Positions 1 to 64,000 of a stretch of 64,000 bases of DNA are shown in pieces (the first letter of the stretch is position 1; the number at the start of each line of letters is the position of its first letter). Below the pieces are notes generated by a model. The model was not told the origin of the DNA. It did not search any database and saw only the letters and a list, made by a program, of their open reading frames with translations. The stretch spans positions 186,001-250,000 of the forward strand of contig CALTCK010000001.1 of NCBI GenBank assembly GCA_943842625.1, read 5' to 3'. Source of the DNA: an uncultured Flavobacteriaceae bacterium. GTDB lineage: Bacteria > Bacteroidota > Bacteroidia > Flavobacteriales > Flavobacteriaceae. Position numbers and translations under genes: made by a program.

Positions 1-131
1 AATATTTTTAAATTTTCAAGAACTTGGTCTTGTCCTGAAAAGTCGTCAAAAGAAAGAGGGCGCAATTTTTTTTCTACCTCAAATTCTTCAGAAGTAAAAT
101 TTTCATCAGATGGATCTAAATGTTCATTCAT
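1..131 (-). CDS. ruvB: RuvB Holliday junction helicase, N-terminal fragment (cut by window edge)
   Basis: Reading the minus strand from the ATG at 131 gives MNEHLDPSDENF followed by EKKLRPLSFDDFSGQDQ and VLENLKI. The LRPxxFDDFxGQ block is the characteristic start of RuvB, the AAA+ motor that drives RuvAB branch migration of Holliday junctions. Only about 43 residues are present; the Walker motifs lie beyond base 1. It is the gene after coxA on the same strand, separated by a terminator. The ORF track omits it because it runs off the edge. A TATATTTG box lies only a few bases upstream of the ATG. Confidence 0.93.
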   Translation of the reverse strand, partial: MNEHLDPSDENFTSEEFEVEKKLRPLSFDDFSGQDQVLENLKI

Positions 132-136
132 AGAAA

Positions 137-144
137 CAAATATA
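137..144 (-). promoter_or_regulatory. Candidate -7 promoter element for ruvB
   Basis: The minus strand reads TATATTTG, an exact match to the Bacteroidota -7 consensus TAnnTTTG. It ends six bases before the ruvB ATG, so transcription would begin at or next to the start codon. No clear -33 TTG sits at the expected spacing, so this is a moderate call. Confidence 0.45.
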
Positions 145-173
145 CAAATCGAAAGGGAACCATTAATTGAATA

Positions 174-206
174 AATAAAAAAAGCCTTTCGAAATCAAAA
201 GGCTTT
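174..206 (-). terminator. Rho-independent terminator of the act-cox operon
   Basis: On the minus strand AAAGCCTTT and AAAGGCTTT form a 9-bp stem around a short loop (TGATTTCG region), followed by a run of seven U. It lies about 35 bases after the coxA stop codon and before ruvB, so it closes the respiratory operon. Confidence 0.85.
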
Positions 207-242
207 GTTATGCTTGTTAAAAAAAATAATTATCATTAAACT

Positions 243-2054
243 TTAATGGTTTAATTTATCTTCATTCTCTTGAAGTGGAATATGCTGGGGAATGTAATCT
301 TGTCCAGGAAGTACATAGTCTGAATTGTCTTTATTCAACTTGCTATAATCGTAGGACCAACGATGTACTTCTGGTATTGGACCATTCCAATTACCATGGA
401 TGTGTTTGACTTCAGCTGTCCACTCAAGTGTAGTGGAATCCCAAGGGTTTTTATCTGCCATTTTACCATAAAACATTGAATGTATAAAATTATATAAGAA
501 AATTAGTTGCCCGGCTGCAGTTATAAAGGCAAAAACAGATATAACAACATTTACCTCTAATAAATCATCAAAATATGGGAAATTGGTATTGGTGTAATAT
601 CTTCTGGGTAATCCTGCCATACCAATAAAATGCATTGGGAAGAAAACTCCGTAAGCTCCTATGGCAGTAATCCAAAAGTGGATATATCCTAATTTTTTAT
701 TTAGCAGTCTTCCTTCAAACATTATTGGAAACCAATGATAAACACCCGCAAAGAAACCATACAAAGCTGATATTCCCATTACTAAGTGAAAGTGAGCCAC
801 TACGAACATGGTGTCGTGAACATTAATATCGAGAGCACTATCTCCTAAAATGATCCCTGTTAAACCACCACTTATAAAGGTAGATACAAAACCTATAGAA
901 AATAACATAGCTGGATTCATCTTAAGATTTCCTTTCCATAGAGTTGTAATCCAATTAAACGCTTTTACCGCTGAAGGTATTGCAATTAATAAAGTTGTAA
1001 ATGTAAATACAGATCCTAAAAATGGGTTCATTCCTGTAATAAACATGTGGTGACCCCAAACTATAGTCGAAAGAAAAGCAATAGCTAAAACAGATACTAC
1101 CATAGCTCGATAACCAAATATTGGTTTTCTTGCATTGGTTGCCATTATTTCAGAAACTAATCCCATAGCAGGTAATATTACTATATAAACCTCTGGGTGA
1201 CCTAAAAACCAAAATAAATGTTCAAATAAAACCGGAGATCCCCCTTGATTATGTAAAACTTCTCCAGCTATATAAATATCGGATAGAAAGAAGGATGTTC
1301 CAAAACTTCTATCCATGATAAGCATTAAGGCTGCGGATAACAAAACAGGGAACGAAACAACACCAATTATTGCAGTTAAAAAGAAGCACCAAATTGTTAA
1401 CGGAAGTCTAGTCATTGACATTCCTTTAGTTCTTAGATTAAGAACTGTTACTATATAATTTAATGAACCTAGGAGGGACGAAGCAATAAAAATCGCCATT
1501 GAAACTAACCAAAGCGTCATTCCTGCACCAGATCCTGGCATTGCTTGTGGCAAAGCACTTAATGGAGGATATATGGTCCACCCTGCTGCTGCGGGGCCCG
1601 CTTCAACAAATAAAGAAAGTACCATTATGACACTTGACAGAAAGAATAACCAGTAAGAAATCATATTTAGAAATCCTGAAGCCATATCACGGGCACCGAT
1701 TTGTAGCGGTATCAACAAATTACTAAACGTACCGCTTAATCCTGCAGTTAAAACAAAAAACACCATAATAGTACCATGAATGGTAACTAAAGACAAGTAT
1801 ACATTAGGATCCATAACTCCGTTTTCTCCCCATTTTCCTAGAAAAATCTCATAAATAGTAAATTGATGATCTGGCCAAGCAAGTTGTAATCTAAAAAGTA
1901 ATGACATTGCGATACCAATGATTCCCATAAACAATCCTGTGATTAGGTATTGTTTAGAAATCATTTTGTGATCTTGACTAAAAATGTATTTAGTTACAAA
2001 AGTTTCTTTATGGTGATGTCCATGATCATCGTGATTGTTAGCGTTTTCTGACAT
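243..2054 (-). CDS. coxA: Cytochrome c oxidase subunit I (aa3 type)
   Basis: Catalytic subunit of the terminal heme-copper oxidase; it reduces O2 to water and pumps protons in the inner membrane. The 603-residue protein has about twelve hydrophobic segments after a His-rich N-terminus. A heme a ligand is seen in TIHGTIMVFF (H93). HPEVY at 286-290 supplies a CuB His, the cross-linked Tyr and the glutamate typical of A1-type oxidases. WGHHMF (333-338) gives the two further CuB histidines, and the VAHFH block (H421, H423) gives the heme a3 and a ligands. It is the last gene of the act-cox operon, 16 bases after coxB, followed by a terminator. Subunits III and IV are not in the window. Confidence 0.97.
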   Translation of the reverse strand: MSENANNHDDHGHHHKETFVTKYIFSQDHKMISKQYLITGLFMGIIGIAMSLLFRLQLAWPDHQFTIYEIFLGKWGENGVMDPNVYLSLVTIHGTIMVFFVLTAGLSGTFSNLLIPLQIGARDMASGFLNMISYWLFFLSSVIMVLSLFVEAGPAAAGWTIYPPLSALPQAMPGSGAGMTLWLVSMAIFIASSLLGSLNYIVTVLNLRTKGMSMTRLPLTIWCFFLTAIIGVVSFPVLLSAALMLIMDRSFGTSFFLSDIYIAGEVLHNQGGSPVLFEHLFWFLGHPEVYIVILPAMGLVSEIMATNARKPIFGYRAMVVSVLAIAFLSTIVWGHHMFITGMNPFLGSVFTFTTLLIAIPSAVKAFNWITTLWKGNLKMNPAMLFSIGFVSTFISGGLTGIILGDSALDINVHDTMFVVAHFHLVMGISALYGFFAGVYHWFPIMFEGRLLNKKLGYIHFWITAIGAYGVFFPMHFIGMAGLPRRYYTNTNFPYFDDLLEVNVVISVFAFITAAGQLIFLYNFIHSMFYGKMADKNPWDSTTLEWTAEVKHIHGNWNGPIPEVHRWSYDYSKLNKDNSDYVLPGQDYIPQHIPLQENEDKLNH

Positions 2055-2070
2055 ATCTCTTTAAAGCTAT

Positions 2071-3135
2071 TTATTTATTTTTTATAGTTTCAGCAATAGT
2101 AGCTTGTTCAGCTAACCAAGTATTGTACTCTTCTTCAGTGTCTACGATAATTTTCATTTGCATGTTAAAATGATTACTTCCGCATATTTTATTACAAAGT
2201 AACAAATAATCAAATTCATACATTTCTAGTACTTCTTCACCTTTTACTAATAATTCAATATTTTTTTCTGTCCTAATTTGATTAATATACGCTACTTTTT
2301 CAATTACTTCATCATTCATTCGCATATCGTCAGTTGTCATTGATGGTGTAAAAGCAAATTGGGTAATCATCCCTGGCACACAATTCATTTGTGCCCTAAA
2401 ATGTGGCATGTAAGCTGAGTGTAAAACATCCTGAGACCTCATTTTAAATAAAACTTTTCTTCCCAATGGTAAGTGAAGTTCATTTACAACTTTATCATCT
2501 TGTGCATTTGGATCTGAAGTATCGACTCCTAATTGATTGACCCCTTCTATAAGTCTAACATTGGCCTTACCTAGGGTATTATCTTTTCCAGAATACCTTG
2601 CTCTCCAATCAAATTGGTAAGCATATAATTCTATTACTAATGGATCTTCATCTTCATCAACATACATAATATCAGACCAAGTAAACAAACCATAAATTAT
2701 TAAAGCTGCTAATACGATAACTGGTATGATCGTCCAAATAAATTCTAATCGATGATTTTCAGCATAAAATAGCGCCTTTTTTTCTTTACTACCTCTATAA
2801 ACAAAAGCAAAATAATGCAGTAACCATTGTGTGAAAATACCTACAGTAAAGATAACAATCATGGAAGTTAGCATCAGCTGATCTGTTTTGATTCCATGTT
2901 CTGAAGCAGAAACAGGAAGCATTACATCACCCCATTCCCAAAAACAATATGCCAAATTTCCATAAATAAAAAACACAAAGGCTAACATTAAATACCCTTG
3001 TATATTATTGTCACTATCTGATGCTATTTCTGAATCTTCAGATTTTGGCGACTTTGATAATTGGAATACTTTATTCATCTGCCAGACAGCTACTCCAAAA
3101 AGAATGATTACTAAAATTATTAAAAATGCGGTCAT
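2071..3135 (-). CDS. coxB: Cytochrome c oxidase subunit II (CuA subunit)
   Basis: Accepts electrons from cytochrome c through the binuclear CuA centre and passes them to subunit I. The 354-residue protein has an N-terminal membrane segment, two further hairpin segments (about residues 48-65 and 90-110 onwards), then a periplasmic cupredoxin domain. The CuA ligands are visible: His in DVLHSAYMPHFR, then CNKICGSNHFNM near the C-terminus, which carries the two cysteines, the His and the Met. There is no fused cytochrome c domain, so this is not a caa3-type subunit II; the donor is presumably ActE or the ActA cytochrome domain of the same operon. The start overlaps nothing and follows actF by 23 bases. 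Confidence 0.96.
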   Translation of the reverse strand: MTAFLIILVIILFGVAVWQMNKVFQLSKSPKSEDSEIASDSDNNIQGYLMLAFVFFIYGNLAYCFWEWGDVMLPVSASEHGIKTDQLMLTSMIVIFTVGIFTQWLLHYFAFVYRGSKEKKALFYAENHRLEFIWTIIPVIVLAALIIYGLFTWSDIMYVDEDEDPLVIELYAYQFDWRARYSGKDNTLGKANVRLIEGVNQLGVDTSDPNAQDDKVVNELHLPLGRKVLFKMRSQDVLHSAYMPHFRAQMNCVPGMITQFAFTPSMTTDDMRMNDEVIEKVAYINQIRTEKNIELLVKGEEVLEMYEFDYLLLCNKICGSNHFNMQMKIIVDTEEEYNTWLAEQATIAETIKNK

Positions 3136-3158
3136 CGTTATCTTATCAACATATTAAA

Positions 3159-4478
3159 TTAATAATGAAAATTTTTACTTTCCTTTAAAAAAGGATTCCC
3201 TTTAGCCAATAATGGTGCTTTTGTTAAAGCGGTAAATACAACATATATAAACAGTCCTAGGAAAAATACAACAGAACTCAATTCAGGAATTCCAAAATAC
3301 CAAGAAGTTCCGACAGTTCCAGGCATCACCATCACAAATAAATCTACATAATGTCCAATAATTATAACAATTCCAGACATTACAACAAACCAATTTACTC
3401 GCTTATAATCACTATTCATTAGTACCAAAATTGGGAAAATAAAATTTAAAACTACCATCCCAAAAAATGGTACCTTGAAGTCTTCTATTCTAGTTACGAA
3501 ATAGGTAACTTCTTCCGGAATATTAGCATACCATATCAACATAAATTGCGAGAACCATAAGTAAGTCCAAAAAATGCTAAAACCAAACATAAATTTAGCC
3601 AAATCATGAATATGACTATCATTTACGTATTCCAAATATCCTTGCGATTTTAATACCATAGTAACTAAGGCAATGGTAGTCACAGCGCAAACTATCATGC
3701 CTGCAAAAACATACCATCCAAATAATGTACTAAACCAATGTGGATCAAAACTCATTAACCAATCCCAGGACATTACGGATTCTGTGTAAATAAAAAAGAC
3801 TAAAAATGCTGCTGATATTTTAAAACTTTTTTTAAACCATTTGCCATCTGTAGCCTCATCTTGCTTTCTTGATAATTTGAGAGACATTTGACGATAAGCT
3901 ACCCAACCACCAATAAATATAACGGCTCTAACAAGAACTCCCCAACTATTTAACCATCCTGACTTGCCTTGTATTAATTTATCGTGTGCAACGACCTCCG
4001 GATCAGCCCAAACAAATAAATGATTGAAATGAAATGCCGAAAGACCAATTAGTATTAACATAATAATTCCTCCAGGAATTAAATAAGAAGTTATTCCTTC
4101 CATAACTCTAAAAAGTACCGGCGACCAGCCTGCTTGGGATGCAATTTGAATAGCATAAAATGCTAAAACACCTAGAGATATCATAAAAAATAAGAAGCTG
4201 GCAATATACAAGGAAGACCAAGGTCTGTTCTGTAATTGATGTAAAACATGCTCGTAATGGCTATCATCATCATGGATATTTTCACCGTGAGGCTGTTCTG
4301 CATGACTTTCAGTATGAGTAGCTTCTGTTTGATGTCCATCATCATGACTAGATGCTAACATTTCTTTCACCTCGTCAGTATTACTTGGAGTGGATAGAAA
4401 GCCTGTTACGATTCCTAGGGCACCAATTACCATAAGAATAATTGCAAAAAACTTTAATTTACTTGGTAACGTATACAT
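3159..4478 (-). CDS. actF: Alternative complex III subunit ActF (quinol:cytochrome c oxidoreductase membrane subunit)
   Basis: Integral membrane subunit of alternative complex III, which oxidises menaquinol and reduces a c-type cytochrome. The 439-residue protein has an N-terminal membrane segment, then about nine or ten more from residue 87 on, the layout expected of the NrfD-related ActF subunit. Between the first and second segments lies a strikingly His/Asp/Glu-rich stretch (roughly residues 43-82, for example SHAEQPHGENIHDDDSHYEH). Gene order actE-actF-coxB supports the call. The function as a quinone-site subunit is inferred from the family. Confidence 0.88.
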   Translation of the reverse strand: MYTLPSKLKFFAIILMVIGALGIVTGFLSTPSNTDEVKEMLASSHDDGHQTEATHTESHAEQPHGENIHDDDSHYEHVLHQLQNRPWSSLYIASFLFFMISLGVLAFYAIQIASQAGWSPVLFRVMEGITSYLIPGGIIMLILIGLSAFHFNHLFVWADPEVVAHDKLIQGKSGWLNSWGVLVRAVIFIGGWVAYRQMSLKLSRKQDEATDGKWFKKSFKISAAFLVFFIYTESVMSWDWLMSFDPHWFSTLFGWYVFAGMIVCAVTTIALVTMVLKSQGYLEYVNDSHIHDLAKFMFGFSIFWTYLWFSQFMLIWYANIPEEVTYFVTRIEDFKVPFFGMVVLNFIFPILVLMNSDYKRVNWFVVMSGIVIIIGHYVDLFVMVMPGTVGTSWYFGIPELSSVVFFLGLFIYVVFTALTKAPLLAKGNPFLKESKNFHY

Positions 4479-4513
4479 ATCTTAGCTATTCTCTTTATTC
4501 TTTATTCTTTTTA

Positions 4514-5137
4514 TTAATTTGCTTCGTTCGAAGTGGTTTCTTTTTCCATTGAGTCTTTCTGTGTGGATGACCACAAAGGCTCGCCATTCAATTTAGATTT
4601 TAAATCCAACGCGTGCATTGTAATCTGCCATCTTTCCTTTTCATTAGTCTGAGAAGCATAAGATCCCATTGAATTTAATCCATACATCATCACATGATAA
4701 ATATCTCCTTCAGTAATATTTCTTCCCTTATCTGCAAGGCTTGGTATTCCAAGAAACTTTTCTCTTTTAACTAAGGTTCCTTGACCATCTCCTTTATTTC
4801 CATGACAAATTGCACAATAAATATTAAATAATTCTTTTCCTTTCGCGAGGTTTTCTTCATTTACCGCTAACGGTATCTTTAATTCTTTAGTGGCTAAAGT
4901 CTTTCCCTCTTGCGTATTCTCATATTCGTATGGCATCCAACCTCTAGATATTGTACCTTTCACTGGAGTTAAGGCTGCTTGACCATTAGGTAGTATTTCA
5001 TATTCACTATATGTTTCAACTGCTACAGAAGTATACATATTAGGCATGTACCTGTAATTAGGTTTCTTTTTATCAAAACAAGAAGTGACGCTTAGCATGA
5101 TAAGTATGGTAACTGCTATGTTTACTATGTTTTTCAT
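4514..5137 (-). CDS. actE: Alternative complex III subunit ActE, monoheme cytochrome c lipoprotein
   Basis: Periplasmic, membrane-anchored cytochrome c of alternative complex III. From the ATG at 5137 the protein begins MKNIVNIAVTILIMLSVTSC, a lipoprotein signal whose lipobox cysteine would be acylated. One heme-binding motif, CAICHG, lies near the middle, and a Met-rich stretch downstream (MMYGLNSMGSYA) offers the axial Met. The ORF track starts eight codons earlier and overlaps actD; the ATG at 5137 lies one base after the actD stop and gives a clean signal peptide, so I prefer it (207 residues). It probably hands electrons to the oxidase encoded downstream. Confidence 0.9.
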   Translation of the reverse strand: MKNIVNIAVTILIMLSVTSCFDKKKPNYRYMPNMYTSVAVETYSEYEILPNGQAALTPVKGTISRGWMPYEYENTQEGKTLATKELKIPLAVNEENLAKGKELFNIYCAICHGNKGDGQGTLVKREKFLGIPSLADKGRNITEGDIYHVMMYGLNSMGSYASQTNEKERWQITMHALDLKSKLNGEPLWSSTQKDSMEKETTSNEAN

Positions 5138-5138
5138 A

Positions 5139-5672
5139 TTAGTGATCTTCATTCTTTTCAATTATTTTTACTTCAACTGCTCCTGTACTTTTTAAGAAAT
5201 CAGAAATAACATCTGTTTCTTTACTGCCGTCTATTTCCATTAAAAAATGATCATCTGTTGTTCTTACGTCTGGATTTTCAGCTTTTTTAAAAGGCCACAA
5301 CTTACTTCTCATATAGAATGTAATCACCATCAAATGGGCTGCAAAAAAAACAGTTAATTCAAACATTACTGGCACAAATGCAGGCATATTCTCTAAATAA
5401 CTAAAGCTTGGTTTACCACCTATATCTTGAGGCCAATCTTGAATCATTATAAAATCCATCATCAAAATAGCAACACTCAATCCAACTAATCCATACAAGA
5501 ATGATGTTATTGCAATTCTAGTATCTGCTAGTCCCATAGCTTTTTCGAGTCCATGAACAGGAAAGGGAGTGTATACTTCTTCTATATGGTAATGCTTTTC
5601 ACGAACCATTTTTACGGCTTGCAATAAGATATCATCGTCTGTATATAAAGCGTGAATAACTTTAGATGCCAT
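5139..5672 (-). CDS. actD: Alternative complex III subunit ActD (DUF3341)
   Basis: Small membrane subunit of alternative complex III. The 177-residue protein starts with a cytosolic part (MASKVIHALYTDDDILLQAV) resembling the DUF3341 family, then has two membrane helices at about residues 57-77 and 99-121, and a short polar tail. In known complexes ActD packs against the membrane core and its role is structural or regulatory; no cofactor motif is visible. It sits two bases after actC and almost abuts actE, as in other Bacteroidota act operons. Confidence 0.9.
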   Translation of the reverse strand: MASKVIHALYTDDDILLQAVKMVREKHYHIEEVYTPFPVHGLEKAMGLADTRIAITSFLYGLVGLSVAILMMDFIMIQDWPQDIGGKPSFSYLENMPAFVPVMFELTVFFAAHLMVITFYMRSKLWPFKKAENPDVRTTDDHFLMEIDGSKETDVISDFLKSTGAVEVKIIEKNEDH

Positions 5673-5674
5673 AA

Positions 5675-7120
5675 TTAATTATTTTTATTTTTAGTTGAAA
5701 ATTCTACTTCTTCACCATAATGCTTTGCGTCATCTCCGTGGTCGGCTCTTAATTTTTTAAAATTAGCTCCAGATGATTTTAAAATTGATTTAACCTCAGC
5801 TTGAGCAATTACTGGGAAAGTTCTTGCGTACAACAAGAATAATACAAAAAAGAAACCTATTGTACCTATAAAAATTCCTATATCAACAAATGTTGGCGAA
5901 AACATTGTCCAAGATGAAGGGAGATAATCTCGATGCAATGAAGTAACGATAATTACGAATCGTTCAAACCACATTCCAATATTAACAACTATTGAAATGA
6001 TAAAAGAAAACATAATACTTCTTCTTAATTTTGGAAACCACATAAATTGCGGTGAGAATACATTACAAGTCATCATTGCCCAATAAGCCCACCAATAAGG
6101 ACCTGTTGCTCTGTTAAGGAATGCATATTGCTCATATTCAACACCTGAATACCAAGCAATAAACAGCTCTGTTATATAAGCAACACCAACAATTGAACCA
6201 GTAATCATAATTACGATGTTCATTAATTCTATGTGTTGGAGGGTAATATAATCTTCTAAATTTGAAACTTTTCGCATTATTATTAATAATGTATTTACCA
6301 TTGCGAAACCTGAAAAAACTGCTCCTGCTACGAAATAAGGAGGGAATATAGTAGTATGCCAACCTGGTATTACAGAAGTTGCAAAGTCAAAAGAGACAAT
6401 TGTGTGTACAGATAATACTAGAGGTGTAGCTAATCCAGCTAATACCAGTGATACTTCTTCAAAACGTTGCCAATCTTTTGCACGACCACTCCATCCAAAA
6501 GAAAGAATACCGTATATTTTTTTGTTAAAAGGAGTGATGGCTCTATCTCGTATCATGGCAAAATCTGGTAATAATCCAGTCCACCAAAAAACTAATGAAA
6601 CTGAAAGATAAGTTGATATTGCAAATACATCCCAAAGCAATGGCGAATTAAAGTTGACCCATAAAGAGCCAAATTGATTTGGAATTGGAACAACCCAGTA
6701 GGCTAACCAAGGACGACCCATATGAATAATTGGAAATAGACCAGCTTGAATTACAGAGAATATAGTCATTGCCTCTGCAGAGCGATTAATTCCCATTCTC
6801 CATTTTTGACGAAACAATAACAATACCGCAGAAATTAGGGTTCCTGCGTGACCAATTCCTACCCACCATACAAAGTTGGTGATATCCCAGGCCCAGCCAA
6901 CTGTTTTATTCAATCCCCAGGTACCAATACCCGTTGATACGGTATAAATGATACACCCTATTCCCCATGAAAATGCAGCTAGGGCAATTGAAAAAACAAT
7001 CCACCAAGATTTATTGGCTTTTCCTTCTACTGGAGTTACAACATCTACCGTTACATCGTGGTAGGATTTGTTTCCAGTTACTAAGGGTTTTCTAATAGGA
7101 GCTTCGTAATGCGACGCCAT
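5675..7120 (-). CDS. actC: Alternative complex III subunit ActC (NrfD/PsrC-like quinol-binding subunit)
   Basis: Polytopic NrfD-family subunit that forms the quinol-oxidation site in contact with the iron-sulfur subunit ActB. The 481-residue protein has about ten membrane segments, preceded by a soluble N-terminal stretch (PIRKPLVTGNKSYHDV) typical of ActC. Motifs seen include NFVWWVGIGHAGTLISA and the FEEVSLVLAGLATPLVLSVH segment shared with polysulfide-reductase-like subunits. It lies between actB and actD with very short gaps, consistent with one transcript. Confidence 0.95.
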   Translation of the reverse strand: MASHYEAPIRKPLVTGNKSYHDVTVDVVTPVEGKANKSWWIVFSIALAAFSWGIGCIIYTVSTGIGTWGLNKTVGWAWDITNFVWWVGIGHAGTLISAVLLLFRQKWRMGINRSAEAMTIFSVIQAGLFPIIHMGRPWLAYWVVPIPNQFGSLWVNFNSPLLWDVFAISTYLSVSLVFWWTGLLPDFAMIRDRAITPFNKKIYGILSFGWSGRAKDWQRFEEVSLVLAGLATPLVLSVHTIVSFDFATSVIPGWHTTIFPPYFVAGAVFSGFAMVNTLLIIMRKVSNLEDYITLQHIELMNIVIMITGSIVGVAYITELFIAWYSGVEYEQYAFLNRATGPYWWAYWAMMTCNVFSPQFMWFPKLRRSIMFSFIISIVVNIGMWFERFVIIVTSLHRDYLPSSWTMFSPTFVDIGIFIGTIGFFFVLFLLYARTFPVIAQAEVKSILKSSGANFKKLRADHGDDAKHYGEEVEFSTKNKNN

Positions 7121-7146
7121 ATCTTTTTTGCTATTTCTTAGTATTA

Positions 7147-10100
7147 TTAAACTTCTTTTGAATTTCTCACTTTAGCTTGATAAAGCACATTAGGTTTTGT
7201 TCCTACTGCTTCTAGCAAGTGATACATTCTTTTATCTTTACTTAACTTATTTATTTCACTTTCATGGTCATTAACATCACCAAAAACCATCGCACCTGAC
7301 TCACAAGCTGCCGAACAAGCGGTTTTAAATTCTCCATCCTTAATGGCTCTCCCCTCATTTTTTGCATCTAAAATTGTTTTTTGTGTCATTTGAATACACA
7401 TAGAACACTTTTCCATTACTCCACGTGAACGAACAACAACATCAGGATTTAAGACCATTCTACCCAAATCATTATTCATATGGTAATCGAACTCTTCATT
7501 TTCAGAATATAAAAACCAATTAAAACGACGAACCTTATATGGACAGTTATTTGCACAATAACGGGTACCTACACAACGATTATAAGCCATTTGGTTTTGT
7601 CCTTGACGCCCATGAGAAGTTGCCGCAACAGGACATACTGTTTCACAGGGTGCATGATTACAATGTTGACACATAACTGGTTGGAATGCTACTTCTGGAC
7701 TTGCCGAAGCATCTTCCATAGAAATCAGCGTATTTTTAACACCTGTTTCTCCAAATAAACCGTTTGCTTTTTCTTTTTTATTTAAATCACTTTCAAAAGT
7801 ATCTTCACTTGAATAGTATCTATCAATACGAAGCCAATGCATGTCACGACTTTTACGCACTTCTTTTTTACCCACGACAGGTACATTATTTTCTGCATGA
7901 CAAGCAATTACACAAGCTCCACAACCTGTACAAGCATTTAAATCTATAGAAAGATTAAAATGGTGACCAATTGTTCTATCAAATGAAGTCCATAAATCTG
8001 CTCCTGGATCGTTTACTGAAATTTCTTTATGATCTTTTGAAACTACAGGAACAGGGTTCCATGTATTTGCATCTTTTGTATTAAAAACTTCTAAGGAAGT
8101 TTCTCGGATAATATCTCTACCCATCATAGTGTTGTGCAACTGTACACAAGCAAATTCATGCTCACCGTCTACTTTTTCAACGGTAACATTTTGGATAGAA
8201 GAAAAATTATTATAGAGATGGTATGCATTTACACCCGTCTGCATTTCAAATTGAATTGATGCTGTTTTACCGTATCCTAAAGCTAGACCTACTGAACCTT
8301 TTGCTTGTCCAGGCTGGATAATAACAGGAATATTTTCAATAGTTACATCACCAACTGAAACATTTACGTAACTCCCATTTAAACCTCCGTCTGCAACATT
8401 TTTATTTTCTAAGCCCATTTCTGAAGCATCAGCTGCAGAAACCGTTAAATAATTGTCCCAAGAGGCTCTTGTTATTGGATCTGGCATTTCTTGTAACCAT
8501 GGATTGTTTGCTTGTTGGCCATCACCCATTGAAATCTTGGTATACAAGGTTAATTCTATACCTCCTTCTTGAAGACTTGTATCTATTGATTTGTTTGACG
8601 ATATAAATTCAGTCCCTGAAGTGATTTCATCGTTATCAATTTCAACATCACTCAAAAACACTCCGTCGTGTAAAGCATTATTCCAACTAGCACTTTCTAA
8701 AATTGATTCCTTCCAGGTTTCTTTTATAAAGTCATAGTATGATTTTTCTACCCCTAATAACTTTAATAGGCTGTCTTGAAACTGTCTTGTATCAAACAAA
8801 GGCTTAATTGTTGGTTGCATTAACCCGAATGTTCCTTTTTTAAGTTGAGTATCTCCCCAAGACTCTAAATAATGCGGAGTAGCTGCAACTAATTGAGATA
8901 AGGATGCTGTAGCGTCTTTCTTAAAAGAAAAAGATGCCGTAAGTACTAAACGTGTATAAGCCTCAGTGAATGCTAAATTATTTGGAAATGAATATATAGG
9001 ATCTACACCCACAGAGATTAATCCTTTAACAGTGCCATTTATAACATCATTTATAACATTTGTAACTTCTCTACTATTCCCTTTTCGAATCAGTTTTGGT
9101 TTTTCTGCACTCATCACAACACTTGAAACACTTTCATTGTATGAAAGAATACTAGATTGAGCTGATACATCAGGTAAACCAGTAATAATCACCCCTTTAT
9201 CTCCGGCTTTTTGTAAAGCTGCTTTTGCACTTGATATCGCTGCAACAACAGATTCTGGAAGTCCAGAGGTACTACCACCTGTAAGCGCTTTTACAACTTG
9301 TTTTTGCTGTGAGGGGGTTGTTGGTATTCGTATGTCAGAATTAGCTCCAGTCAAAGACATATTTGCTTCAAACTGGAAATGCTGAGACATTTTTCCTTCA
9401 CTTGGAATACGTCCTTTTGCATAAGAAGAATCAAAACCTCCTCCTTGCCAATCTCCTAAGAAATCAGCACCAACAGAAACAATTACTTCCGCTTTTGAAA
9501 AATCGAAGTCAGCTAAAGCTCTAATACCATATTTACTTTGGAATGCATCTAAAGCTTCTGATGACGATACAGTGTCATATATAACATGACTAACATTTGG
9601 ATACTTCGAAGTAAATTTCTTTATTAATTTTGAAGTAGAAGGACTAGCAAAAGTCTGTGTTAGAAGAACTATTTTCTCTTCTTTTAAGGCATTTAATTTA
9701 TTTTCTAAGGCCGAATCAAAATCTTCCCAAGTTGCTGGTTCATTTGAAATTAAAGGTGTTTGCAACCTGTTAACATCATACAGAGATAGAACTGAAGCAT
9801 GTACTCTTGCATTTACACTTCCAAAACTTTGTTCAAGTCTATTACGTTCTATTTTTATGGGTCTACCTTCTCTAGTTTTTACTAATATATTGGCAAAATC
9901 AAACCCATCAGCAATTGTTGTCGCATAATAGTTTGCTATTCCAGGAATAATTTCATCTGGCAATACAACATAAGGGATTGACTTTTTAATGGGTCCTTCA
10001 CATGCCGCTAAAGATGCAGCGGCTGTTGAAAAACCAACATATTTTAGAAAATCTCTACGAGATGTTGAAGAAGTTTCTAATGTTTCTTTATCTCCTAAAA

Positions 10101-10212
10101 ATTTATCAACTGGAATTTCCTCAACGAATTCGTTTTGTTGAAGCGCCTTAACAATAGAACTATTTTCGTCCAGTTCTTCAACACTTTTCCAGTATTTCTT
10201 GTTTAATGACAT
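7147..10212 (-). CDS. actB: Alternative complex III subunit ActB (Tat-signal molybdopterin-like and Fe-S subunit)
   Basis: Large periplasmic subunit of alternative complex III, a fusion of a molybdopterin-oxidoreductase-like domain (family members lack the molybdenum cofactor) and a four-cluster ferredoxin domain. A twin-arginine-like motif SRRDFLKYVGFSTAAASLAAC appears around residue 52, with a possible lipobox Cys. In the last third the iron-sulfur cysteines are clear: CTGCGACVIACHAENNVP, CQHCNHAPCETVCP, CVGTRYCANNCPYK, and CSMCIQ with CSAACESGA. At 1021 residues the length is normal. It carries electrons from the ActC quinol site towards the ActA/ActE hemes. It starts 52 bases after the actA stop. 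Confidence 0.96.
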   Translation of the reverse strand: MSLNKKYWKSVEELDENSSIVKALQQNEFVEEIPVDKFLGDKETLETSSTSRRDFLKYVGFSTAAASLAACEGPIKKSIPYVVLPDEIIPGIANYYATTIADGFDFANILVKTREGRPIKIERNRLEQSFGSVNARVHASVLSLYDVNRLQTPLISNEPATWEDFDSALENKLNALKEEKIVLLTQTFASPSTSKLIKKFTSKYPNVSHVIYDTVSSSEALDAFQSKYGIRALADFDFSKAEVIVSVGADFLGDWQGGGFDSSYAKGRIPSEGKMSQHFQFEANMSLTGANSDIRIPTTPSQQKQVVKALTGGSTSGLPESVVAAISSAKAALQKAGDKGVIITGLPDVSAQSSILSYNESVSSVVMSAEKPKLIRKGNSREVTNVINDVINGTVKGLISVGVDPIYSFPNNLAFTEAYTRLVLTASFSFKKDATASLSQLVAATPHYLESWGDTQLKKGTFGLMQPTIKPLFDTRQFQDSLLKLLGVEKSYYDFIKETWKESILESASWNNALHDGVFLSDVEIDNDEITSGTEFISSNKSIDTSLQEGGIELTLYTKISMGDGQQANNPWLQEMPDPITRASWDNYLTVSAADASEMGLENKNVADGGLNGSYVNVSVGDVTIENIPVIIQPGQAKGSVGLALGYGKTASIQFEMQTGVNAYHLYNNFSSIQNVTVEKVDGEHEFACVQLHNTMMGRDIIRETSLEVFNTKDANTWNPVPVVSKDHKEISVNDPGADLWTSFDRTIGHHFNLSIDLNACTGCGACVIACHAENNVPVVGKKEVRKSRDMHWLRIDRYYSSEDTFESDLNKKEKANGLFGETGVKNTLISMEDASASPEVAFQPVMCQHCNHAPCETVCPVAATSHGRQGQNQMAYNRCVGTRYCANNCPYKVRRFNWFLYSENEEFDYHMNNDLGRMVLNPDVVVRSRGVMEKCSMCIQMTQKTILDAKNEGRAIKDGEFKTACSAACESGAMVFGDVNDHESEINKLSKDKRMYHLLEAVGTKPNVLYQAKVRNSKEV

Positions 10213-10264
10213 TTATATAATTAATTTAATGACATACCTATTAATGGGCACGTCGTTTCATTTT

Positions 10265-11536
10265 TTAATAGTGGCATTTCCCACATTCTAATCCACCTAA
10301 CTCTGCAGCAGTTAATTTATCAACATTATATTTTTTTGAAAGCTCCTCATGGATTTTTTCATAATAATCATTATTCTTTAAATCAACATTTGTCTCTCTG
10401 TGACAGTCAATACACCAACCCATTGTTAGTGGCGAATATTGCTCCATAATTTCCATTTCTTCAACTGGACCGTGGCAAGTTTGACATTCGACTCCAGCAA
10501 CATTTACATGTTGTGAGTGATTGAAGTAAACAAAATCAGGAAGATTGTGTATCTGAATCCATTTAACTGGTTTTTCTTCGCCTGTATAACTTTGATCGGC
10601 GTCATCCCATCCAACAGCTTCATATAGCTTAGCTATTTCTTTTGTGTAAAATTCTTTTGTGTAACCATTAGCTAAATCTTCTTCTCCATTGTACTCAGCA
10701 ATATTTTTATGACAATTCATACAAACATTTAAAGAAGGAATCCCAGAATGCTTACTTTTTACAGCTGAAGAATGACAATACTTACAATCTATTTTATTAG
10801 CTCCTGCATGAATTTTGTGCGAATAGTGGATGGGTTGCACGGGAGCATAACCCTGATCTATACCTATTTGCATGAAAAATGCATACATAAAATAAGCCGC
10901 AACTAATAAAAACATTATAGCTGAAACCAACATTAAAAATTGATTCTGCACAATGACTTTCCACAAAGGCTTTTTGGTTGGAGTTTTAACTTCAACTCCG
11001 TTTGCTTGAGATAATTTAGTTAAAGACTTAGCTACTAGATAAAACATTGTTACCAACAACAATAAAATTAAAACAAGCACTGCAAGTATTATATTTTGTA
11101 AGTTCCCGTCATCATTGTTTGATGTGGCAGTTGGAGCTACAGCAACTTTTGGTTCAGGTTTTGGGAGGCTAGTATAAGCAAGAATATTATCAATATCATT
11201 GTTTGATAATCCTGGGAATGAAGTCATCACTGAGTTATTGTACTCAGCAAACAAAGCGACTGCCTTCGAGTCTCCTGATTTAATCAAACCTTGACTATTA
11301 CTAATCCATTTATAAAGCCAATCTCTTTCGTATTTTTCAGCTACATTTCTTAAAGCTGGACCTACTCCTTTTTTATCTAGTTTATGACATGCAGCACAAT
11401 TTGACTTATAAAGCGCTTCCCCAGCTATTGCATCACCTTTTTCTTGTGCTAAAATGTTAGTTGAAAATGCTAACACAAATGCTAACAACAGAAGTGATAA
11501 TTTTGATGATAAATTTTGGTAATTCATCTTTTTCAT
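10265..11536 (-). CDS. actA: Alternative complex III subunit ActA, multiheme cytochrome c with fused monoheme domain
   Basis: Multiheme cytochrome subunit of alternative complex III. Six CxxCH motifs are visible: CAACHK in an N-terminal cytochrome c domain, then CKYCHS, CMNCHK, CQTCHG, CIDCHR and CGKCHY in the C-terminal pentaheme part. A membrane segment (around IILAVLVLILLLLVTMFYLV) and a second one separate the two regions. The ORF track begins at a TTG ten codons earlier; the ATG at 11536 gives MKKMNYQNL followed by a clean signal peptide ending ILAQ, so I use it (423 residues). It is the first gene of the act-cox operon. Fusion of the extra cytochrome domain is seen directly; its use as an internal electron shuttle is inference. 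Confidence 0.94.
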   Translation of the reverse strand: MKKMNYQNLSSKLSLLLLAFVLAFSTNILAQEKGDAIAGEALYKSNCAACHKLDKKGVGPALRNVAEKYERDWLYKWISNSQGLIKSGDSKAVALFAEYNNSVMTSFPGLSNNDIDNILAYTSLPKPEPKVAVAPTATSNNDDGNLQNIILAVLVLILLLLVTMFYLVAKSLTKLSQANGVEVKTPTKKPLWKVIVQNQFLMLVSAIMFLLVAAYFMYAFFMQIGIDQGYAPVQPIHYSHKIHAGANKIDCKYCHSSAVKSKHSGIPSLNVCMNCHKNIAEYNGEEDLANGYTKEFYTKEIAKLYEAVGWDDADQSYTGEEKPVKWIQIHNLPDFVYFNHSQHVNVAGVECQTCHGPVEEMEIMEQYSPLTMGWCIDCHRETNVDLKNNDYYEKIHEELSKKYNVDKLTAAELGGLECGKCHY

Positions 11537-11631
11537 GCTAATGTTTAATTTTTTTTTCAATTCCAAGATTCTAGTTGGTTCATTTTCAAAGCTATAAGGA
11601 ATACGGGGTCTACCTACCTTAAATAACGCAG

Positions 11632-11639
11632 CAAAAATA
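11632..11639 (-). promoter_or_regulatory. Candidate -7 promoter element of the act-cox operon
   Basis: The minus strand reads TATTTTTG, matching TAnnTTTG, about 95 bases upstream of the actA ATG. A TTG is present further upstream but at non-standard spacing. This is the best promoter candidate in the gap between the divergent actA and SPOR genes. Confidence 0.5.
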
Positions 11640-11738
11640 AGGTATAAAAGTCAATTTTTGAAATACAAACAAAGTGTAAATGTGTAATTTATAATAGTTC
11701 TAAATAATAAAGTTGCTTTCTTTTTAGTTAATTAAATT

Positions 11739-11746
11739 TACATTTG
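11739..11746 (+). promoter_or_regulatory. Candidate -7 promoter element of the SPOR-domain gene
   Basis: TACATTTG matches the Bacteroidota -7 consensus and ends 16 bases before the ATG at 11763. A TTG lies upstream (aaagttgc) with a spacer somewhat longer than the usual 19-21 bp. Confidence 0.5.
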
Positions 11747-11762
11747 CATTAATATATTTTTT

Positions 11763-12155
11763 ATGAAACTAAAATCTAACAATAGAACTCTTTCTTGCTT
11801 TGTTTTTACGCTCGTTTTTGTTTGCTTTTCGTATGGTCAAAACGCTTCAATTACAATAAATGCGAATGAAAAAATCTCAGAACTTTTAATTTTAAAAAAA
11901 AAGCTAGAAACTGAAAATAAATTGTCTGACGGATATACAATCCAACTTTATTACGGAGATTTAGAAGTGGCTAATAAAATAATGAGGGAATATCAAAAAT
12001 ATTTTGATTCTTGGCCTGCATCCATAAAGTATGAAACTCCAAATTATAAAGTTTGGATAGGAAATTTTAATTCGCGCCTAGAGGCAGATCGGGCTAGAAT
12101 AGAGATTAAAAACAAATATCCTTCTGCATTTATTTTAAAACCTGATAGAAGTTAA
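11763..12155 (+). CDS. Secreted SPOR-domain protein
   Basis: A small exported protein with a peptidoglycan-binding type SPOR domain. Residues 1-25 form a signal peptide (CFVFTLVFVCFSYGQ, cleavage probably after YGQ). Residues about 55-128 contain the SPOR pattern: YTIQLYYGDLEVANKI, then PNYKVWIGNFNSRLEADRARIEIKNKYPSAFI, which matches the two beta-alpha-beta halves with the typical (V/I)xxGxF and A motif. It is a single gene, divergent from actA and convergent with infB. SPOR domains bind denuded glycan strands; the specific role of this protein is unknown. Confidence 0.85.
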   Translation: MKLKSNNRTLSCFVFTLVFVCFSYGQNASITINANEKISELLILKKKLETENKLSDGYTIQLYYGDLEVANKIMREYQKYFDSWPASIKYETPNYKVWIGNFNSRLEADRARIEIKNKYPSAFILKPDRS

Positions 12156-12192
12156 AAAAATAGCATTCATACTGGTTATTAACTTATTTTAA

Positions 12193-14968
12193 TTATTTAA
12201 GCTTTTTCTTGATCGCTACTTCTCTAAAGCATTCTATAATATCGTTTTCTTTAATGTCGTTGTAATTTTTGATTTGCATACCACAATCATAACCTTTCGC
12301 AACTTCTTTAGCATCATCCTTAAACCTTTTTAAAGAGGATAACTCACCGGTATAAACTACTACTCCTTCTCGAATTAATCGGATTCCAGAATCTTTATAA
12401 ATTTTACCACTAATAACCATACAGCCTGCTATTGTTCCTATCTTAGAAATTTTGAAAGTTTCTCTAATTTCTGCAGTTCCTGTGATTTCTTCTTTCATCT
12501 CTGGAGACAACATACCTTCCATTGCATCTTTTAGGTCATTTATTGCAGCATAAATGATGGAGTACATTCTAATATCAATTTCTTCTTTATCAGCAATTTG
12601 TCTCGCATTACCCATTGGTCTTACATTAAACCCTATAATAATTGCGTCAGAAGCAGATGCTAGTAGCACATCACTTTCTGTAATAGCTCCTACCCCTTTA
12701 TGAATAATATTTACTTGTATTTCATCTGTAGATAGTTTCAGGAAGGAGTCTGTTAAAGCTTCTACTGAACCGTCAACATCACCTTTTAAGATTACATTTA
12801 ATTCTTTAAAATCTCCTAAGGCTATTCTTCGGCCAATTTCATCTAATGTTATGTGACGCTGAGTTCTGACAGATTGCTCTCTTTGCAATTGAGTTCTTTT
12901 TGAAGCAATACCTTTTGCTTCTCTTTCGTCGTCAAATACATTAAATTTATCACCAGCTTGTGGCGCACCGTCCAAACCTAGAATAGATATCGGTGTAGCT
13001 GGGCCAGCTTCTTTTATCTTATTTCCACGCTCGTCGTGCATCGCTTTTACTTTTCCACTACATTGTCCCGCTAATAAGTAATCTCCAATTTTTAAGGTAC
13101 CTCCTTGTACTAAAATAGTCGAAACATAACCTCTACCTTTATCTAAAAACGCTTCAACAACAGTTCCGTTTGCAGCTTTATTTGGATTTGCTTTAAGCTC
13201 TAATAGTTCAGCTTCTAACAAGACTTTTTCTAGTAATTCATTGACTCCATCTCCTGTTTTTGCTGAAATATCATGAGATTGAATTTTCCCCCCCCAATCT
13301 TCAACTAACAAATTCATTTGTGCTAAACCTTCTTTAATTTTATCTGGGTTTGCTGTCGGTCTATCAATTTTATTGATTGCAAAAACTATAGGAACTCCAG
13401 CTGCTTGAGCGTGGCTTATCGCTTCTTTTGTCTGGGGCATAATATCATCATCTGCCGCTATAACAATAATAGCTAAATCTGTTACTTGCGTACCACGAGC
13501 ACGCATTGCCGTAAAGGCCTCGTGTCCTGGTGTGTCTAAAAAAGTTATTTGTTGACCATCTTCCAGGGTAACACTATAGGCGCCAATATGTTGTGTTATT
13601 CCACCTGACTCACCAGCAATAACGTTTTCTTTACGAACGTAATCTAACAATGAAGTTTTACCATGATCAACGTGACCCATAACCGTGACAATAGGAGCTC
13701 TATTAGTTAAATCCTCTGGAGCATCTTCTTCTACTTGAATAGATTCTTCAATATCGGCTGTAATAAACTCTACCGAATAATCAAACTCGTCAGCAACTAT
13801 GGTTAAAGTCTCTGCGTCTAATCTCTGGTTCAATGTCACCATCATACCTAAGGACATACAAGCAGAAATAATTTGAGTTACAGGGACATCCATCATAGTA
13901 GCAACCTCACTTACAGTGACAAATTCTGTTACTTTAAGTAATTTACTTTCTGCATCTTGCAGAGCTTGGTCATCTTCTGTTTTTTGGCGATGAACATCTC
14001 TTTTTTCTCTTCTATATTTTGCTCCTTTTCCTTTTGAAGACTTTCCTTGTAATTTCTCTAAAGTCTCACGGACTTGTTTTTGCACTTCCGCTTCACTAGG
14101 CTCTTCTTTAGGAGTATGAGTTGGTTTTTTTCGACCACCTCTGTTGTTTTGGTTTCCAACACGACCGTTACCTTTTGAAGGACCTTTGCTTATTCGTCTT
14201 CGTTTACTTCTTTTTTCTTTATCTGCATCGGTGGTTTCTTTCTTTTTCGTTTCTGGTTTTTTAAATTGTGTTAAATCAATTTTTTCTCCTGTTATCTTTG
14301 GGCCATCTAATTTTTTGTATTTAGTTACTACCTTCTCAGATTCAGATATGCTTTTTTCAGAGTTTTTGCTTTCATCTATGTTAGCAATAGTTTCTTTTTT
14401 TTCAGGAGCAGTAGCTTTTTCTTGTTCTTTTGCAGGTAATCCTTTTTTCTTTTCTGAAGAAATTCCTTTTTTGATAATTTTTGAAGCATCGTTATCAGGT
14501 GTTTTTTCGTCTGTGGACTGCTCATTTTTGACAGAAATTTCTTTGTTTACAGGAGTGATGACTTCTTTTTTGTCTTGTGGACTTTTTTTCTCTTTAGGTT
14601 TAGGAGTTTTACCTTCGAGGTCTATTTTTCCAAGAGTTTTTGGACCTTCAAGTTTAACTTCAACTTTGATTAACTTTTTGGATGCTTCGATTTTCTTTTG
14701 CTTTTCTTCAAGTTCCCGCTCGGAAGCAATTCGAATCTCTTCTTTTTCTTTTCTTTTTTCCTCACCAACTTCCTTGGAGGCTACTTTTTTACTCTTATCT
14801 GTTTGAAATTCCTCCAAGAGTATTTGGTATTCTTCACTAGAAATTTTAGTTGTAGGCCGAGACTCCACCTCGTAATCCTTTTGAACTTAAATATTCAACT
14901 GCACGATCCAATGAAATGTTGAACTCGCGCAAAACTTTATTAAGTCTCATTGTTTTTGCTTCAGCCAT
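12193..14968 (-). CDS. infB: Translation initiation factor IF-2, with an apparent +1 frameshift near the N-terminus
   Basis: GTPase that brings fMet-tRNA to the 30S subunit. The long open frame (12193-14868, GTG-initiated in the ORF track) carries a Lys/Glu-rich linker, an IF2_N-like segment ([20 protein letters not shown]), the G domain (G1 [10 protein letters not shown]3 DTPGHEAF, G4 NKID) and the C-terminal IF-2 domains. Upstream, an ATG at 14968 begins [19 protein letters not shown] and runs to VEYLSSKG, the conserved flavobacterial N-terminus, preceded by AGGAG. One extra base (one of two A at plus positions 14874-14875) puts it out of frame with [10 protein letters not shown]. Removing it gives 924 residues, a normal length. 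Downstream of nusA in the rimP-nusA-infB operon. Confidence 0.93.
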
Positions 14969-15025
14969 ATAAATGCTTTCTCCTGTTTTCAGTTTAAATT
15001 TGAAAAAATGTAGTTAAATTAACAC

Positions 15026-16258
15026 TTAATCTTCAAATTCTTCTTTTAATATATTTAATACTTCCTGTATAGTTTCTTCCTCTAAATCAGTTCTTTTGAC
15101 TAATTCTTTTAGGTCATTTTCCAATACACTTTTTGCAGTATCTAATCCAATTTTTTCAAATTCTTTGATAATCCACTCATCAATTTCATCTTTGAATTCT
15201 GATAATTCTACATCTTCCTCAGCTCCTTCTCGTAACACATCAATTTCATAACCTGTTAAATAACCAGCTAAACGGATGTTGTGTCCTCCACGACCTATTG
15301 CTTTTGAAACCTCTTCAGGTTTCAATATTACCTCTGCTCTTTTGTTATCTTCATCTAATTTAATTGAAGTTATTTTAGCAGGGCTAAGCGCTCTTGTGAT
15401 ATATAACTGAGTATTGTTAGTAAAATTAATTACATCAATATTCTCATTGCCTAATTCACGAACTATACCGTGAATACGAGAACCTTTCATTCCAACACAA
15501 GCTCCTACTGGATCTATACGGTCATCATAGGAGTCTACTGCTACTTTTGCTTTTTCTCCCGGAATACGAACTACTTTCTTTACATTTATCAATCCATCAA
15601 AAACTTCTGGAATTTCTTGCTCAAATAATTTTTCCAAAAACTTAGGATGAGCTCGCGACATAACAATTGACGGCTTATTTCCTTTAAGCTCTACCCCTTC
15701 AATAATTCCCCTTACATTATCTCCTTTTCTGAAAAAATCTGATGGGATTTGTTTTTCTTTTGGCAAAATCAATTCATTACCTTCATCATCTAATAATATG
15801 ATTGCACGGTGACGAATATGATGAACTTCAGCCGTATATATTTCTCCCTCTAAATCCTTAAAGTACTTAAAAATATTTGTATTATCATGTTCGTGTATTT
15901 TAGAAATAAGATTTTGGCGCAACGCTAAAATTGAACGGCGGCCTAGGTCAATTAATTTAACTTCCTCAGCCACATCTTCACCAATTTCGTAATCGGATTC
16001 TATTTTTTGAGCATCCGTGAGTGAAATTTCTTGGTTAGGTTCTTCAACTTCACCGTCTGCAACAACCACTCGATTTCTCCAAATTTCTAAATCTCCTTTA
16101 TCTGGATTGATAATAATATCAAAATTATCATCATCACCATATTTTCTTTTTAGAGCGTTTCTAAAAACGTCTTCTAAAATAGACATTAATGTTACTCTGT
16201 CTATTAACTTATCATCTTTAAATTCTGAAAAAGAATCGATTAATGCTAAATTCTCCAT
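15026..16258 (-). CDS. nusA: Transcription termination/antitermination factor NusA
   Basis: RNA-polymerase-binding factor that modulates pausing, termination and antitermination. The 410-residue protein has the N-terminal RNAP-binding domain (MENLALIDSFSEFKDDKLID), an S1 domain (GEIYTAEVHHIRHRAIILL region), and two KH domains with CVGMKGSRIHGIVRELGNE and KAIGRGGHNIRLAGYLTGYEI. It lacks the long acidic-repeat C-terminus of some proteobacteria, as usual in Bacteroidota; an acidic tail is present instead. It lies six bases after rimP and before infB, the conserved order. Confidence 0.97.
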   Translation of the reverse strand: MENLALIDSFSEFKDDKLIDRVTLMSILEDVFRNALKRKYGDDDNFDIIINPDKGDLEIWRNRVVVADGEVEEPNQEISLTDAQKIESDYEIGEDVAEEVKLIDLGRRSILALRQNLISKIHEHDNTNIFKYFKDLEGEIYTAEVHHIRHRAIILLDDEGNELILPKEKQIPSDFFRKGDNVRGIIEGVELKGNKPSIVMSRAHPKFLEKLFEQEIPEVFDGLINVKKVVRIPGEKAKVAVDSYDDRIDPVGACVGMKGSRIHGIVRELGNENIDVINFTNNTQLYITRALSPAKITSIKLDEDNKRAEVILKPEEVSKAIGRGGHNIRLAGYLTGYEIDVLREGAEEDVELSEFKDEIDEWIIKEFEKIGLDTAKSVLENDLKELVKRTDLEEETIQEVLNILKEEFED

Positions 16259-16264
16259 ATTCTT

Positions 16265-16729
16265 CTAATTAAATTTTATCATAACTGTTGCTTCAACAAT
16301 ATCTTTATATTCTATTACCGCTTCTTTTTGAACAGTAACTTTTCCTTTACCTAAAGGTTTTGGTTCTCGAACTTTCCAACGAAGTTCAATATTTTTACTA
16401 TCTGCCTTTTCAAGTTTTCCTTGACAAACATCATTGTCTTTTGTTTTCACTTTCAAATTACGGCCAATATTTTTTAAAAATTGACGCGGAATCAGAAGTG
16501 GTTCTGATACACCAGCTGATGAAACATCCAATGAAAAATCTATTTCGTCTCGATCTATATTATGCTCTATAGCTCTACTAATAGCAATACAATCATTCAC
16601 CGTTACTCCATTATCACCATCTATAATCACTCTTATTTGGTTATTTTCAGAGACACTAAAATCGATAAGGAATAAAGATTCGTTTTCTTCTAAAGCTTTT
16701 TTAAGTAATTCTGCTACTATTTTTTTCAT
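16265..16729 (-). CDS. rimP: Ribosome maturation factor RimP
   Basis: Cytoplasmic factor needed for maturation of the 30S subunit. The 154-residue protein has the two-domain RimP layout: the N-terminal half with IRVIIDGDNGVTVNDCIAIS and the DFSLDVSSAGVSEPL motif, and a C-terminal SH3-like domain (GKVTVQKEAVIEYKDIVEATV). First gene of rimP-nusA-infB. Its leader holds a strong hairpin with a U tract just before the start codon, suggesting control of the whole operon by attenuation. Confidence 0.95.
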   Translation of the reverse strand: MKKIVAELLKKALEENESLFLIDFSVSENNQIRVIIDGDNGVTVNDCIAISRAIEHNIDRDEIDFSLDVSSAGVSEPLLIPRQFLKNIGRNLKVKTKDNDVCQGKLEKADSKNIELRWKVREPKPLGKGKVTVQKEAVIEYKDIVEATVMIKFN

Positions 16730-16742
16730 TAATTTTAGCTAT

Positions 16743-16769
16743 AAAAAGAGGGGACTTTTTGGTCCCCTC
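16743..16769 (-). promoter_or_regulatory. Terminator-like hairpin in the rimP leader (candidate attenuator)
   Basis: On the minus strand GAGGGGAC and GTCCCCTC pair perfectly (8 bp, mostly G-C) and are followed directly by TTTTTA. The structure lies between the rimP promoter box and the rimP ATG, about 14 bases before the start codon. Flanking UAGCU and AGCUA could pair as an outer stem spanning the U tract. No upstream minus-strand gene needs a terminator here, since the neighbouring usp gene is divergent. Confidence 0.65.
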
Positions 16770-16794
16770 AGCTAGTTTCGTATCAATTTAGGTG

Positions 16795-16802
16795 CAAATA
16801 TA
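16795..16802 (-). promoter_or_regulatory. Promoter -7 element of rimP-nusA-infB
   Basis: The minus strand reads TATATTTG followed by CACC, an exact TAnnTTTG match with the usual flavobacterial downstream context. The predicted transcript would start near 16788 and give a leader of about 60 nt that contains the hairpin described separately. A clear -33 TTG was not found. Confidence 0.6.
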
Positions 16803-16890
16803 GTGTTTTTTTAACTTTAAAAAAAACCTTTATTCTTATGAAATTTTTTTGTAAATTAATATTTTAATAAAACACCGTAAAAATCAATTT

Positions 16891-17715
16891 ATGAAACGCA
16901 TATTAGTACCAACCGATTTTTCTGAACAGGCAGAAAATGCTTTGAAAGTAGCAGCTCAACTGGCAAAGAAAAATGAAAGTGAAATTTACGTGCTAAATTC
17001 ACTTGAACTCCCAACACACCTGTCTTCCTCTGGAGCTAATGGCGCAATGCCTGAATCTCTTTTTTTTATAAAACTAGCAGAAAAATATTTTGAAGAGTTA
17101 CTCGAAAAACCTTATTTAGAGGGACTTTTAATACATGAAGCAATCATTGGTCATGGGGAAGTTTACAAAGATGTAAATGAAGTTGTGAAAGAAAAAAACA
17201 TCGATCTTGTTATCATGGGTTCACAAGGAACTAACGGATTTATGGAACTTTTTATAGGAAGTAATACCGAAAAAGTAGTTCGCACTTCTGAAATTCCTGT
17301 ACTCGTTATAAAAAACAACCATGAAGATTTTAAAGTTGATAATTTTGTATATGCAACCGATTTTTCAGAGGAGTGTAAAATTCCCTTCAACCAAGCAAAG
17401 AAGTTTGCCGAAGAAACCAATACTCATATAAATTTACTTTATATAAATACTCCAAGTGAATTTAAAACAACAAAACAAATTAATACTAAAATAAGAACCT
17501 TTATAAGAGATATGGATGATTCAAATTTTAGTGTTCATATTTATAATGATATCTCTATCGAAAAGGGGATTTTAAATTTTGCATCCGAAACGAATGCGAA
17601 TCTGATTGGTATGGGGACACACGGCAGAAGAGGACTAGCTCATTTCTTTAATGGGAGTGTAAGTGAAGACCTTGTAAATCACGCTAACATGCCTGTTATG
17701 ACATTTAAAATTTAA
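16891..17715 (+). CDS. Tandem universal stress protein (UspA family)
   Basis: Cytoplasmic protein with two Usp domains in tandem (274 residues). Domain 1 starts MKRILVPTDFSEQAENALKVA and ends GSNTEKVVRTSEIPVLVIK, with the ATP-binding type GxxG-9-G(S/T) signature seen as VIMGSQGTNGFMELFIGS. Domain 2 starts DNFVYATDFSEECKIPFNQA and ends GMGTHGRRGLAHFFNGSVSE. Both keep the nucleotide-binding loop, so ATP binding is likely. Such proteins are linked to stress or energy limitation; the specific role is unknown. Monocistronic, divergent from rimP, followed by a bidirectional terminator. Confidence 0.93.
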   Translation: MKRILVPTDFSEQAENALKVAAQLAKKNESEIYVLNSLELPTHLSSSGANGAMPESLFFIKLAEKYFEELLEKPYLEGLLIHEAIIGHGEVYKDVNEVVKEKNIDLVIMGSQGTNGFMELFIGSNTEKVVRTSEIPVLVIKNNHEDFKVDNFVYATDFSEECKIPFNQAKKFAEETNTHINLLYINTPSEFKTTKQINTKIRTFIRDMDDSNFSVHIYNDISIEKGILNFASETNANLIGMGTHGRRGLAHFFNGSVSEDLVNHANMPVMTFKI

Positions 17716-17731
17716 TATGATTATAGGAAAT

Positions 17732-17763
17732 AAAAAAACCTAATTCATATGAATTAGGTTTTG
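17732..17763. terminator. Bidirectional terminator between usp and tRNA-Gln
   Basis: AACCTAATTC and GAATTAGGTT form a perfect 10-bp stem around a short ATAT loop, flanked by seven A on the left and four T on the right. It therefore serves tRNA-Gln on the minus strand best and also the usp gene on the plus strand. Confidence 0.85.
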
Positions 17764-17775
17764 ATATGATGTTTG

Positions 17776-17848
17776 TTGGCCCACTAGGGCTCGAACCTAG
17801 ACTCTTCTATACCAAAAACAGACGTGTTGCCAGTTACACCATGGGCCA
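17776..17848 (-). tRNA. tRNA-Gln (anticodon TTG)
   Basis: The minus strand folds as a 73-nt tRNA: acceptor TGGCCCA pairing with TGGGCCA plus discriminator A, a D arm with GGTGTAACTGGC, an anticodon stem TCTGT/ATAGA with loop TTTTGGT (anticodon TTG), and a T arm with GGTTCGAGCCC. CCA is not encoded. A well-formed promoter lies directly upstream and a terminator downstream. Confidence 0.95.
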
Positions 17849-17865
17849 TTACCTTAATGCGGATG

Positions 17866-17896
17866 CAAATTTAATACAAACTTTGGCTTGCACAAA
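17866..17896 (-). promoter_or_regulatory. Promoter of tRNA-Gln
   Basis: On the minus strand TTTG (17893-17896), an exact 19-bp spacer and TAAATTTG (17866-17873) match both elements of the Bacteroidota housekeeping promoter. The start site would fall about ten bases before the tRNA 5' end. One of the clearest promoters in the window. Confidence 0.8.
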
Positions 17897-18016
17897 TATT
17901 TTTTTAATAAATATTATATTTTTAGTATAAAATATATGAAGGTATTAATACGTTAACTTTTTTTTACTGAGCTTTTATTTTATTAGTAAATTCGCTGCAA
18001 ATAAAAATTATAATTT

Positions 18017-21000
18017 ATGGATTCCTTCAATTTTAAAAAATGGAACAATGTTTTAGGATGGTTTGTATTTACGATAGCACTTTCAACGTACTGGTTAACT
18101 GTCGAGCCAACAGCAAGTTTTTGGGATGCAGGTGAATATATTACCACCTCTAGTAATTTAGAGGTTGGACACCCTCCTGGAGCACCATTATATCAAATTT
18201 TAGGAGCATTTTTCTCAATTTTTGCATTGGAAGCTACAAATATTGCCCTAACCATAAATTTAATGTCAGTTTTTGCAAGCGCTTTTACCATACTATTTAT
18301 GTTTTGGTCACTAACCATGTTATTAACTACTATTGTTTCTAGAAAAATTGAGTTAAAAAAACAAAATTATCATGCAATTTTGGGCAGTGCAGCAATAGGG
18401 TCTCTGGCATTTGCATTTTCAGATAGCTTTTGGTTCAATGCTGTAGAAGCAGAGGTATATGCGATGGCAACCTTTATTATGTCTGTTTTATTCTATTTGG
18501 CTTTGCGATGGGAAAGAGATATGAATACGCCAAGAGGAGATAGATGGGTCATTTTAATCGCTTTCGTAATTGGTTTATCTTTTGGTGTTCACTTTATGGG
18601 ACTTCTTACAATTCCAGCTATGGGAATGCTGTATTTCTTTAAAAATTATAAATCGGTAACCCTAAAAAATTTCCTAATAGCCAATATTGTTATGGTAGCT
18701 ATTTTACTATTTATATTTAAGTTACTACTCCCCATGACGCTTAAATTTTTTAGTGCATCAGAAATATTTTTTGTAAATAGTATTGGACTTCCTTTTAATT
18801 CAGGAACTATTATAGCAGGTTTCCTTTTCACAGGTTTGTTTTATTATTTATTGAGGTTTACAAGAGAAAAAGAATATGTAAAGCTTAACACCTTACTATT
18901 AGCTATACTTTTTATATTTATTGGGTTTTCTAGCTGGATAATGCTCCCCGTTAGAGCCAATGCTGGAACTATGATTAACGAGAACAATCCAAATAATGCA
19001 AGAGAATTATTAGCCTATTACAACAGAGAGCAATACCCTGAAACACATCTTTTTTATGGCCCCCTATTTACGGAAAAATATGTAGGCTTAGATCCAAAAA
19101 AACCTTATAAAGATGATAAACCTAAATTTGAAAAAGATGAAGAAAATGGCAAGTATATAATCGTTAATGATTTTGTAAATGCTTCACAAAATACCGACGA
19201 TGCTCAAAAAGGTTTATTTCCAAGAATGTGGAGTATGGAACATGCAACAAATTATATGCAATTTACCGATGGGCTTGAATTTACTATAAAGAGAGAATAC
19301 CTGGGAGAATCCAGATTAATCGATATTGTAAAAGATTTTAATCAGGACATCAGGTCTGGTAATGTTGGTGTTGAGGATTTAGATGATTTTTTAAAAGATT
19401 TTGGGCCTTTTTTAGATATCCAAAAACCTACATTCCTACAAAATATTGCTTATATGTTTGAATATCAATTTGGATATATGTATTGGAGATATTTTATGTG
19501 GAATTTTAGTGGAAGACAAGACGATAAACAAGGCGAATACACTGATTTACACGGAAATTGGCTTACCGGAATTAATTTTATTGATGATGCAAGGTTAGGC
19601 CCACAAGAATTTATAGCAAGTGACTCGAAAAACAATAAAGCTAGAAATACCTATTTTATGTTACCTCTTTTACTAGGAATTATTGGAATTTTATTTCATT
19701 ATAAAAATGATCCTAAAAACTTTTGGGTACTTTTAATATTCTTTCTTTTTACTGGTATAGCTTTAAAAATTTATTTAAACGAAAGACCTTTCGAACCAAG
19801 AGAACGAGACTATGCTTTGGTTGGATCTTTTTATGTTTTTGCAATGTGGATTGGTTTTGGAGTATATGCTTTGTTTGAAATAGTCAAAGAAAAAATAAAA
19901 CCAAAATTAGCGGTTCCAATTGTTTTAGCTTCAACTGCATTGGCAGTTCCTGTTTTAATGGGGTCTCAAAACTGGGACGATCACGATCGGTCTAATAGAT
20001 ACACTGCACAATCTATGGCAAAAATGTATTTAGATTCCTGTGATGAAAATGCAATTATATTTACCATCGGTGATAATGACACCTTTGCATTATGGTATGC
20101 CCAAGGAATTGAGGGATACCGGCAAGATGTTCGAATTGTTAATACAAGTCTTTTTCAGACCGATTGGTACATTGACGATATGAAAAAGAAAGCTTTTGAT
20201 AGCGATCCGATTCCCTCTCAACTTAGCCATGATAAATACAAGTATGGCTCGAGAGACTTTCTGTTCTTTCAAAAAACAAGAAAAGATACTATTAATATTA
20301 AAGATTGGATGGATTTTGTTGCCAATGACAGTAAAAAAACACAAGTAGAATTGGAAAGCAGACAGTGGGTTAACACTTTTCCAACGAAAGTGATTAAAAT
20401 TCCTGTGGACAAAGAAGCTGTTTTGCAAAACGGAATTGTTGATCCTAAAGATGCTGATAAAATAGTTCCCAATATATATATAACTTTAAAAGGAGATGTT
20501 ATTTATAAAAACAGACTCTTAATGTTAGATGTAATTGCAAATAATAATTGGGAGCGTCCTATCTATTTTAGTGGAGGTGCTTTTGGAGACGACGATTATA
20601 TTTGGATGAAAGAATTTTTACAACTAGAAGGCGTTTTATATAAACTAGTACCTATTCGAACTCCTTTAGATAAAAATAATCCCTATGAAATGGGACGAAT
20701 AGATGGAGATAAAATGTACAACATCGTTATGAATTGGAAATGGGGAAATAGTGGTGATCCAGCTATTTATCATGATGTGGAAACAAGAAGAAATGGAATA
20801 ACTTACAGAAGCACGCTCTCAAGATTAGCAAATGTGTTGATTGAAGAAGGTCAAAATGATAAAGCAGAAAACGTACTAGATTTGGCTATGGAAAAAATGC
20901 CTGTAGATTATTTTGAGTTTTATTCCCTGCTAGAGCCTTTTATCCTGTATTACTATCAAATAAATAAAGTTGAAAAAGCACGAGCAGTATACCAATCTGT

Positions 21001-21271
21001 TGTTAGACATTATCAAGAACACCTGTTCTTCTACAGCAAACTAAGCTACAATAAACAAGAGGCTATTGGAGATGAAATATTTAGCGATTTAGGGCGCTAC
21101 AGAGGATTATTAGACGTCTTGGCTTCTTTCGACAATCAAGAGTATACCGTTGTTGAAGCTGAAAAATTTAATGAGTATCTTCAAAAATTCAATTTTTCAG
21201 ATAACCAAAATGACTTATTGGAAGTGGAGGAAGAAATTTTTGATGACAGTTTGCTAAACTCTTTAGATTAA
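18017..21271 (+). CDS. DUF2723 membrane protein, GT-C type glycosyltransferase (TMEM260-like)
   Basis: Large polytopic protein of 1084 residues. The N-terminal half carries many membrane helices and, after the first, the DUF2723 signature WDAGEYITTSSNLEVGHPPG; the acidic pair here is the expected site of a GT-C enzyme using a lipid-linked sugar. A soluble region (about residues 330-560) interrupts the membrane part, and helical repeats resembling TPRs follow near the C-terminus (NVLIEEGQNDKAENVLDLAM). The family contains human TMEM260, a protein O-mannosyltransferase, so protein O-glycosylation in the periplasm is a reasonable inference; the bacterial substrate is not known. Stands alone, with tRNA-Gln upstream on the other strand. 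Confidence 0.82.
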   Translation: MDSFNFKKWNNVLGWFVFTIALSTYWLTVEPTASFWDAGEYITTSSNLEVGHPPGAPLYQILGAFFSIFALEATNIALTINLMSVFASAFTILFMFWSLTMLLTTIVSRKIELKKQNYHAILGSAAIGSLAFAFSDSFWFNAVEAEVYAMATFIMSVLFYLALRWERDMNTPRGDRWVILIAFVIGLSFGVHFMGLLTIPAMGMLYFFKNYKSVTLKNFLIANIVMVAILLFIFKLLLPMTLKFFSASEIFFVNSIGLPFNSGTIIAGFLFTGLFYYLLRFTREKEYVKLNTLLLAILFIFIGFSSWIMLPVRANAGTMINENNPNNARELLAYYNREQYPETHLFYGPLFTEKYVGLDPKKPYKDDKPKFEKDEENGKYIIVNDFVNASQNTDDAQKGLFPRMWSMEHATNYMQFTDGLEFTIKREYLGESRLIDIVKDFNQDIRSGNVGVEDLDDFLKDFGPFLDIQKPTFLQNIAYMFEYQFGYMYWRYFMWNFSGRQDDKQGEYTDLHGNWLTGINFIDDARLGPQEFIASDSKNNKARNTYFMLPLLLGIIGILFHYKNDPKNFWVLLIFFLFTGIALKIYLNERPFEPRERDYALVGSFYVFAMWIGFGVYALFEIVKEKIKPKLAVPIVLASTALAVPVLMGSQNWDDHDRSNRYTAQSMAKMYLDSCDENAIIFTIGDNDTFALWYAQGIEGYRQDVRIVNTSLFQTDWYIDDMKKKAFDSDPIPSQLSHDKYKYGSRDFLFFQKTRKDTINIKDWMDFVANDSKKTQVELESRQWVNTFPTKVIKIPVDKEAVLQNGIVDPKDADKIVPNIYITLKGDVIYKNRLLMLDVIANNNWERPIYFSGGAFGDDDYIWMKEFLQLEGVLYKLVPIRTPLDKNNPYEMGRIDGDKMYNIVMNWKWGNSGDPAIYHDVETRRNGITYRSTLSRLANVLIEEGQNDKAENVLDLAMEKMPVDYFEFYSLLEPFILYYYQINKVEKARAVYQSVVRHYQEHLFFYSKLSYNKQEAIGDEIFSDLGRYRGLLDVLASFDNQEYTVVEAEKFNEYLQKFNFSDNQNDLLEVEEEIFDDSLLNSLD

Positions 21272-21341
21272 TAACACTTTTATTAACGCTTGCCGGACTC
21301 CAAAATGAATAATATCTAATGTATTATTCTAGAAAATTTAT

Positions 21342-21638
21342 TTAAACATATTCATTAACAAGACCAATTAACGTATTAGCGTCTTGCTCTCCGCTTTGGC
21401 GCCATTTCATTTCGCCTTGCTTGTAAATCATTAGAGTTGGTAATCCTTTAACACGCAGTGCTTTGGATAATTCTTCATTTTTTTCGACATCAATTTTTAT
21501 AACTCTGGCCTTATCACCTAAAGCAGCTGCAACATCTCTTAATACGGGATGCATTTCTTTAGATGCTTCGTCCCAGTCTGTATAAAAATCAAATAAGACA
21601 GGTACTTGGGTTTCAATTAATTCTCCAAATTTTGACAT
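21342..21638 (-). CDS. Thioredoxin-fold protein lacking the CxxC active site
   Basis: A 98-residue single-domain thioredoxin-like protein. The fold signatures are present: VPVLFDFYTDW, then RVIKIDVEKNEELSKALRVKGLPTLMIYKQGE with the cis-proline loop (GLPT). Where thioredoxins have WCGPCK, this one reads WDEASKEM; there is no cysteine anywhere in the protein. It therefore cannot do dithiol-disulfide exchange. A binding, chaperone-like or regulatory role is possible but not shown. Convergent with the DUF2723 gene. Confidence 0.85.
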   Translation of the reverse strand: MSKFGELIETQVPVLFDFYTDWDEASKEMHPVLRDVAAALGDKARVIKIDVEKNEELSKALRVKGLPTLMIYKQGEMKWRQSGEQDANTLIGLVNEYV

Positions 21639-21691
21639 AATTTCTTAGTATTGGTAAAAAACTGTTCTGCAAATATAGTGTTTTCAGGGAA

Positions 21692-22918
21692 TTATGCATT
21701 AGAGCCCTTTTTTTTGAGCTTTATCACAGTAATCTCTGGCCAAATTCCTACCCGACCCGGATAGCCTAAAAACCCAAATCCACGATTTACATTTATAAAT
21801 CTTCCTTTTTCTTCATAAATACCCGCCCAGTTCTCGTACCTATATTTAACAGGACTCCATTTTATCCAACCTGGTATTTCGATACCAAACTGCATTCCAT
21901 GAGTATGTCCACTTAAAGTTAATTGAAAATTACGATCGTCATTCTTAACTCTCGACTTCCAATGCGAAGGATCATGACTCAATAAGACTTTAAAATCGCT
22001 ATTATTAATGTTTTTACAAGCTGCGTCTAAATCTCCTGCTTGTTTGAAGCCATTTTCACCCCAGTTTTCTACTCCAACGATTGCAATTTTTTGATTTTTT
22101 CTCTTGATATAAAAATTCTCATTCAACAACAAATTCCAACCCATTTCAGACTGAATTTTTTTAAGCTTATTTAAGTTTTTTAATTTTTCTTCTTCACTGT
22201 TCCAACGAATATAATCTCCATAATCATGATTTCCTAAAACAGAAAAAACACCTTCTTTCGCACTTAAATTAGAAAATAACTCTTTCCAATCATCCATTTC
22301 ATCAGCAACGTTATTAACTAAATCTCCAGTAAAGAATATAGCATCACTATCTTGTTGGTTTATTAAGTCTACAGCATAAGCAATTTTGTTTTTATTGTCA
22401 AAACTACCACTATGAATATCACTTATTTGTGTCATCGTAAAACCGTCAAATGCCTCCGGCAAGTCAGCAAACTCCAATTCATATTTTAATACTTTAAAGT
22501 TATATTTCCCTTTTATCATACCATATAATAGAGTGGAAAAAGGTATTGCTGCAACTCCTAAAGCAAGTGTACTTAAAAATTTTCTTCTGGATGGGATATA
22601 AAAATTTTGCTCATTTGCAAAAATTTTAAAATACAATCCTAATATGAGTCGTGTTATATCCTCTCCTAACATAAAAATAATCACTAGTAGTTTTGGAATA
22701 ATTAATACCAAAAATAAACCGAATAAATAGCTTATTGGAGGTTGAGAGAAATGAGTTGAACTATTTGAATTTAATAAAAAATATAATGAAACGATGATCA
22801 CTAAAGAGACTAATAAATAAACTCCTGTTATCCAGAAATTTTTTGTAAGAGTTCTAATTGCTTGTAAGGCATATAAATCAATTAGGGTGTAAATTATAAT
22901 AAAAAAAAACCAGCGCAT
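21692..22918 (-). CDS. Membrane-anchored metallophosphoesterase (YkuE/YaeI-like)
   Basis: Calcineurin-like phosphoesterase anchored in the inner membrane. Four or so N-terminal hydrophobic helices precede RRKFLSTLALGVAAIPFSTLLYG and then the catalytic domain, whose metal-binding blocks are complete: TQISDIHSGSF (DxH), FFTGDLVNN (GDxxN), VLGNHDYGDY (GNHD), LLSHDPSHW and LSGHTHGMQ (GHxH). Relatives act on lipid-linked phosphoesters such as UDP-diacylglucosamine, but the substrate here is unknown. The ORF track starts at a TTG; the ATG at 22918 (MRWFFFIIIYT) lies at the start of the first helix and is preferred, giving 408 residues. Confidence 0.88.
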   Translation of the reverse strand: MRWFFFIIIYTLIDLYALQAIRTLTKNFWITGVYLLVSLVIIVSLYFLLNSNSSTHFSQPPISYLFGLFLVLIIPKLLVIIFMLGEDITRLILGLYFKIFANEQNFYIPSRRKFLSTLALGVAAIPFSTLLYGMIKGKYNFKVLKYELEFADLPEAFDGFTMTQISDIHSGSFDNKNKIAYAVDLINQQDSDAIFFTGDLVNNVADEMDDWKELFSNLSAKEGVFSVLGNHDYGDYIRWNSEEEKLKNLNKLKKIQSEMGWNLLLNENFYIKRKNQKIAIVGVENWGENGFKQAGDLDAACKNINNSDFKVLLSHDPSHWKSRVKNDDRNFQLTLSGHTHGMQFGIEIPGWIKWSPVKYRYENWAGIYEEKGRFINVNRGFGFLGYPGRVGIWPEITVIKLKKKGSNA

Positions 22919-23045
22919 TGAACGAATAATTATTTTTTTAAATATAATATGTTTTAGATAACATTTATAAAATTTAGCCAATCTTTAACTTATTGGATAA
23001 AAATTAAGAAAAGATTTAATGAACCAATAGTAGATTTTTTTTCTG

Positions 23046-23717
23046 CTAGGTGAGATTTATCTCAAAAATATTATTGATTTCTCCCATTTTTGAAGTTTCA
23101 TAAACAGATGTTAGTTTTAAGTTGTTTAATGATGCTATCGAAGTAATGATTTCGATTTGACAATCTTCTGAGAGAATCATATTTACCTGATTGTGGCTGG
23201 TTATGAAGTTGGGTAATTGATTAAATAGATTTTTAAAATATTCGAATTCTTCACCACAAAACCAGGCTTTTTCTTTTATGTTTTTTGCTTTTTTAGGGTA
23301 ATATGGCGGGTTGATTATAATTAAATCGAAGGATTTATTTTTTAAGTTTTTAAATAAATCGGAATCAATGACGTCTACTTTAAGCTGATTTTCAAAAGAG
23401 GCTTTTTTCAAATAATCTAATGCGATATTATTAATATCTGTTGCGGTAACAAAGGCTCCTTTTTTACTAGCTAAAAGTGAAATAATTCCAGAACCACAAC
23501 CCAACTCCAAAAAAGCTTTATTTTTTAAATCTAATTCAACTATATAATCTAGTAATATTTTGGTGCTTAAGGTTAGATGAGGAGGAAACACCTCTGGATG
23601 CACCAAAACTTCAATATCCTGATAGTTGTATTTTCGTGGTTTTCTATAATAGTAAGTTAAACCGGTTTTTAAAAATGGCTGTGTAATACGTTTTATAATG
23701 TTTCTTAACTTTGACAT
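23046..23717 (-). CDS. Class I SAM-dependent methyltransferase (HemK/RsmC-like)
   Basis: Methyltransferase of 223 residues. The SAM-binding motif I is FLELGCGSGIISLLA, motif II is VTATDINNIALDYL, and the catalytic-type motif IV is LIINPPYYP. NPPY is typical of enzymes that methylate planar nitrogens in RNA bases or glutamine side chains, so a nucleic-acid or protein substrate is as likely as a small molecule. The start codon overlaps the last base of the radical SAM gene upstream, so the two are translationally coupled and it is the last gene of that operon. Specific substrate not identified. Confidence 0.82.
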   Translation of the reverse strand: MSKLRNIIKRITQPFLKTGLTYYYRKPRKYNYQDIEVLVHPEVFPPHLTLSTKILLDYIVELDLKNKAFLELGCGSGIISLLASKKGAFVTATDINNIALDYLKKASFENQLKVDVIDSDLFKNLKNKSFDLIIINPPYYPKKAKNIKEKAWFCGEEFEYFKNLFNQLPNFITSHNQVNMILSEDCQIEIITSIASLNNLKLTSVYETSKMGEINNIFEINLT

Positions 23718-25238
23718 TATTCAGAGTAAAAGCCTTGAGTTTCAGGTTGACGATATTTCCAAATTTTATGCATGATTTTTATTTCATAAGGATATTTATA
23801 AAAACCCGTTATATATCGAATCTTAGAAACACCCCTTAACAAACTCCTCTTAAATCCTTTAATTCTAAAATCGGTAGCAGTTGGATAATAGCCATTTAAA
23901 ACTGTTTCAAAATTCATAATTCGATCTACCATTTTTGGAGTTAGCCAAGGCGTTAGTGGATTTTTTCTTAAATCAAAATTTTCCCAAGCTGGAGCTAACC
24001 AATCTTCAAGATTTTTGGGAAAACTAAAGCCCGCTTTTTGAATTTGTTCATACAACTCAGATCCCTCGGTAGCTACAGGACTATATAAGTAAATAATAAT
24101 TTCAGCATCAGGGTTAATTTCTTTAATTTCTTTTATAAAATTAATATCCCATTCTATTTGAGCCATCACTTTTTCGGGAGTTTCAGCAGGCATACCTAAT
24201 ACAAAAGAAAGTTCTGGGATGATACCAATTGGATATAACCTTTTTACAAACTCTTTGATGGTTTCCCCAGTTTGAGTTCCTCCTTTATTCATTTGTTTTA
24301 GGATTTCATCATTACCAGTTTCAGCTCCCAAAAAAATCATCTTACAACCAGCTTCTTTCATTAAAATTAAATCGGCATCACTGTATTTGTTTATAGTGTC
24401 AATTCTTCCTTCCCCCCACCAAGTGATCCCATCGTTTTTAATCAATTCAGAAAATTCGATGACTCTTTTCCTGGAAGTAAAGAAATTATTATCATGAAAC
24501 TCTATGGCTTCTATACGATAAGTATCCTTAAAATATTTTACATCTTTATAAACTGATTCTGCAGATTTTGCTTTCCAACGACCCTTATAAATAGGAACTA
24601 CGGCACAAAAAGAACAAGTGAAAGGACAGCCTAAACTAGAATGGTAACTAAAGGTATTTCTTCCCAAAAAAGTTTTACTTAAGTAGTTTTCTAAGTTGTA
24701 AAAACTATTTAAATGTTGATAAGGTAATTTCGGCAACGAATCCTGATCTAACAGTTCTTCTTTTGCTGTTTTTATGATTTCACCTTCTTCATTTTTGAAG
24801 ATCAAGGTTTTTTATAGTTGAAATTTCAGTATGATTATTATCCTCTAAAACCCTTATTAATGAAGGAAAAGCAATATCGCCAGGTCCATTTATAACATAA
24901 TCTACAAAACCAGACGAGATGGAAACCTGGTATTGGTTGGAAGCAAAATATCCACCCCAAATAGTAATACAATCTGGATATTTGTCCTTTATTTTTTTAG
25001 TAAAAGGAATGGCTTGTCTTAATTGAGGTCCGGGCATTACCGTACTACAGAAATATTTAAAATTTCCTGTTTTAAAATAAGAATCAATTTTCTCCCAAGG
25101 ATCATTTTCTAAATTTCCATCAACAAACACAAATTCGTAAATCCCATAAATAGAAGCTCCCACTTGTAAAATAGAATTTGGAATTCGATGTTTACCATTG
25201 GCACTTTTAGGGTTAAATATGAGAATTTGGTTATTCAT
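23717..25238 (-). pseudogene. B12-binding-type radical SAM protein, split by a one-base insertion
   Basis: Two ORFs together make one protein. The upstream piece (24789-25238) is an N-terminal B12-binding-like domain (NNQILIFNPKSANGKHRIP, then ITIWGGYFASNQ and GPGDIAFPSLI). The downstream piece (23717-24805, TTG in the track) holds the radical SAM core with cluster motif GCPFTCSFCAV, the GEGRID block and the MIFLGAETGNDEIL segment. The junction reads STIKNLD in one frame and LIFKNEEGE in the other; one extra base near 24803 separates them. Restored length would be about 506 residues. Such proteins methylate or rearrange unactivated carbons; substrate unknown. Either a real pseudogene or a sequence error. 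Confidence 0.8.
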
Positions 25239-25261
25239 TTAGAAAAAAATAGTTTAGCAAT

Positions 25262-26020
25262 TTAAAAATTATTTAATGATTTCTCTTTAAAAAAGTGATA
25301 AGCATTTTTGTATGCTTTACTTGCATTATCCAATAAATCATCATGAATAGTTATAGCTTTAGAATTGGTTTTAAATATTGTTCCTTTAGTTATATTTGAA
25401 GAAGGATCCCCCCATTTTTGAGTATACTTTTTTAGCTGGTATTCTTTTTTTAGAGGATTGTTTAAGTTTAGAAAAACTGATAAATTATTTAATACCTCAT
25501 CTGGTTTTTCTATTAATTCATCATAGTCAATAAAAAACCAATTGGAAGGTTTTAATAAGGATATAAAGTCTATTAGATAACTCAGCCTATCCATGTAAAT
25601 ACTAGTAACTGTTTCCTGGCTCATCGGCATATTTTTATTATTAGATAAGTTTATGATACTTGAGATTGTATCTTGAGGGTTTCGTATCAAAATGATATGT
25701 TTGTTGCTATTAGGAATAATAACATTTCTATTCGGAGTGACAGAGCCATGATTAACTTGATTTACAATATACTTGCATTTTTTAAATAATTGACGTGATT
25801 TTCTTCTTATGTCAAATTCAGATTTTATTAGGCTTTCAAAATTTTGATATTTAATAAAATATTCACCAAACCCAATAATTTTATTATGATCTGATAAAAC
25901 ATGCATTAATAAGGAACTGCCACTTCTTGGATGCCCCATGATAAATAGGAAACGTTGGCCTTTATCAGGTCTAAATGGTTTCCATATCTGAATTAGTATG
26001 TTTTTAATAAAATTTTTCAA
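25262..26020 (-). CDS. Sulfotransferase family protein
   Basis: PAPS-dependent sulfotransferase-like protein of 252 residues. The 5'-phosphosulfate loop is seen as FIMGHPRSGSSLLMHVLSDH (about residues 26-45) and the 3'-phosphate-binding segment as HIILIRNPQDTISSIINLSN. The acceptor is not predictable; in this setting a glycan, lipid or secondary metabolite is likely. It starts with TTG in a 4-base overlap with the flippase-like gene (TTGA), so the two are translationally coupled, and the radical SAM gene follows 23 bases later. Confidence 0.82.
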   Translation of the reverse strand: MKNFIKNILIQIWKPFRPDKGQRFLFIMGHPRSGSSLLMHVLSDHNKIIGFGEYFIKYQNFESLIKSEFDIRRKSRQLFKKCKYIVNQVNHGSVTPNRNVIIPNSNKHIILIRNPQDTISSIINLSNNKNMPMSQETVTSIYMDRLSYLIDFISLLKPSNWFFIDYDELIEKPDEVLNNLSVFLNLNNPLKKEYQLKKYTQKWGDPSSNITKGTIFKTNSKAITIHDDLLDNASKAYKNAYHFFKEKSLNNF

Positions 26021-27192
26021 TTCTTAGTTTTTTTTATCCAAAACCACAATAAAACAACAATAGCCCATTGTCCAAGAACTTTCAATAGTAGGGCTCCTGT
26101 TATATTCCAATATTTTATTAAAAAATATCCAGCGAATAATTGGAAGATTAAAATTAAAGAAGTGAAATAAGCTATTTTTATTTGGTGATTTTTTTTATAA
26201 TATTCATTTACCAATAGAATATTTAAAAATAAGGGAACTACAAATAAAAAAGCTAAGCCATACTGTAATTTTGAGAAGGTAAACCGATATAAGTAATTTA
26301 AAACAAGAAAAATTATTAATGTAGCAAAAAAAGCAAATCCCCAACCGTAAAAAAAGAATTTTTTTTGAATATCTTTTATTTTTTGGTTTTTAAACCGATA
26401 ATAATTTTTAAGATAGGGAGTAATAAAAAAGGCACTTGCCATTTGTGATAATGCTAAAAAACTAATTAACATTTGATATTTGCTGAGTAAGGTAAAGTTG
26501 AAAAATAAAGCTCCATAATAGGTATCTACTCTTGACCTTAATGTCCCTAAAGCAAGAGGAATAAAAAATGGTAAAGACTTTTTCAACTCTTTAAATTGAA
26601 AATTAACAGGAGTATTCTTAAAGTCTCCAATAAAAAAATACAAAAAAGTTAAAAACTTTACTGCAAGCGCGATTACAATTAGTTGTATTAAAATCTTTAA
26701 ATTTAACACCTCTATTTCTAGAATTACCATTAGTAAAAGAGTCACTAGAAAAAACGATTCGACTCCTATATTTAATTTGAATTTTCTGTTGAAAACTATC
26801 AATGATTTAAATGATTGATTCAAAAATTTTAATAGTACCAATAACAAAACATCAATCTCTATGTCCAAGAAGGCTGGAGTGAAAAATATTAAAATCCCAC
26901 TAGGAATCAATAAAAAACTTCTAACTAAAATATTATTAAGCCACTTCTGATTTACTTTTGATGGAAACTCGCTAAAAGTCTTCAGCAAATAATCATTATT
27001 CCCAAACGATAAGAAAAGTAAAAATAGGTTACTCCAAATTAATATTTCTGCGTATTCTCCCCATAATTCAACAGACTTAAATCTAACGATAACCAATGAT
27101 AAAAGAACAACAGATAAAATGCTTAAAATTTGACTTACACCAAAAAGTGAAATGACTTTAATCCTATGTTTTGCTTTTTTTAAGGGATTCAT
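26017..27192 (-). CDS. Oligosaccharide flippase-like membrane protein
   Basis: Polytopic membrane protein of 391 residues with about ten to twelve hydrophobic helices and very little soluble sequence. The N-terminus (ISLFGVSQILSILSVVLLSLVIVRF) and the pattern of paired helices resemble Wzx/RfbX-type flippases of the MOP superfamily that move lipid-linked glycans across the inner membrane. It is the first gene of a minus-strand operon that continues with a sulfotransferase, radical SAM protein and methyltransferase. Identification rests on topology and context, so the transported molecule is unknown. Confidence 0.65.
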   Translation of the reverse strand: MNPLKKAKHRIKVISLFGVSQILSILSVVLLSLVIVRFKSVELWGEYAEILIWSNLFLLFLSFGNNDYLLKTFSEFPSKVNQKWLNNILVRSFLLIPSGILIFFTPAFLDIEIDVLLLVLLKFLNQSFKSLIVFNRKFKLNIGVESFFLVTLLLMVILEIEVLNLKILIQLIVIALAVKFLTFLYFFIGDFKNTPVNFQFKELKKSLPFFIPLALGTLRSRVDTYYGALFFNFTLLSKYQMLISFLALSQMASAFFITPYLKNYYRFKNQKIKDIQKKFFFYGWGFAFFATLIIFLVLNYLYRFTFSKLQYGLAFLFVVPLFLNILLVNEYYKKNHQIKIAYFTSLILIFQLFAGYFLIKYWNITGALLLKVLGQWAIVVLLWFWIKKTKN

Positions 27193-27267
27193 TTAGTATT
27201 TGACTCGTTTTTTATGCTAATATGAGATAATATTTTAATTCTTGAATAATAAATAATAGTTTTGATT

Positions 27268-28869
27268 ATGTTTTCTAAAGTAATTGAAAAGTTTAATAAG
27301 TTTCCACTATTGTATTTAGGCCCACTATTTCTTGTGTTATTTTATTTTCTTTTTCAATCATTAACATATAACCTCCATGATTTTTCCAATAGCTATTTTT
27401 CCGCAAAATTAATTAGAGAATCACTTTCATCAAATCTTTTGTTTGATATTTATGAGTTCAATAGTTATATATGGAATTTAGGTTACACCAATGTATTGGT
27501 AGATTTTTATATAAATAGTCCTTTTACAATTACATTTTTTTATCCTTTTACTTTTATAGAAAACCCTTATATAGCCAAAGCAATTTATAATTTAATTTGT
27601 ATTGTTTTATTTAGTTTTAGTCTTTATTTACTTGTACGAGATAAGTTTAAAAAACGATATGAGATTTTATTTTTTTTACCCATCCTTTTTTTTGTTCCCA
27701 TTCGTAACGGAATATTATTTGGACAATCTTATTTTTTAATTTTTGCTTTAGTTGTATTTGGATTCTTATCCATTGAAAATAAAAAAGAAAAACTCGGAGT
27801 AAGCCTAATCAGCATTGCAGTTTTATTGAAGATATTCCCAGTTTTTTATGGAGTCGCATTATTGTTTTATAAAAATTGGAAAGCAATAATTGTTGGAATA
27901 ATCTCTTCACTTATTTTAATAAGTTTTTCAATATTTATTACAGGATTCCCTATTTGGGAGACTTACCTGTTAGAAATTTTACCAAATGCAATACAAAATA
28001 ATAGCACTGTTGACTATCGTTACAATGCACAGTCTATGGATGTTTTTTTTAAGACTCTATTTGTTGAAGACTCATATTATAATCCAGATGCATTATTTAA
28101 TAATGAGCAAGTTTACATTTTATTAAAGTGGTTATTTAAATCGAGTGTGATTGCTTTGACTGTTGGACTTAGTTTTAAAAACAAAAAAAACTTTTTAAGA
28201 CTTTTATCTTTTTGGGTGGTTGCCTTGTTTTTATTACAAAGTAGGACAGCTACCTATGCACAGATTTTGTGGATCATACCAATGATTTGTTTATTAAATC
28301 AAAAAATATCGAACAAAAAAAAAATAGTTTCTCTCCTATTTATTCTAATCATATGTAATATTCCAGTTTATCAACTCGAACCATTACCGATATTTTTTAA
28401 ATTTTTAAGATTATGGTTTACTATTTTATTAAGCTTTTTATTTTTTAGTAGCTTTTCAATTAAACCAGATTATAAATGGTTTATCTTCGTTTTGATTGTT
28501 TTATTACCGCTTCATATAGAGATGTTTAAAGAAACTAAAAAAAGTATATCTACCTATGTTTTAAAAGAAAAAAAATATTTTTTGATTTATGATTATTTTG
28601 AAAACGAAGGGTCTCTATATGTAAAAACTCTAGGGAAAAAAGGAAACCAAACTATTAATTTAAACATACCGATTTCTTCATTTAATGAAAATATTTCAGA
28701 AGTAGTTGGTAATCAAATAAAATTTGGAGACCAGCTTATTTTAGAAGATTATTCTTTAAAGAAAAAGCCAGTTTTAGTCAATAATAAAGAATTATATTAC
28801 TTAACCGATCATCATTCTAGAAGAGGGGCTTTTACCCTAAAAAAAATTAACATTGAAGCAATTCATTAA
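27268..28869 (+). CDS. GT87-like (DUF2029) membrane glycosyltransferase
   Basis: Membrane protein of about 533 residues with roughly ten helices in the first 400 residues and a soluble C-terminal tail. Features such as FSNSYFSAKLIRES near the start, PYIAKAIYNL and GISSLILISFSIFITGFPIW fit the polyprenyl-phosphate-sugar glycosyltransferases of the GT-C fold (DUF2029/GT87), which add sugars on the periplasmic side. The track begins at a TTG; the ATG six bases later (27268) is preferred. It is divergent from the flippase-like gene and coupled to the next gene by a 17-base overlap. The exact family is uncertain. Confidence 0.62.
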   Translation: MFSKVIEKFNKFPLLYLGPLFLVLFYFLFQSLTYNLHDFSNSYFSAKLIRESLSSNLLFDIYEFNSYIWNLGYTNVLVDFYINSPFTITFFYPFTFIENPYIAKAIYNLICIVLFSFSLYLLVRDKFKKRYEILFFLPILFFVPIRNGILFGQSYFLIFALVVFGFLSIENKKEKLGVSLISIAVLLKIFPVFYGVALLFYKNWKAIIVGIISSLILISFSIFITGFPIWETYLLEILPNAIQNNSTVDYRYNAQSMDVFFKTLFVEDSYYNPDALFNNEQVYILLKWLFKSSVIALTVGLSFKNKKNFLRLLSFWVVALFLLQSRTATYAQILWIIPMICLLNQKISNKKKIVSLLFILIICNIPVYQLEPLPIFFKFLRLWFTILLSFLFFSSFSIKPDYKWFIFVLIVLLPLHIEMFKETKKSISTYVLKEKKYFLIYDYFENEGSLYVKTLGKKGNQTINLNIPISSFNENISEVVGNQIKFGDQLILEDYSLKKKPVLVNNKELYYLTDHHSRRGAFTLKKINIEAIH

Positions 28870-29683
28870 ATACTACATAAAAGATTCAATATTATTAGGG
28901 CTAGAAAAAATAAAATTGTTTCTATTCCCTAGAAAGAAACCAATTCTTGTATTCACGATGGCCAAGGTAGGATCTTTAAGTGTTTACTTTTCATTAAAAA
29001 AAAGACTCTTTAAAAATGCGCTATTTCACGTTCATTCTCTCAATGAAATAGAAATTAAAAAAGGGATTCGACTATGCTTTCAAAACAGGGTATATCCGGG
29101 CAGTAAAACACCTGTTTTTCTAATCAATAAGAAAATTATCAATCAAAAACGACCTTTTAAAATAGTATGCTTATTTAGGGATCCATTGGAAAGAAATATT
29201 TCAGCTTTTTTTGATGCATTTAAATTATACACAGGTACAAAACCTAATGATTATAATGGTAGTTCAAAAAAACTAAAAGAATATTATGACGAAAACCTTA
29301 ATCATGAATTCCCTTTAAATTGGTTTGATGATCAATTTTTTGACGCAACGAACATTAATATTTATGATTATAAATTTGATAAAGAACAAGGATATTCTAT
29401 TCTTAAAACCGGTACGATTGAACTCCTCTTAATCAATAGTGATTTAAATGACTCCATAAAAGAAAATCTAATAAAAGATTTTTGTAATTTAAAATCATTC
29501 AAACTTAAAAACAGAAATTTATCATCTTCAAAAGAATATGCTTTGTTGAATAGTGATTTTAAAAAGCAAACAAAGTTTTCTAAAGACTATTTAGATTTAT
29601 TATATCATTCAAAATATGCAAGACATTTTTTTACCGAAAAGTATATTATGAACCAAAAAGAAAAATGGAGTACCCAACGTTAA
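28853..29683 (+). CDS. Capsular polysaccharide synthesis / sulfotransferase-like protein
   Basis: A 276-residue protein whose N-terminus reads KPILVFTMAKVGSLSVYFSLKK followed by ALFHVHSL, the pattern of the putative capsular polysaccharide synthesis family that is distantly related to sulfotransferases (the loop binds a nucleotide phosphate). A second typical block is KIVCLFRDPLERNISAFFDAF, equivalent to the 3'-phosphate-binding segment. It starts at a TTG inside the end of the GT87-like gene, so translation is coupled, and ends convergent with the GT2 gene with 4 bases of overlap. A sulfotransferase acting on a surface glycan is a reasonable inference. Confidence 0.68.
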   Translation: MKQFIKYYIKDSILLGLEKIKLFLFPRKKPILVFTMAKVGSLSVYFSLKKRLFKNALFHVHSLNEIEIKKGIRLCFQNRVYPGSKTPVFLINKKIINQKRPFKIVCLFRDPLERNISAFFDAFKLYTGTKPNDYNGSSKKLKEYYDENLNHEFPLNWFDDQFFDATNINIYDYKFDKEQGYSILKTGTIELLLINSDLNDSIKENLIKDFCNLKSFKLKNRNLSSSKEYALLNSDFKKQTKFSKDYLDLLYHSKYARHFFTEKYIMNQKEKWSTQR

Positions 29684-30420
29684 CTTTTAAACAAACTAAA
29701 TCGAAATCCCATTTTCTGTAAAAAATATTTTATAGAAACAATTAAAACACCCAAACCATATTTTACACTTCTCGAGAAATTAATTGAAGAAGAATCTTTT
29801 TCATAATTAGCCGGGCAGGAAATTTCGCCAATTTCGATTCCGTGATAACAAATTTGAGCCAAAAGTTGATTGTCAAAAATAAAGTCGTCAGAATTAGTCT
29901 GAAAAGGAATATTTTTTAATAGTTCCGCATAAAAGCATCGGTATCCTGTGTGGTATTCTGATAGTTTTTGTCCCATTAATAAGTTTTGAATGAATGTTAA
30001 AGTTCTGTTAGAAAGATATTTATAAACAGGCATTCCACCTTTTAATGCACTTTTTCCTAAAATTCTAGATCCCAGTACAACTTTAAAAACTCCACTAGCA
30101 ATTAAAGAACACATAGCAGGTATTAATTTTGGATCGTATTGATAATCTGGATGTAGCATCACGATAATATCGGCATCTAGCTCTAACGCTTTTTGATAGC
30201 AAGACTTTTGATTGGCTCCATAACCCAAATTGTCTTTATGTTCTATAATATGCTGAATCCCTAATTTTTTGGCTATTGAAACAGTATGGTCCCCGCTAAA
30301 ATCATCTGTTAAAATTATGTCGTCAACAATATCAAACGGAATTTCACTAAATGTTTTTTCAAGAGTTTTTTCAGCATTATAGGCTGGAAGTATGACTATT
30401 ATTTTCTTTTTATTAATCAT
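29680..30420 (-). CDS. Family 2 glycosyltransferase (polyprenyl-phosphate sugar synthase-like)
   Basis: GT-A-fold glycosyltransferase of 246 residues. The N-terminal nucleotide-sugar binding region reads IVILPAYNAEKTLEKTFSEIP, followed by DDIILTDDFSGDHTVSIA and GYGANQKSCYQKALE; a DxD-like element lies in ADIIVMLHPDYQYDP. The absence of long membrane helices in the N-terminal part and the overall pattern match enzymes that load mannose or glucose onto dolichyl/polyprenyl phosphate. The product could be the donor for the GT87-like and DUF2723 GT-C enzymes of this window. Last gene of the operon that starts with the nucleotidyltransferase-fold gene; one base separates it from the lipoprotein gene. 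Confidence 0.88.
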   Translation of the reverse strand: MINKKKIIVILPAYNAEKTLEKTFSEIPFDIVDDIILTDDFSGDHTVSIAKKLGIQHIIEHKDNLGYGANQKSCYQKALELDADIIVMLHPDYQYDPKLIPAMCSLIASGVFKVVLGSRILGKSALKGGMPVYKYLSNRTLTFIQNLLMGQKLSEYHTGYRCFYAELLKNIPFQTNSDDFIFDNQLLAQICYHGIEIGEISCPANYEKDSSSINFSRSVKYGLGVLIVSIKYFLQKMGFRFSLFKS

Positions 30421-30421
30421 T

Positions 30422-31537
30422 TTAATTCAAATAATTAACTTCTCTATTTGACTTTTCCCGAACACTACTTGAAACTGGTAATCCTGAAAAAGGAGCATAT
30501 TGATCAATCTCTTCTCTAAAATAAAGATCCCCGAGAAAAGGGAATTCATCATAATTGTGTGTTGGAATTCCGTCTAATAAATTTTCAATTTCATTGATAT
30601 TAATACTCCATTCTATACTTAAGCGCTTTGCAGATGGCTCCATAAAAGATATGTAAAGTAATTCTGTTTGTATATGCTGTAAAGATTTCTGAAAATCAAC
30701 TCCATCTACTAAAGAATTTTGTAAATTTCTATGTGTTACTTTAAAATCTACCAGTAAATCTTTAAAGTCTAAATAGGGGATAAACCCATCATAATTATCT
30801 TGTATATTAAATAATGGTTGAATTTCAGATTCGTGACACCAAATACATTTAGCAGGTTTTCCTGCATTGCTATGTTGAGGATCGGAGTTTGAAATTCGAA
30901 AACCATCTTTGTTGTAAATACCAAATCTAACTTGACCATTTTGCATTAAATCAAGGGTTTCGTACTCTAAAATCTCTTCAGACTCCGGACTAATTTCTGA
31001 GCATAAAAACAACTGGTTAAAACCATCTTGTTCAGAAAATCTAATAATTCGATTTTCATACGAAACACTAGAATTATTAACATAACCGCCCAGGTTCTTG
31101 AGTTCATAAGAGGTTGATAAATCGGAAAGTAAAAACGGGACCCCTGTTATTTCATAATAATGTTCAGAAGAACCTATTAATAGACTTACATACCTCCCCA
31201 GATCAATAGCTGAAGTAATTTGATATTCTTCAGTTGCTTTAATAACAGTATTTAGTCGCTTGAGTTTTTTTAACGCATCGACATTAAAACCTAATTTATT
31301 TATTTTTAAAATTATAAATGGATTTTGATTTTTAATACCGTTTTCAGTAATTGGGAGTGTAGCTCCAAGATAAGACAGGCACCATTGCAAACCAATAATT
31401 GCGTTACTTATGGTGTCTTGCTCGTAACTCTTGTTCCATTTAAGTGTTAGCGAAAAATCCTCCTCTACAATATCATTGTAGGTTGAATTGGTACACGAAG
31501 TCAATAAAATTAATATTATAATTACGGTCTTTTTCAT
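30422..31537 (-). CDS. Lipoprotein of unknown function with one CxxCH heme-type motif
   Basis: I do not recognise the family. The 371-residue protein begins MKKTVIIILILLTSC, a lipoprotein signal with acylated Cys15. A single c-type heme motif, KCIWCHESE, occurs at residues 231-235 (plus-strand bases 30833-30847) after a Gly/Pro loop (SNAGKPAK), typical of cytochrome c heme sites. The rest looks like a mixed alpha-beta domain with no clear similarity. It shares one base with the radical SAM gene upstream (TAATG arrangement) and precedes the GT2 gene by one base, so it is firmly part of this operon. A heme-bearing periplasmic or outer-membrane lipoprotein is the inference. Confidence 0.8.
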   Translation of the reverse strand: MKKTVIIILILLTSCTNSTYNDIVEEDFSLTLKWNKSYEQDTISNAIIGLQWCLSYLGATLPITENGIKNQNPFIILKINKLGFNVDALKKLKRLNTVIKATEEYQITSAIDLGRYVSLLIGSSEHYYEITGVPFLLSDLSTSYELKNLGGYVNNSSVSYENRIIRFSEQDGFNQLFLCSEISPESEEILEYETLDLMQNGQVRFGIYNKDGFRISNSDPQHSNAGKPAKCIWCHESEIQPLFNIQDNYDGFIPYLDFKDLLVDFKVTHRNLQNSLVDGVDFQKSLQHIQTELLYISFMEPSAKRLSIEWSININEIENLLDGIPTHNYDEFPFLGDLYFREEIDQYAPFSGLPVSSSVREKSNREVNYLN

Positions 31538-32922
31538 TATTTACTTACCATCATTAAGCTACCAGCTAACCATGACTTTATTTTTAATTTGGCAGCCTTA
31601 TAATAGCTTTTGTTTTTACCCTTTATTAGTTCTTTATGATAATTAACTTCATTCACTACTTTTCTGATAGCATAATCATAATACTTTCTTGAATATGTTC
31701 TTTTAAAATCAATATCTCTGTCTGTTGAGGTTTCCCAGGCAGGCTGTTTTGTTATCTTATCTTCAATATCTGAATATAAGGAAGTCCCTTTTATTGGGTA
31801 AGCCAACGTAATGGTAAAGTATTTTGGATTGGCTTCTTTAAGATAGTCAATGGTTTTATAAATATCGTCTTCAGTCTCGTTAGGGTATCCAAGCATGATA
31901 AAGGTTCCTGACTCAATTCCTTTTTTGTTTGTTTCTCTAATGGCATTTTTCACAGTACTAACATCTACCCTACGATCCATAGCATCTATAATTTTTTGAG
32001 AACCGCTTTCGGCTCCAATCCAAATACGATAACAGCCTGTTTGTTTTAATTGTTCAAGAACTTTATCATTTAATCTTTCAGCTCTTGTGATACATTCAAA
32101 AGGGATCAAAACCTTTTGTTTAGTTACTTCATTACAAAATTCTTCCATCCATTTATGACTGACCGTAAAAACATCGTCAACAAACCAGATGGAGTCAGGA
32201 TTGTATTGCTTTTGAAGCATACGCATCTCTTCCACCACTAATTTAGCAGGTCTTCTTCTGTAACTTTGTCCGTATACAGCAGTGCTACACCATTTACAGG
32301 TATAAGGGCATCCTCTTTGAGTGCTAATAGTCATAGAACTTTTACCATGATTAGTTTTCCAAGTATCTAAATATTTTTGAATATTAATCCCTTCTCTGTT
32401 GGGAAGAGGAAGTTGACTGAGATCTTTAATTTTTATTCTTGGCGGTGTTTTTATTACCGAATTATTTTCTTTATAAGCAATTCCAGTAATAAAACTATAA
32501 TCCGAATTCTCTTGAATAGACTGGTATAACTCAGCTATGGTTTGTTCCCCCTCTCCAATAATTAAAAAATGAGCTCCGGTATCTAAATAATTTTGAATAT
32601 TAAAGGTCACATCGGGACCCCCTAAAATTATTTTTGGAAATCCATATTTAGGATCAGCTATCAATAATTTAATCAACTTAATGACCGTTATTTTAGTCAT
32701 TAAATTGGTATAGATTGCAACTACAAATGGTTTTTCCCGGGCTATAAATTCTAATTGAGTTTCCTGATTTGAAAAGGTGGAATCGAATACGAGATTTTTA
32801 ATTTTTTCTTGATTTAAATAACTTGATAGGTACAATAAACCAAGAGGAGCGTATGGCTTCATTATACTTGCCTCCTTTGGATCTTTGTTTAGATAATAAC
32901 CATGTGTTAAAACAATACTCAT
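31537..32922 (-). CDS. B12-binding domain radical SAM protein
   Basis: Radical SAM enzyme with an N-terminal B12-binding-type Rossmann domain (YAPLGLLYLSSYLNQEK, KIILGGPDVTFN, GEGEQTIAELY) and a radical SAM core from about residue 195. The cluster motif is RGCPYTCKWCST (CxxxCxxC). Further SAM-binding features are DSIWFVDDVFTV, RIWIGAESGSQKIIDAMDR and GTFIMLGYPNE. Proteins of this class usually methylate inert carbons or form C-C bonds on lipids, glycans or antibiotics. The ORF track begins at a TTG; the ATG at 32922 (MSIVLTHGYY) comes just after the methyltransferase stop and fits better. Paralogous to the protein two genes upstream. Confidence 0.88.
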   Translation of the reverse strand: MSIVLTHGYYLNKDPKEASIMKPYAPLGLLYLSSYLNQEKIKNLVFDSTFSNQETQLEFIAREKPFVVAIYTNLMTKITVIKLIKLLIADPKYGFPKIILGGPDVTFNIQNYLDTGAHFLIIGEGEQTIAELYQSIQENSDYSFITGIAYKENNSVIKTPPRIKIKDLSQLPLPNREGINIQKYLDTWKTNHGKSSMTISTQRGCPYTCKWCSTAVYGQSYRRRPAKLVVEEMRMLQKQYNPDSIWFVDDVFTVSHKWMEEFCNEVTKQKVLIPFECITRAERLNDKVLEQLKQTGCYRIWIGAESGSQKIIDAMDRRVDVSTVKNAIRETNKKGIESGTFIMLGYPNETEDDIYKTIDYLKEANPKYFTITLAYPIKGTSLYSDIEDKITKQPAWETSTDRDIDFKRTYSRKYYDYAIRKVVNEVNYHKELIKGKNKSYYKAAKLKIKSWLAGSLMMVSK

Positions 32923-32926
32923 TTGA

Positions 32927-33712
32927 TTATTTTTTTTGAAGTACAATTAAGTAATGATCCGATAAATTTGCCCACATACGATGATTTAATAATTTTTCTT
33001 TCCACTTTAGGATCTCAAAAAGTATTTTTTTATTTTTAAAAAAAGGATTTAAATAAGAAGGTGGGATCGCAATTCCAATTGGATTTAAAGATACTATTTT
33101 ATATTGCTCAGATAGCAAATTGACTAGTTCTTGATAATTATAATACCACGTAGGAATTTGTATGCCATCAACATTAGTTACTAAGGCTTTATTTGTGTTT
33201 CTTCTTTTCATGTTTTTAAAATCCCCTTTAAGAAAAAAATAAAGCTGTTCCCAAATACAATGCTTAGGCATAATAACAAGAGCTAACATCCCTTGAGATT
33301 TTAGAATTGATTTTGAATTATTCAGAAATTCTTTTAGGTCTTGTTTTGATAAACAATTTAATCCTCCAAAATTAGAAAAAAGTAAATCAAACTTTTCTTT
33401 AAAAGTTTCTGTGTGGATAGTTTGGATATCCAATTGCTTAAAAATTAAATTTGATTGATCGTACTTCTTTTTTGCAATTTCGACCATTTTAGAGGAAATA
33501 TCAGAAGCAATAACAAAATGATCCTTTTTAGCCAACCAATTGGCATCAATTCCGGTACCGCAATTAATTTCAAGCACCCGTAAGTTTTTTTTCTTCTTTT
33601 CAAGTTGTTTATTTAAAAAATAGTGAACACGTTCCCGTTGCGCTTTTCCAATTAATGAATTGGAGAAATACGCATCGTAATTTATTGCGTGATGATCAAA
33701 ATTAGCTTTCAT
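32927..33712 (-). CDS. Class I SAM-dependent methyltransferase
   Basis: Methyltransferase of 261 residues with motif I LRVLEINCGTGIDANWLA, motif II VIASDISSKMVEIAKKK and a motif IV region FDLLFSNFGGLNCL. The start MKANFDHHAINYDAYFSNS resembles enzymes that methylate small molecules or lipids (UbiE/BioC-like start). It overlaps the upstream radical SAM gene by eleven bases and lies between the two paralogous radical SAM genes, so it probably acts on the same product. Substrate not predictable. Confidence 0.85.
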   Translation of the reverse strand: MKANFDHHAINYDAYFSNSLIGKAQRERVHYFLNKQLEKKKKNLRVLEINCGTGIDANWLAKKDHFVIASDISSKMVEIAKKKYDQSNLIFKQLDIQTIHTETFKEKFDLLFSNFGGLNCLSKQDLKEFLNNSKSILKSQGMLALVIMPKHCIWEQLYFFLKGDFKNMKRRNTNKALVTNVDGIQIPTWYYNYQELVNLLSEQYKIVSLNPIGIAIPPSYLNPFFKNKKILFEILKWKEKLLNHRMWANLSDHYLIVLQKK

Positions 33713-35168
33713 GGGTATGTTTCATTTTATCCAATATTATTTTATCCAATAAAGAGGACGGAGCATAATAAAAATATAAAAGAAGCGAACGTACTTTATC
33801 TTTTGAAATTGAAAAAGGATTTTTGAGAAGTTGATGAAAGTTAAAAATCGCCTGACTTTTTCTATATTCTTTATGAACATATCGGTGTAGTTTTTTATAA
33901 AATCTTGAATTAAAAGTTCCTTGAAACATCATCGCTAAATCGTCAGAATCTTTCCAGTTTGATTTAAATTTTAGATCATCTTTAACCATTTCATAGAACT
34001 TAGTTCCCGGCAATGGGTAGGATACAGAAACTCCAATATTATCTGGTTGCAGTTCTTTAATCATTTCAATTGTTTTGGAAATATCATCTTTAGTTTCGTT
34101 CAAATAACCAAATTGAATAAAGAAGGCCACTTTGATTTTTTTTAATTTTAATAACTGAGTCGCTTTATAAATTTGATTTAATTGTGTGCCTTTATCCATT
34201 GCATCCAATATTTTTTGAGAACCGCTTTCAGCTCCTACCCAAACCTCTTTTAAACCACTTTCTGCCAATGCATCTATAGTATCTTCTTTCAGTAATAAAT
34301 CAACTCGACTTTGTATTGTGTATGCTATTTTTAATTCTGCTTCTTTTAATACGGTATTAAAATTTTGAACCCATTTGGGTTTTAACCCAAAAATATCGTC
34401 ACACATCCAAAAATTAGTAACGCTGTAATTTTCTTTCAGGGTAGCGATTAATTTGGTAATATATTCTGGTGAATGTGAATTGTAACGAACACCATAAATA
34501 GGTTTCGCACACCAATTGCATTTATAGGGGCATCCTCTTGTGGTTGCAATATTTAAAGTGAAATTTTTTCCGCTTTTAGCCCATACCGATTTGTATGCAT
34601 TAATATCAATTAAATCCCAAGCAGGCATGGGCAGTTCATCTAAATTTTTTAAAACTTCCCTTTTTGGATTGATCGTATAATCAAGGTCATTCTTATATAC
34701 GATTCCTTTTAACAAATCGATTTGCTCGTTGTTTCCTAGTTTAAGCACCAATTCTTTTAACGAAATTTCTCCTTCACCCAATAGGACATAATCAGCTCCT
34801 TTGTTCAAATATTTTTTATAGTGATCTGTACTGTCTGAGCTATTTACAATTACGGTACAGTTGTACTTTTTTCCGATGGCAATCATTTCAAAAGCAGCCT
34901 CTCGCATATTGGTAAGACACATTTTTGTTAAATAATTAAATCCATCATCATAAATAACTAAAAAAGAGGGCTTTTGATCCTGAATTTCTTTTTCAATTTC
35001 AAAGGGATTGTCTCTTAAGTTAGTATCAAAAAGGGAGACTGAAAAACCACTCTTCCTTAATAATGATGCAGCGTATATGGTTCCTAAAGGAGGATAAGGA
35101 GTTTTATTATTCCATTGTTTTTGATCCAACGGATAATAGTAGGAATGTGAAAAAAGAATATCAAGCAT
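33702..35168 (-). CDS. B12-binding domain radical SAM protein
   Basis: Second complete radical SAM enzyme of the locus, 488 residues. N-terminal B12-type domain: PYPPLGTIYAASLLRKSGF, VIVNSSDSTDHYKKYLNKG and LLGEGEISLKELV. Radical SAM core: TRGCPYKCNWCAKPIYG with CxxxCxxC, then NFWMCDDIFGLKPKW and KEVWVGAESGSQKILDAMDK. The two complete proteins share the same order of blocks and long similar segments, indicating tandem duplication with later divergence. Start codon overlaps the nucleotidyltransferase-fold gene by eight bases. No canonical DxHxxG B12 motif is visible in the N-terminal domain, so cobalamin binding is inferred from the family, not shown. Confidence 0.88.
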   Translation of the reverse strand: MLDILFSHSYYYPLDQKQWNNKTPYPPLGTIYAASLLRKSGFSVSLFDTNLRDNPFEIEKEIQDQKPSFLVIYDDGFNYLTKMCLTNMREAAFEMIAIGKKYNCTVIVNSSDSTDHYKKYLNKGADYVLLGEGEISLKELVLKLGNNEQIDLLKGIVYKNDLDYTINPKREVLKNLDELPMPAWDLIDINAYKSVWAKSGKNFTLNIATTRGCPYKCNWCAKPIYGVRYNSHSPEYITKLIATLKENYSVTNFWMCDDIFGLKPKWVQNFNTVLKEAELKIAYTIQSRVDLLLKEDTIDALAESGLKEVWVGAESGSQKILDAMDKGTQLNQIYKATQLLKLKKIKVAFFIQFGYLNETKDDISKTIEMIKELQPDNIGVSVSYPLPGTKFYEMVKDDLKFKSNWKDSDDLAMMFQGTFNSRFYKKLHRYVHKEYRKSQAIFNFHQLLKNPFSISKDKVRSLLLYFYYAPSSLLDKIILDKMKHTHES

Positions 35169-36069
35169 TTTCTTTAGCGATGTGAATATTATGTTTTTCT
35201 CTTAATTCGTCGTACCTATTGTTTAGGCGATCAATTACTTTTCGTTGAAAATTTAAAGGATGATGTTTCGATATATTTTTTGTGGACTTCATCGCCACGT
35301 TAAATTGCCTTTCTTCTAAATGATTAAATTTAATTTTCCATTTATGGTATGTTATTCTTAAAAAAGCAGCGTCAAGCCAATCTCCTATTTTCGAATCTAA
35401 AAAATATTCAGTAATTTTTGTGACCGTTGGTTTCTTGACCAAATTTAGTTTTGATAAGCCTTCTGTAACAGTTTTATTTGGCAAATAATTTTCTACCCAT
35501 TTATTTTTTTCGTAAAATTTATGGAAACTACCGTTACCGAACATAGGGAGTAACGTTGTTAACTCGGTTGCGGTAAATATATTTTTTTCTTCAATCTCTA
35601 GCGCATTGGAGCTGATAAAATAATTAACACAGAAATACTTTCTAGAATTTAATAAAAATATTTTTTTATAGAGAATTAGGAAGGTTCTAGCAATCCATAA
35701 TCGCTTTGGGCTGGTTATAATAAAAAAATCAATATCTCCATCGTCATCATAATAACCCTTGGATAAAGAGCCTGAAATCCCCACACCCTCTACATAAGGA
35801 AATTTAGAAATTAATCGAGAAACAGTTAAGGCTTTTTGGTATATATTTTTAGCCATTTTATTTCCTTCAAGCCTTCTTTTAATTAGTGTTTCATTATTTT
35901 CCGTTAAGTAAAAGTCATCAATTTTATAAATTATATCATCGTTTACCAACTCCATTAAATCTAATTTAATTTGCTCTTTTGATTCTGCTTTGGAAAAAAT
36001 AAATATCTCTTCTTCGGTTAAAGGATACTTAAAGAGCGAAAAGTATAATATGGGTTTTAATAAAGTCAA
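35161..36069 (-). CDS. Nucleotidyltransferase-fold protein
   Basis: Protein of 302 residues. Residues 1-60 look like a small winged-helix segment (LFKYPLTEEEIFIFSKAES, LVNDDIIYKIDDFYLTE). A polymerase-beta-type nucleotidyltransferase motif follows: GVGISGSLSKGYYDDDGDIDFFIIT (GS-x8-DxD type with the catalytic acidic pair). The C-terminal part is helical and Lys-rich. Such proteins may activate sugars or lipids, or modify RNA or protein; no substrate can be assigned. Start is TTG, with no in-frame ATG close by. It is the first gene of the operon running to the GT2 gene. Confidence 0.7.
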   Translation of the reverse strand: MTLLKPILYFSLFKYPLTEEEIFIFSKAESKEQIKLDLMELVNDDIIYKIDDFYLTENNETLIKRRLEGNKMAKNIYQKALTVSRLISKFPYVEGVGISGSLSKGYYDDDGDIDFFIITSPKRLWIARTFLILYKKIFLLNSRKYFCVNYFISSNALEIEEKNIFTATELTTLLPMFGNGSFHKFYEKNKWVENYLPNKTVTEGLSKLNLVKKPTVTKITEYFLDSKIGDWLDAAFLRITYHKWKIKFNHLEERQFNVAMKSTKNISKHHPLNFQRKVIDRLNNRYDELREKHNIHIAKENA

Positions 36070-36168
36070 TTTTTTTATTTAAAAATATTAAATTAAATCT
36101 AATTTTTACAACCGTAATAATAATAATTAATGCTTTAATTAATTTCACCCGTAAACGTGAATAATTTT

Positions 36169-39006
36169 TTAATGGGCCTCCAACCAATTATCGCCTGTCC
36201 CTAAATCTACATCTAAGTTTACAGATAGCTTAAAGGCATTTTCCATTTCAAATTTTATGAGTGATTTAAGTTTTTCTAATTCAGGTTTAAAAACATCAAA
36301 AACCAATTCATCGTGGACTTGAAGTAACATTTTGCTTTTATAATTTTCTGCATTTAGTTTCTGTTGAATATGAATCATTGCAATTTTAATAATATCTGCA
36401 GCACTCCCTTGTATGGGGGCGTTAATAGCGTTCCGTTCGGCAGCACCTCGGACAATTGCATTTGATGCATTGATAGCATTTAAATACCTACGCCTATTTA
36501 AAACAGTTTGAACATATCCATTCTCACGAGCAAAATCAACTTGTTTACTCATAAAACTTTTAAGTTTTGGATACGACGTATAATAAGTTTCAATTAACTC
36601 TTTGGCTTCTGAACGAGATAAATCTGTTTGATTACTTAATCCAAATGCCGACACTCCGTAAATAATTCCAAAATTGACTGTTTTCGCATTGCTTCGTTGT
36701 TCTTTACTTACTTCGTTTAAGTCAACATTAAACACTCTTGCAGCCGTGGATGCGTGAATATCTTCTCCCTGAGCGAAGGCTTCAATCATGTTGTTTTCCT
36801 CGCTTAAAGCTGCTATAATCCTTAATTCTATTTGAGAGTAATCAGCTGCAAGTAATACATAATCCTTGTTTTTTGGAATAAAAGCTTTTCTAACTTGTCT
36901 TCCTCTTTCTGTTCGAATGGGGATATTTTGTAGATTAGGATTATTACTACTTAATCTTCCAGTTGCTGCGACTGTCTGCATGTAATCGGTATGTACTCTT
37001 CCTGTTGTTGGTTCTACTTGCATAGGTAAGGTATCTATATAAGTACTTTTTAGTTTGGCGAGTCCCCGATACTTAAGAATATATTTTACAATTTCATGCT
37101 CTTTTGCTAGGTAAGAGAGAACATCTTCAGCGGTAGAGTATTGTCCTGTTTTAGTTTTTTTTGGTTTATCAACTAATTTCATTTTTTCAAAAAGAACAAT
37201 TCCTAATTGTTTTGGGGAAGCTATATTAAACTCCTCGCCTGCTAATTCATAAATTTTTGAAACCAGTAGAGCGATATCTTTATCTAAATCTTTTGCCAAT
37301 TCATTTAAAAAGGGGACATCTAAATTAATTCCCTCTAATTCCATTTCTGCCAAAACACGAAGTAAAGGAATTTCAATTTCATCAAATAGTTTTTGTGTTT
37401 TTGCTTCCTTTAATTCTTTTTCAAAATGTTTTTTTAATTGAAGGGTAATATCTGCATCTTCAACAGCGTATTCAGTAATTTTTTCCAAGGAAATATCTCG
37501 CATAGAAAGTTGATTTTTTCCTTTTTTACCAATGAGTTCAACTATTGAAATTGGTGTATAATTTAAATAGGTTTCGGCTAGTACTTCCATGTTGTGCCTC
37601 ATATCTGGATTGATTAGGTAATGGGCTAGCATGGTGTCGAATAATTTTCCTTGAACAGATATATTGTATTTTGATAAGACTTTAATATCGTATTTTAAAT
37701 TCTGTCCTATTTTCTGAATCGATTCGTCTTCAAAGAAAGGTCTAAGTGTTTCTATTAAATCTTGTGCCTCGCTACGATTCTCTGGAAAAGAAAGATAAAA
37801 TCCTTTTCCTACTTCCCAAGAAAACGCGATACCAACCAATTCTGCTGTAATTGGATTCAGCCCTGTAGTTTCAGTATCAAAACATACCGATTTTTGTTTC
37901 AATAAATTTTGAATAAATAATTTCGTTCCCATACCTGGTTGAACGGTCTGATAAAAATGCTCGGTATTGACTATACTTTTTCTAGTAGTGTCAAGTGTGT
38001 TTTCCGTGGGTTCTCCGTCACCTCCAAAAAGAGAAAATTGTCCGTGACCCGCCGAAGATGGCTCGCTTTTTTTTATTGAAGATTTAACCTCCTTAGTAAT
38101 TTGCTCATTTACTGTTGAAACTGTTTTAGTAAATGTTTTAGTGAAATTATCGATTAACCGTCTAAACTCCAGCTCTTGAAAAAGAGCTGTTACAGCTTTC
38201 ATATTTGGTTGAGACATTTCAAAATTTTGTTCATGAAACTCAACGGGGACATCCAACATAATAGTTGCTAATTGTTTAGATAGAACTCCTAAGCTTTTGT
38301 TTTCCTCGATTTTTTCTTTCATTTTACCCTTAAGTTCCTGGGTGTTTTCTAATAGCCCCTCCATGCTTCCATAAGCAGCAAGAAATTTTTTAGCGGTTTT
38401 GTCTCCAACACCCGGTAATCCAGGAATATTGTCAGCGGTATCACCTACCATACCTAAATAATCGATAACCTGCTCTGGACGTTCAATATCAAATTTTTTC
38501 TGTACCTCAGGGATTCCCCATGTTTCATAACCACCTCCAAACATTGGACGATACATAAATATGTTGTCAGAAACTAATTGCGCAAAATCTTTGTCAGGAG
38601 TTACCATAAAGGTTTTATAACCTTCTTTTTCTGCCTTTTTAGCGAGTGTTCCAATGACATCATCAGCTTCAAAGCCTTCCTTTACCATAATCGGGATATG
38701 CATGGCCTTTAGAATATCATAAATATAAGGAACAGCAACTTTAATAGCATCTGGAGTTTCGTCTCTATTAGCTTTATAAGCCGGATAAGCTTCAACTCTT
38801 GCTTTACTTCCTCCTTTATCAAAACAAACTGCCAAATGATCCGGGCGTTCCCTTTTTATTACATCTAAAAGAGAGTTCATAAAACCCATAATGGCAGAGG
38901 TATCAACACCTTTCGAGTTGATTCTTGGATTTTTAATAAAGGCATAATAACCTCTAAAAATCAGCGCGAAGGCATCAACAAGAAATAGGCGTTTTTGATC
39001 AGACAT
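36169..39006 (-). CDS. polA: DNA polymerase I
   Basis: Repair and Okazaki-fragment processing polymerase, 945 residues, with all three domains. Residues 1-300: 5'-3' nuclease (LFLVDAFALIFRGYYAF, GFEADDVIGTLA, TPDKDFAQLV, GLPGVGDKTAKKFL). Around 360-545: 3'-5' exonuclease with intact acidic motifs CFDTETTGLNP, IGQNLKYDIKVL and YAVEDADITLQ, so proofreading is probably active. C-terminal polymerase: LAADYSQIELRIIAA (motif A), RSNAKTVNFGIIYGVSAFG (motif B) and LQVHDELVFDV (motif C). Monocistronic, divergent from the GH92 gene. Confidence 0.98.
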   Translation of the reverse strand: MSDQKRLFLVDAFALIFRGYYAFIKNPRINSKGVDTSAIMGFMNSLLDVIKRERPDHLAVCFDKGGSKARVEAYPAYKANRDETPDAIKVAVPYIYDILKAMHIPIMVKEGFEADDVIGTLAKKAEKEGYKTFMVTPDKDFAQLVSDNIFMYRPMFGGGYETWGIPEVQKKFDIERPEQVIDYLGMVGDTADNIPGLPGVGDKTAKKFLAAYGSMEGLLENTQELKGKMKEKIEENKSLGVLSKQLATIMLDVPVEFHEQNFEMSQPNMKAVTALFQELEFRRLIDNFTKTFTKTVSTVNEQITKEVKSSIKKSEPSSAGHGQFSLFGGDGEPTENTLDTTRKSIVNTEHFYQTVQPGMGTKLFIQNLLKQKSVCFDTETTGLNPITAELVGIAFSWEVGKGFYLSFPENRSEAQDLIETLRPFFEDESIQKIGQNLKYDIKVLSKYNISVQGKLFDTMLAHYLINPDMRHNMEVLAETYLNYTPISIVELIGKKGKNQLSMRDISLEKITEYAVEDADITLQLKKHFEKELKEAKTQKLFDEIEIPLLRVLAEMELEGINLDVPFLNELAKDLDKDIALLVSKIYELAGEEFNIASPKQLGIVLFEKMKLVDKPKKTKTGQYSTAEDVLSYLAKEHEIVKYILKYRGLAKLKSTYIDTLPMQVEPTTGRVHTDYMQTVAATGRLSSNNPNLQNIPIRTERGRQVRKAFIPKNKDYVLLAADYSQIELRIIAALSEENNMIEAFAQGEDIHASTAARVFNVDLNEVSKEQRSNAKTVNFGIIYGVSAFGLSNQTDLSRSEAKELIETYYTSYPKLKSFMSKQVDFARENGYVQTVLNRRRYLNAINASNAIVRGAAERNAINAPIQGSAADIIKIAMIHIQQKLNAENYKSKMLLQVHDELVFDVFKPELEKLKSLIKFEMENAFKLSVNLDVDLGTGDNWLEAH

Positions 39007-39113
39007 ATTTATTTATTTAATTTTATAAATCTACTAAACTTATTCATTCAATTAAAAATAACTTTAATTATTTATAAACGAATTTTGTACCTTTTAAGCT
39101 TTAAACTTTAACA

Positions 39114-42038
39114 ATGAAAAAACTTCTTTTCTTTATTATTTCGCTGCTATTTTTTAGTTGCACAAGAGAATCTAAAACACCATCCACCCTAAGTGAGAAA
39201 AAACTAATCAACTATGTAAATCCGTTTATAGGTAACGGTGGCCATGGTCATACCTATCCGGGTGCGACTATGCCATTTGGAATGATGCAACTAAGTCCGG
39301 ATACTCGTCTAGAGGGTTGGGACGGGTGCAGTGGCTATCATTACAGTGATGCATATATTTATGGGTTTTCACATACGCACCTTAGTGGGACTGGCGTAAG
39401 TGATTATGGAGACATTTTATTAATGCCAACCAATGCCATAAATTTTCATAACGGTGCTGATGGTAAAAAAGGATATCGAGCACATTTCTCTCACAAAAAT
39501 GAAGAAGCCTCTCCGGGATATTATCATGTAAAATTAGATAGTACTCATATCGATGTAGGTTTAACGGTTTCAAAAAGAAGTGGAATTCATAAATATCAAT
39601 TTCCAACTTCTAATAACCAGATTGTGATTTTAGATTTGGAACATCGTGACAAAGTATTGGATGCAACTATTGAAAAAATTTCCAATACTCAGCTACAGGG
39701 CTACCGTTTCTCTGATGCTTGGGCTAAAGATCAACGATTGTATTTTTATATTAAAACCTCGCATGCTTTTTCGGATAGTATACAACCTTCTCAAGATGGA
39801 AGTCCTAAAAAAAGAAAAACTGCGTTGACATTTGTTAATCCAAAAAACGAGCCTATTATAATTAACATAGGGATTTCACCAGTTGATGAAGCTGGAGCAC
39901 GTCAAAATTTAGAAGCAGAAATAGGTTCGCTATCTTTTGAGGATATTAAAACCAAAGCCGAAACTACTTGGGAAAAGCAATTAACAAAAATTGTAATAGA
40001 AAGTTCAAGTCAAGATAATCTAACTAATTTCTATACCGCTATGTATCATACCATGATCGCTCCAAATTTATATCAAGATGTGGATGGTCGCTACCGTGGT
40101 ATGGACTTAAAAATTCATCAAACAAATGAGTTTGATTATTATACGGTTTTTTCTCTTTGGGACACTTACAGAGCCACACATCCTCTTTATACGATTATAG
40201 AACAGGATAAAACCAATGATTTTATCAATACTTTTTTAGCAAAGTATGAAGAAGGAGGTATTATGCCAATATGGGACTTATCGGCAAACTATACCGATTG
40301 TATGATAGGCTATCACGCGGTTCCGGTAATTGCCGATGCTTTTTTAAAAGGAATACGAGGGTATGATACCGAAAAAGCTTTTGAGGCAATGAAGCATAGT
40401 GCTCTCCAGGATAAACTAGGTCTTAAATCCTATAAGGAATATGGTTTTATACCGATGGAAGAAGAAAGTGAGTCGGTATCAAAAACCTTAGAATATGCCT
40501 ATGACGATTGGACGATTGCTCAAATGGCAAAAGCTATGGGTAAAGATATTGATTACAGATTGTTCTCTAAAAGAGCACAGTACTATAAAAATATTTTTGA
40601 TCCCGAAACTAATTTTATGCGAGGGAGATTCCGAAATACTTGGTTTTCTCCCTTTGATCCTTACGAGGTGAATTTTAACTATACCGAGGCAAATGCCTGG
40701 CAATACAGCCTTTACGTACCTCAAGATATTTCTGGCTTAATGAACCTAATGGGAGGTAAAAAGAAGCTTGAAAATCACTTAGATACCATGTTTTCTGCTC
40801 AACTTCAAACATCAGGACGTGAACAGCCGGATATTACTGGACTGATTGGACAGTATGCCCACGGGAATGAGCCTAGTCACCACATGGCTTATCTTTATAA
40901 TTTTGTGAATCAACCCGCTAAAACTCAAGAAAAAGTAAATCAAATTCTTAAGGAACTTTATAAAAACGACCCCGAGGGTATTTCAGGAAACGAAGATTGT
41001 GGCCAAATGAGCGCCTGGTATGTTTTAAGTTCCATGGGGTTTTACCCGGTAACACCAGGATCAAACGACTATATTATTGGAAGCCCGCTTTTTAAAAAAA
41101 CTACTATTAATCTTGAAAACGGCAAAAAATTTATAATACAGGCAGAAAATGTTTCAGCAACTCATATTTACATTAAAAAAGTATTATTAAATAATTTAGA
41201 ACTTAATAGGACTTATTTAAAACATGCCGAAATTATGGCGGGAGGTACTCTAACTTTTGAAATGAGTAGTTCTCCTTCCAAATGGGGAACTTTAGAAAAT
41301 CAAGAGCCGAGATCTGAAATTAAAGAACACCTCATTACTCCTGCACCTTACATTAATGAAGGTGATATAGCGTTTAAAAATGAAACAACGGTTTCCTTAG
41401 CTAATGCAATAAGTGAAGCAACTATATTTTATACTTTAGGTTCTGATAATTTTAAAGAATACGCTTCCCCTATTCTTATTTCAGAGGCGTTAGATTTAAA
41501 AACCTATGCAATTTATAATGGGATTAAAAGTGATACAATTAATACTAATTTTTATAAAATTAATCCAAACAGGACTATAAAATTAGAAACAGAATACGCT
41601 AATCAATACAATGCAGGAGGGAATAATGCCTTAATAGACGGCATTCGAGGATCTTCAGATTTTAAAACAGGATCTTGGCAGGGTTATCAAAATACTGATT
41701 TGATTGCAACCATTGACTTAGGGAGTACCGAATCAATTCAAACGGTGGAGGTAAATTTTTTACAAGATCAACGAAGCTGGATTTTTTACCCGACCGAAGT
41801 TGAATGTTACGTAGCTGTCGAAGATACATTTCGTAAAATTTCTCCTACTTATAAAATCGATTCTAAACAGGCTTCTTCAGAGGCTAAAATTAAAACAGTA
41901 CAGTTTAAAATAGAGGAGACTACTTCCAGATACGTAAAAATCATTGCTAAAAATCTAGGAGATTTGCCAGAATGGCACTTAGGAGCTCCCTATCAAGGGA
42001 AAGCTTGGGTTTTTGTCGATGAAATTATAGTTAAGTAA
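39114..42038 (+). CDS. GH92 family alpha-mannosidase lipoprotein
   Basis: Secreted exo-acting alpha-mannosidase-type glycoside hydrolase of 974 residues. Signal: MKKLLFFIISLLFFSC, a lipobox with acylated Cys16, so probably on the outer membrane. N-terminal beta-sandwich: NPFIGNGGHGHTYPGATMP and GWDGCSGYHYSD, both typical of GH92. Catalytic (alpha/alpha)6 part: LWDTYRATHPLYTI, ISGNEDCGQMSAWYVLSSMG with the catalytic acids, and GSNDYIIGSP. The tail adds a chitobiase-type segment and a discoidin (F5/8 type C) domain with TIDLGSTESIQTVEVNFLQD. GH92 enzymes remove mannose from high-mannose N-glycans. Convergent with the glycosylasparaginase gene. Confidence 0.94.
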   Translation: MKKLLFFIISLLFFSCTRESKTPSTLSEKKLINYVNPFIGNGGHGHTYPGATMPFGMMQLSPDTRLEGWDGCSGYHYSDAYIYGFSHTHLSGTGVSDYGDILLMPTNAINFHNGADGKKGYRAHFSHKNEEASPGYYHVKLDSTHIDVGLTVSKRSGIHKYQFPTSNNQIVILDLEHRDKVLDATIEKISNTQLQGYRFSDAWAKDQRLYFYIKTSHAFSDSIQPSQDGSPKKRKTALTFVNPKNEPIIINIGISPVDEAGARQNLEAEIGSLSFEDIKTKAETTWEKQLTKIVIESSSQDNLTNFYTAMYHTMIAPNLYQDVDGRYRGMDLKIHQTNEFDYYTVFSLWDTYRATHPLYTIIEQDKTNDFINTFLAKYEEGGIMPIWDLSANYTDCMIGYHAVPVIADAFLKGIRGYDTEKAFEAMKHSALQDKLGLKSYKEYGFIPMEEESESVSKTLEYAYDDWTIAQMAKAMGKDIDYRLFSKRAQYYKNIFDPETNFMRGRFRNTWFSPFDPYEVNFNYTEANAWQYSLYVPQDISGLMNLMGGKKKLENHLDTMFSAQLQTSGREQPDITGLIGQYAHGNEPSHHMAYLYNFVNQPAKTQEKVNQILKELYKNDPEGISGNEDCGQMSAWYVLSSMGFYPVTPGSNDYIIGSPLFKKTTINLENGKKFIIQAENVSATHIYIKKVLLNNLELNRTYLKHAEIMAGGTLTFEMSSSPSKWGTLENQEPRSEIKEHLITPAPYINEGDIAFKNETTVSLANAISEATIFYTLGSDNFKEYASPILISEALDLKTYAIYNGIKSDTINTNFYKINPNRTIKLETEYANQYNAGGNNALIDGIRGSSDFKTGSWQGYQNTDLIATIDLGSTESIQTVEVNFLQDQRSWIFYPTEVECYVAVEDTFRKISPTYKIDSKQASSEAKIKTVQFKIEETTSRYVKIIAKNLGDLPEWHLGAPYQGKAWVFVDEIIVK

Positions 42039-42058
42039 ATCTATATAACTGGACTAGA

Positions 42059-43060
42059 TCATCCGTTTTTATTGTAAAAATCTGATAAATGATTCTTACA
42101 TATTTTATTTTCATATATGGAAACACTAAAATACTCGTGAATTGAATAAAACCCAGTTTCTCCTTTTTTATTAATAGCAATATACCCCACCTGGAAATTC
42201 TTAAAATTAGAGTTATTAACTACAATTCTTCGAATTGCTTCTTCACAAGCTTGTTGTGGACTTTTACCTTGCCTCATTAATTCCACAATTAAAAAACTAC
42301 CGACAGTCTTTAATACTTCTTCACCCATCCCTGTAGCCGTGGCACCACCAATTTCATTATCTATAAATAAGCCCGAGCCAATAATGGGAGAATCTCCAAT
42401 TCGCCCTGCCATTTTGTAGGCTAAGCCGCTTGTAGTACAACCCCCAGAAATATCTCCATTTTTATCAATTGCTAACATTCCAATGGTATCGTGATTTTCA
42501 ATATTAATAATCGGTTGGTAATCGGCTTCTTTTTTCCAATTTTCCCAGGCAATTTTAGATTCTTGAGTCAATAAATTAGTTTTTTTGTAACCCGAAGCGA
42601 CAGCAAATTCTTCAGCACCCTTTCCAGCTAACATCACATGAGGAGTGTTCTCCATAACTTTCCTTGCAATTGAAATTGCATGAATAATATTTTGCATGTA
42701 AACTACCGCACCATAATCTCCTTTTTTATTCATGATGCAGGCATCTAAGGTTACGTTTCCGTCTCGATCTGGGCGACCGCCAAAACCAACAGATTGATTT
42801 TTAATATCGGCTTCCTCAACCATACAGCCCTGTTCTACTGCATCTAAGGAAGAATAGCCTCGCTCTAATAATTCGCCTGCTTTTAAAGTAGCATTTGGAA
42901 CATTCCAAGTCGAAATTACTATCGGGAAATCTTTAGCAACTCCATCATATAAACTATCTGATTTCTCTCCCTCTCTAGCGTTTTTTGCAATTAAATTAGA
43001 TCCAACAGCAACAGCAACTCCCGTTAGAGAGGCTTTTTTTAAAAAACTTCTTCTTTTCAT
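42059..43060 (-). CDS. N4-(beta-N-acetylglucosaminyl)-L-asparaginase (glycosylasparaginase)
   Basis: Ntn-hydrolase that cleaves the GlcNAc-Asn bond of N-linked glycopeptides, 333 residues. A twin-arginine-like signal (MKRRSFLKKASLTGVAVAVG) indicates export. The autoproteolysis/catalytic site NIENHDTIGMLAID carries the Thr nucleophile after Asp, as in the enzyme first studied from Elizabethkingia (Flavobacterium) meningoseptica. Substrate-binding segments CTTSGLAYKMAGRIGDSP and GGATATGMGEEVLK are intact. It is convergent with GH92; together they could strip mannose and release asparagine from glycoproteins. Confidence 0.93.
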   Translation of the reverse strand: MKRRSFLKKASLTGVAVAVGSNLIAKNAREGEKSDSLYDGVAKDFPIVISTWNVPNATLKAGELLERGYSSLDAVEQGCMVEEADIKNQSVGFGGRPDRDGNVTLDACIMNKKGDYGAVVYMQNIIHAISIARKVMENTPHVMLAGKGAEEFAVASGYKKTNLLTQESKIAWENWKKEADYQPIINIENHDTIGMLAIDKNGDISGGCTTSGLAYKMAGRIGDSPIIGSGLFIDNEIGGATATGMGEEVLKTVGSFLIVELMRQGKSPQQACEEAIRRIVVNNSNFKNFQVGYIAINKKGETGFYSIHEYFSVSIYENKICKNHLSDFYNKNG

Positions 43061-43168
43061 TTTAAATTACTTAGGTACATTTAATTATAAAAGTAATTTA
43101 ATTATTAGTAAATTTATAAGACCTGTTAATTTTATTTTTAAACATTTATTAATAAAAAATTGTGACTG

Positions 43169-43199
43169 TTTGTAATTCAATAAAATAATATTACATTTG
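43169..43199 (+). promoter_or_regulatory. Promoter of rplM-rpsI
   Basis: TTTG at 43169-43172, a 19-bp spacer and TACATTTG at 43192-43199 match both elements of the Bacteroidota housekeeping promoter. The start would fall near 43206, giving a leader of about 67 nt that contains a 9-bp hairpin. Confidence 0.8.
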
Positions 43200-43234
43200 C
43201 ACCCCGATTTATCCAAAAGAAGGAATGTTTAACA

Positions 43235-43258
43235 CTACTTATAGGTGAATATAAGTAG
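43235..43258 (+). promoter_or_regulatory. Leader hairpin before rplM (candidate ribosomal-protein autoregulatory element)
   Basis: CTACTTATA and TATAAGTAG form a perfect 9-bp stem with loop GGTGAA, ending 14 bases before the GTG start of rplM. It lacks a U tract, so it is more likely a protein-binding or translation-control element than a terminator. Confidence 0.55.
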
Positions 43259-43272
43259 CAAAAAAATTAAAA

Positions 43273-43728
43273 GTGGATACACTAAGTTATAAAACAATTT
43301 CAGCTAACAAAGCTACCGTAAATAAAGAATGGTTACTTGTTGACGCTGAAGGTCAAGCTTTAGGTCGTCTTGCGAGTGAAGTAGCAATATTATTACGCGG
43401 AAAGCACAAACCTAATTTTACTCCTCATGTTGACTGTGGTGATAATGTTATCATTACCAGTGCTGAAAAAATTACTTTGTCAGGGAACAAATGGGAAGAT
43501 AAATCATACATAAGACACACAGGTTACCCAGGTGGTCAGCGTAGTCTTACTGCAAAAGAAATGTTCGGGAAAGACCCAGCTAGACTAGTAGAGAAAGCCG
43601 TAAAAGGGATGTTGCCTAAAAATAAATTAGGAGCTGCTCTTTTCAGAAACTTGAAGGTTTACGTTGGAACTGAACATGGTCAAGAAGCACAAAAACCAAG
43701 AACCATTAATCTTAACTCTAAAAAGTAA
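43273..43728 (+). CDS. rplM: 50S ribosomal protein L13
   Basis: Large-subunit protein of 151 residues. Characteristic segments are [41 protein letters not shown] and [13 protein letters not shown]. The start is GTG ([11 protein letters not shown]), the usual flavobacterial L13 N-terminus, and no in-frame ATG lies upstream. It forms a two-gene operon with rpsI; the last base of its stop is the first base of the rpsI ATG. Confidence 0.97.
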
Positions 43729-44114
43729 TGGAAGTAATACACAAAATAGGTAGAAGAAAAAATGCGGTTGCGCGTGTTTATATTACCAAAGGAAAAGGTA
43801 ATATTAGCATCAATAAGCGTGAGTTCGAAAATTACTTTACAACAGGTACACTACAATATAAAGTAATGCAACCACTAATGTTAACAGATAACACAAAGAA
43901 GTTTGATATAACTGTGAATGTTTTTGGTGGAGGTAATACTGGGCAAGCAGAAGCAATTCGCTTAGCAATATCAAGAGCAATGTGTGAATTGAACGAAGAA
44001 AATAGATCAATACTAAAACCTGAAGGGTTATTAACTAGAGATCCAAGAATGGTAGAACGTAAGAAATTCGGTCAGAAAAAAGCCCGTAAGAAATTCCAAT
44101 TCTCTAAACGTTAA
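43728..44114 (+). CDS. rpsI: 30S ribosomal protein S9
   Basis: Small-subunit protein of 128 residues with the diagnostic start IHKIGRRKNAVARVYI, the central GGGNTGQAEAIRLAISRA and the basic C-terminal tail ending KKARKKFQFSKR, whose last Arg contacts tRNA in the P site. Coupled to rplM by a one-base overlap (TAATG). Confidence 0.98.
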   Translation: MEVIHKIGRRKNAVARVYITKGKGNISINKREFENYFTTGTLQYKVMQPLMLTDNTKKFDITVNVFGGGNTGQAEAIRLAISRAMCELNEENRSILKPEGLLTRDPRMVERKKFGQKKARKKFQFSKR

Positions 44115-44122
44115 AAAATACA

Positions 44123-44157
44123 ACTTACTTGGGCGCCTTTGGGCGCCTGAATTAAGT
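44123..44157 (+). terminator. GC-rich hairpin after rpsI (possible weak terminator)
   Basis: GGGCGCC and GGCGCCT form a strong stem, extended by ACTTA and TAAGT across an internal loop. It lies just after the rpsI stop. No U tract follows, so it may instead stabilise the 3' end of the rplM-rpsI transcript. Confidence 0.5.
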
Positions 44158-44173
44158 AACAAGTTCTTATACA

Positions 44174-44189
44174 GTCAAATATATTTGAC
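44174..44189 (+). promoter_or_regulatory. rpsB-tsf promoter overlapped by a perfect 16-bp palindrome
   Basis: GTCAAATATATTTGAC is a perfect inverted repeat, and its inner part contains TATATTTG (44180-44187), an exact -7 match. A -33 element is not obvious. The palindrome could be an operator for a dimeric regulator, or coincidental symmetry of an AT-rich promoter. Confidence 0.5.
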
Positions 44190-44215
44190 AAACAAATTTT
44201 TAAAAATCGCTGTTA

Positions 44216-44257
44216 CTCCGAGAGTCGGAGAGTTAGTTTAGCATCTAAACTTTTTTT
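44216..44257 (+). promoter_or_regulatory. Two hairpins in the rpsB leader, the second terminator-like
   Basis: First hairpin: CTCCGA and TCGGAG around GAG. Second: AGTTTAG and CTAAACT (7 bp) around CAT, with seven T from 44251 to 44257. Both lie between the candidate promoter and the rpsB ATG at 44308. The second has the form of a rho-independent terminator, so the leader may attenuate the rpsB-tsf operon. Confidence 0.6.
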
Positions 44258-44307
44258 ATGAAAAAGTTGCTATCTATAATAACACAAGAACGTAAACTAT
44301 TACAAAA

Positions 44308-45144
44308 ATGGCAAATAACAACGAACAAGTAAAACAGTTACTTGACGCAGGTGTTCACTTTGGTCACCTAACCAGAAAATGGAATCCTAATATGGCACCT
44401 TATATCTATATGGAGCGAAATGGAATCCACATTATCAATCTATATAAAACAGCTGCAAAATTAGAAGAAGCAAATGAAGCTCTTAAAAAAATTGCAGCAA
44501 GTGGACGAAAAATTCTTTTCGTAGCTACAAAAAAACAAGCAAAAGATATCGTTGCTGATAAAGCAGGAAAAGCGAATATGCCCTACATCACTGAAAGATG
44601 GCCAGGAGGTATGCTTACCAACTTTGTAACTATCAGAAAAGCTGTTAAAAAAATGGCGGCTATCGACCGATCTAAGCAAGATGGAACATTCAATTCTTTA
44701 TCTAAAAAAGAACGTTTAGCGGTAGATCGTACCAGAGCAAAACTAGATAAAAACTTAGGCTCAATCGCAGACATGACGCGTCTACCAGGTGCTCTATTCG
44801 TAGTTGATACCACTCGCGAACACATTGCTGTTAAGGAGGCTTTAAAATTAAAGATCCCAATTTTTGCAATGGTTGATACGAACTGTGATCCTAATGTAAT
44901 TGATTATGTAATTCCATCAAATGATGATGCCTCAAAATCAATTGAAAAAATTATGACCAGTGTTTCTAATGCTGTTATTGAAGGTCTTAGTAGCCGTAAA
45001 AACGGTAAAGATAAAGCCGAAAAAGAAGCTGACACAACTCCGGAAGCCTCAGTAGAGGAAGCTAAACCAGCTCCAAAAGCTAAAACTGCTCGGAAAAGAG
45101 TTGCATCAGTAGATATTAAAGAAGCTTCTTCAGAAGAAGAATAA
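44308..45144 (+). CDS. rpsB: 30S ribosomal protein S2
   Basis: Small-subunit protein of 278 residues. Signature segments: LLDAGVHFGHLTRKWNPNM, YIYMERNGIHIINLYKT, ITERWPGGMLTNFVTI, and PGALFVVDTTREHIAVKEA with PIFAMVDTNCDPN. The C-terminal extension after residue 230 (DKAEKEADTTPEASVEEAKPAPKA) is charged and low-complexity, as in other Bacteroidota S2. First gene of rpsB-tsf. Its leader holds two hairpins, the second with a U tract. Confidence 0.98.
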   Translation: MANNNEQVKQLLDAGVHFGHLTRKWNPNMAPYIYMERNGIHIINLYKTAAKLEEANEALKKIAASGRKILFVATKKQAKDIVADKAGKANMPYITERWPGGMLTNFVTIRKAVKKMAAIDRSKQDGTFNSLSKKERLAVDRTRAKLDKNLGSIADMTRLPGALFVVDTTREHIAVKEALKLKIPIFAMVDTNCDPNVIDYVIPSNDDASKSIEKIMTSVSNAVIEGLSSRKNGKDKAEKEADTTPEASVEEAKPAPKAKTARKRVASVDIKEASSEEE

Positions 45145-45162
45145 AATAAGTATACTTACTAA

Positions 45163-45211
45163 AAAAGTCGTTTTAGTTTTATTCTGTTCAAGAATTACTT
45201 TTACGACTTTT
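45163..45211 (+). other. Inverted repeat between rpsB and tsf
   Basis: AAAAGTCGT (45163-45171) and ACGACTTTT (45203-45211) are perfect complements separated by 31 bases, so the structure would have a large loop. It could partly terminate transcription or act as a processing site that sets the S2:EF-Ts ratio. Function is inference. Confidence 0.4.
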
Positions 45212-45248
45212 CTATAAATTAATTAAATAACTAAAATTTTAATAAAAG

Positions 45249-46212
45249 ATGGCAAATATAACAGCCGCAGACGTAAAAAAATTAAGAGATGCAACCGGTG
45301 CTGGAATGATGGATTGTAAAAAAGCTCTTGTAGAGGCAGATGGCAACTACGATGAAGCTGTTGCTATACTCCGTAAAAAAGGACAAAAAGTTGCAGAAAA
45401 AAGAGCCGATAGAGATTCTAGTGAAGGGGCCGCAATCGCAGTAGTAAATGACTCCAAAACAGAGGGGGCATTAATTGTTTTAGGATGTGAAACTGACTTT
45501 GTTGGAAAAAATAGTGATTTTGTTGCTCTAGCTACTAGTTTAGCAGAATTAGCAATGAACTGTAACGACCAAGAATCATTTCTTAAATGCAGATTTTGGT
45601 GGTATGACTGTTGCTGAAAAAATGATTGAGCAAACAGGTGTTATTGGAGAAAAAATTCAAATTAATGGCTTTAAAAGATTAGCTGCTCCATTTGTAGGTT
45701 CTTATATTCACGGAAATAAAATTGCAGCTTTAGTTGGTTTGTCAAAGAATGATAACGACTCAGAAGTAGTTGCTAAAGATATTGCAATGCAAGTTGCTTC
45801 CATGGGAGCTAGTTCACTATCATACAAAGATTTTGATCCTGCATTTGTCGCTTCAGAAACAGAAGCTAGAATTGCTGTGATAGAAAAAGACAATATTGAA
45901 AGAGGTCGTCTAGGAAAACACCTTAATAACGTTCCTCAATTTATTTCGAGAGCTCAGCTAACAGAAGAAGTTATTGAAACTGCAAAATCTAAAATACAAG
46001 ATGAGTTAAAAGCAGAAGGAAAGCCTGAACAAATCTGGGACAGAATACTTCCTGGAAAATTAGAGCGATTTATTTCTGATAATACAACTTTAGATCAAGA
46101 ACAGTGTTTACTTGATCAAAATTTCATCAAAGATGAAAAGCAAAGTGTTGCAGATTATGTAACATCTAAAGGTAACGAAGTAGTCTCTTTCGAAAGAGTT
46201 ACTTTAGGTTAA
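45249..46212 (+). CDS. tsf: Elongation factor Ts, with an apparent one-base insertion
   Basis: Nucleotide-exchange factor for EF-Tu. The N-terminal ORF (45249-45617) has the UBA-like domain [20 protein letters not shown] and the core [19 protein letters not shown]. The second ORF (45604-46212) continues [20 protein letters not shown], ending with [11 protein letters not shown]. The frames join at CTTAAATGCAGAT: the first frame reads [11 protein letters not shown] and stops, while the second reads NADFGG. Removing one A from 45585-45587 gives [15 protein letters not shown] and 320 residues, the normal flavobacterial length. Because tsf is essential, a sequence error is the simplest reading. 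Follows rpsB; a strong terminator follows. Confidence 0.93.
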
Positions 46213-46228
46213 ATTCTTTTTTAATTGT

Positions 46229-46260
46229 AAAAAAACCGATCTAACCGATCGGTTTTTTTT
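46229..46260 (+). terminator. Terminator of rpsB-tsf
   Basis: AAAACCGATC and GATCGGTTTT form a 10-bp stem around TAACC, followed by a run of T. It begins about 17 bases after the tsf stop codon. Confidence 0.9.
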
Positions 46261-46299
46261 ATTACTTATTTTCTTCTGGAGTCGATCAAATTTTTTCTT

Positions 46300-46307
46300 T
46301 ATTTTTG
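46300..46307 (+). promoter_or_regulatory. Candidate -7 promoter element of pyrH-frr
   Basis: TATTTTTG matches TAnnTTTG and ends 17 bases before the pyrH ATG, directly after the tsf terminator. The -33 position has no clear TTG. Confidence 0.5.
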
Positions 46308-46324
46308 TGTAAGATATTTCTACT

Positions 46325-47032
46325 ATGCAATACAAAAGAATACTACTAAAATTATCTGGTGAGGCATTAATGGGTAACCGCCAATATGGAATCGATCCCG
46401 ACCGTCTAAAAGAGTATGCCGAGGATATTAAGCAATTAACAGATAAAGGTGTCGAAATTGCAATAGTAATTGGAGGCGGCAATATTTTTAGAGGCTTAGC
46501 AGGTGCAAGCAAAGGAATGGACCGTGTTCAAGGTGACCATATGGGAATGTTAGCAACTGTTATTAATGGACTTGCTTTGCAAGGAGCTTTAGAAGATGAA
46601 GGAATTCCAACTCGTTTACAAAGCGCTATAAAAATTAATGAGGTATCAGAACCTTTTATTAGAAGAAAAGCTTTAAGACATCTTGAAAAAGGGCGGGTTG
46701 TAATTTTTGGAGGGGGAACAGGAAATCCTTATTTTACAACAGATTCTGCCGCGGTACTAAGAGCTATTGAAATAAAAGCTAATGTGATTTTAAAAGGAAC
46801 TCGTGTTGATGGTATTTATACCAGTGATCCCGAAAAGGACTCTAAAGCAACAAAGTTTGACTTTATTAGCTTTGAAGATGTACTCAAAAAAGGTCTGAAA
46901 GTAATGGATACCACTGCATTTACTTTAAGTCAAGAAAATCATTTACCAATAGTAGTTTTTGATATGAATACAAGAGGCAATTTACTCAAAGTTGTAGCTG
47001 GAGAAAATATTGGTACAACTGTAAATTTATAA
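46325..47032 (+). CDS. pyrH: Uridylate kinase (UMP kinase)
   Basis: Phosphorylates UMP to UDP in pyrimidine nucleotide synthesis; hexameric amino-acid-kinase fold. The 235-residue protein has [14 protein letters not shown] at the N-terminus, [11 protein letters not shown] for phosphate binding, [35 protein letters not shown] and the substrate segment [16 protein letters not shown]. Followed after 68 bases by frr, the conserved pyrH-frr pairing. Confidence 0.98.
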
Positions 47033-47100
47033 ACGATAACAGCTAATTGCCTAACTAAAATGAGATTAATTACTTATTTTTAAGTAAAAAAAAAAGAACT

Positions 47101-47655
47101 ATGGACGAAGAAGTACAATTTATAATAGATAGCACCAAGGAAGCTATGGACAACGCATTAACTCACCTCAATAAAAAATTTTTAAATATCAGAGCTGGTA
47201 AAGCATCTCCTTCGATGGTATCTGCAGTTATGGTGGATTACTATGGTACTCCAACCCCACTTAATCAAGTCTCTAATGTTTCAACTCCAGACGGTATGAC
47301 TATTTCTATTCAGCCATGGGAAAAATCATTAATTCCTGAAATTGAAAAGGGAATTCATGAAGCTAATATAGGTTTTAATCCTATGAGTAATGGCGAAAGT
47401 GTTATTATTAACGTACCTCCTCTAACAGAGGAAAGGAGAAAAGAGTTAGTAAAACAAGCTAAAGCGGAAGCCGAAGAAACTAAAGTTGGTGTTCGTAATG
47501 ATCGAAAACAAGCTAATAACGAAATAAAAAAAGCAGCTGTTTCCGAAGATTTAGCTAAAAACTTGGAGATTGATATTCAGGAGATGACAGATAGACACAT
47601 TAAAAAAATAGAAGATTCGTTAGCTTTAAAAGAAAAAGAAATCATGACGGTATAA
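47101..47655 (+). CDS. frr: Ribosome recycling factor
   Basis: Splits post-termination ribosomes together with EF-G. The 184-residue protein shows the three-helix and beta-sandwich layout, with FLNIRAGKASPSMVSAVMVDYYGTPTP, ISIQPWEKSLIPEIEKGI and the PPLTEERRKELVKQAKAEAEETKVGVRN block. Second gene of pyrH-frr; a palindromic terminator follows. Confidence 0.98.
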   Translation: MDEEVQFIIDSTKEAMDNALTHLNKKFLNIRAGKASPSMVSAVMVDYYGTPTPLNQVSNVSTPDGMTISIQPWEKSLIPEIEKGIHEANIGFNPMSNGESVIINVPPLTEERRKELVKQAKAEAEETKVGVRNDRKQANNEIKKAAVSEDLAKNLEIDIQEMTDRHIKKIEDSLALKEKEIMTV

Positions 47656-47679
47656 AAAATATAGTTTCTGTGTTATTTC

Positions 47680-47707
47680 AAAAGTGGATTTAAATCCACT
47701 TTTTTTT
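47680..47707 (+). terminator. Terminator of pyrH-frr
   Basis: AAAGTGGATTT and AAATCCACTTT form a perfect 22-bp palindrome followed by a run of T, 25 bases after the frr stop. Confidence 0.9.
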
Positions 47708-47806
47708 GTTAGAAATGGTCATATAATACATCATAAACAAAAATGATAACCTCTATTTTAATACCTTTACGCACTTGTATATTGTTACTCATTATAATTA
47801 TTTAAG

Positions 47807-50209
47807 GTGAACAAACTTTTTAGTATTGGATTTTGGAGTGCCTTGGCACGGTTTATTTTAAGGAACAGAACTTTTCTCCTAATCCTCATTGCTATTATAA
47901 CTTTTGGGTTGTCTACACAATGGGCAAACATGAGGTTTTCAACAACCGAAGCAAATTTATTGCCCGATGATCATATTGTTAATCTTGAATACAATACCTT
48001 TTTAAATAAATTTGGAGAAGAAGGAAATCTAGTGATTTTAGGAGTTAAAGATTCGACTCTTTTTACTCCAGAAAAATTTGAAGCTTGGAATAAACTATCG
48101 CAAGATATTTTAAAATTTGAAGAAATAGATTTTACAATTTCAGTTGGAGATTTATTAAAATTAGAAAAAAGAAAAGATACTACAGCTTTTCGATTGGTCC
48201 CATTTATAAAAGATTCGATTTTTACTGAGAAGAACTTAAAAAATTATCAATACGAACTTTTTAACAAACTACCTTTTTATAAAGGGCTTGTTTACAGTCC
48301 AAATAAACAGTCCATTAGAACTGCTATTTATATGGATAAAAGTATTATTAATACTTCTGTTCGTAGAGACTTTATTATTGATGATTTAATTCCGATTATA
48401 AATAAATTTGAAGAGGATACCGGCATCAAAGTATACACATCTGGTATGCCATATATACGGACTCTTAACGCTCAAAATATTATTGATGAAATAGGCTTAT
48501 TTGTAGGAGCTGCTTTGTTAGTTACTTCCTTATTATTTTTCTTTTTCTTTAGATCAATAAGAGCTACTATAATTGCAATGTTTACTGTTATTATAGGGGT
48601 AATGTGGGCATTTGGAATTCTAGGTTTACTGGAATACGAGATAACCGTGTTAACCGCTTTAATCCCTCCTTTAATCATTGTAATTGGGATTCCTAATTGT
48701 ATTTTTCTCATAAATAAATATCAACAAGAAATAAAGCTTCACGGTAATAAAGCAAAATCATTGCAACGAGTAATAACAAAGGTGGGGAACGCTACTCTAA
48801 TGACCAACCTAACAACCGCATCAGGTTTTGCAACTTTTATTCTTACCAACAGTTTATTATTGAAAGAATTTGGTATGGTAGCCTCTATAAACATCATAAC
48901 TATATTTTTATTGAGTTTATTTATTATTCCAATTATATATAGTTATCTGCCTGCCCCAAAAGACAAGCATTTAAAGCACTTAGGGAAAAATTGGATCATC
49001 CAATTTGTAAATTGGACAGAACATATGGTAAAAAACCACCGTATAGCTATTTATGTTATTTCAGTATCCATTCTTTGTATTAGTATTATTGGAATTAATA
49101 ATATTGGAATTTCGGGTAGTATTATCGAGGATATGCCGAAGAAGACAGAATTTTTTAAGGATATTAAATTTTTTGAAAAAGAATTTGAAGGGATCATGCC
49201 GCTTGAAGTACTTATAGATACCAAAAGAAAAAAAGGAGTTTTAAGTCTTGCGTCCTTAAAACGAATGGATAAGCTACAAAACTATATTGATGAGGTCCCA
49301 GAGTTATCAAAACCTCTCTCTGTAGTTGAATTGGTTAAATTTTCTAAACAAGCTTATTATAATAATAATCCTGAATATTATCAATTACCTAATAGTCAGG
49401 AACGAACTTTTTTACTTACTTATGCTAATAGTGGGACTAAAAAGACTCATTTTTTAGAGAATTATGTGGACAGTACCGGACAATTTGCTCGCATCACTAC
49501 CTTTATGAAGGATACAGAAACCGAGCGATTTGACCGAATAGAGGAAGATCTAAATTCTGAAATAAAAAAAATATTTCCGATAGAACGCTATAATGTTATA
49601 CTCACTGGAAAAGCATTGGTTTTTCAAAAAGGGACTAAGTATTTAGTTAATAATCTAATTCTTTCTTTATCACTTGCTGTATTTTTAATTGCTCTTTTTA
49701 TGGCATGGATGTTTAGAAGTTTTAAAATGATTTTAGTTTCCCTTATACCTAATCTCCTCCCTTTAATAATTACAGCAGGACTCATGGGTTATATAGGGGT
49801 CCCAATTAAACCATCTACCATACTCGTTTTTAGTATTGCTTTTGGTATTTCTGTTGATGATACTATTCATTTTTTAGCAAAATATCGGCAAGAGTTGATT
49901 GCGAATAAATGGAAAATTAGAAAATCTGTTTACGCAGCTTTAAAAGAAACTGGAGTGAGTATGTTATATACTTCCATCGTTTTATTTTTTGGATTCTCTG
50001 TATTTGCGATCTCTAGTTTTGGCGGAACGGTTGCCCTAGGTATATTAGTATCCATAACATTACTATTTGCTATGCTTTCAAACTTATTACTCCTTCCGTC
50101 CTTGTTATTATCTCTTGAAAGAAGTATAGCAAACAAGAAAACTCTAAAAGAACCAAGTATTCAAATTTTATCAGATACTAAATTCGATGAAGAAAATGAA
50201 ACCTCATAA
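47807..50209 (+). CDS. MMPL/RND-family membrane exporter
   Basis: Proton-driven transporter of the RND superfamily, 800 residues. The layout is one N-terminal helix, a periplasmic domain, a block of five or six helices containing GVMWAFGILGLLEYEITVLTALIPPLI, a second periplasmic domain, and a second helical block with FSIAFGISVDDTIHFLAKYRQE. This duplicated arrangement matches MMPL/hydrophobe-amphiphile exporters; the second block keeps the acidic pair in VDDTIHF used for proton transfer. No membrane-fusion partner gene is adjacent. Start is GTG (MNKLFSIGFWSAL). Substrate unknown, perhaps a lipid or hopanoid-like molecule. asnS follows after 52 bases but has its own promoter. Confidence 0.88.
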   Translation: MNKLFSIGFWSALARFILRNRTFLLILIAIITFGLSTQWANMRFSTTEANLLPDDHIVNLEYNTFLNKFGEEGNLVILGVKDSTLFTPEKFEAWNKLSQDILKFEEIDFTISVGDLLKLEKRKDTTAFRLVPFIKDSIFTEKNLKNYQYELFNKLPFYKGLVYSPNKQSIRTAIYMDKSIINTSVRRDFIIDDLIPIINKFEEDTGIKVYTSGMPYIRTLNAQNIIDEIGLFVGAALLVTSLLFFFFFRSIRATIIAMFTVIIGVMWAFGILGLLEYEITVLTALIPPLIIVIGIPNCIFLINKYQQEIKLHGNKAKSLQRVITKVGNATLMTNLTTASGFATFILTNSLLLKEFGMVASINIITIFLLSLFIIPIIYSYLPAPKDKHLKHLGKNWIIQFVNWTEHMVKNHRIAIYVISVSILCISIIGINNIGISGSIIEDMPKKTEFFKDIKFFEKEFEGIMPLEVLIDTKRKKGVLSLASLKRMDKLQNYIDEVPELSKPLSVVELVKFSKQAYYNNNPEYYQLPNSQERTFLLTYANSGTKKTHFLENYVDSTGQFARITTFMKDTETERFDRIEEDLNSEIKKIFPIERYNVILTGKALVFQKGTKYLVNNLILSLSLAVFLIALFMAWMFRSFKMILVSLIPNLLPLIITAGLMGYIGVPIKPSTILVFSIAFGISVDDTIHFLAKYRQELIANKWKIRKSVYAALKETGVSMLYTSIVLFFGFSVFAISSFGGTVALGILVSITLLFAMLSNLLLLPSLLLSLERSIANKKTLKEPSIQILSDTKFDEENETS

Positions 50210-50213
50210 AACA

Positions 50214-50243
50214 TTGTCTTTTTTGAACTAAAAAGTATCTTTG
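50214..50243 (+). promoter_or_regulatory. Promoter of asnS
   Basis: TTG at 50214-50216, a 19-bp spacer and TATCTTTG at 50236-50243. The start of transcription would be near 50250, downstream of the TTG codon used by the ORF track and upstream of the ATG at 50262; this supports the shorter AsnS start. Confidence 0.7.
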
Positions 50244-50261
50244 ACAATCAAATCATCAGAA

Positions 50262-51704
50262 ATGCAAGAAAATAGAATTAAAGATATAATAGCAGCTAAT
50301 CCATCTATTACAGAAATAACTATTCAAGGATGGGTAAGAGCCTTCAGAAGCAATCGTTTTATTGCTTTAAATGATGGCTCTACCATTAAAAATTTACAAT
50401 GTGTAGTTGGTTTTGAGAATTTTAAAGAAACTCTTTTAAAAAAAGTTACCATTGGAGCTGCTATTAAAGTGACTGGATCTATTGTAGAAAGTCAAGGAAA
50501 GGGTCAAAAAGTTGAAATTCAAGTTTCAAAATTAGAAGTCTTAGGAGAGGCAGATCCAGAAGAAGTAAAACTTACAATCCTCTCACCCAAAAGGCACTCT
50601 CTAGAAAAATTAAGAGAGGAAGCTCATTTAAGAGTGCGTACCAATACCTTTAGTGCTATTATGAGGACTAGGTCAAAACTAGCTTTTGCTGTGCATGAAT
50701 ATTTTCAAAAAAATGATTTCAATTATATGCACACTCCTATTATTACTGGTAGTGATGCTGAAGGAGCAGGAGAAATGTTTAAAGTATCTACTTTAAATCC
50801 AAAAGATCTGCCACTAAATAAAGAAGGGAAAATCGATTATAAAAAAGATTTTTTCGAGAAAGAAACAAACTTAACTGTAAGTGGTCAATTGGAAGCAGAA
50901 ACTTATGCGATGGCATTAGGTAAAGTATACACTTTTGGACCTACCTTTAGAGCTGAAAACTCAAATACATCAAGACATTTAGCAGAATTTTGGATGATTG
51001 AACCAGAGGTAGCTTTTTACGATCTAGACCAGAATATGGATCTTGCAGAAGATTTTATAAAGTATGTAGTAAACTATGCTATTGAAAATTGTAAAGATGA
51101 TTTAGAATTTTTAGAACAACGTTTACTTCAGGAAGAAAAAAGTAAACCGCAAGCGGAAAGAAGTGAAATGTCACTTAGAGATAAACTAGCTTTTATTGGA
51201 AAAAACAACTTTAAACGTGTAAGTTATTCGGAAGCTATAGATATTCTTAGAAATAGTAAACCAAATAAAAAGAAAAAATTTAAATATTTAATCAATGAAT
51301 GGGGTGCAGATTTACAAAGTGAGCACGAACGTTTTTTAGTTGAAAAACACTTTAAATGTCCTGTAATATTGTTTGATTACCCTGCAAACATAAAAGCTTT
51401 TTACATGCGTTTAAATGATGATGGGAAGACTGTAAGAGCTATGGACGTATTATTTCCTGGAATTGGAGAAATTGTTGGGGGCTCACAAAGAGAAGAACGT
51501 TATGATGTGTTAAGACAAAAAATGACAGATCTGGATATCGACGAAGAAGAATTGTATTGGTATTTAGACCTACGTAAATTTGGAACTGCAGTACATAGTG
51601 GTTTTGGATTAGGTTTCGAAAGACTGGTACAATTTGTAACAGGTATGGGGAATATTAGAGATGTAATACCTTATCCACGAACACCAGGCAACGCAAGTTT
51701 TTAA
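50262..51704 (+). CDS. asnS: Asparaginyl-tRNA synthetase
   Basis: Class II synthetase that charges tRNA-Asn. The 480-residue product (from ATG 50262, MQENRIKDIIAANPS) has the N-terminal OB-fold (ITIQGWVRAFRSNRFIALNDGST), motif 2 FRAENSNTSRHLAEFWMIEPE and motif 3 GFGLGFERLVQFVTGM, with the AsnRS-type segment GEMFKVSTLN. The track starts seven codons earlier at a TTG that lies inside the -7 promoter box, so I moved the start. A clear terminator follows. Confidence 0.96.
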   Translation: MQENRIKDIIAANPSITEITIQGWVRAFRSNRFIALNDGSTIKNLQCVVGFENFKETLLKKVTIGAAIKVTGSIVESQGKGQKVEIQVSKLEVLGEADPEEVKLTILSPKRHSLEKLREEAHLRVRTNTFSAIMRTRSKLAFAVHEYFQKNDFNYMHTPIITGSDAEGAGEMFKVSTLNPKDLPLNKEGKIDYKKDFFEKETNLTVSGQLEAETYAMALGKVYTFGPTFRAENSNTSRHLAEFWMIEPEVAFYDLDQNMDLAEDFIKYVVNYAIENCKDDLEFLEQRLLQEEKSKPQAERSEMSLRDKLAFIGKNNFKRVSYSEAIDILRNSKPNKKKKFKYLINEWGADLQSEHERFLVEKHFKCPVILFDYPANIKAFYMRLNDDGKTVRAMDVLFPGIGEIVGGSQREERYDVLRQKMTDLDIDEEELYWYLDLRKFGTAVHSGFGLGFERLVQFVTGMGNIRDVIPYPRTPGNASF

Positions 51705-51734
51705 AAAAACAATCGTTATATTATTATAGATTAA

Positions 51735-51772
51735 AAACAATCTACATCCTTAAAATGTAGATTGTTTTTTTT
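51735..51772 (+). terminator. Terminator of asnS
   Basis: AAACAATCTACAT and ATGTAGATTGTTT form a 13-bp stem around CCTTAAA, followed by T8. It lies about 30 bases after the asnS stop and just before rpoN. Confidence 0.9.
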
Positions 51773-51795
51773 ATTTTTATAAGATAGAAATTGGC

Positions 51796-53262
51796 ATGCT
51801 AAAACAACAATTAAATTTTAAACTTTCTCAAAAGCTTTCGCCTCAGCAGATACAATTAATGAAATTGATCCAGCTTCCTACGCAAGCTTTCGAACAAAGA
51901 ATTTCTCAAGAAATTGAAGAAAATCCGGCGCTTGAGGGAGGTAAAGAAGATCCAAATGAATTTGAGGATGATTTTAACAATGAAGAATTTGAGGGTGATA
52001 CAGTTGAAGGAAATGATGTAATAGAAACTGAAATAAATATTGATGAGTATTTAAGTGATGACGAAACTCCAAACTATCAACTATCTGCCAACAATTATAG
52101 TCCGGATGATGAGGATAAACAAATTCCCTATGCTTCGGGAACCTCATTCAATCAATATTTACTCCAGCAATTAAACACCTATCATTTTAAAGGAGAAGAA
52201 GAAAAAGAAATAGCTCATTTTTTAGTAGGCAGTGTTGATGAAGGGGGTTATATACGTAGAGATTTGATTGATATAGTAGATGATTTAGCGTTTACCCAAA
52301 ATATTTTTACATATGAAGAAAAAGTTTTTGAAATTATTAAGATTGTTCAAAATCTTGATCCAGCAGGGGTTGGAGCTAAAAATTTACAGGAGTGTTTATT
52401 AATTCAACTAAAAAGAAAGAATAGTACAGAAGCAATTTTATTAGCAATAAAATTAATTGAAGAGTCTTTCGATCAGTTTTCAAAAAAACATTACAATAAA
52501 ATTCTGTCAAAACTTTCAATTACTGAAGATCACCTGCGAGCTGCTATTCACGAAATTGAAATTTTAAATCCAAAACCAGGAGGATCTTATGCAAGCAATT
52601 CAAAGATTGTCGAACATGTGGTTCCAGATTTTACAATTAGAATTCAGGACGGTGATTTACAATTAACTTTAAACGGACGAAATGCACCAGATTTGCATGT
52701 ATCAAGAGATTATAGTGAAATGCTAAAAGGGTTTAAAATGTCCAAACAAAAAACTAAATCCCAAAAAGATGCTGTTTTATTTATTAAACAAAAACTTGAT
52801 GCGGCTAAATGGTTTATTGACGCCATAAAACAAAGACAACAAACATTATTCATTACGATGAATGCAATTATGTGCCATCAAAAAGAATATTTTTTAACTG
52901 GTGACGAGCAAAAGCTCAAACCAATGATTTTAAAAAATATTGCAGATGAAATAAATATGGATATTTCAACCGTTTCTCGTGTTGCAAACAGTAAATACGT
53001 AGATACTCCCTATGGAACTAAACTAATAAAAGAGTTTTTTAGTGAGTCCATGAAAAATGATAAAGGAGAAGATGTTTCTACTAGAGAAATAAAAAATATT
53101 CTTGAAAATATTATTCTAGATGAAGATAAAAAAAAACCGTACACAGACGACAAACTTGCTGAAATATTAAAAAACAAAGGCTATCCAATTGCACGAAGAA
53201 CTATTGCTAAATACAGAGAGCAATTAGAAGTTCCCGTTGCTCGTTTGAGAAAAAAAATATAA
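51796..53262 (+). CDS. rpoN: RNA polymerase sigma-54 factor
   Basis: Alternative sigma factor that works with AAA+ activators. The 488-residue protein has region I with LKQQLNFKLSQKLSPQQIQLMKLIQLPT, an acidic region II, the core-binding region (YLLQQLNTYHFKGEEEKEIAHFLVGSVDEGGYIRR), the helix-turn-helix (NIADEINMDISTVSRVANSKYV) and the RpoN box near the C-terminus (ARRTIAKYREQLEVP). The -24/-12 specific recognition parts look intact. No activator gene is nearby. Its stop shares one base with the start of the next gene. Confidence 0.96.
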   Translation: MLKQQLNFKLSQKLSPQQIQLMKLIQLPTQAFEQRISQEIEENPALEGGKEDPNEFEDDFNNEEFEGDTVEGNDVIETEINIDEYLSDDETPNYQLSANNYSPDDEDKQIPYASGTSFNQYLLQQLNTYHFKGEEEKEIAHFLVGSVDEGGYIRRDLIDIVDDLAFTQNIFTYEEKVFEIIKIVQNLDPAGVGAKNLQECLLIQLKRKNSTEAILLAIKLIEESFDQFSKKHYNKILSKLSITEDHLRAAIHEIEILNPKPGGSYASNSKIVEHVVPDFTIRIQDGDLQLTLNGRNAPDLHVSRDYSEMLKGFKMSKQKTKSQKDAVLFIKQKLDAAKWFIDAIKQRQQTLFITMNAIMCHQKEYFLTGDEQKLKPMILKNIADEINMDISTVSRVANSKYVDTPYGTKLIKEFFSESMKNDKGEDVSTREIKNILENIILDEDKKKPYTDDKLAEILKNKGYPIARRTIAKYREQLEVPVARLRKKI

Positions 53263-53867
53263 TGAACTATTTTTTACAAAGTGCCTCTTTTATATTTCAT
53301 CCTTTATTAATGCCTTTAATTGGTGTTGGGTTATACTTCAAACTAACCCCAAAATTTATTGAACCTGAAATTATTATAATTAAAACATACGCAATTATAA
53401 TTATCACTATTTTAATTCCTTTAATTTCATTTTTTTTATTGAAAAATTCAGGGCTAGTTAAAAGCATTAATCTTAAGGAGGTGAAAGAACGCAAATATCC
53501 ATTAATGATTCAAATAATTTTAATTTTTATAATTATTACTAGGGTGTTCACCAAATATCATTATCCTGAATTGTATTACTTTTTTATTGCGGTTGCAGTT
53601 TCCTCGCTAGTAGCTTTAATTCTAGTTATTGCTAACTTTAAAGTAAGTCTTCATCAAATGGGAATTGCAGGGGTCACCATGTTTTTGATTGTATTGAGCA
53701 TTTATTTTACAGAAAATTATTTGTTTGAGATTAGTTTGTTTTTTTTAATAAACGGATGGGTAGCTTCCTCAAGATTGGAAACAAAATCACACTCAATTTC
53801 AGAACTAATTATTGGGTTTATTGTTGGGGTATTTCCACAATTTATAATCTTGAATTACTGGTTGTAA
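53262..53867 (+). CDS. PAP2-like membrane protein
   Basis: Integral membrane protein of 201 residues with about six hydrophobic helices. Segments KVSLHQMGIAGV and SRLETKSHSISELIIGFIVGV echo the phosphate-binding H and C-terminal SRxxxxxHxxxE/D motifs of PAP2 phosphatases, so it may be a lipid phosphatase or a degenerate relative. The family is common next to rpoN in flavobacteria, but its job is unknown. Directly coupled to rpoN (TAATG arrangement), and convergent with the outer-membrane protein gene. Confidence 0.65.
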   Translation: MNYFLQSASFIFHPLLMPLIGVGLYFKLTPKFIEPEIIIIKTYAIIIITILIPLISFFLLKNSGLVKSINLKEVKERKYPLMIQIILIFIIITRVFTKYHYPELYYFFIAVAVSSLVALILVIANFKVSLHQMGIAGVTMFLIVLSIYFTENYLFEISLFFLINGWVASSRLETKSHSISELIIGFIVGVFPQFIILNYWL

Positions 53868-53887
53868 GTACCTTTAATTTTTTAAAG

Positions 53888-54595
53888 TTATAGTATATAA
53901 AAAATTAAACCCAATTTAATACCATGAAAATTTACCTTTTGACCGTCATTAGTTATTGCGTCTTCATTGAAAAAAGGGTTAATACTGTAGTACGCAAACA
54001 AATTAAATTTATTGTATCCTAAACTCAGACTGGCTCCCATTCGTAATTTTTCTAATTCCGTTATATTACGAATTTTTATAGTTTCATTAAACGTTTTAAG
54101 AGACGATTGACTCCAAATTGTATAACCTAATCTAAAGCCGGCATAAACTCTCCAAAATTTATAATTAGTCGGAGTAGAGCTTCTCCACCTAAACTCTATT
54201 GGAGCTTCAATAACAGATAAACCTAGACGGTTTCTTAAAAAGTCTTGATTGGAGTCTAATATTTCAAAAGTTGTTGTGCCATCTTCATTTTCATTTATAA
54301 AAAGATTTTGACCAAATTGATCATACGAAAATCCTGCTCCCACAGCAATCGCTAAATTCCTCCTTTTATTAATAGGGAAATCTCTCAAGAATCCAAACTG
54401 AAATCCGGCAGATATTCCCTCCGGATTCATCCCGGAAGGAGTAAACGCAAAAACATTATAAGAAACTCCAATATAAAATTGATCTTCTCTATACAGCAAA
54501 TCCTCTTCTGTCTGAACAACTAATTTTTGTGCCAGAGAAAGAGAAGTAAAAAATAAAAAAAGAATATATACAGCGTACCGATTCATATTTTTCAA
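53888..54595 (-). CDS. Outer-membrane beta-barrel protein (porin-like family)
   Basis: Exported protein of 235 residues. A signal peptide (AVYILFLFFTSLSLAQ, cleavage after LAQ) precedes alternating hydrophobic strands (FYIGVSYNVFAFT, GISAGFQFGFLRDF, NLAIAVGAGFSYDQFG, APIEFRWRSS, WRVYAGFRLGYTIW) and a C-terminus ending FHGIKLGLIFYIL, an aromatic C-terminal strand usual for Bacteroidota barrels. It resembles the small OMP_b-brl_2-type proteins. It is downstream of the exbB-exbD operon and separated by a terminator. Role unknown. Confidence 0.72.
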   Translation of the reverse strand: MKNMNRYAVYILFLFFTSLSLAQKLVVQTEEDLLYREDQFYIGVSYNVFAFTPSGMNPEGISAGFQFGFLRDFPINKRRNLAIAVGAGFSYDQFGQNLFINENEDGTTTFEILDSNQDFLRNRLGLSVIEAPIEFRWRSSTPTNYKFWRVYAGFRLGYTIWSQSSLKTFNETIKIRNITELEKLRMGASLSLGYNKFNLFAYYSINPFFNEDAITNDGQKVNFHGIKLGLIFYIL

Positions 54596-54646
54596 AATAA
54601 TAATTTTCTGTTTTAGTACATTAAATATAGTTGATATAAGTTATAA

Positions 54647-54684
54647 TAAAAAAAATGCCTTAAATTCTTAAATTTAAGGCATTT
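54647..54684 (-). terminator. Terminator of the exbB-exbD operon
   Basis: On the minus strand AAATGCCTTAAATT and AATTTAAGGCATTT form a 14-bp stem with a short loop, followed by T-rich sequence. It lies 20 bases after the stop of the last exbD. Confidence 0.88.
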
Positions 54685-54704
54685 AAAAATAGCATATTGG
54701 TTTA

Positions 54705-55178
54705 TTATTGTTCTAGTGGATCTCCAGAAGTGGTAATATAAATAATTTTAACCATGTTAAGTTCTCTTAACTTTTCTTTAATATCAGTAACTAATCCTGT
54801 ATTGGTGTCATCGTCTACCTTTAATGCAACAACAACTTTACTCTGTAGTTCAGGATTTAACTTACCTCGAGCCTCAGTTAAAGCTAAGCCTATGTTAGAA
54901 ACATCTGTAAATTTATCCCCTATTTGTATTCTTCCTTCATCTCCAAAATTCTTTTTATATTGAATACTTGGTTTACCAGCAAAAATAAAAACTGACCTAT
55001 CTTTTTTGAGTTTCTCTATTTGATTTGCTTTTGGTAAGTTTTGTTCAACTTTAAGTTCAGTATCTCTCATTACTGTAACTACCATAAAAAAGAATAATAA
55101 CATAAATACAATATCCGGAAGAGATGCAGTAGATACAGGGGGTAATTCGTTACTTTTTTTCTTTGTGAATTTTGACAT
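54705..55178 (-). CDS. exbD: ExbD/TolR-family biopolymer transport protein
   Basis: Single-spanning partner of the ExbB proton channel, 157 residues. The N-terminus is cytosolic and basic, followed by the membrane helix ASLPDIVFMLLFFFMVVTVM that carries the essential Asp (PDIVF), and a periplasmic domain (KVVVALKVDDDTNTGLVTDIKEKLRELNM). It is the second of two exbD genes in the operon, 13 bases after the first. These proteins couple the proton gradient to TonB or other envelope functions. Confidence 0.93.
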   Translation of the reverse strand: MSKFTKKKSNELPPVSTASLPDIVFMLLFFFMVVTVMRDTELKVEQNLPKANQIEKLKKDRSVFIFAGKPSIQYKKNFGDEGRIQIGDKFTDVSNIGLALTEARGKLNPELQSKVVVALKVDDDTNTGLVTDIKEKLRELNMVKIIYITTSGDPLEQ

Positions 55179-55191
55179 ATACTCCTTTTTA

Positions 55192-55809
55192 TTAATTTTT
55201 CTTAGGTTGTGCTTCAGATAACTTAAGTGGAAATAATTTTTGTATTTCTTTCAATTTATCCTGAGCATCACCTTGTTTTCCTAGGTAAGTCCCGGCATCA
55301 ATCTCTTTTTTAACGTCAGTGAAATCCCAACCATATAATCTTTGTGACTCTCTATTTCTCAAAAAGTTATACGCAGCAACAAGTTCATTTTGAACAGAAA
55401 TATACATCTTGTAAGAAGTTAATCTATCATTTTGAACCGAAATAACTGCTTTTTCAGGATTATCAGATGAAGTTATTAATCTTTTACCCTTACAATAATC
55501 ACAATATTCTATAGAATTTGACAAAGCTCCTCCGTTATCTAAAAACTCAATAGCATTTTCTCTCAGATCTTCTAATTCCATGGGAGAATCGTTTACTAAA
55601 AGCTGGTCATTTTTATTAACCAATACTATAAATAGATTTTTTTCTTTAATCTTCGGAGGTTCAATCTCAGATTTATCTATAGGAGGCAATTGTCTCGCAA
55701 TTCCGTTATCCTTTTCTAATGTAGTGGTTACAAGAAAAAATATAAGTAAAAGGAATGCTATGTCTGCCATAGAGCCTGCATTTACTTCTGGTGCTGATCT
55801 TCTTGCCAT
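55192..55809 (-). CDS. exbD: ExbD-family protein with an extended periplasmic domain
   Basis: ExbD-like protein of 205 residues from the ATG at 55809 (MARRSAPEVNAGSMADIAFLLLIFFLVTTT). The membrane helix holds the conserved Asp (MADIAF). The periplasmic part is longer than usual and contains an insertion with a paired cysteine motif, IEYCDYCKGKRLITS, plus a segment FLRNRESQRLYGWDF before the tail. The track uses an upstream TTG that overlaps the previous gene; the ATG sits one base after that gene's stop, so I prefer it. The cysteine pair could bind metal or form a disulfide. Confidence 0.9.
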   Translation of the reverse strand: MARRSAPEVNAGSMADIAFLLLIFFLVTTTLEKDNGIARQLPPIDKSEIEPPKIKEKNLFIVLVNKNDQLLVNDSPMELEDLRENAIEFLDNGGALSNSIEYCDYCKGKRLITSSDNPEKAVISVQNDRLTSYKMYISVQNELVAAYNFLRNRESQRLYGWDFTDVKKEIDAGTYLGKQGDAQDKLKEIQKLFPLKLSEAQPKKN

Positions 55810-55810
55810 T

Positions 55811-56233
55811 TTACTTTGCTTTTTTAAATCCGCTAACAATCATAGAACCTATAGCAACAAATGCTAGAATGTAAAAAGTGTATAGACCAGCTCCAATCCA
55901 TTTTGAGTTAGATTCAGAGAGTAATTCACCGTTAGCAAGTGTTAGTTGATTACCGTCTGCTAAACCGTAAGATAAAGCTACTATTAAAACAAAAGCTCCT
56001 AAAGTTATTAAAGTATTTTTTATATTTCCAGACATCAATCCTTTCAGTCCAAAAACAACAACAGATATTAAAACCAATGCAAAAATAACATAGGCAGTAT
56101 ATAAAAATCCATCGATACCCGAACCTGTTTCTTTAATTACATCATCACCTTTCATTATAATCATACCTAGTATTGCAACTCCAATAAAACTAAGAATTAA
56201 TCCAACAATTTTAATTATTTTATGTAAACCCAT
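55811..56233 (-). CDS. Small membrane protein of the exb operon, unknown function
   Basis: Protein of 140 residues with four hydrophobic helices: IKIVGLILSFIGVAILGMII, GFLYTAYVIFALVLISVVVFGL, NTLITLGAFVLIVALSYGLA and WIGAGLYTFYILAFVAIGSMIVSGF. I do not recognise a named family. It is encoded between exbB and exbD with gaps of 20 and 1 bases, so it is probably co-expressed and may associate with the ExbBD complex. Confidence 0.75.
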   Translation of the reverse strand: MGLHKIIKIVGLILSFIGVAILGMIIMKGDDVIKETGSGIDGFLYTAYVIFALVLISVVVFGLKGLMSGNIKNTLITLGAFVLIVALSYGLADGNQLTLANGELLSESNSKWIGAGLYTFYILAFVAIGSMIVSGFKKAK

Positions 56234-56253
56234 TGCGTTAGGATATTAAATTA

Positions 56254-57051
56254 TTATTTGTTTTTGTGTTCTACTAGCATGTCGATTAATGTTATGGAAG
56301 CATCTTCCATACTATTAACTATACTATCAATCTTGGCGATAATGTAATTATAGAATATCTGAAGTATAATCGCAACGATTAAACCAAATACAGTTGTCAA
56401 TAATGCAATTTTTATACCTCCTGCTACCAGAGAAGGATTCATATCCCCTGCAGCTTGAATTTTATCAAATGCATCAATCATTCCAATTACTGTTCCCATA
56501 AAACCAAGCATAGGTGCTATGGCAATAAACAAAGAAATCCATGAAACATTTTTTTCTAGTTGACCCATTTGAACTCCACCATAGGCAACTACTGCTTTTT
56601 CAGCAGCATCTACTCCTTCGTCTGCGCGGTCTAATCCTTGATAATAAATGGAAGCAACAGGTCCTTTTGTATTTCTGCATACTTCTTTGGCACTGTCGAC
56701 ACCACCGCTTTTTAGTGCTTCTTCAACGCTATCCGCTAATTTTTTTGTATTTGTGGTGGCTAAGTTTAAGTAAATAATTCTTTCAATTGCAAATGCTAAT
56801 CCTAAAATTAAACACAAAAGAACAATTCCCATAAATCCAGGGCCACCCTCTACAAAACGTTCTTTTAATTCTTGATGAAATCCTTTTTCTTGTGTTTCCG
56901 TTCCACTATCATCTTGAGTTATCGAGATTGTTGTTGTCGCCATTAAAAGTTGAACATTAATAGGCATCGTTTGAACGTTTGCTGCTTTTGAGCTTGTTGT
57001 TCCTGCAAAAACCAGAGCGGTAATTGCCAAAATAGAAAATAATTTTTTCAT
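56254..57051 (-). CDS. exbB: ExbB/MotA/TolQ-family proton channel
   Basis: Proton-channel subunit of the inner-membrane energy-transduction complex. The track start (289 codons, TTG-like upstream region) is poor; the ATG at 57051 gives MKKLFSILAITALVFAGTTSSKA, a signal-like first helix, and 265 residues. The MotA/TolQ domain shows ERFVEGGPGFMGIVLLCLILGLAFAIERI, GLDRADEGVDAAEKAV, and the channel helices WISLFIAIAPMLGFMGTVIGMIDAFD and GGIKIALLTTVFGLIVAII. First gene of exbB-orf-exbD-exbD. An extra N-terminal segment is common in Bacteroidota ExbB. Confidence 0.93.
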   Translation of the reverse strand: MKKLFSILAITALVFAGTTSSKAANVQTMPINVQLLMATTTISITQDDSGTETQEKGFHQELKERFVEGGPGFMGIVLLCLILGLAFAIERIIYLNLATTNTKKLADSVEEALKSGGVDSAKEVCRNTKGPVASIYYQGLDRADEGVDAAEKAVVAYGGVQMGQLEKNVSWISLFIAIAPMLGFMGTVIGMIDAFDKIQAAGDMNPSLVAGGIKIALLTTVFGLIVAIILQIFYNYIIAKIDSIVNSMEDASITLIDMLVEHKNK

Positions 57052-57178
57052 TGTTATTGACTTAAGTTTTGTTTTAATTTTTAAAGATTTTAAAGATATA
57101 AAAAAATAGTTAATCTCCAAGTATATTACGTTATTATGAAATGCTTTAATTTACTTGGATAATTAAAACATTTTGTTG

Positions 57179-57266
57179 CAGAGAGGAAGGGATTCGAACC
57201 CTCGATACGCTTTTGGCGTATACACACTTTCCAGGCGTGCGCCTTCGACCACTCGGCCACCTCTCT
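57179..57266 (-). tRNA. tRNA-Ser (anticodon GGA)
   Basis: The minus strand folds as an 88-nt class II tRNA: acceptor AGAGAGG pairing with CCTCTCT plus discriminator G, D arm with GCCGAGTGGTCGAAGGC, anticodon loop CTGGAAA (anticodon GGA), a long variable arm (TATACGCCAAAAGCGTATC) and T arm GGGTTCGAATCCC. CCA is not encoded. It lies between ansA and exbB on the same strand. Confidence 0.96.
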
Positions 57267-57316
57267 ATTATTTTCTTACTAAAAAGAACACCCCGCCAAA
57301 TGGGTTGCCAAATAAC

Positions 57317-57347
57317 AAAAAAAAAATAGTATGCTAAAATTTTTAGC
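57317..57347 (-). terminator. Terminator of tatD-like/ansA operon
   Basis: On the minus strand GCTAAAA and TTTTAGC form a 7-bp stem, followed after six bases by ten T. It lies 10 bases after the L-asparaginase stop and before tRNA-Ser. Confidence 0.75.
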
Positions 57348-57356
57348 AGTAAAATT

Positions 57357-58385
57357 TTACTTCATTTCTCCTCTTAATGAGGTTTCAAATTTAGTCTTGA
57401 AGTTATTAGCTGGAATGTTCTGCCCTAACATTAACATTAATTTAGTTACAGCCGCTTCAGTTGATATATCTTTTCCTGATATGATACCAATATTTCGATA
57501 AATTACATTAGTGCTATAAATATTCATATCCACACTGCCTCCAGCACATTGTGTGACATTTACAACAGGTATTTTTTTATCTATTATTATTTTTAAGGCT
57601 TTTAAAAACCATTTTTCATTTGTTATGTTACCACTTCCATAAGTTTCAACAATCATGCCCTTTAAATTTGGTGTGGAAAAAAGATGATTTACCGTTTCTT
57701 TATTGATACCTGGAAATAACTTTACTAACAGTATATTAGGTTCAAAAATTTTATGCACTACTAACTTCTTGTTTTTTTTCGCTGTTAACAATGATTGGTA
57801 ATTAATAGATAAATTAACCCCACTAATTATAAGAGGTGGATAATTAGGAGAGTCAAAGGCTTCAAAATGTTCTGCGTTGATTTTAGTAGTTCGATTTGCT
57901 CTATATAGCTTATATTCAAAATACAATCCTACTTCTTGAACCACAGGCTGATTATTTTCGACCAAAGATGCTATTTGAATAGAAGTAATTAAATTCTCTT
58001 TTGCATCAGTTCTTAAATCACCTATAGGAAGCTGTGATCCGGTAAATATAACTGGCTTAGACAAGTTTTCTAACATAAAACTAAGTGCTGAAGCGGTGTA
58101 AGACATGGTATCGCTTCCGTGTAAAATGACAAAGCCATCATAATTTTTATAATTATCTTCAATAATAGTCACGATTTCAATCCAATTAGAAGGTTTCATA
58201 TTGGAGCTATCAATGGGGTTTGAAAAACTTTTAGACGAAATATTACAGTCCAATAGATTTAATTCAGGAATGCATTCTAACAAGTCATTAAAATTAAAGT
58301 TTTCTAGTGCTCCCGTCTCTGAATTTTTGATCATACCAATAGTCCCTCCGGTATAGATAAGAAGTATGTTAGGTTTCTTTTTCAT
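57357..58385 (-). CDS. ansA: L-asparaginase, type I
   Basis: Cytoplasmic-type asparaginase that hydrolyses asparagine to aspartate and ammonia; 342 residues. Catalytic Thr motifs are ILLIYTGGTIGMIKN at the N-terminus and FVILHGSDTMSYTASALSFML, with VIFTGSQLPIGDLRTDAKEN and GSVDMNIYS substrate loops. No signal peptide. The gene begins 10 bases after the TatD-family gene on the same strand, and a terminator follows. Confidence 0.95.
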   Translation of the reverse strand: MKKKPNILLIYTGGTIGMIKNSETGALENFNFNDLLECIPELNLLDCNISSKSFSNPIDSSNMKPSNWIEIVTIIEDNYKNYDGFVILHGSDTMSYTASALSFMLENLSKPVIFTGSQLPIGDLRTDAKENLITSIQIASLVENNQPVVQEVGLYFEYKLYRANRTTKINAEHFEAFDSPNYPPLIISGVNLSINYQSLLTAKKNKKLVVHKIFEPNILLVKLFPGINKETVNHLFSTPNLKGMIVETYGSGNITNEKWFLKALKIIIDKKIPVVNVTQCAGGSVDMNIYSTNVIYRNIGIISGKDISTEAAVTKLMLMLGQNIPANNFKTKFETSLRGEMK

Positions 58386-58395
58386 TCATAATTTT

Positions 58396-59160
58396 TTATA
58401 TCCCAAAAACATCCTTTGAGTTTTGTGTGGTGATTATTGAAATTTCTTCCTCGCTTAATTGGTATATTTCAGCTAATTTTTTACATATAAGAGGTAGATA
58501 ACTGCTCTCGTTTCTTTTTCCGCGATAAGGAACAGGTGAAAGATAAGGCGAGTCTGTTTCTAGTACAATATTTTTTATATCAATTTTATTTAAAAAAGTA
58601 TCAATTTTACCATTTTTAAAAGTCACTACACCTCCTATTCCAAGTTTCATATTAAATGATATTGCTCTATTTGCTTGTTCTTCGGTTCCAGTAAAGCAAT
58701 GAAAAATCCCAAATAAATCGTCATCATTTTCCGATTCTAAAATTTTAAATATTTCATCAAATGCATCTCTACAATGAATTACAATTGGTAACTTATACTT
58801 TTTAGCGAGTTGAATTTGTGTTTTAAATGCTATTTTTTGATTTTCTAAGTTGCTTTTATCCCAAAATAAGTCTATTCCAATCTCTCCAACTGCAAAAAAT
58901 TGTCTTTTTGAAAACTGTTTTTTTACATGTTCTAATTCTTGTTTGAAATTAGATTTTACAGAGGTTGGATGAAGACCCATCATCAAAAAAACATTTTCTG
59001 GATATTGTTTTTCAAGCAAGTACATAGCCTCAGTAGTTGCTGAATCAATGGCGGGAATAAAAAGTCTTTTAACACCTGAATCAAAAGTTCTTTGCATCAC
59101 CAATGAAAGATCTTCATTAAAATGTTCGCTGTATAGATGAGTATGTGTGTCTGTTAACAT
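58396..59160 (-). CDS. TatD-family metal-dependent hydrolase
   Basis: TIM-barrel metal-dependent DNase/hydrolase of 254 residues. Metal ligands are DTHTHLYSEHF (HxH), FAVGEIGIDL, PIVIHCRDAFDE, GIFHCFTGTEEQA and VLETDSPYLSPVPYRG. Family members are linked to DNA repair or quality control, but the precise substrate in this organism is unknown. Precedes ansA in a two-gene operon. A -7 promoter box lies immediately upstream of the ATG. Confidence 0.95.
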   Translation of the reverse strand: MLTDTHTHLYSEHFNEDLSLVMQRTFDSGVKRLFIPAIDSATTEAMYLLEKQYPENVFLMMGLHPTSVKSNFKQELEHVKKQFSKRQFFAVGEIGIDLFWDKSNLENQKIAFKTQIQLAKKYKLPIVIHCRDAFDEIFKILESENDDDLFGIFHCFTGTEEQANRAISFNMKLGIGGVVTFKNGKIDTFLNKIDIKNIVLETDSPYLSPVPYRGKRNESSYLPLICKKLAEIYQLSEEEISIITTQNSKDVFGI

Positions 59161-59166
59161 TATTTA

Positions 59167-59174
59167 CAAAATTA
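59167..59174 (-). promoter_or_regulatory. Candidate -7 promoter element for the TatD-family gene
   Basis: The minus strand reads TAATTTTG, matching TAnnTTTG, and ends only six bases before the ATG, so the mRNA would be leaderless or nearly so. No -33 TTG at standard spacing was found. Confidence 0.4.
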
Positions 59175-59226
59175 CAAGATTGATTTAAATGATAAATCAT
59201 ATGTTCATTATATTTACTAAAAAAAA

Positions 59227-59664
59227 TTGATTCAACTTAGAAATTTTCTGGAACAAAAAGGATTTTACCGCATTATACTTAAAAGATTAAAGTCAGGACA
59301 CTATACATTTAGGGCAAAAGTAAATAATGTTTCTGGTGTTTTTATTTTAGATACAGGAGCCTCTAACAGTTGTATTGGGTTTTTTTATGATTCATATTTT
59401 AATTTAAATAATGAAGAAAGTGAGATTAAAGCAGCAGGAGCTGGCGCCTTAAATATGGAAACAGCACTTGCAAAAAATAATTTGTTAGTAATTGGGAATT
59501 GGAAATTAAAAAAAATGGATTTTATTCTTATGGATCTTTCTCATGTAAATGAAGCGCTTAAGGAATCAAATGAATTGCCAATTCATGGAATTATTGGCGC
59601 TGATTTTTTAAAACAAACCAGAGGTGTGATTGACTATGGGAAAAATTGTTTTTATATTATTTAG
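59227..59664 (+). CDS. Retropepsin-like aspartic protease
   Basis: Small single-domain aspartic-protease-fold protein of 145 residues. The active-site motif is SGVFILDTGASNSCIGF (DTGAS), with a flap-like segment AAGAGALNMETALAK and the second hydrophobic-hydrophobic-Gly element PIHGIIGADFLKQTRGVIDYG. With one DTG it would need to dimerise, as retroviral proteases do. No signal peptide or membrane helix, so it is probably cytoplasmic. The start is TTG, with no in-frame ATG before residue 70. Lies between the divergent TatD gene and convergent sucB. Substrate unknown. Confidence 0.85.
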   Translation: MIQLRNFLEQKGFYRIILKRLKSGHYTFRAKVNNVSGVFILDTGASNSCIGFFYDSYFNLNNEESEIKAAGAGALNMETALAKNNLLVIGNWKLKKMDFILMDLSHVNEALKESNELPIHGIIGADFLKQTRGVIDYGKNCFYII

Positions 59665-59674
59665 ATTGATTTAA

Positions 59675-60886
59675 CTATAATTCTAAAGCTTTTTTAATTT
59701 CGTTATTCATCAATAATTCTGATGGGTTTTCTAAAGCTTCTTTTACAGCCACCAAAAATCCTACAGACTCTCTTCCATCAATAATTCTGTGATCGTAAGA
59801 TAAAGCTACATACATTATTGGACGAATTTCAACTTTACCATCAATTGCAACCGGTCTCTCAACGATATTATGCATTCCTAAAATACCGCTTTGTGGTGGG
59901 TTGATAATTGGAGTAGATAACATAGATCCAAAAACACCTCCGTTAGTAATTGTAAAAGTCCCTCCTGTCATATCATCAACGGTAATACTTCCTTCCCTAG
60001 CTAAGATTGCTAAACGTTTAACTTCAGATTCAACCCCCCTAAATGATAGATTTTCTGCATTTCTAATTACAGGCACCATTAATCCCTTTGGACCAGAGAC
60101 TGCTATTGAAATATCTTTGAAATCATGCTTTATTTGAAAGTCTCCATCAATCATTGAGTTGACATCGGGATATAGTTCTAAGGCCCTGACTACAGCCAAC
60201 GTGAAAAATGACATAAAACCTAATCCAACACCATGTTTATTTTTAAATTCTTCTTTATATTTTTTTCTGAGTGCGAATATTGGTGACATATCTACCTCAT
60301 TAAAGGTAGTTAACATTGCGGTCTCGTTTTTAACAGTTACTAATCTTTCAGCTACTTTACGTCGTAGCATCGATAATTTTTTACGACTGGTCTCTGTTAA
60401 TCTATCTCCTTTTGTCCCCATCGATGGAGTGGCTTTCACAGCGTCATCTTTAGTGATTCTACCATCTTTTCCTGTTCCTTTTATCATTGAAGGAACTATG
60501 TTTTTTTCAGCTAATATTTTTTTAGCAGCAGGAGATGCTGTTCCAGTAGCATAGGTTTCTTTTTTAGTTTCTTGCTTTTCAGGTTGTGACTTATTTTCGG
60601 TGGGAGGAGCACTTTTTTCAGACGCTTCATTAATTCCTTCTGGCTTCTGAGCATCCGTATCGATTAAACAAACAACAGCACCAACAGCAACGGCATCTCC
60701 CTCTTCAGCTTTAAGTGTTATTATTCCACTAGCTTCAGCTGGTAATTCTAAAGTTGCTTTATCACTGTCAACCTCAGCAATTGCCTGATCTTTTTCTACC
60801 CAGTCTCCATCAGACACTAACCATTCTGCGATTTCTACTTCTGTAATTGATTCTCCTGGTGAAGGAACTTTCATCTCTAAACTCAT
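59675..60886 (-). CDS. sucB: 2-oxoglutarate dehydrogenase E2 component (dihydrolipoyl succinyltransferase)
   Basis: E2 core of the 2-oxoglutarate dehydrogenase complex, transferring succinyl to CoA in the TCA cycle; 403 residues. N-terminal lipoyl domain with the lipoyl-lysine in [14 protein letters not shown], a Pro/Glu/Lys-rich linker, the E3/E1-binding domain [17 protein letters not shown], and the catalytic domain with the acetyltransferase-type motif [16 protein letters not shown], where the His is catalytic. 15 bases after sucA in the same operon. Confidence 0.97.
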
Positions 60887-60901
60887 AATATTTTTCTCTT
60901 A

Positions 60902-63661
60902 TTAAGTATTGGATATTTTTTTATTGTCAAAAACACTATTAATTACGGCATCATGCCTTAATTTAAATCTTGTTGGACTCCCCGATGCCGGAGTAGCATA
61001 TATTTTTCGACTGCATACTCTAAAATGTTTTGCTTCGTCAAAATGTAATAATATGTGTGTATAAGCTCCCATATTTTTTGGTTCTTCTTGAGCCCAAACT
61101 AAATCATCTGCATTTTTATATTTTTTAATAATGGATTGCAATTCGTTACCAGGTAAAGGAAACAACTGTTCGACTCTAATCAAAGCTACATCATCTCTTT
61201 TTAATTGTTCTTTCTTTTCTAATAAATCGTAATAAAACTTACCAGTAACAAACACTACTGTTTTAATTTTTTTAATTTCTGCAGTTGTATCATCAATTAC
61301 CATTTGGAAACTACCATTTGCAAATTCTTCTTTTGTGGAAAGAACCTTTGGATGTCTTAATAAACTTTTTGGTGTAAAAACAATCAAAGGTTTGCGATAG
61401 TTTACCTTCATTTGTCTTCGCAAAAGATGAAATAAATTAGCTGGTGTTGTACAATCTACAACGAACATATTATCTCTTGCGCAAAGTTGGAGGTATCTTT
61501 CCATCCTTGCCGAAGAGTGTTCAGCTCCTTGTCCTTCATAACCATGAGGCAATAACATTACCAATCCATTTTGTAAATCCCATTTATCTTCAGCGGCCGA
61601 GATATATTGATCAATCATGATTTGTGCGCCATTGCTAAAGTCTCCGAATTGAGCTTCCCAAATCGTTAGAGTGTTAGGACTTGCCATAGCGTATCCATAA
61701 TCAAAACCTACTACACCATATTCAGAAAGTAAGGAATTATAAATATAAAAATCTCCTTGATCACCTTTTAAGTTATTTAATAAAACAATTTCTTCTTCAC
61801 TATCCTCAACCTTGACAACCGCATGTCGATGAGAAAAGGTACCTCTTTCTACGTCTTGTCCACTAATTCTAACGTGGTAACCTTCTTTTAAAAGTGTTCC
61901 ATAAGCAAGGGTTTCAGCCATCGCCCAATCTAGGGCATTGGTATCAAAATACATTTTATGGCGAGTTGCAATAAGTCTTTCTATTTTTTTTAGAAAACTT
62001 TTGTTAGAGGGTAATTTAGAAATTGTTTCTGCAATCTCTGTAAGTTGGTCTAATGGAAAAGTTGTGTCAACAGGTTGCATCATTTTCTTTTCTTGGGCAT
62101 GATGAAATCCTTTCCACTCATCTTTCATTATTGCAGTAATAACTGCTTTATTCTCCTTACGAGAATCTTCTAGATCTTCATTCAATTTATTTTTATACTC
62201 TGCTTCAAGTATTTTAATATGTCCAGCTTCAATTACCCCTTCTTTTTTTAGTTTATCAGCATAAATATCTCTTGAATTTAAATGTTTAGAAATTGCTTTG
62301 TACAACTTAGGTTGGGTAAATCGGGGCTCATCTCCCTCATTGTGCCCATATTTTCTATAGCCTAATAAATCAATAAATACGTCTTTTCCAAACTTCATTC
62401 TGTACTCTAAAGCGAATGTTGTAGCATGGACTACTGCTTCTGCATCATCTGCATTTACGTGTAATACAGGAGATAAAGTAACTTTCCCCACATCTGTACA
62501 ATAGGTGGATGATCGAGCGTCTAAATAGTTGGTTGTAAATCCTATTTGATTGTTTACTACTATGTGAATGGTTCCACCTGTTTTGTATCCATCAAGTGAG
62601 GCCATTTGCACTAATTCATAAACCAAACCTTGACCTGCAATTGCTGCATCTCCATGAACTATGATAGGTAAAACTTTTTCTATATTGTCTTTATAATGTT
62701 TGTCTTGTTTAGCTCTTACGATACCTTCAACAACTGCTCCAACTGTTTCTAAATGAGATGGATTAGGAGCAATATTTAAATTAATTTCATTACCATGGTT
62801 TAATTTTCTTTTAGAAGTCCAACCTAGATGATATTTAACATCCCCATCAAAAATATCTTGTTCATAATCTTTACCATCAAATTCACTAAAGATATCTTTA
62901 GCACTCTTTCCAAATATATTGGTTAAGGTGTTTAATCGTCCTCTGTGAGCCATCCCCATAACAAATTCCTTAACTCCCTTATCTGCTGCAATTTTTATAA
63001 GAATATCTAACGCAGGAATTAAACTTTCACCACCCTCAAGAGAAAATCTTTTTTGACCTACATATTTAGTGTGAAGAAAACTTTCAAAAGAAACTGCATC
63101 GTTTAATTTTTTTAAAATAAATTTCTTTTGATCTGGCGAGTAATTAGGTTGATTGGAATTTACATGTAATTTTTCTTGAATCCACTTTCGTTCTTCAGGT
63201 TGACGAATATACATATATTCAACTCCAATTGAATTGCAGTAAATAGAATGTAAATTTTTAATAATATCTTCTAAAGACGCTTCTCCAATTCCAACAATTT
63301 CTCCAGCTTTAAAGACTGTTTTTAAATCAGACGTTGACAAGCCAAAATTTTCAAGATCCAATGTTGGAGAGTACGTTCTTCTATTTCTAACTGGATTTGT
63401 TTTTGTGAACAAGTGCCCTCTGGTACGGTAAGCATCAATTAATTTAATTACTTGAAATTCTTTATAAACATTAGCGCAAATAAGTTCCTCGTCCTGGGCT
63501 AAACCCAACGATTCATTTGAACCATTTTCAATACCAAAATCAAAACCTTGAAAAAAAGACCTCCAACTAGGCTCTACCTCGTCTGGAGTGTTTATATACT
63601 TATCGTAAAGTTCTGCGATAATTGTTGGGTGGACCGCGTTAAGAAATGAATATTTATCCAT
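60902..63661 (-). CDS. sucA: 2-oxoglutarate dehydrogenase E1 component
   Basis: Thiamine-diphosphate-dependent E1 of the TCA-cycle 2-oxoglutarate dehydrogenase, 919 residues. N-terminus with FLNAVHPTIIAELYDKYINTPDEVEPSWRSFFQGF, characteristic of the subfamily. ThDP and substrate segments: FVMGMAHRGRLNTLTNIFGK, VHGDAAIAGQGLVYELVQMA, YRKYGHNEGDEPRFTQP, and SGQDVERGTFSHRHAVV, with LLPHGYEGQGAEHSSARMERYLQLC near the C-terminus. sucB follows. The third component (lipoamide dehydrogenase) is not in the window. Confidence 0.98.
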   Translation of the reverse strand: MDKYSFLNAVHPTIIAELYDKYINTPDEVEPSWRSFFQGFDFGIENGSNESLGLAQDEELICANVYKEFQVIKLIDAYRTRGHLFTKTNPVRNRRTYSPTLDLENFGLSTSDLKTVFKAGEIVGIGEASLEDIIKNLHSIYCNSIGVEYMYIRQPEERKWIQEKLHVNSNQPNYSPDQKKFILKKLNDAVSFESFLHTKYVGQKRFSLEGGESLIPALDILIKIAADKGVKEFVMGMAHRGRLNTLTNIFGKSAKDIFSEFDGKDYEQDIFDGDVKYHLGWTSKRKLNHGNEINLNIAPNPSHLETVGAVVEGIVRAKQDKHYKDNIEKVLPIIVHGDAAIAGQGLVYELVQMASLDGYKTGGTIHIVVNNQIGFTTNYLDARSSTYCTDVGKVTLSPVLHVNADDAEAVVHATTFALEYRMKFGKDVFIDLLGYRKYGHNEGDEPRFTQPKLYKAISKHLNSRDIYADKLKKEGVIEAGHIKILEAEYKNKLNEDLEDSRKENKAVITAIMKDEWKGFHHAQEKKMMQPVDTTFPLDQLTEIAETISKLPSNKSFLKKIERLIATRHKMYFDTNALDWAMAETLAYGTLLKEGYHVRISGQDVERGTFSHRHAVVKVEDSEEEIVLLNNLKGDQGDFYIYNSLLSEYGVVGFDYGYAMASPNTLTIWEAQFGDFSNGAQIMIDQYISAAEDKWDLQNGLVMLLPHGYEGQGAEHSSARMERYLQLCARDNMFVVDCTTPANLFHLLRRQMKVNYRKPLIVFTPKSLLRHPKVLSTKEEFANGSFQMVIDDTTAEIKKIKTVVFVTGKFYYDLLEKKEQLKRDDVALIRVEQLFPLPGNELQSIIKKYKNADDLVWAQEEPKNMGAYTHILLHFDEAKHFRVCSRKIYATPASGSPTRFKLRHDAVINSVFDNKKISNT

Positions 63662-63699
63662 AGTTGGATTTTAGTAATCTATATTGATTGAAAACGGTG

Positions 63700-63707
63700 C
63701 AAAAATA
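63700..63707 (-). promoter_or_regulatory. Candidate -7 promoter element of sucA-sucB
   Basis: The minus strand reads TATTTTTG followed by CACC, an exact TAnnTTTG match with the usual context, 38 bases upstream of the sucA ATG. The -33 element is not clear. Confidence 0.55.
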
Positions 63708-63776
63708 CAATAATTACAATTAATTTATTCTTAATTTTTATATATTTAGATAGTTACAACACTAAATAATCTAATT

Positions 63777-64000
63777 ATGAAAAAATATTTTACATTGATA
63801 CTCTTGTTAATTTGTTTTTCTTGTTTTAATGGCTATGGGCAGGAAGAAATTAAAAACATACAATCAAATTTTTGGAAACAAGTTCAAATTGGAGGAGGTA
63901 TTGGCTTAAGTTTTAATAATAATTTTTTTAGCGGCTCGCTTTCACCAAGCGGCGTATACAGATTCAATGAGAGGTTTGCGACAGGTGTTGGTTTAAGTGT
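63777..64000 (+). CDS. Outer-membrane protein, N-terminal fragment (cut by window edge)
   Basis: From the ATG at 63777 the reading frame gives MKKYFTLILLLICFSCFNGYGQ, a signal peptide (cleavage probably after GYGQ), then QVQIGGGIGLSFNNNFFSGSL and PSGVYRFNERFATGVGLS, the alternating strands of a beta-barrel protein. About 74 residues are visible; the rest lies beyond 64000. Divergent from sucA. Its function is unknown. Not listed in the ORF track because it is cut. Confidence 0.75.
   Translation, partial: MKKYFTLILLLICFSCFNGYGQEEIKNIQSNFWKQVQIGGGIGLSFNNNFFSGSLSPSGVYRFNERFATGVGLS

Follow-up and report, generated by a model that had tools for sequence, protein, structure and literature searches.

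The window, by which we mean the whole stretch of 64,000 nucleotides that was analysed, carries a rimP-nusA-infB operon on its minus strand, each gene being recognised by a protein family profile above its cut-off. Upstream of rimP lies a divergently oriented gene for a universal stress protein, and a tRNA-Gln gene lies on the same strand as the operon. The features of the locus are as follows.

12193..14868, minus strand: infB, encoding IF2 (TIGR00487, 814 bits against a cut-off of 424; the listed GTG start may be wrong)
15026..16258, minus strand: nusA (TIGR01953, 362 bits against a cut-off of 253)
16265..16729, minus strand: rimP, the first gene of the operon (NCBIfam NF002531, 200.8 bits against a cut-off of 123)
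16736..16774, minus strand: outer pairing of UAGCU (16774-16770) with AGCUA (16740-16736), from folding, in the window's genus only
16743..16747, minus strand: U-tract UUUUU, then AUAG, read from the sequence right after the stem
16748..16769, minus strand: terminator hairpin of 8 bp, -14.6 kcal/mol, supported by covariation and phylum-wide presence
16788..16791, minus strand: predicted transcription start, placed from the position of the box about 4-7 nt past it
16795..16802, minus strand: promoter -7 box TATATTTG, which fits the Bacteroidota consensus TAnnTTTG
17775..17848, minus strand: tRNA-Gln (TTG), upstream, with its own terminator at 17762-17735

Read along the minus strand, the leader has the order TATATTTG-CACCTAAATTGATACGAAACTAGCT-GAGGGGAC-CAAAAA-GTCCCCTC-TTTTT-ATAGCTAAAATTA-ATG, the ATG being that of rimP, 13 nt past the fifth U. 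The hairpin consists of a 5' arm GAGGGGAC (16769-16762), a CAAAAA loop (16761-16756) and a 3' arm GTCCCCTC (16755-16748). Folding of the 65-nt leader yielded -18.9 kcal/mol, whereas shuffled sequences averaged -8.2 (z = -4.4; 0 of 200 shuffles), and a terminator scan of the window recovered the hairpin with its tail. The first-pass annotation had proposed a promoter box at 16795-16802, followed by a GC-rich hairpin and a U tract shortly before the rimP start; all three are present at those places on the minus strand. A clear -33 element is not visible upstream of the box in the window leader. On the opposite strand no T-run follows the stem, so the signal faces rimP only. The same annotation had suggested that the flanking UAGCU and AGCUA repeats allow an alternative outer pairing. 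Folding indicates that this pairing can form; its use as a switch was rejected, since the two repeats pair outside the terminator stem without competing with it and are confined to the genus.

The leader is also defined by what it lacks. Across the leaders, the distance from the expected transcription start to the stem is about 22 nt (7-29). No antiterminator was found in any leader, the best pairing of the upstream leader with the 5' arm reaching -3.5 kcal/mol against -14.6 for the hairpin, and a leader peptide was rejected because a closed ATG open reading frame precedes the stem in 1 of 112 leaders. Given this short stretch, the weak pairing and the missing reading frame, neither a riboswitch nor an antiterminator nor a leader peptide fits, and control must therefore act on RNA polymerase or on the terminator itself. 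An Rfam scan returned no family above threshold. The rimP family RF01770 had no match in the window and none above its cut-off in 20 relatives, where at E values up to 1 its many scattered sub-threshold matches were judged uninformative. The S15-Flavobacteria leader RF03161 scored 21.6 bits against a gathering cut-off of 46.5 and was rejected as an identity, the match being chiefly to the promoter; a weak L20 match from Rfam was dismissed as a chance or promoter match.

Conservation was assessed among near relatives and across the phylum. RimP was located in 26 of 39 genomes ranging from genus to order, and 25 of these 26 oriented rimP upstream regions contain the -7 box, the hairpin and the U-run, with the box 58-77 nt before rimP; in the exception (L019) the box lies further upstream and the hairpin is different and weaker. 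Most of the 26 relatives carry the stem GAGGGGAC/GTCCCCTC followed by TTTTTAT, a tail kept in most Flavobacteriales leaders. The phylum sample comprised 148 Bacteroidota genomes picked through nusA and thus independently of the hairpin. There, rimP precedes nusA in 107 of the 108 nusA upstream regions read. Under one rule set, a terminator of -9 kcal/mol or lower occurs in 95 of the 107 rimP leaders against 4.2% of dinucleotide shuffles; with a limit of -7 kcal/mol the figures are 101 of 107 and 8.6%. The stems themselves vary by lineage and include GAGGGGAC, GAGGCACGC, TCGCCC, GTGGGG, GTGAGCG and ATGGGC, among others. The conservation that the first-pass annotation had proposed to look for in other Flavobacteriaceae was found, and it extends well past the family to the phylum. 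Two quantities were excluded from the evidence, namely the paired percentage of the phylum-wide stem count, for which hairpins had been picked by requiring pairing, and a comparison of the U-tract with 3' terminators, which was biased by anchoring.

From 19 leaders a model (R1) was derived, which matched 54 times in class-level loci. All 8 stem pairs show changes on both sides among these 54 matches, with every cell paired. The covariation score of 0.299, compared with 0.104 after shuffling and no more than 0.110 with slid partners, comes from an alignment that was fitted to the structure and so leans towards it. Evidence independent of that alignment is provided by a compensating swap in two genomes that share a genus (G094 and G121, loci L056 and L059), in which the inner stem is exchanged for GAGGCACGC/GCGTGCCTC and pairing is kept. 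The earlier reading had been made to depend on covariation of the stem in relatives, and at class level all 8 pairs display it. Three model matches (L105, L108 and L109), which are not near rimP, were regarded as off-target.

The element is specific to this operon. Within the 39 relatives, its exact hairpin pattern appears at 20 places, each of them at rimP. At least 119 contigs of the GTDB contig collection contain the exact motif, at 120 sites, and RimP lies downstream in 118 of the 120 listed. Among the matches listed, rimP starts 31-53 nt past the hairpin start at the 79 sites measured, the -7 box stands ahead of 112 of the 118 named rimP hairpins, and the spacing from box to hairpin is near-constant, with a median of 26 nt. 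One of the two remaining sites (L264) is a palindromic rimP site read in reverse. The other (L212:192-221) is an exact hairpin without rimP on a contig labelled Rhodospirillaceae, which is possibly misbinned. In the same loci a -7 box also precedes 34 other genes, of which only 2 have a terminator in the interval from box to start. Among the matches listed, approximately 44 of the 118 named loci have a tRNA-Gln (TTG) gene upstream of rimP in the same orientation, and this gene was probably next to the operon in the ancestral arrangement. In three Bacteroidales-type contigs (L228, L254 and L260), this tRNA gene stands directly before the hairpin, and the two share one promoter.

Genomes without rimP help to separate the genes that the hairpin could serve. 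RimP was absent by profile search in some Flavobacteriales and in one deeper genome, G185 and G205 being among the genomes concerned; elsewhere in the order this profile does detect RimP, with 115 of 148 genomes positive. Five genomes from four families (G022, G028, G185, G205 and G146) lack rimP and keep the hairpin 40-81 nt before nusA. Four of them (G022, G028, G185 and G205) show the order tRNA-Gln, promoter box, hairpin and nusA, with no space for rimP, the box of G022 being the variant TATATTCG. In G146, nusA is preceded by a box and by a GGGC/GCCC hairpin that ends in U6, the stem having only 4 pairs and -6.6 kcal/mol. R1 itself detects the hairpins of G205 and G022, and in G034 and G032 a hairpin lies further up, at 138 and 168 nt. 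The loci L311, L314, L318, L319 and L316, from several lineages, lack rimP between hairpin and nusA and retain both. Because genomes without rimP keep the hairpin before nusA, the hairpin appears to serve nusA (or infB) and to track nusA rather than rimP, which points to nusA or infB as the controlled gene. Since all but one of the loci examined have infB after nusA, NusA and IF2 are inseparable by linkage, and IF2 may be the target of control. In reduced endosymbiont-like genomes the hairpin was lost in all 5 that were readable, and it is thus dispensable there. The loci L321, L329, L332, L333 and L315 belong to reduced genomes (0.3-0.6 Mb) of the order that have neither rimP nor the hairpin. 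The retention of the hairpin directly before nusA in five genomes without rimP is a new observation.

Taken together, we consider it likely that the element belongs to the rimP-leader type and is a minimal transcription attenuator, at which NusA would most likely stimulate termination. RNA polymerase would start at the TATATTTG promoter and make an intrinsic terminator within about 45-50 nt; part of the polymerases would stop and release a short leader RNA, and the rest would read through into rimP-nusA-infB. With a leader that has no sensor, control would come from factors bound to the polymerase. NusA, itself encoded by the operon, would stimulate termination at the hairpin, such that high NusA would lead to more stopping and low NusA to more read-through. 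We infer termination in vivo with an efficiency set by NusA, which would most likely use the hairpin to restrain its own synthesis. Feedback of NusA on its own termination, which the first-pass annotation had called attractive, emerges as the best-supported mechanism, as the hairpin stays with nusA after rimP loss and B. subtilis offers a precedent (PMC12288461). A further step, which on balance we lean towards, is that the Bacteroidota-wide leader terminator acts as a dedicated sensor of NusA level, with selection keeping the hairpin with nusA after deletion of rimP; polymerase-bound NusA would then gauge its own abundance at one standard hairpin.

Other explanations account for parts of these observations. 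The hairpin could be a fixed, unregulated partial terminator whose constantly lowered read-through sets the output of the operon without feedback. A leader with neither a sensor nor an alternative structure accords with this, and sequence cannot show regulation; however, a weaker promoter would suffice for such a purpose, conservation across the phylum is found in one operon only, one that encodes a termination factor, and feedback is known in B. subtilis and E. coli. We therefore regard a fixed terminator as unlikely. It is decidedly improbable that RimP, IF2, a ribosomal protein or another RNA-binding protein binds the GGGGAC hairpin and controls termination, translation or decay, given that the inner stem of G094 and G121 has changed to GAGGCACGC/GCGTGCCTC and that other families use other stems. 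RimP is an unlikely general partner, as the hairpin persists without rimP. Nevertheless, the stem sequence in Flavobacteriales is kept far past the needs of pairing, and the near-invariant GAGGGGAC there, which exceeds what a bare terminator needs, might be the binding site of another protein.

Least credible, and very improbable, is that the hairpin serves an upstream gene or tRNA as its 3' terminator, or acts as an insulator that blocks upstream read-through. The three Bacteroidales-type contigs favour it, since a tRNA-Gln directly before the hairpin means that the hairpin also ends the tRNA transcript there. Against it, the operon's own -7 box precedes the hairpin, at a spacing that hardly varies, both in the window and in most relatives. 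Of 98 classifiable leaders, 55 have a divergent gene upstream of rimP and 43 a co-directional one, and the terminator is present whichever orientation that gene has; with the neighbour so often divergent, the hairpin is not its 3' terminator. For the window, this origin was rejected on account of divergent neighbours and the tRNA-Gln's own terminator.

Under the attenuator reading, these results would add Bacteroidota, which have their own promoter type and make little use of Shine-Dalgarno sequences, to the range of the most widespread attenuator predicted in bacteria. The loss of rimP provides a natural experiment that points to nusA or infB, not rimP, as the controlled gene, and NusA feedback becomes directly testable in a third phylum by a simple reporter. 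The leader is a real, conserved and attenuator-like element of a known kind that has hardly been described before in Bacteroidota.

Several known systems resemble this leader. In B. subtilis, NusA has been shown experimentally to be autoregulated through NusA-stimulated termination in the 5' leader (PMC12288461); common to both is a terminator of the nusA operon at which NusA, and not an alternative RNA structure, acts there and is proposed to act here. In E. coli, the terminators t1 and t2 stand ahead of rimP, and the operon is under the control of NusA (PMC6511841). Its metY-rimP-nusA-infB leader is similar in having terminators before rimP and an upstream tRNA gene, metY (tRNA-fMet) paralleling tRNA-Gln here, and differs in having two terminators rather than one; the NusA feedback in this comparison is that of E. 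coli. In Flavobacterium psychrophilum, a transcribed, structured 5' region before rimP, reported as conserved in other Flavobacteriaceae and without an Rfam match, is named in a list (PMC9723704). It is probably the same element, in which case the feature was noticed earlier, although the main text does not describe it. Naville and Gautheret (2010, PMC2965389) described the rimP-leader as more ubiquitous than any other attenuator; its conserved terminator has G-rich and C-rich arms, an antiterminator is lacking, and NusA is named as the leading candidate regulator. It was reported from Firmicutes, Gammaproteobacteria and other species, Bacteroidetes not being named in the main text. Rfam RF01770 represents the same operon and proposed role with a 102-position model, below whose cut-off the element here falls. 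Gene position, a short stem with G-rich 5' and C-rich 3' arms, a U-stretch, the lack of a visible antiterminator, a distance of 4-130 nt from the gene and an operon-specific motif are shared with the rimP-leader. The stem here is mostly GGGGAC/GUCCCC, compared with GGGc/gCCC, the exact GGGC/GCCC occurring in L016 and G146, and some Bacteroidota lineages use other stems. As an operon 5' leader with a G-/C-rich stem and a U-stretch, free of an antiterminator or larger sensor and with a motif absent at other terminators, the element is by every sequence test a rimP-leader attenuator.

Follow-up and report, generated by a model that had tools for sequence, protein, structure and literature searches.

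What does a bacterium build with three B12-type radical SAM proteins, a nucleotidyltransferase-fold protein, two methyltransferases and a flippase-like protein encoded close together? The question is raised by a 13-kb stretch (23046-36069) of the window, the window being the whole 64,000 nucleotides of DNA from an uncultured Flavobacteriaceae bacterium that were analysed. The stretch is flanked by genes for a metallophosphoesterase (21692-22981) and polA (36169-39006). An initial annotation had read it as one pathway that could yield a C-methylated, sulfated glycoconjugate or lipid, and had recognised no named pathway with this combination. Gene calls and Pfam/NCBIfam profiles recovered all of the named genes at their positions (Table 1), none of the named pathways in the libraries used fits the locus, and searches of the open-access PMC literature found no description of the system. 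Instead of one fixed 13-kb pathway, a conserved core with an exchangeable middle was found. We consider it rather probable that the locus works like an O-antigen locus, as a polymorphic island that makes a decorated surface molecule linked to a lipid, with an undescribed B12-radical-SAM core.

Table 1. Features of the 13-kb stretch, with their positions in the window.
Feature	Position	Strand	Evidence or remark
Core gene 1, NTP, predicted MNT/ANT-type nucleotidyltransferase with N-terminal winged-helix-like part	35161-36069	-	PF01909, 21.6 bits
Core gene 2, rA, B12-type radical SAM	33702-35168	-	PF04055, 7e-18; PF02310, 29.7 bits (cut-off 32.1)
Core gene 3, MT1, class I SAM-dependent methyltransferase	32927-33712	-	PF13649, 5e-16
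Core gene 4, rB, B12-type radical SAM	31537-32946	-	PF04055, 1.5e-21; PF02310, 38.8 bits (above cut-off)
Accessory lipoC, predicted lipoprotein with CxxCHE motif	30422-31537	-	no Pfam/NCBIfam hit
GT2, polyprenyl-phosphate-sugar synthase-like	29680-30420	-	PF00535, 2.8e-15
NKWYS protein, probably sulfotransferase-like	28853-29683	+	PF10364, 6.9e-23
GT87 (GT-C) glycosyltransferase	27262-28869	+	PF09594, 1.5e-21
Flippase-like membrane protein	26017-27192	-	~9 hydrophobic segments; position in transporter slot
Sulfotransferase	25262-26020	-	PF13469, 2.5e-15; PF00685, 7.7e-11
Core gene 5, rC, B12-binding half	24789-25238	-	PF02310, 21 bits (below cut-off 32.1)
Core gene 5, rC, radical SAM half	23717-24805	-	PF04055, 1.3e-16
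Core gene 6, MT2, HemK/PrmC-like methyltransferase with NPPY motif	23046-23717	-	PF05175, 2.9e-17
Exchanged cassette	25239-30401		sister MAG G001 has 2.1 kb here instead, encoding a flippase and a sulfotransferase

The search for conserved synteny that had been proposed was carried out, and the locus was found to be syntenic in ~90 other loci, across which the order of the core is kept. In the neighbourhood comparison, NTP-rA-MT1-rB forms an unchanging front and rC, in most cases with MT2 after it, an unchanging back, with a variable middle between them; the six genes NTP, rA, MT1, rB, rC and MT2 are the core. Their co-occurrence, computed directly, is nested. NTP was found in 27 of 400 Flavobacteriaceae species (~7%), rC in 20 of the 400, all 20 inside the NTP-bearing 27, and lipoC in 11 of the 400, all 11 inside the 20 bearing rC (hypergeometric p 3e-28 for rC within the NTP set and 2e-16 for lipoC within the rC set, kinship between genomes being ignored). 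The unit is far beyond chance. NTP also occurs in 29 of 396 genomes sampled across the phylum Bacteroidota, and NTP-rA-MT1 recurs in other Bacteroidota classes, often with rC, GT4 or an ABC exporter. A search with rA gave strong matches in 14 of the 18 other genomes of the genus and at least 555 confirmed stretches in GTDB contigs, the best 80 of these including Kordia, Aquimarina, Flavobacterium, Winogradskyella, Tenacibaculum, Polaribacter, Lacinutrix and Aureisphaera. The island often adjoins polA and often, instead, a YceI-like/CxxCH-lipoprotein gene group. Aureisphaera galaxeae carries a minimal island of nine genes.

The count of three B12-type radical SAM proteins was right, the third being one split gene. 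The frame of rC is broken near 24803 by one extra T relative to the sister MAG G001 in an alignment, and the gene is intact in relatives (~505-535 aa), which are ~70% identical among themselves and in which C203, C207 and C210 (CxxxCxxC) are invariant in 14 sequences. The rA gene is intact in the window and is broken in the sister MAG by a different 1-bp frameshift. Since different single-base frameshifts affect rC in the window and rA in the sister MAG, the likeliest explanation is an error in sequencing or assembly; these observations suggest that the broken rC frame is such an error, the alternative being real decay with loss of function. Translational coupling had been proposed from gene overlaps. 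The overlap of GT87 with the NKWYS gene (28853-28869) stands, whereas the 17-base overlap at 24789-24805 is the 1-bp frameshift and is no sign of coupling.

The CxxxCxxC motif is kept in 89 of 89 rA and 76 of 76 rB sequences, and NCBIfam models of B12-dependent radical SAM enzymes align across both domains of the proteins. All scores lie far below every NCBIfam cut-off, the best being 156 bits against a cut-off of 481 (rB with BchE), which places the three in unnamed B12-radical-SAM subfamilies. rC scores best against HpnJ or BchE, rA finds AprD4 and OxsB among the PDB sequences, and further matches under the cut-offs were obtained with ApyD and rSAM_ocin_1. The B12-radical-SAM superfamily includes methylases as well as ring-contracting and rearranging enzymes (PMC8992657). 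Because the several subfamilies that the proteins resemble (BchE, HpnJ, PhpK, AprD4-like) do not all methylate, C-methylation of the product is only one option.

For the predicted nucleotidyltransferase fold, the PF01909 score lies just over the cut-off of 21 bits. An AF2 model of NTP (pLDDT 88) has MntA (7bxo), AadA and ANT as its closest PDB folds, all of them weak matches; that to MntA reaches a probability of 0.99 but an E-value of 7e-3, and the others are no better in E-value. Residues G100, D112 and D114, which correspond to the G/D/D set of MNT-type nucleotidyltransferases, are invariant in 17 sequences, and the strict pattern GS[LM]SKG...GD[IV]D[FY] is limited to 24 of 91 NTP proteins. 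Both methyltransferases were confirmed. MT1 is present in 89 of 91 loci, and MT2, confined to loci with rC, carries NPPY in all 14 sequences, a motif typical of HemK-like N-methyltransferases.

Between these constant ends the gene set is not fixed: GT2, GT87, the NKWYS protein, the sulfotransferase and even the type of flippase differ among islands. The repertoire of the middles includes sulfotransferases, FkbM methyltransferases, GT4, GT2, PMT-type GT-C enzymes, polysaccharide deacetylase, a GNAT protein, GDSL and AlgX-like proteins, a carbamoyltransferase and a 2OG oxygenase. The middle is low in GC, at ~25% versus 32-35%. Comparison of the window with the sister MAG is a direct case of cassette exchange: by blastn, blocks at 14609-25238 (96.7% identity) and 30402-37560 (99.0%) enclose 5.2 kb in the window of which only the flippase gene aligns (67.8% DNA identity), and the middle of the sister MAG encodes a flippase with 60% identity and a sulfotransferase other than that of the window. 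In two islands, those of A. galaxeae and the sister MAG, no glycosyltransferase was recognisable. A glycan therefore cannot be the invariant part, and it is probably the core that makes the invariant product. The initial proposal on product type is supported in that the locus looks equipped to make a lipid-linked product that carries decorations, often sulfate; the term glycoconjugate is supported only where glycosyltransferases are present.

In the window, the lipid-linked-sugar GT2 and the GT-C protein were both upheld by Pfam. The best NCBIfam matches of GT2, below the cut-offs, are AglJ and PpgS-type proteins, GT87 has ~9 hydrophobic segments, and the two co-occur across loci (Fisher p 1.3e-5). 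As to the two sulfotransferase-like proteins, the one at 25262-26020 has a Pfam sulfotransferase domain above cut-off (57.8 bits, cut-off 27), and the likeness of the other comes from a P-loop motif and weak hits. Its one Pfam domain above cut-off is NKWYS; the motifs TMAKVGS and FRDPxERNxSAF, which resemble a PAPS site, are conserved, and a homologue matches PF00685 (Sulfotransfer_1) weakly (E 0.009). With profile support this weak, it was not accepted as a proven sulfotransferase and is described as probably sulfotransferase-like. An APS kinase is encoded in the host genome, consistent with a supply of PAPS for sulfation.

The predicted CxxCH lipoprotein is likewise present, with CxxCHE invariant in 30 of 30 family members. 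lipoC, GT2 and GT87 travel together across loci, and lipoC and the methyltransferase MT9 are mutually exclusive, occurring together in none of the 59 loci bearing either. The model of lipoC is confident (pLDDT 89.7) and was found to match no PDB fold, cytochrome folds included (best E 0.022, probability 0.08); naming the protein by its fold was given up. ResB is present in the host genome.

The middle contains one constant position, filled by a predicted transporter. In loci where both NTP and rC are visible, counting modelled families only among the genes between the two, exactly one transporter was found in 35 of 35 islands (32 genomes), 26 of the flippase-like and nine of the ABC form (Fisher p 1e-8, or 1e-7 after removal of duplicates, uncorrected for kinship). 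A wider first count had included three loci with both forms and four with neither. The three reduce to the flippase alone when the count is limited to genes between NTP and rC; the four, all in other Bacteroidota, fall outside the recount, and two of them (L160 and L162) hold in this slot a family beyond the models, one member of which matches an NCBIfam O-unit flippase-like model over its full length, below cut-off. The ABC form scores best against MsbA (202 bits, cut-off 602) and PglK (196 bits, cut-off 1000), far under both cut-offs. The flippase-like gene had been reported and is present, its support being mainly positional: neither the window protein nor its relatives gave a convincing Pfam or NCBIfam match, PDB and Pfam profile searches aimed at identifying it gave nothing meaningful, and a weak full-length profile match leads to a family with a marginal Polysacc_synt match. 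Its exchange with an MsbA/PglK-like ABC exporter suggests that it is the transporter.

The radical SAM genes diverge slowly and the accessory genes fast. Mean pairwise distances computed directly were ~0.3 for rA, 0.28 for rB and 0.23 for rC (range 0.23-0.31), with 0.27 for polA; those of NTP and MT1 are intermediate (0.45-0.51), and those of lipoC, GT87, the flippase, the ABC form and GT4 reach 0.51-0.69. In islands beside polA, the divergence of rA and rC tracks that of polA (r 0.82 and 0.93), which argues against horizontal spread as the main explanation of the core. This pattern in the sequences suggests that the core was inherited with repeated loss, joint transfer with polA being the alternative.

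The lipid anchor, the order of the steps, the core chemistry and the surface display belong to a route that we infer as follows. The core would assemble an unusual scaffold at the cytoplasmic face of the membrane: the nucleotidyltransferase probably activates a hydroxyl or puts a tag on it, the radical SAM enzymes probably methylate carbon centres or rearrange them, and O- or N-methyl groups probably come from the methyltransferases. The exchangeable middle genes would then attach sulfate, sugars, methyl, acetyl or carbamoyl groups, and the single dedicated transporter, of flippase or MsbA/PglK-like ABC type, would flip the product. In islands with GT2 and GT87, a polyprenyl-phosphate sugar made by GT2 may be added by the membrane-bound GT87 after flipping, and the CxxCH lipoprotein may act in the periplasm or at the outer membrane. 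It counts against this model that the island genes of Flavobacteriaceae that were scanned, covering part of the accessory set, include neither a recognised initiating phosphoglycosyltransferase nor a polymerase or ligase; Wzy_C and Bac_transf were found near the core only in other Bacteroidota, at L165 and L166. A bolder version of the lipid-linked reading, which we put forward tentatively and hold to be possible rather than probable, is that the core makes a new class of Bacteroidota lipid-linked scaffold, on which three B12-radical-SAM enzymes work on a nucleotidylated intermediate to give a shared anchor for swapped decorations. Just as tentatively, strains with such a scaffold might swap sulfate, sugar, carbamoyl and methyl groups, giving an O-antigen without the usual backbone machinery.

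Could the core instead belong to a specialised-metabolite cluster with a drug-type exporter, and make a small, soluble product resembling an aminoglycoside, a cyclitol or a nucleoside? B12-radical-SAM enzymes and aminoglycoside-type nucleotidyltransferases are typical of specialised-metabolite pathways, the NTP model is AadA/ANT-like, rA matches AprD4 and OxsB, and the distribution is patchy (~7%). Such a product fits poorly with ABC partners closest to MsbA and PglK, with the O-unit flippase-like protein in the slot of two islands of other Bacteroidota, with core divergence that tracks polA where the two adjoin, and with the lipid-linked donors on which GT87 and PMT-type GT-C enzymes draw. 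The B12-radical-SAM methylation by Fom3 in fosfomycin biosynthesis acts on a cytidylylated substrate, a precedent in favour of the soluble compound for a nucleotide handle placed before the B12-radical-SAM step (PMC8158854). On this evidence a soluble metabolite is rather unlikely.

A reading in which the island modifies a polycyclic membrane lipid (a hopanoid, for example), in analogy to HpnJ, HpnR and HpnP, would accord with the best scores of rC (HpnJ or BchE) and with the chemistry of HpnJ, which converts a lipid-bound amino sugar into a cyclitol ether (PMC12583986). The HpnJ score is 110.7 bits against a cut-off of 577.6, and no squalene-hopene cyclase N-domain (PF13249) was found in the organism's own genome (assembly ~84% complete), which weakens this reading and makes it very unlikely. 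Peptide (RiPP) modification, in which B12-radical-SAM enzymes such as ApyD and ocin-type methylases act on peptides, draws on the below-cut-off matches to ApyD and rSAM_ocin_1; it appears scarcely probable, as the accessory repertoire is of saccharide type and no conserved precursor-sized gene was found in the neighbourhood tables (at least 80 aa, a size that short precursors would escape). Finally, the highly variable middle and its low GC might reflect unrelated neighbours gathered in a hypervariable region and sharing no function. This is contradicted by the nested co-occurrence, by the one-transporter rule and by an order kept across genera and families, and we find it barely credible.

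If the product is indeed a decorated, lipid-linked molecule at the surface, ~7% of the Flavobacteriaceae species sampled, together with other Bacteroidota, among them cultured Kordia, Aquimarina, Flavobacterium and Winogradskyella, would make a variable envelope molecule with new core chemistry, probably B12-dependent. B12 supply would then be tied to the cell surface of marine bacteria, new B12-radical-SAM reactions would await characterisation, and the island would be a recombination-driven system of surface variation with possible relevance to phage and host interactions. The nine-gene island of A. galaxeae makes the reading directly testable.

How does the island compare with known systems? 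Wzx-type O-antigen and capsule loci likewise keep their ends, swap glycosyl-, sulfo-, methyl- and acyl-type transferases in the middle, and recombine between close relatives. Their single flippase has a probable counterpart in the one modelled transporter of 35 of 35 islands; the flippase-like form may correspond to Wzx, its family match being weak. Unlike O-antigen loci, the island has a core of three B12-radical-SAM enzymes, a nucleotidyltransferase and two methyltransferases, has no recognised polymerase, ligase or initiating sugar-phosphate transferase, and treats glycosyltransferases as optional. The ABC form is nearest in score to the flippases MsbA and PglK but is far under both cut-offs, and most islands have the flippase-like protein instead. 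Moenomycin, unlike the molecule proposed here, is a secreted antibiotic of Streptomyces. Its pathway is similar, by description and not by sequence, in employing a B12-radical-SAM methylase, MoeK5 (PMC8992657), in the formation of a phosphoglycolipid (PMC3814723). In the hopanoid system HpnIJK, a glycosyltransferase and a deacetylase act first and a radical SAM enzyme then works on the lipid-linked amino sugar (PMC12583986), which is the point of likeness. The island differs from it in having a host without a detected squalene-hopene cyclase and in falling short of the HpnJ cut-off. Fosfomycin biosynthesis differs in being a phosphonate pathway and in having a nucleotidyltransferase of another fold. 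In its Fom1/Fom3 steps, nucleotidylation precedes B12-radical-SAM C-methylation, which offers a possible model for the pairing of NTP with rA (PMC8158854).

The two sister MAGs carry different single-base frameshifts, and one core radical SAM gene is broken in each (coordinates in the table). An additional copy of the island lies on a short contig of the window's own assembly (G000:C15:1-19241; locus L048). This copy was found to be 95.9% identical to the window island across 13.8 kb, and the neighboring portion of the GH92 gene showed 89.7% identity. The duplicate probably arises from a strain mixture within the MAG. The island was also observed on CALPIE020000027.1 (locus L113), a contig deposited under the title Bifidobacterium breve that bears the Flavobacteriaceae island. 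The polA gene adjoining it belongs to the same cluster, and the species label is probably wrong.

At its alternative genomic location (L062-L066, L084, L089, L119 and other loci), the island adjoins a conserved gene group (clusters c11 and c13-c15) whose products are a YceI-like protein, a small lipoprotein with a CxxCH motif and a protein predicted to reside in the outer membrane. Some islands contain a fourth B12-type radical SAM family, rD, with which a GDSL hydrolase often co-occurs.

Frameshifts in core radical SAM genes and positions of rD (L-numbers denote compared island loci)
Feature	Position	Genome
rC frameshift	window 24789-24805	first of two sister MAGs
rA frameshift	L038:3450-3670	second of two sister MAGs
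rD	L039:1724-3175	
rD	L043:7612-9027	
rD	L067:16123-17550	

In other Bacteroidota, an amidohydrolase (u4) is a recurrent neighbor of the core radical SAM gene rC (L160, L162, L165, L167, L170, L173 and L174), accompanied in most of these cases by a methyltransferase (u6). This amidohydrolase may represent an extra module of the island's pathway.
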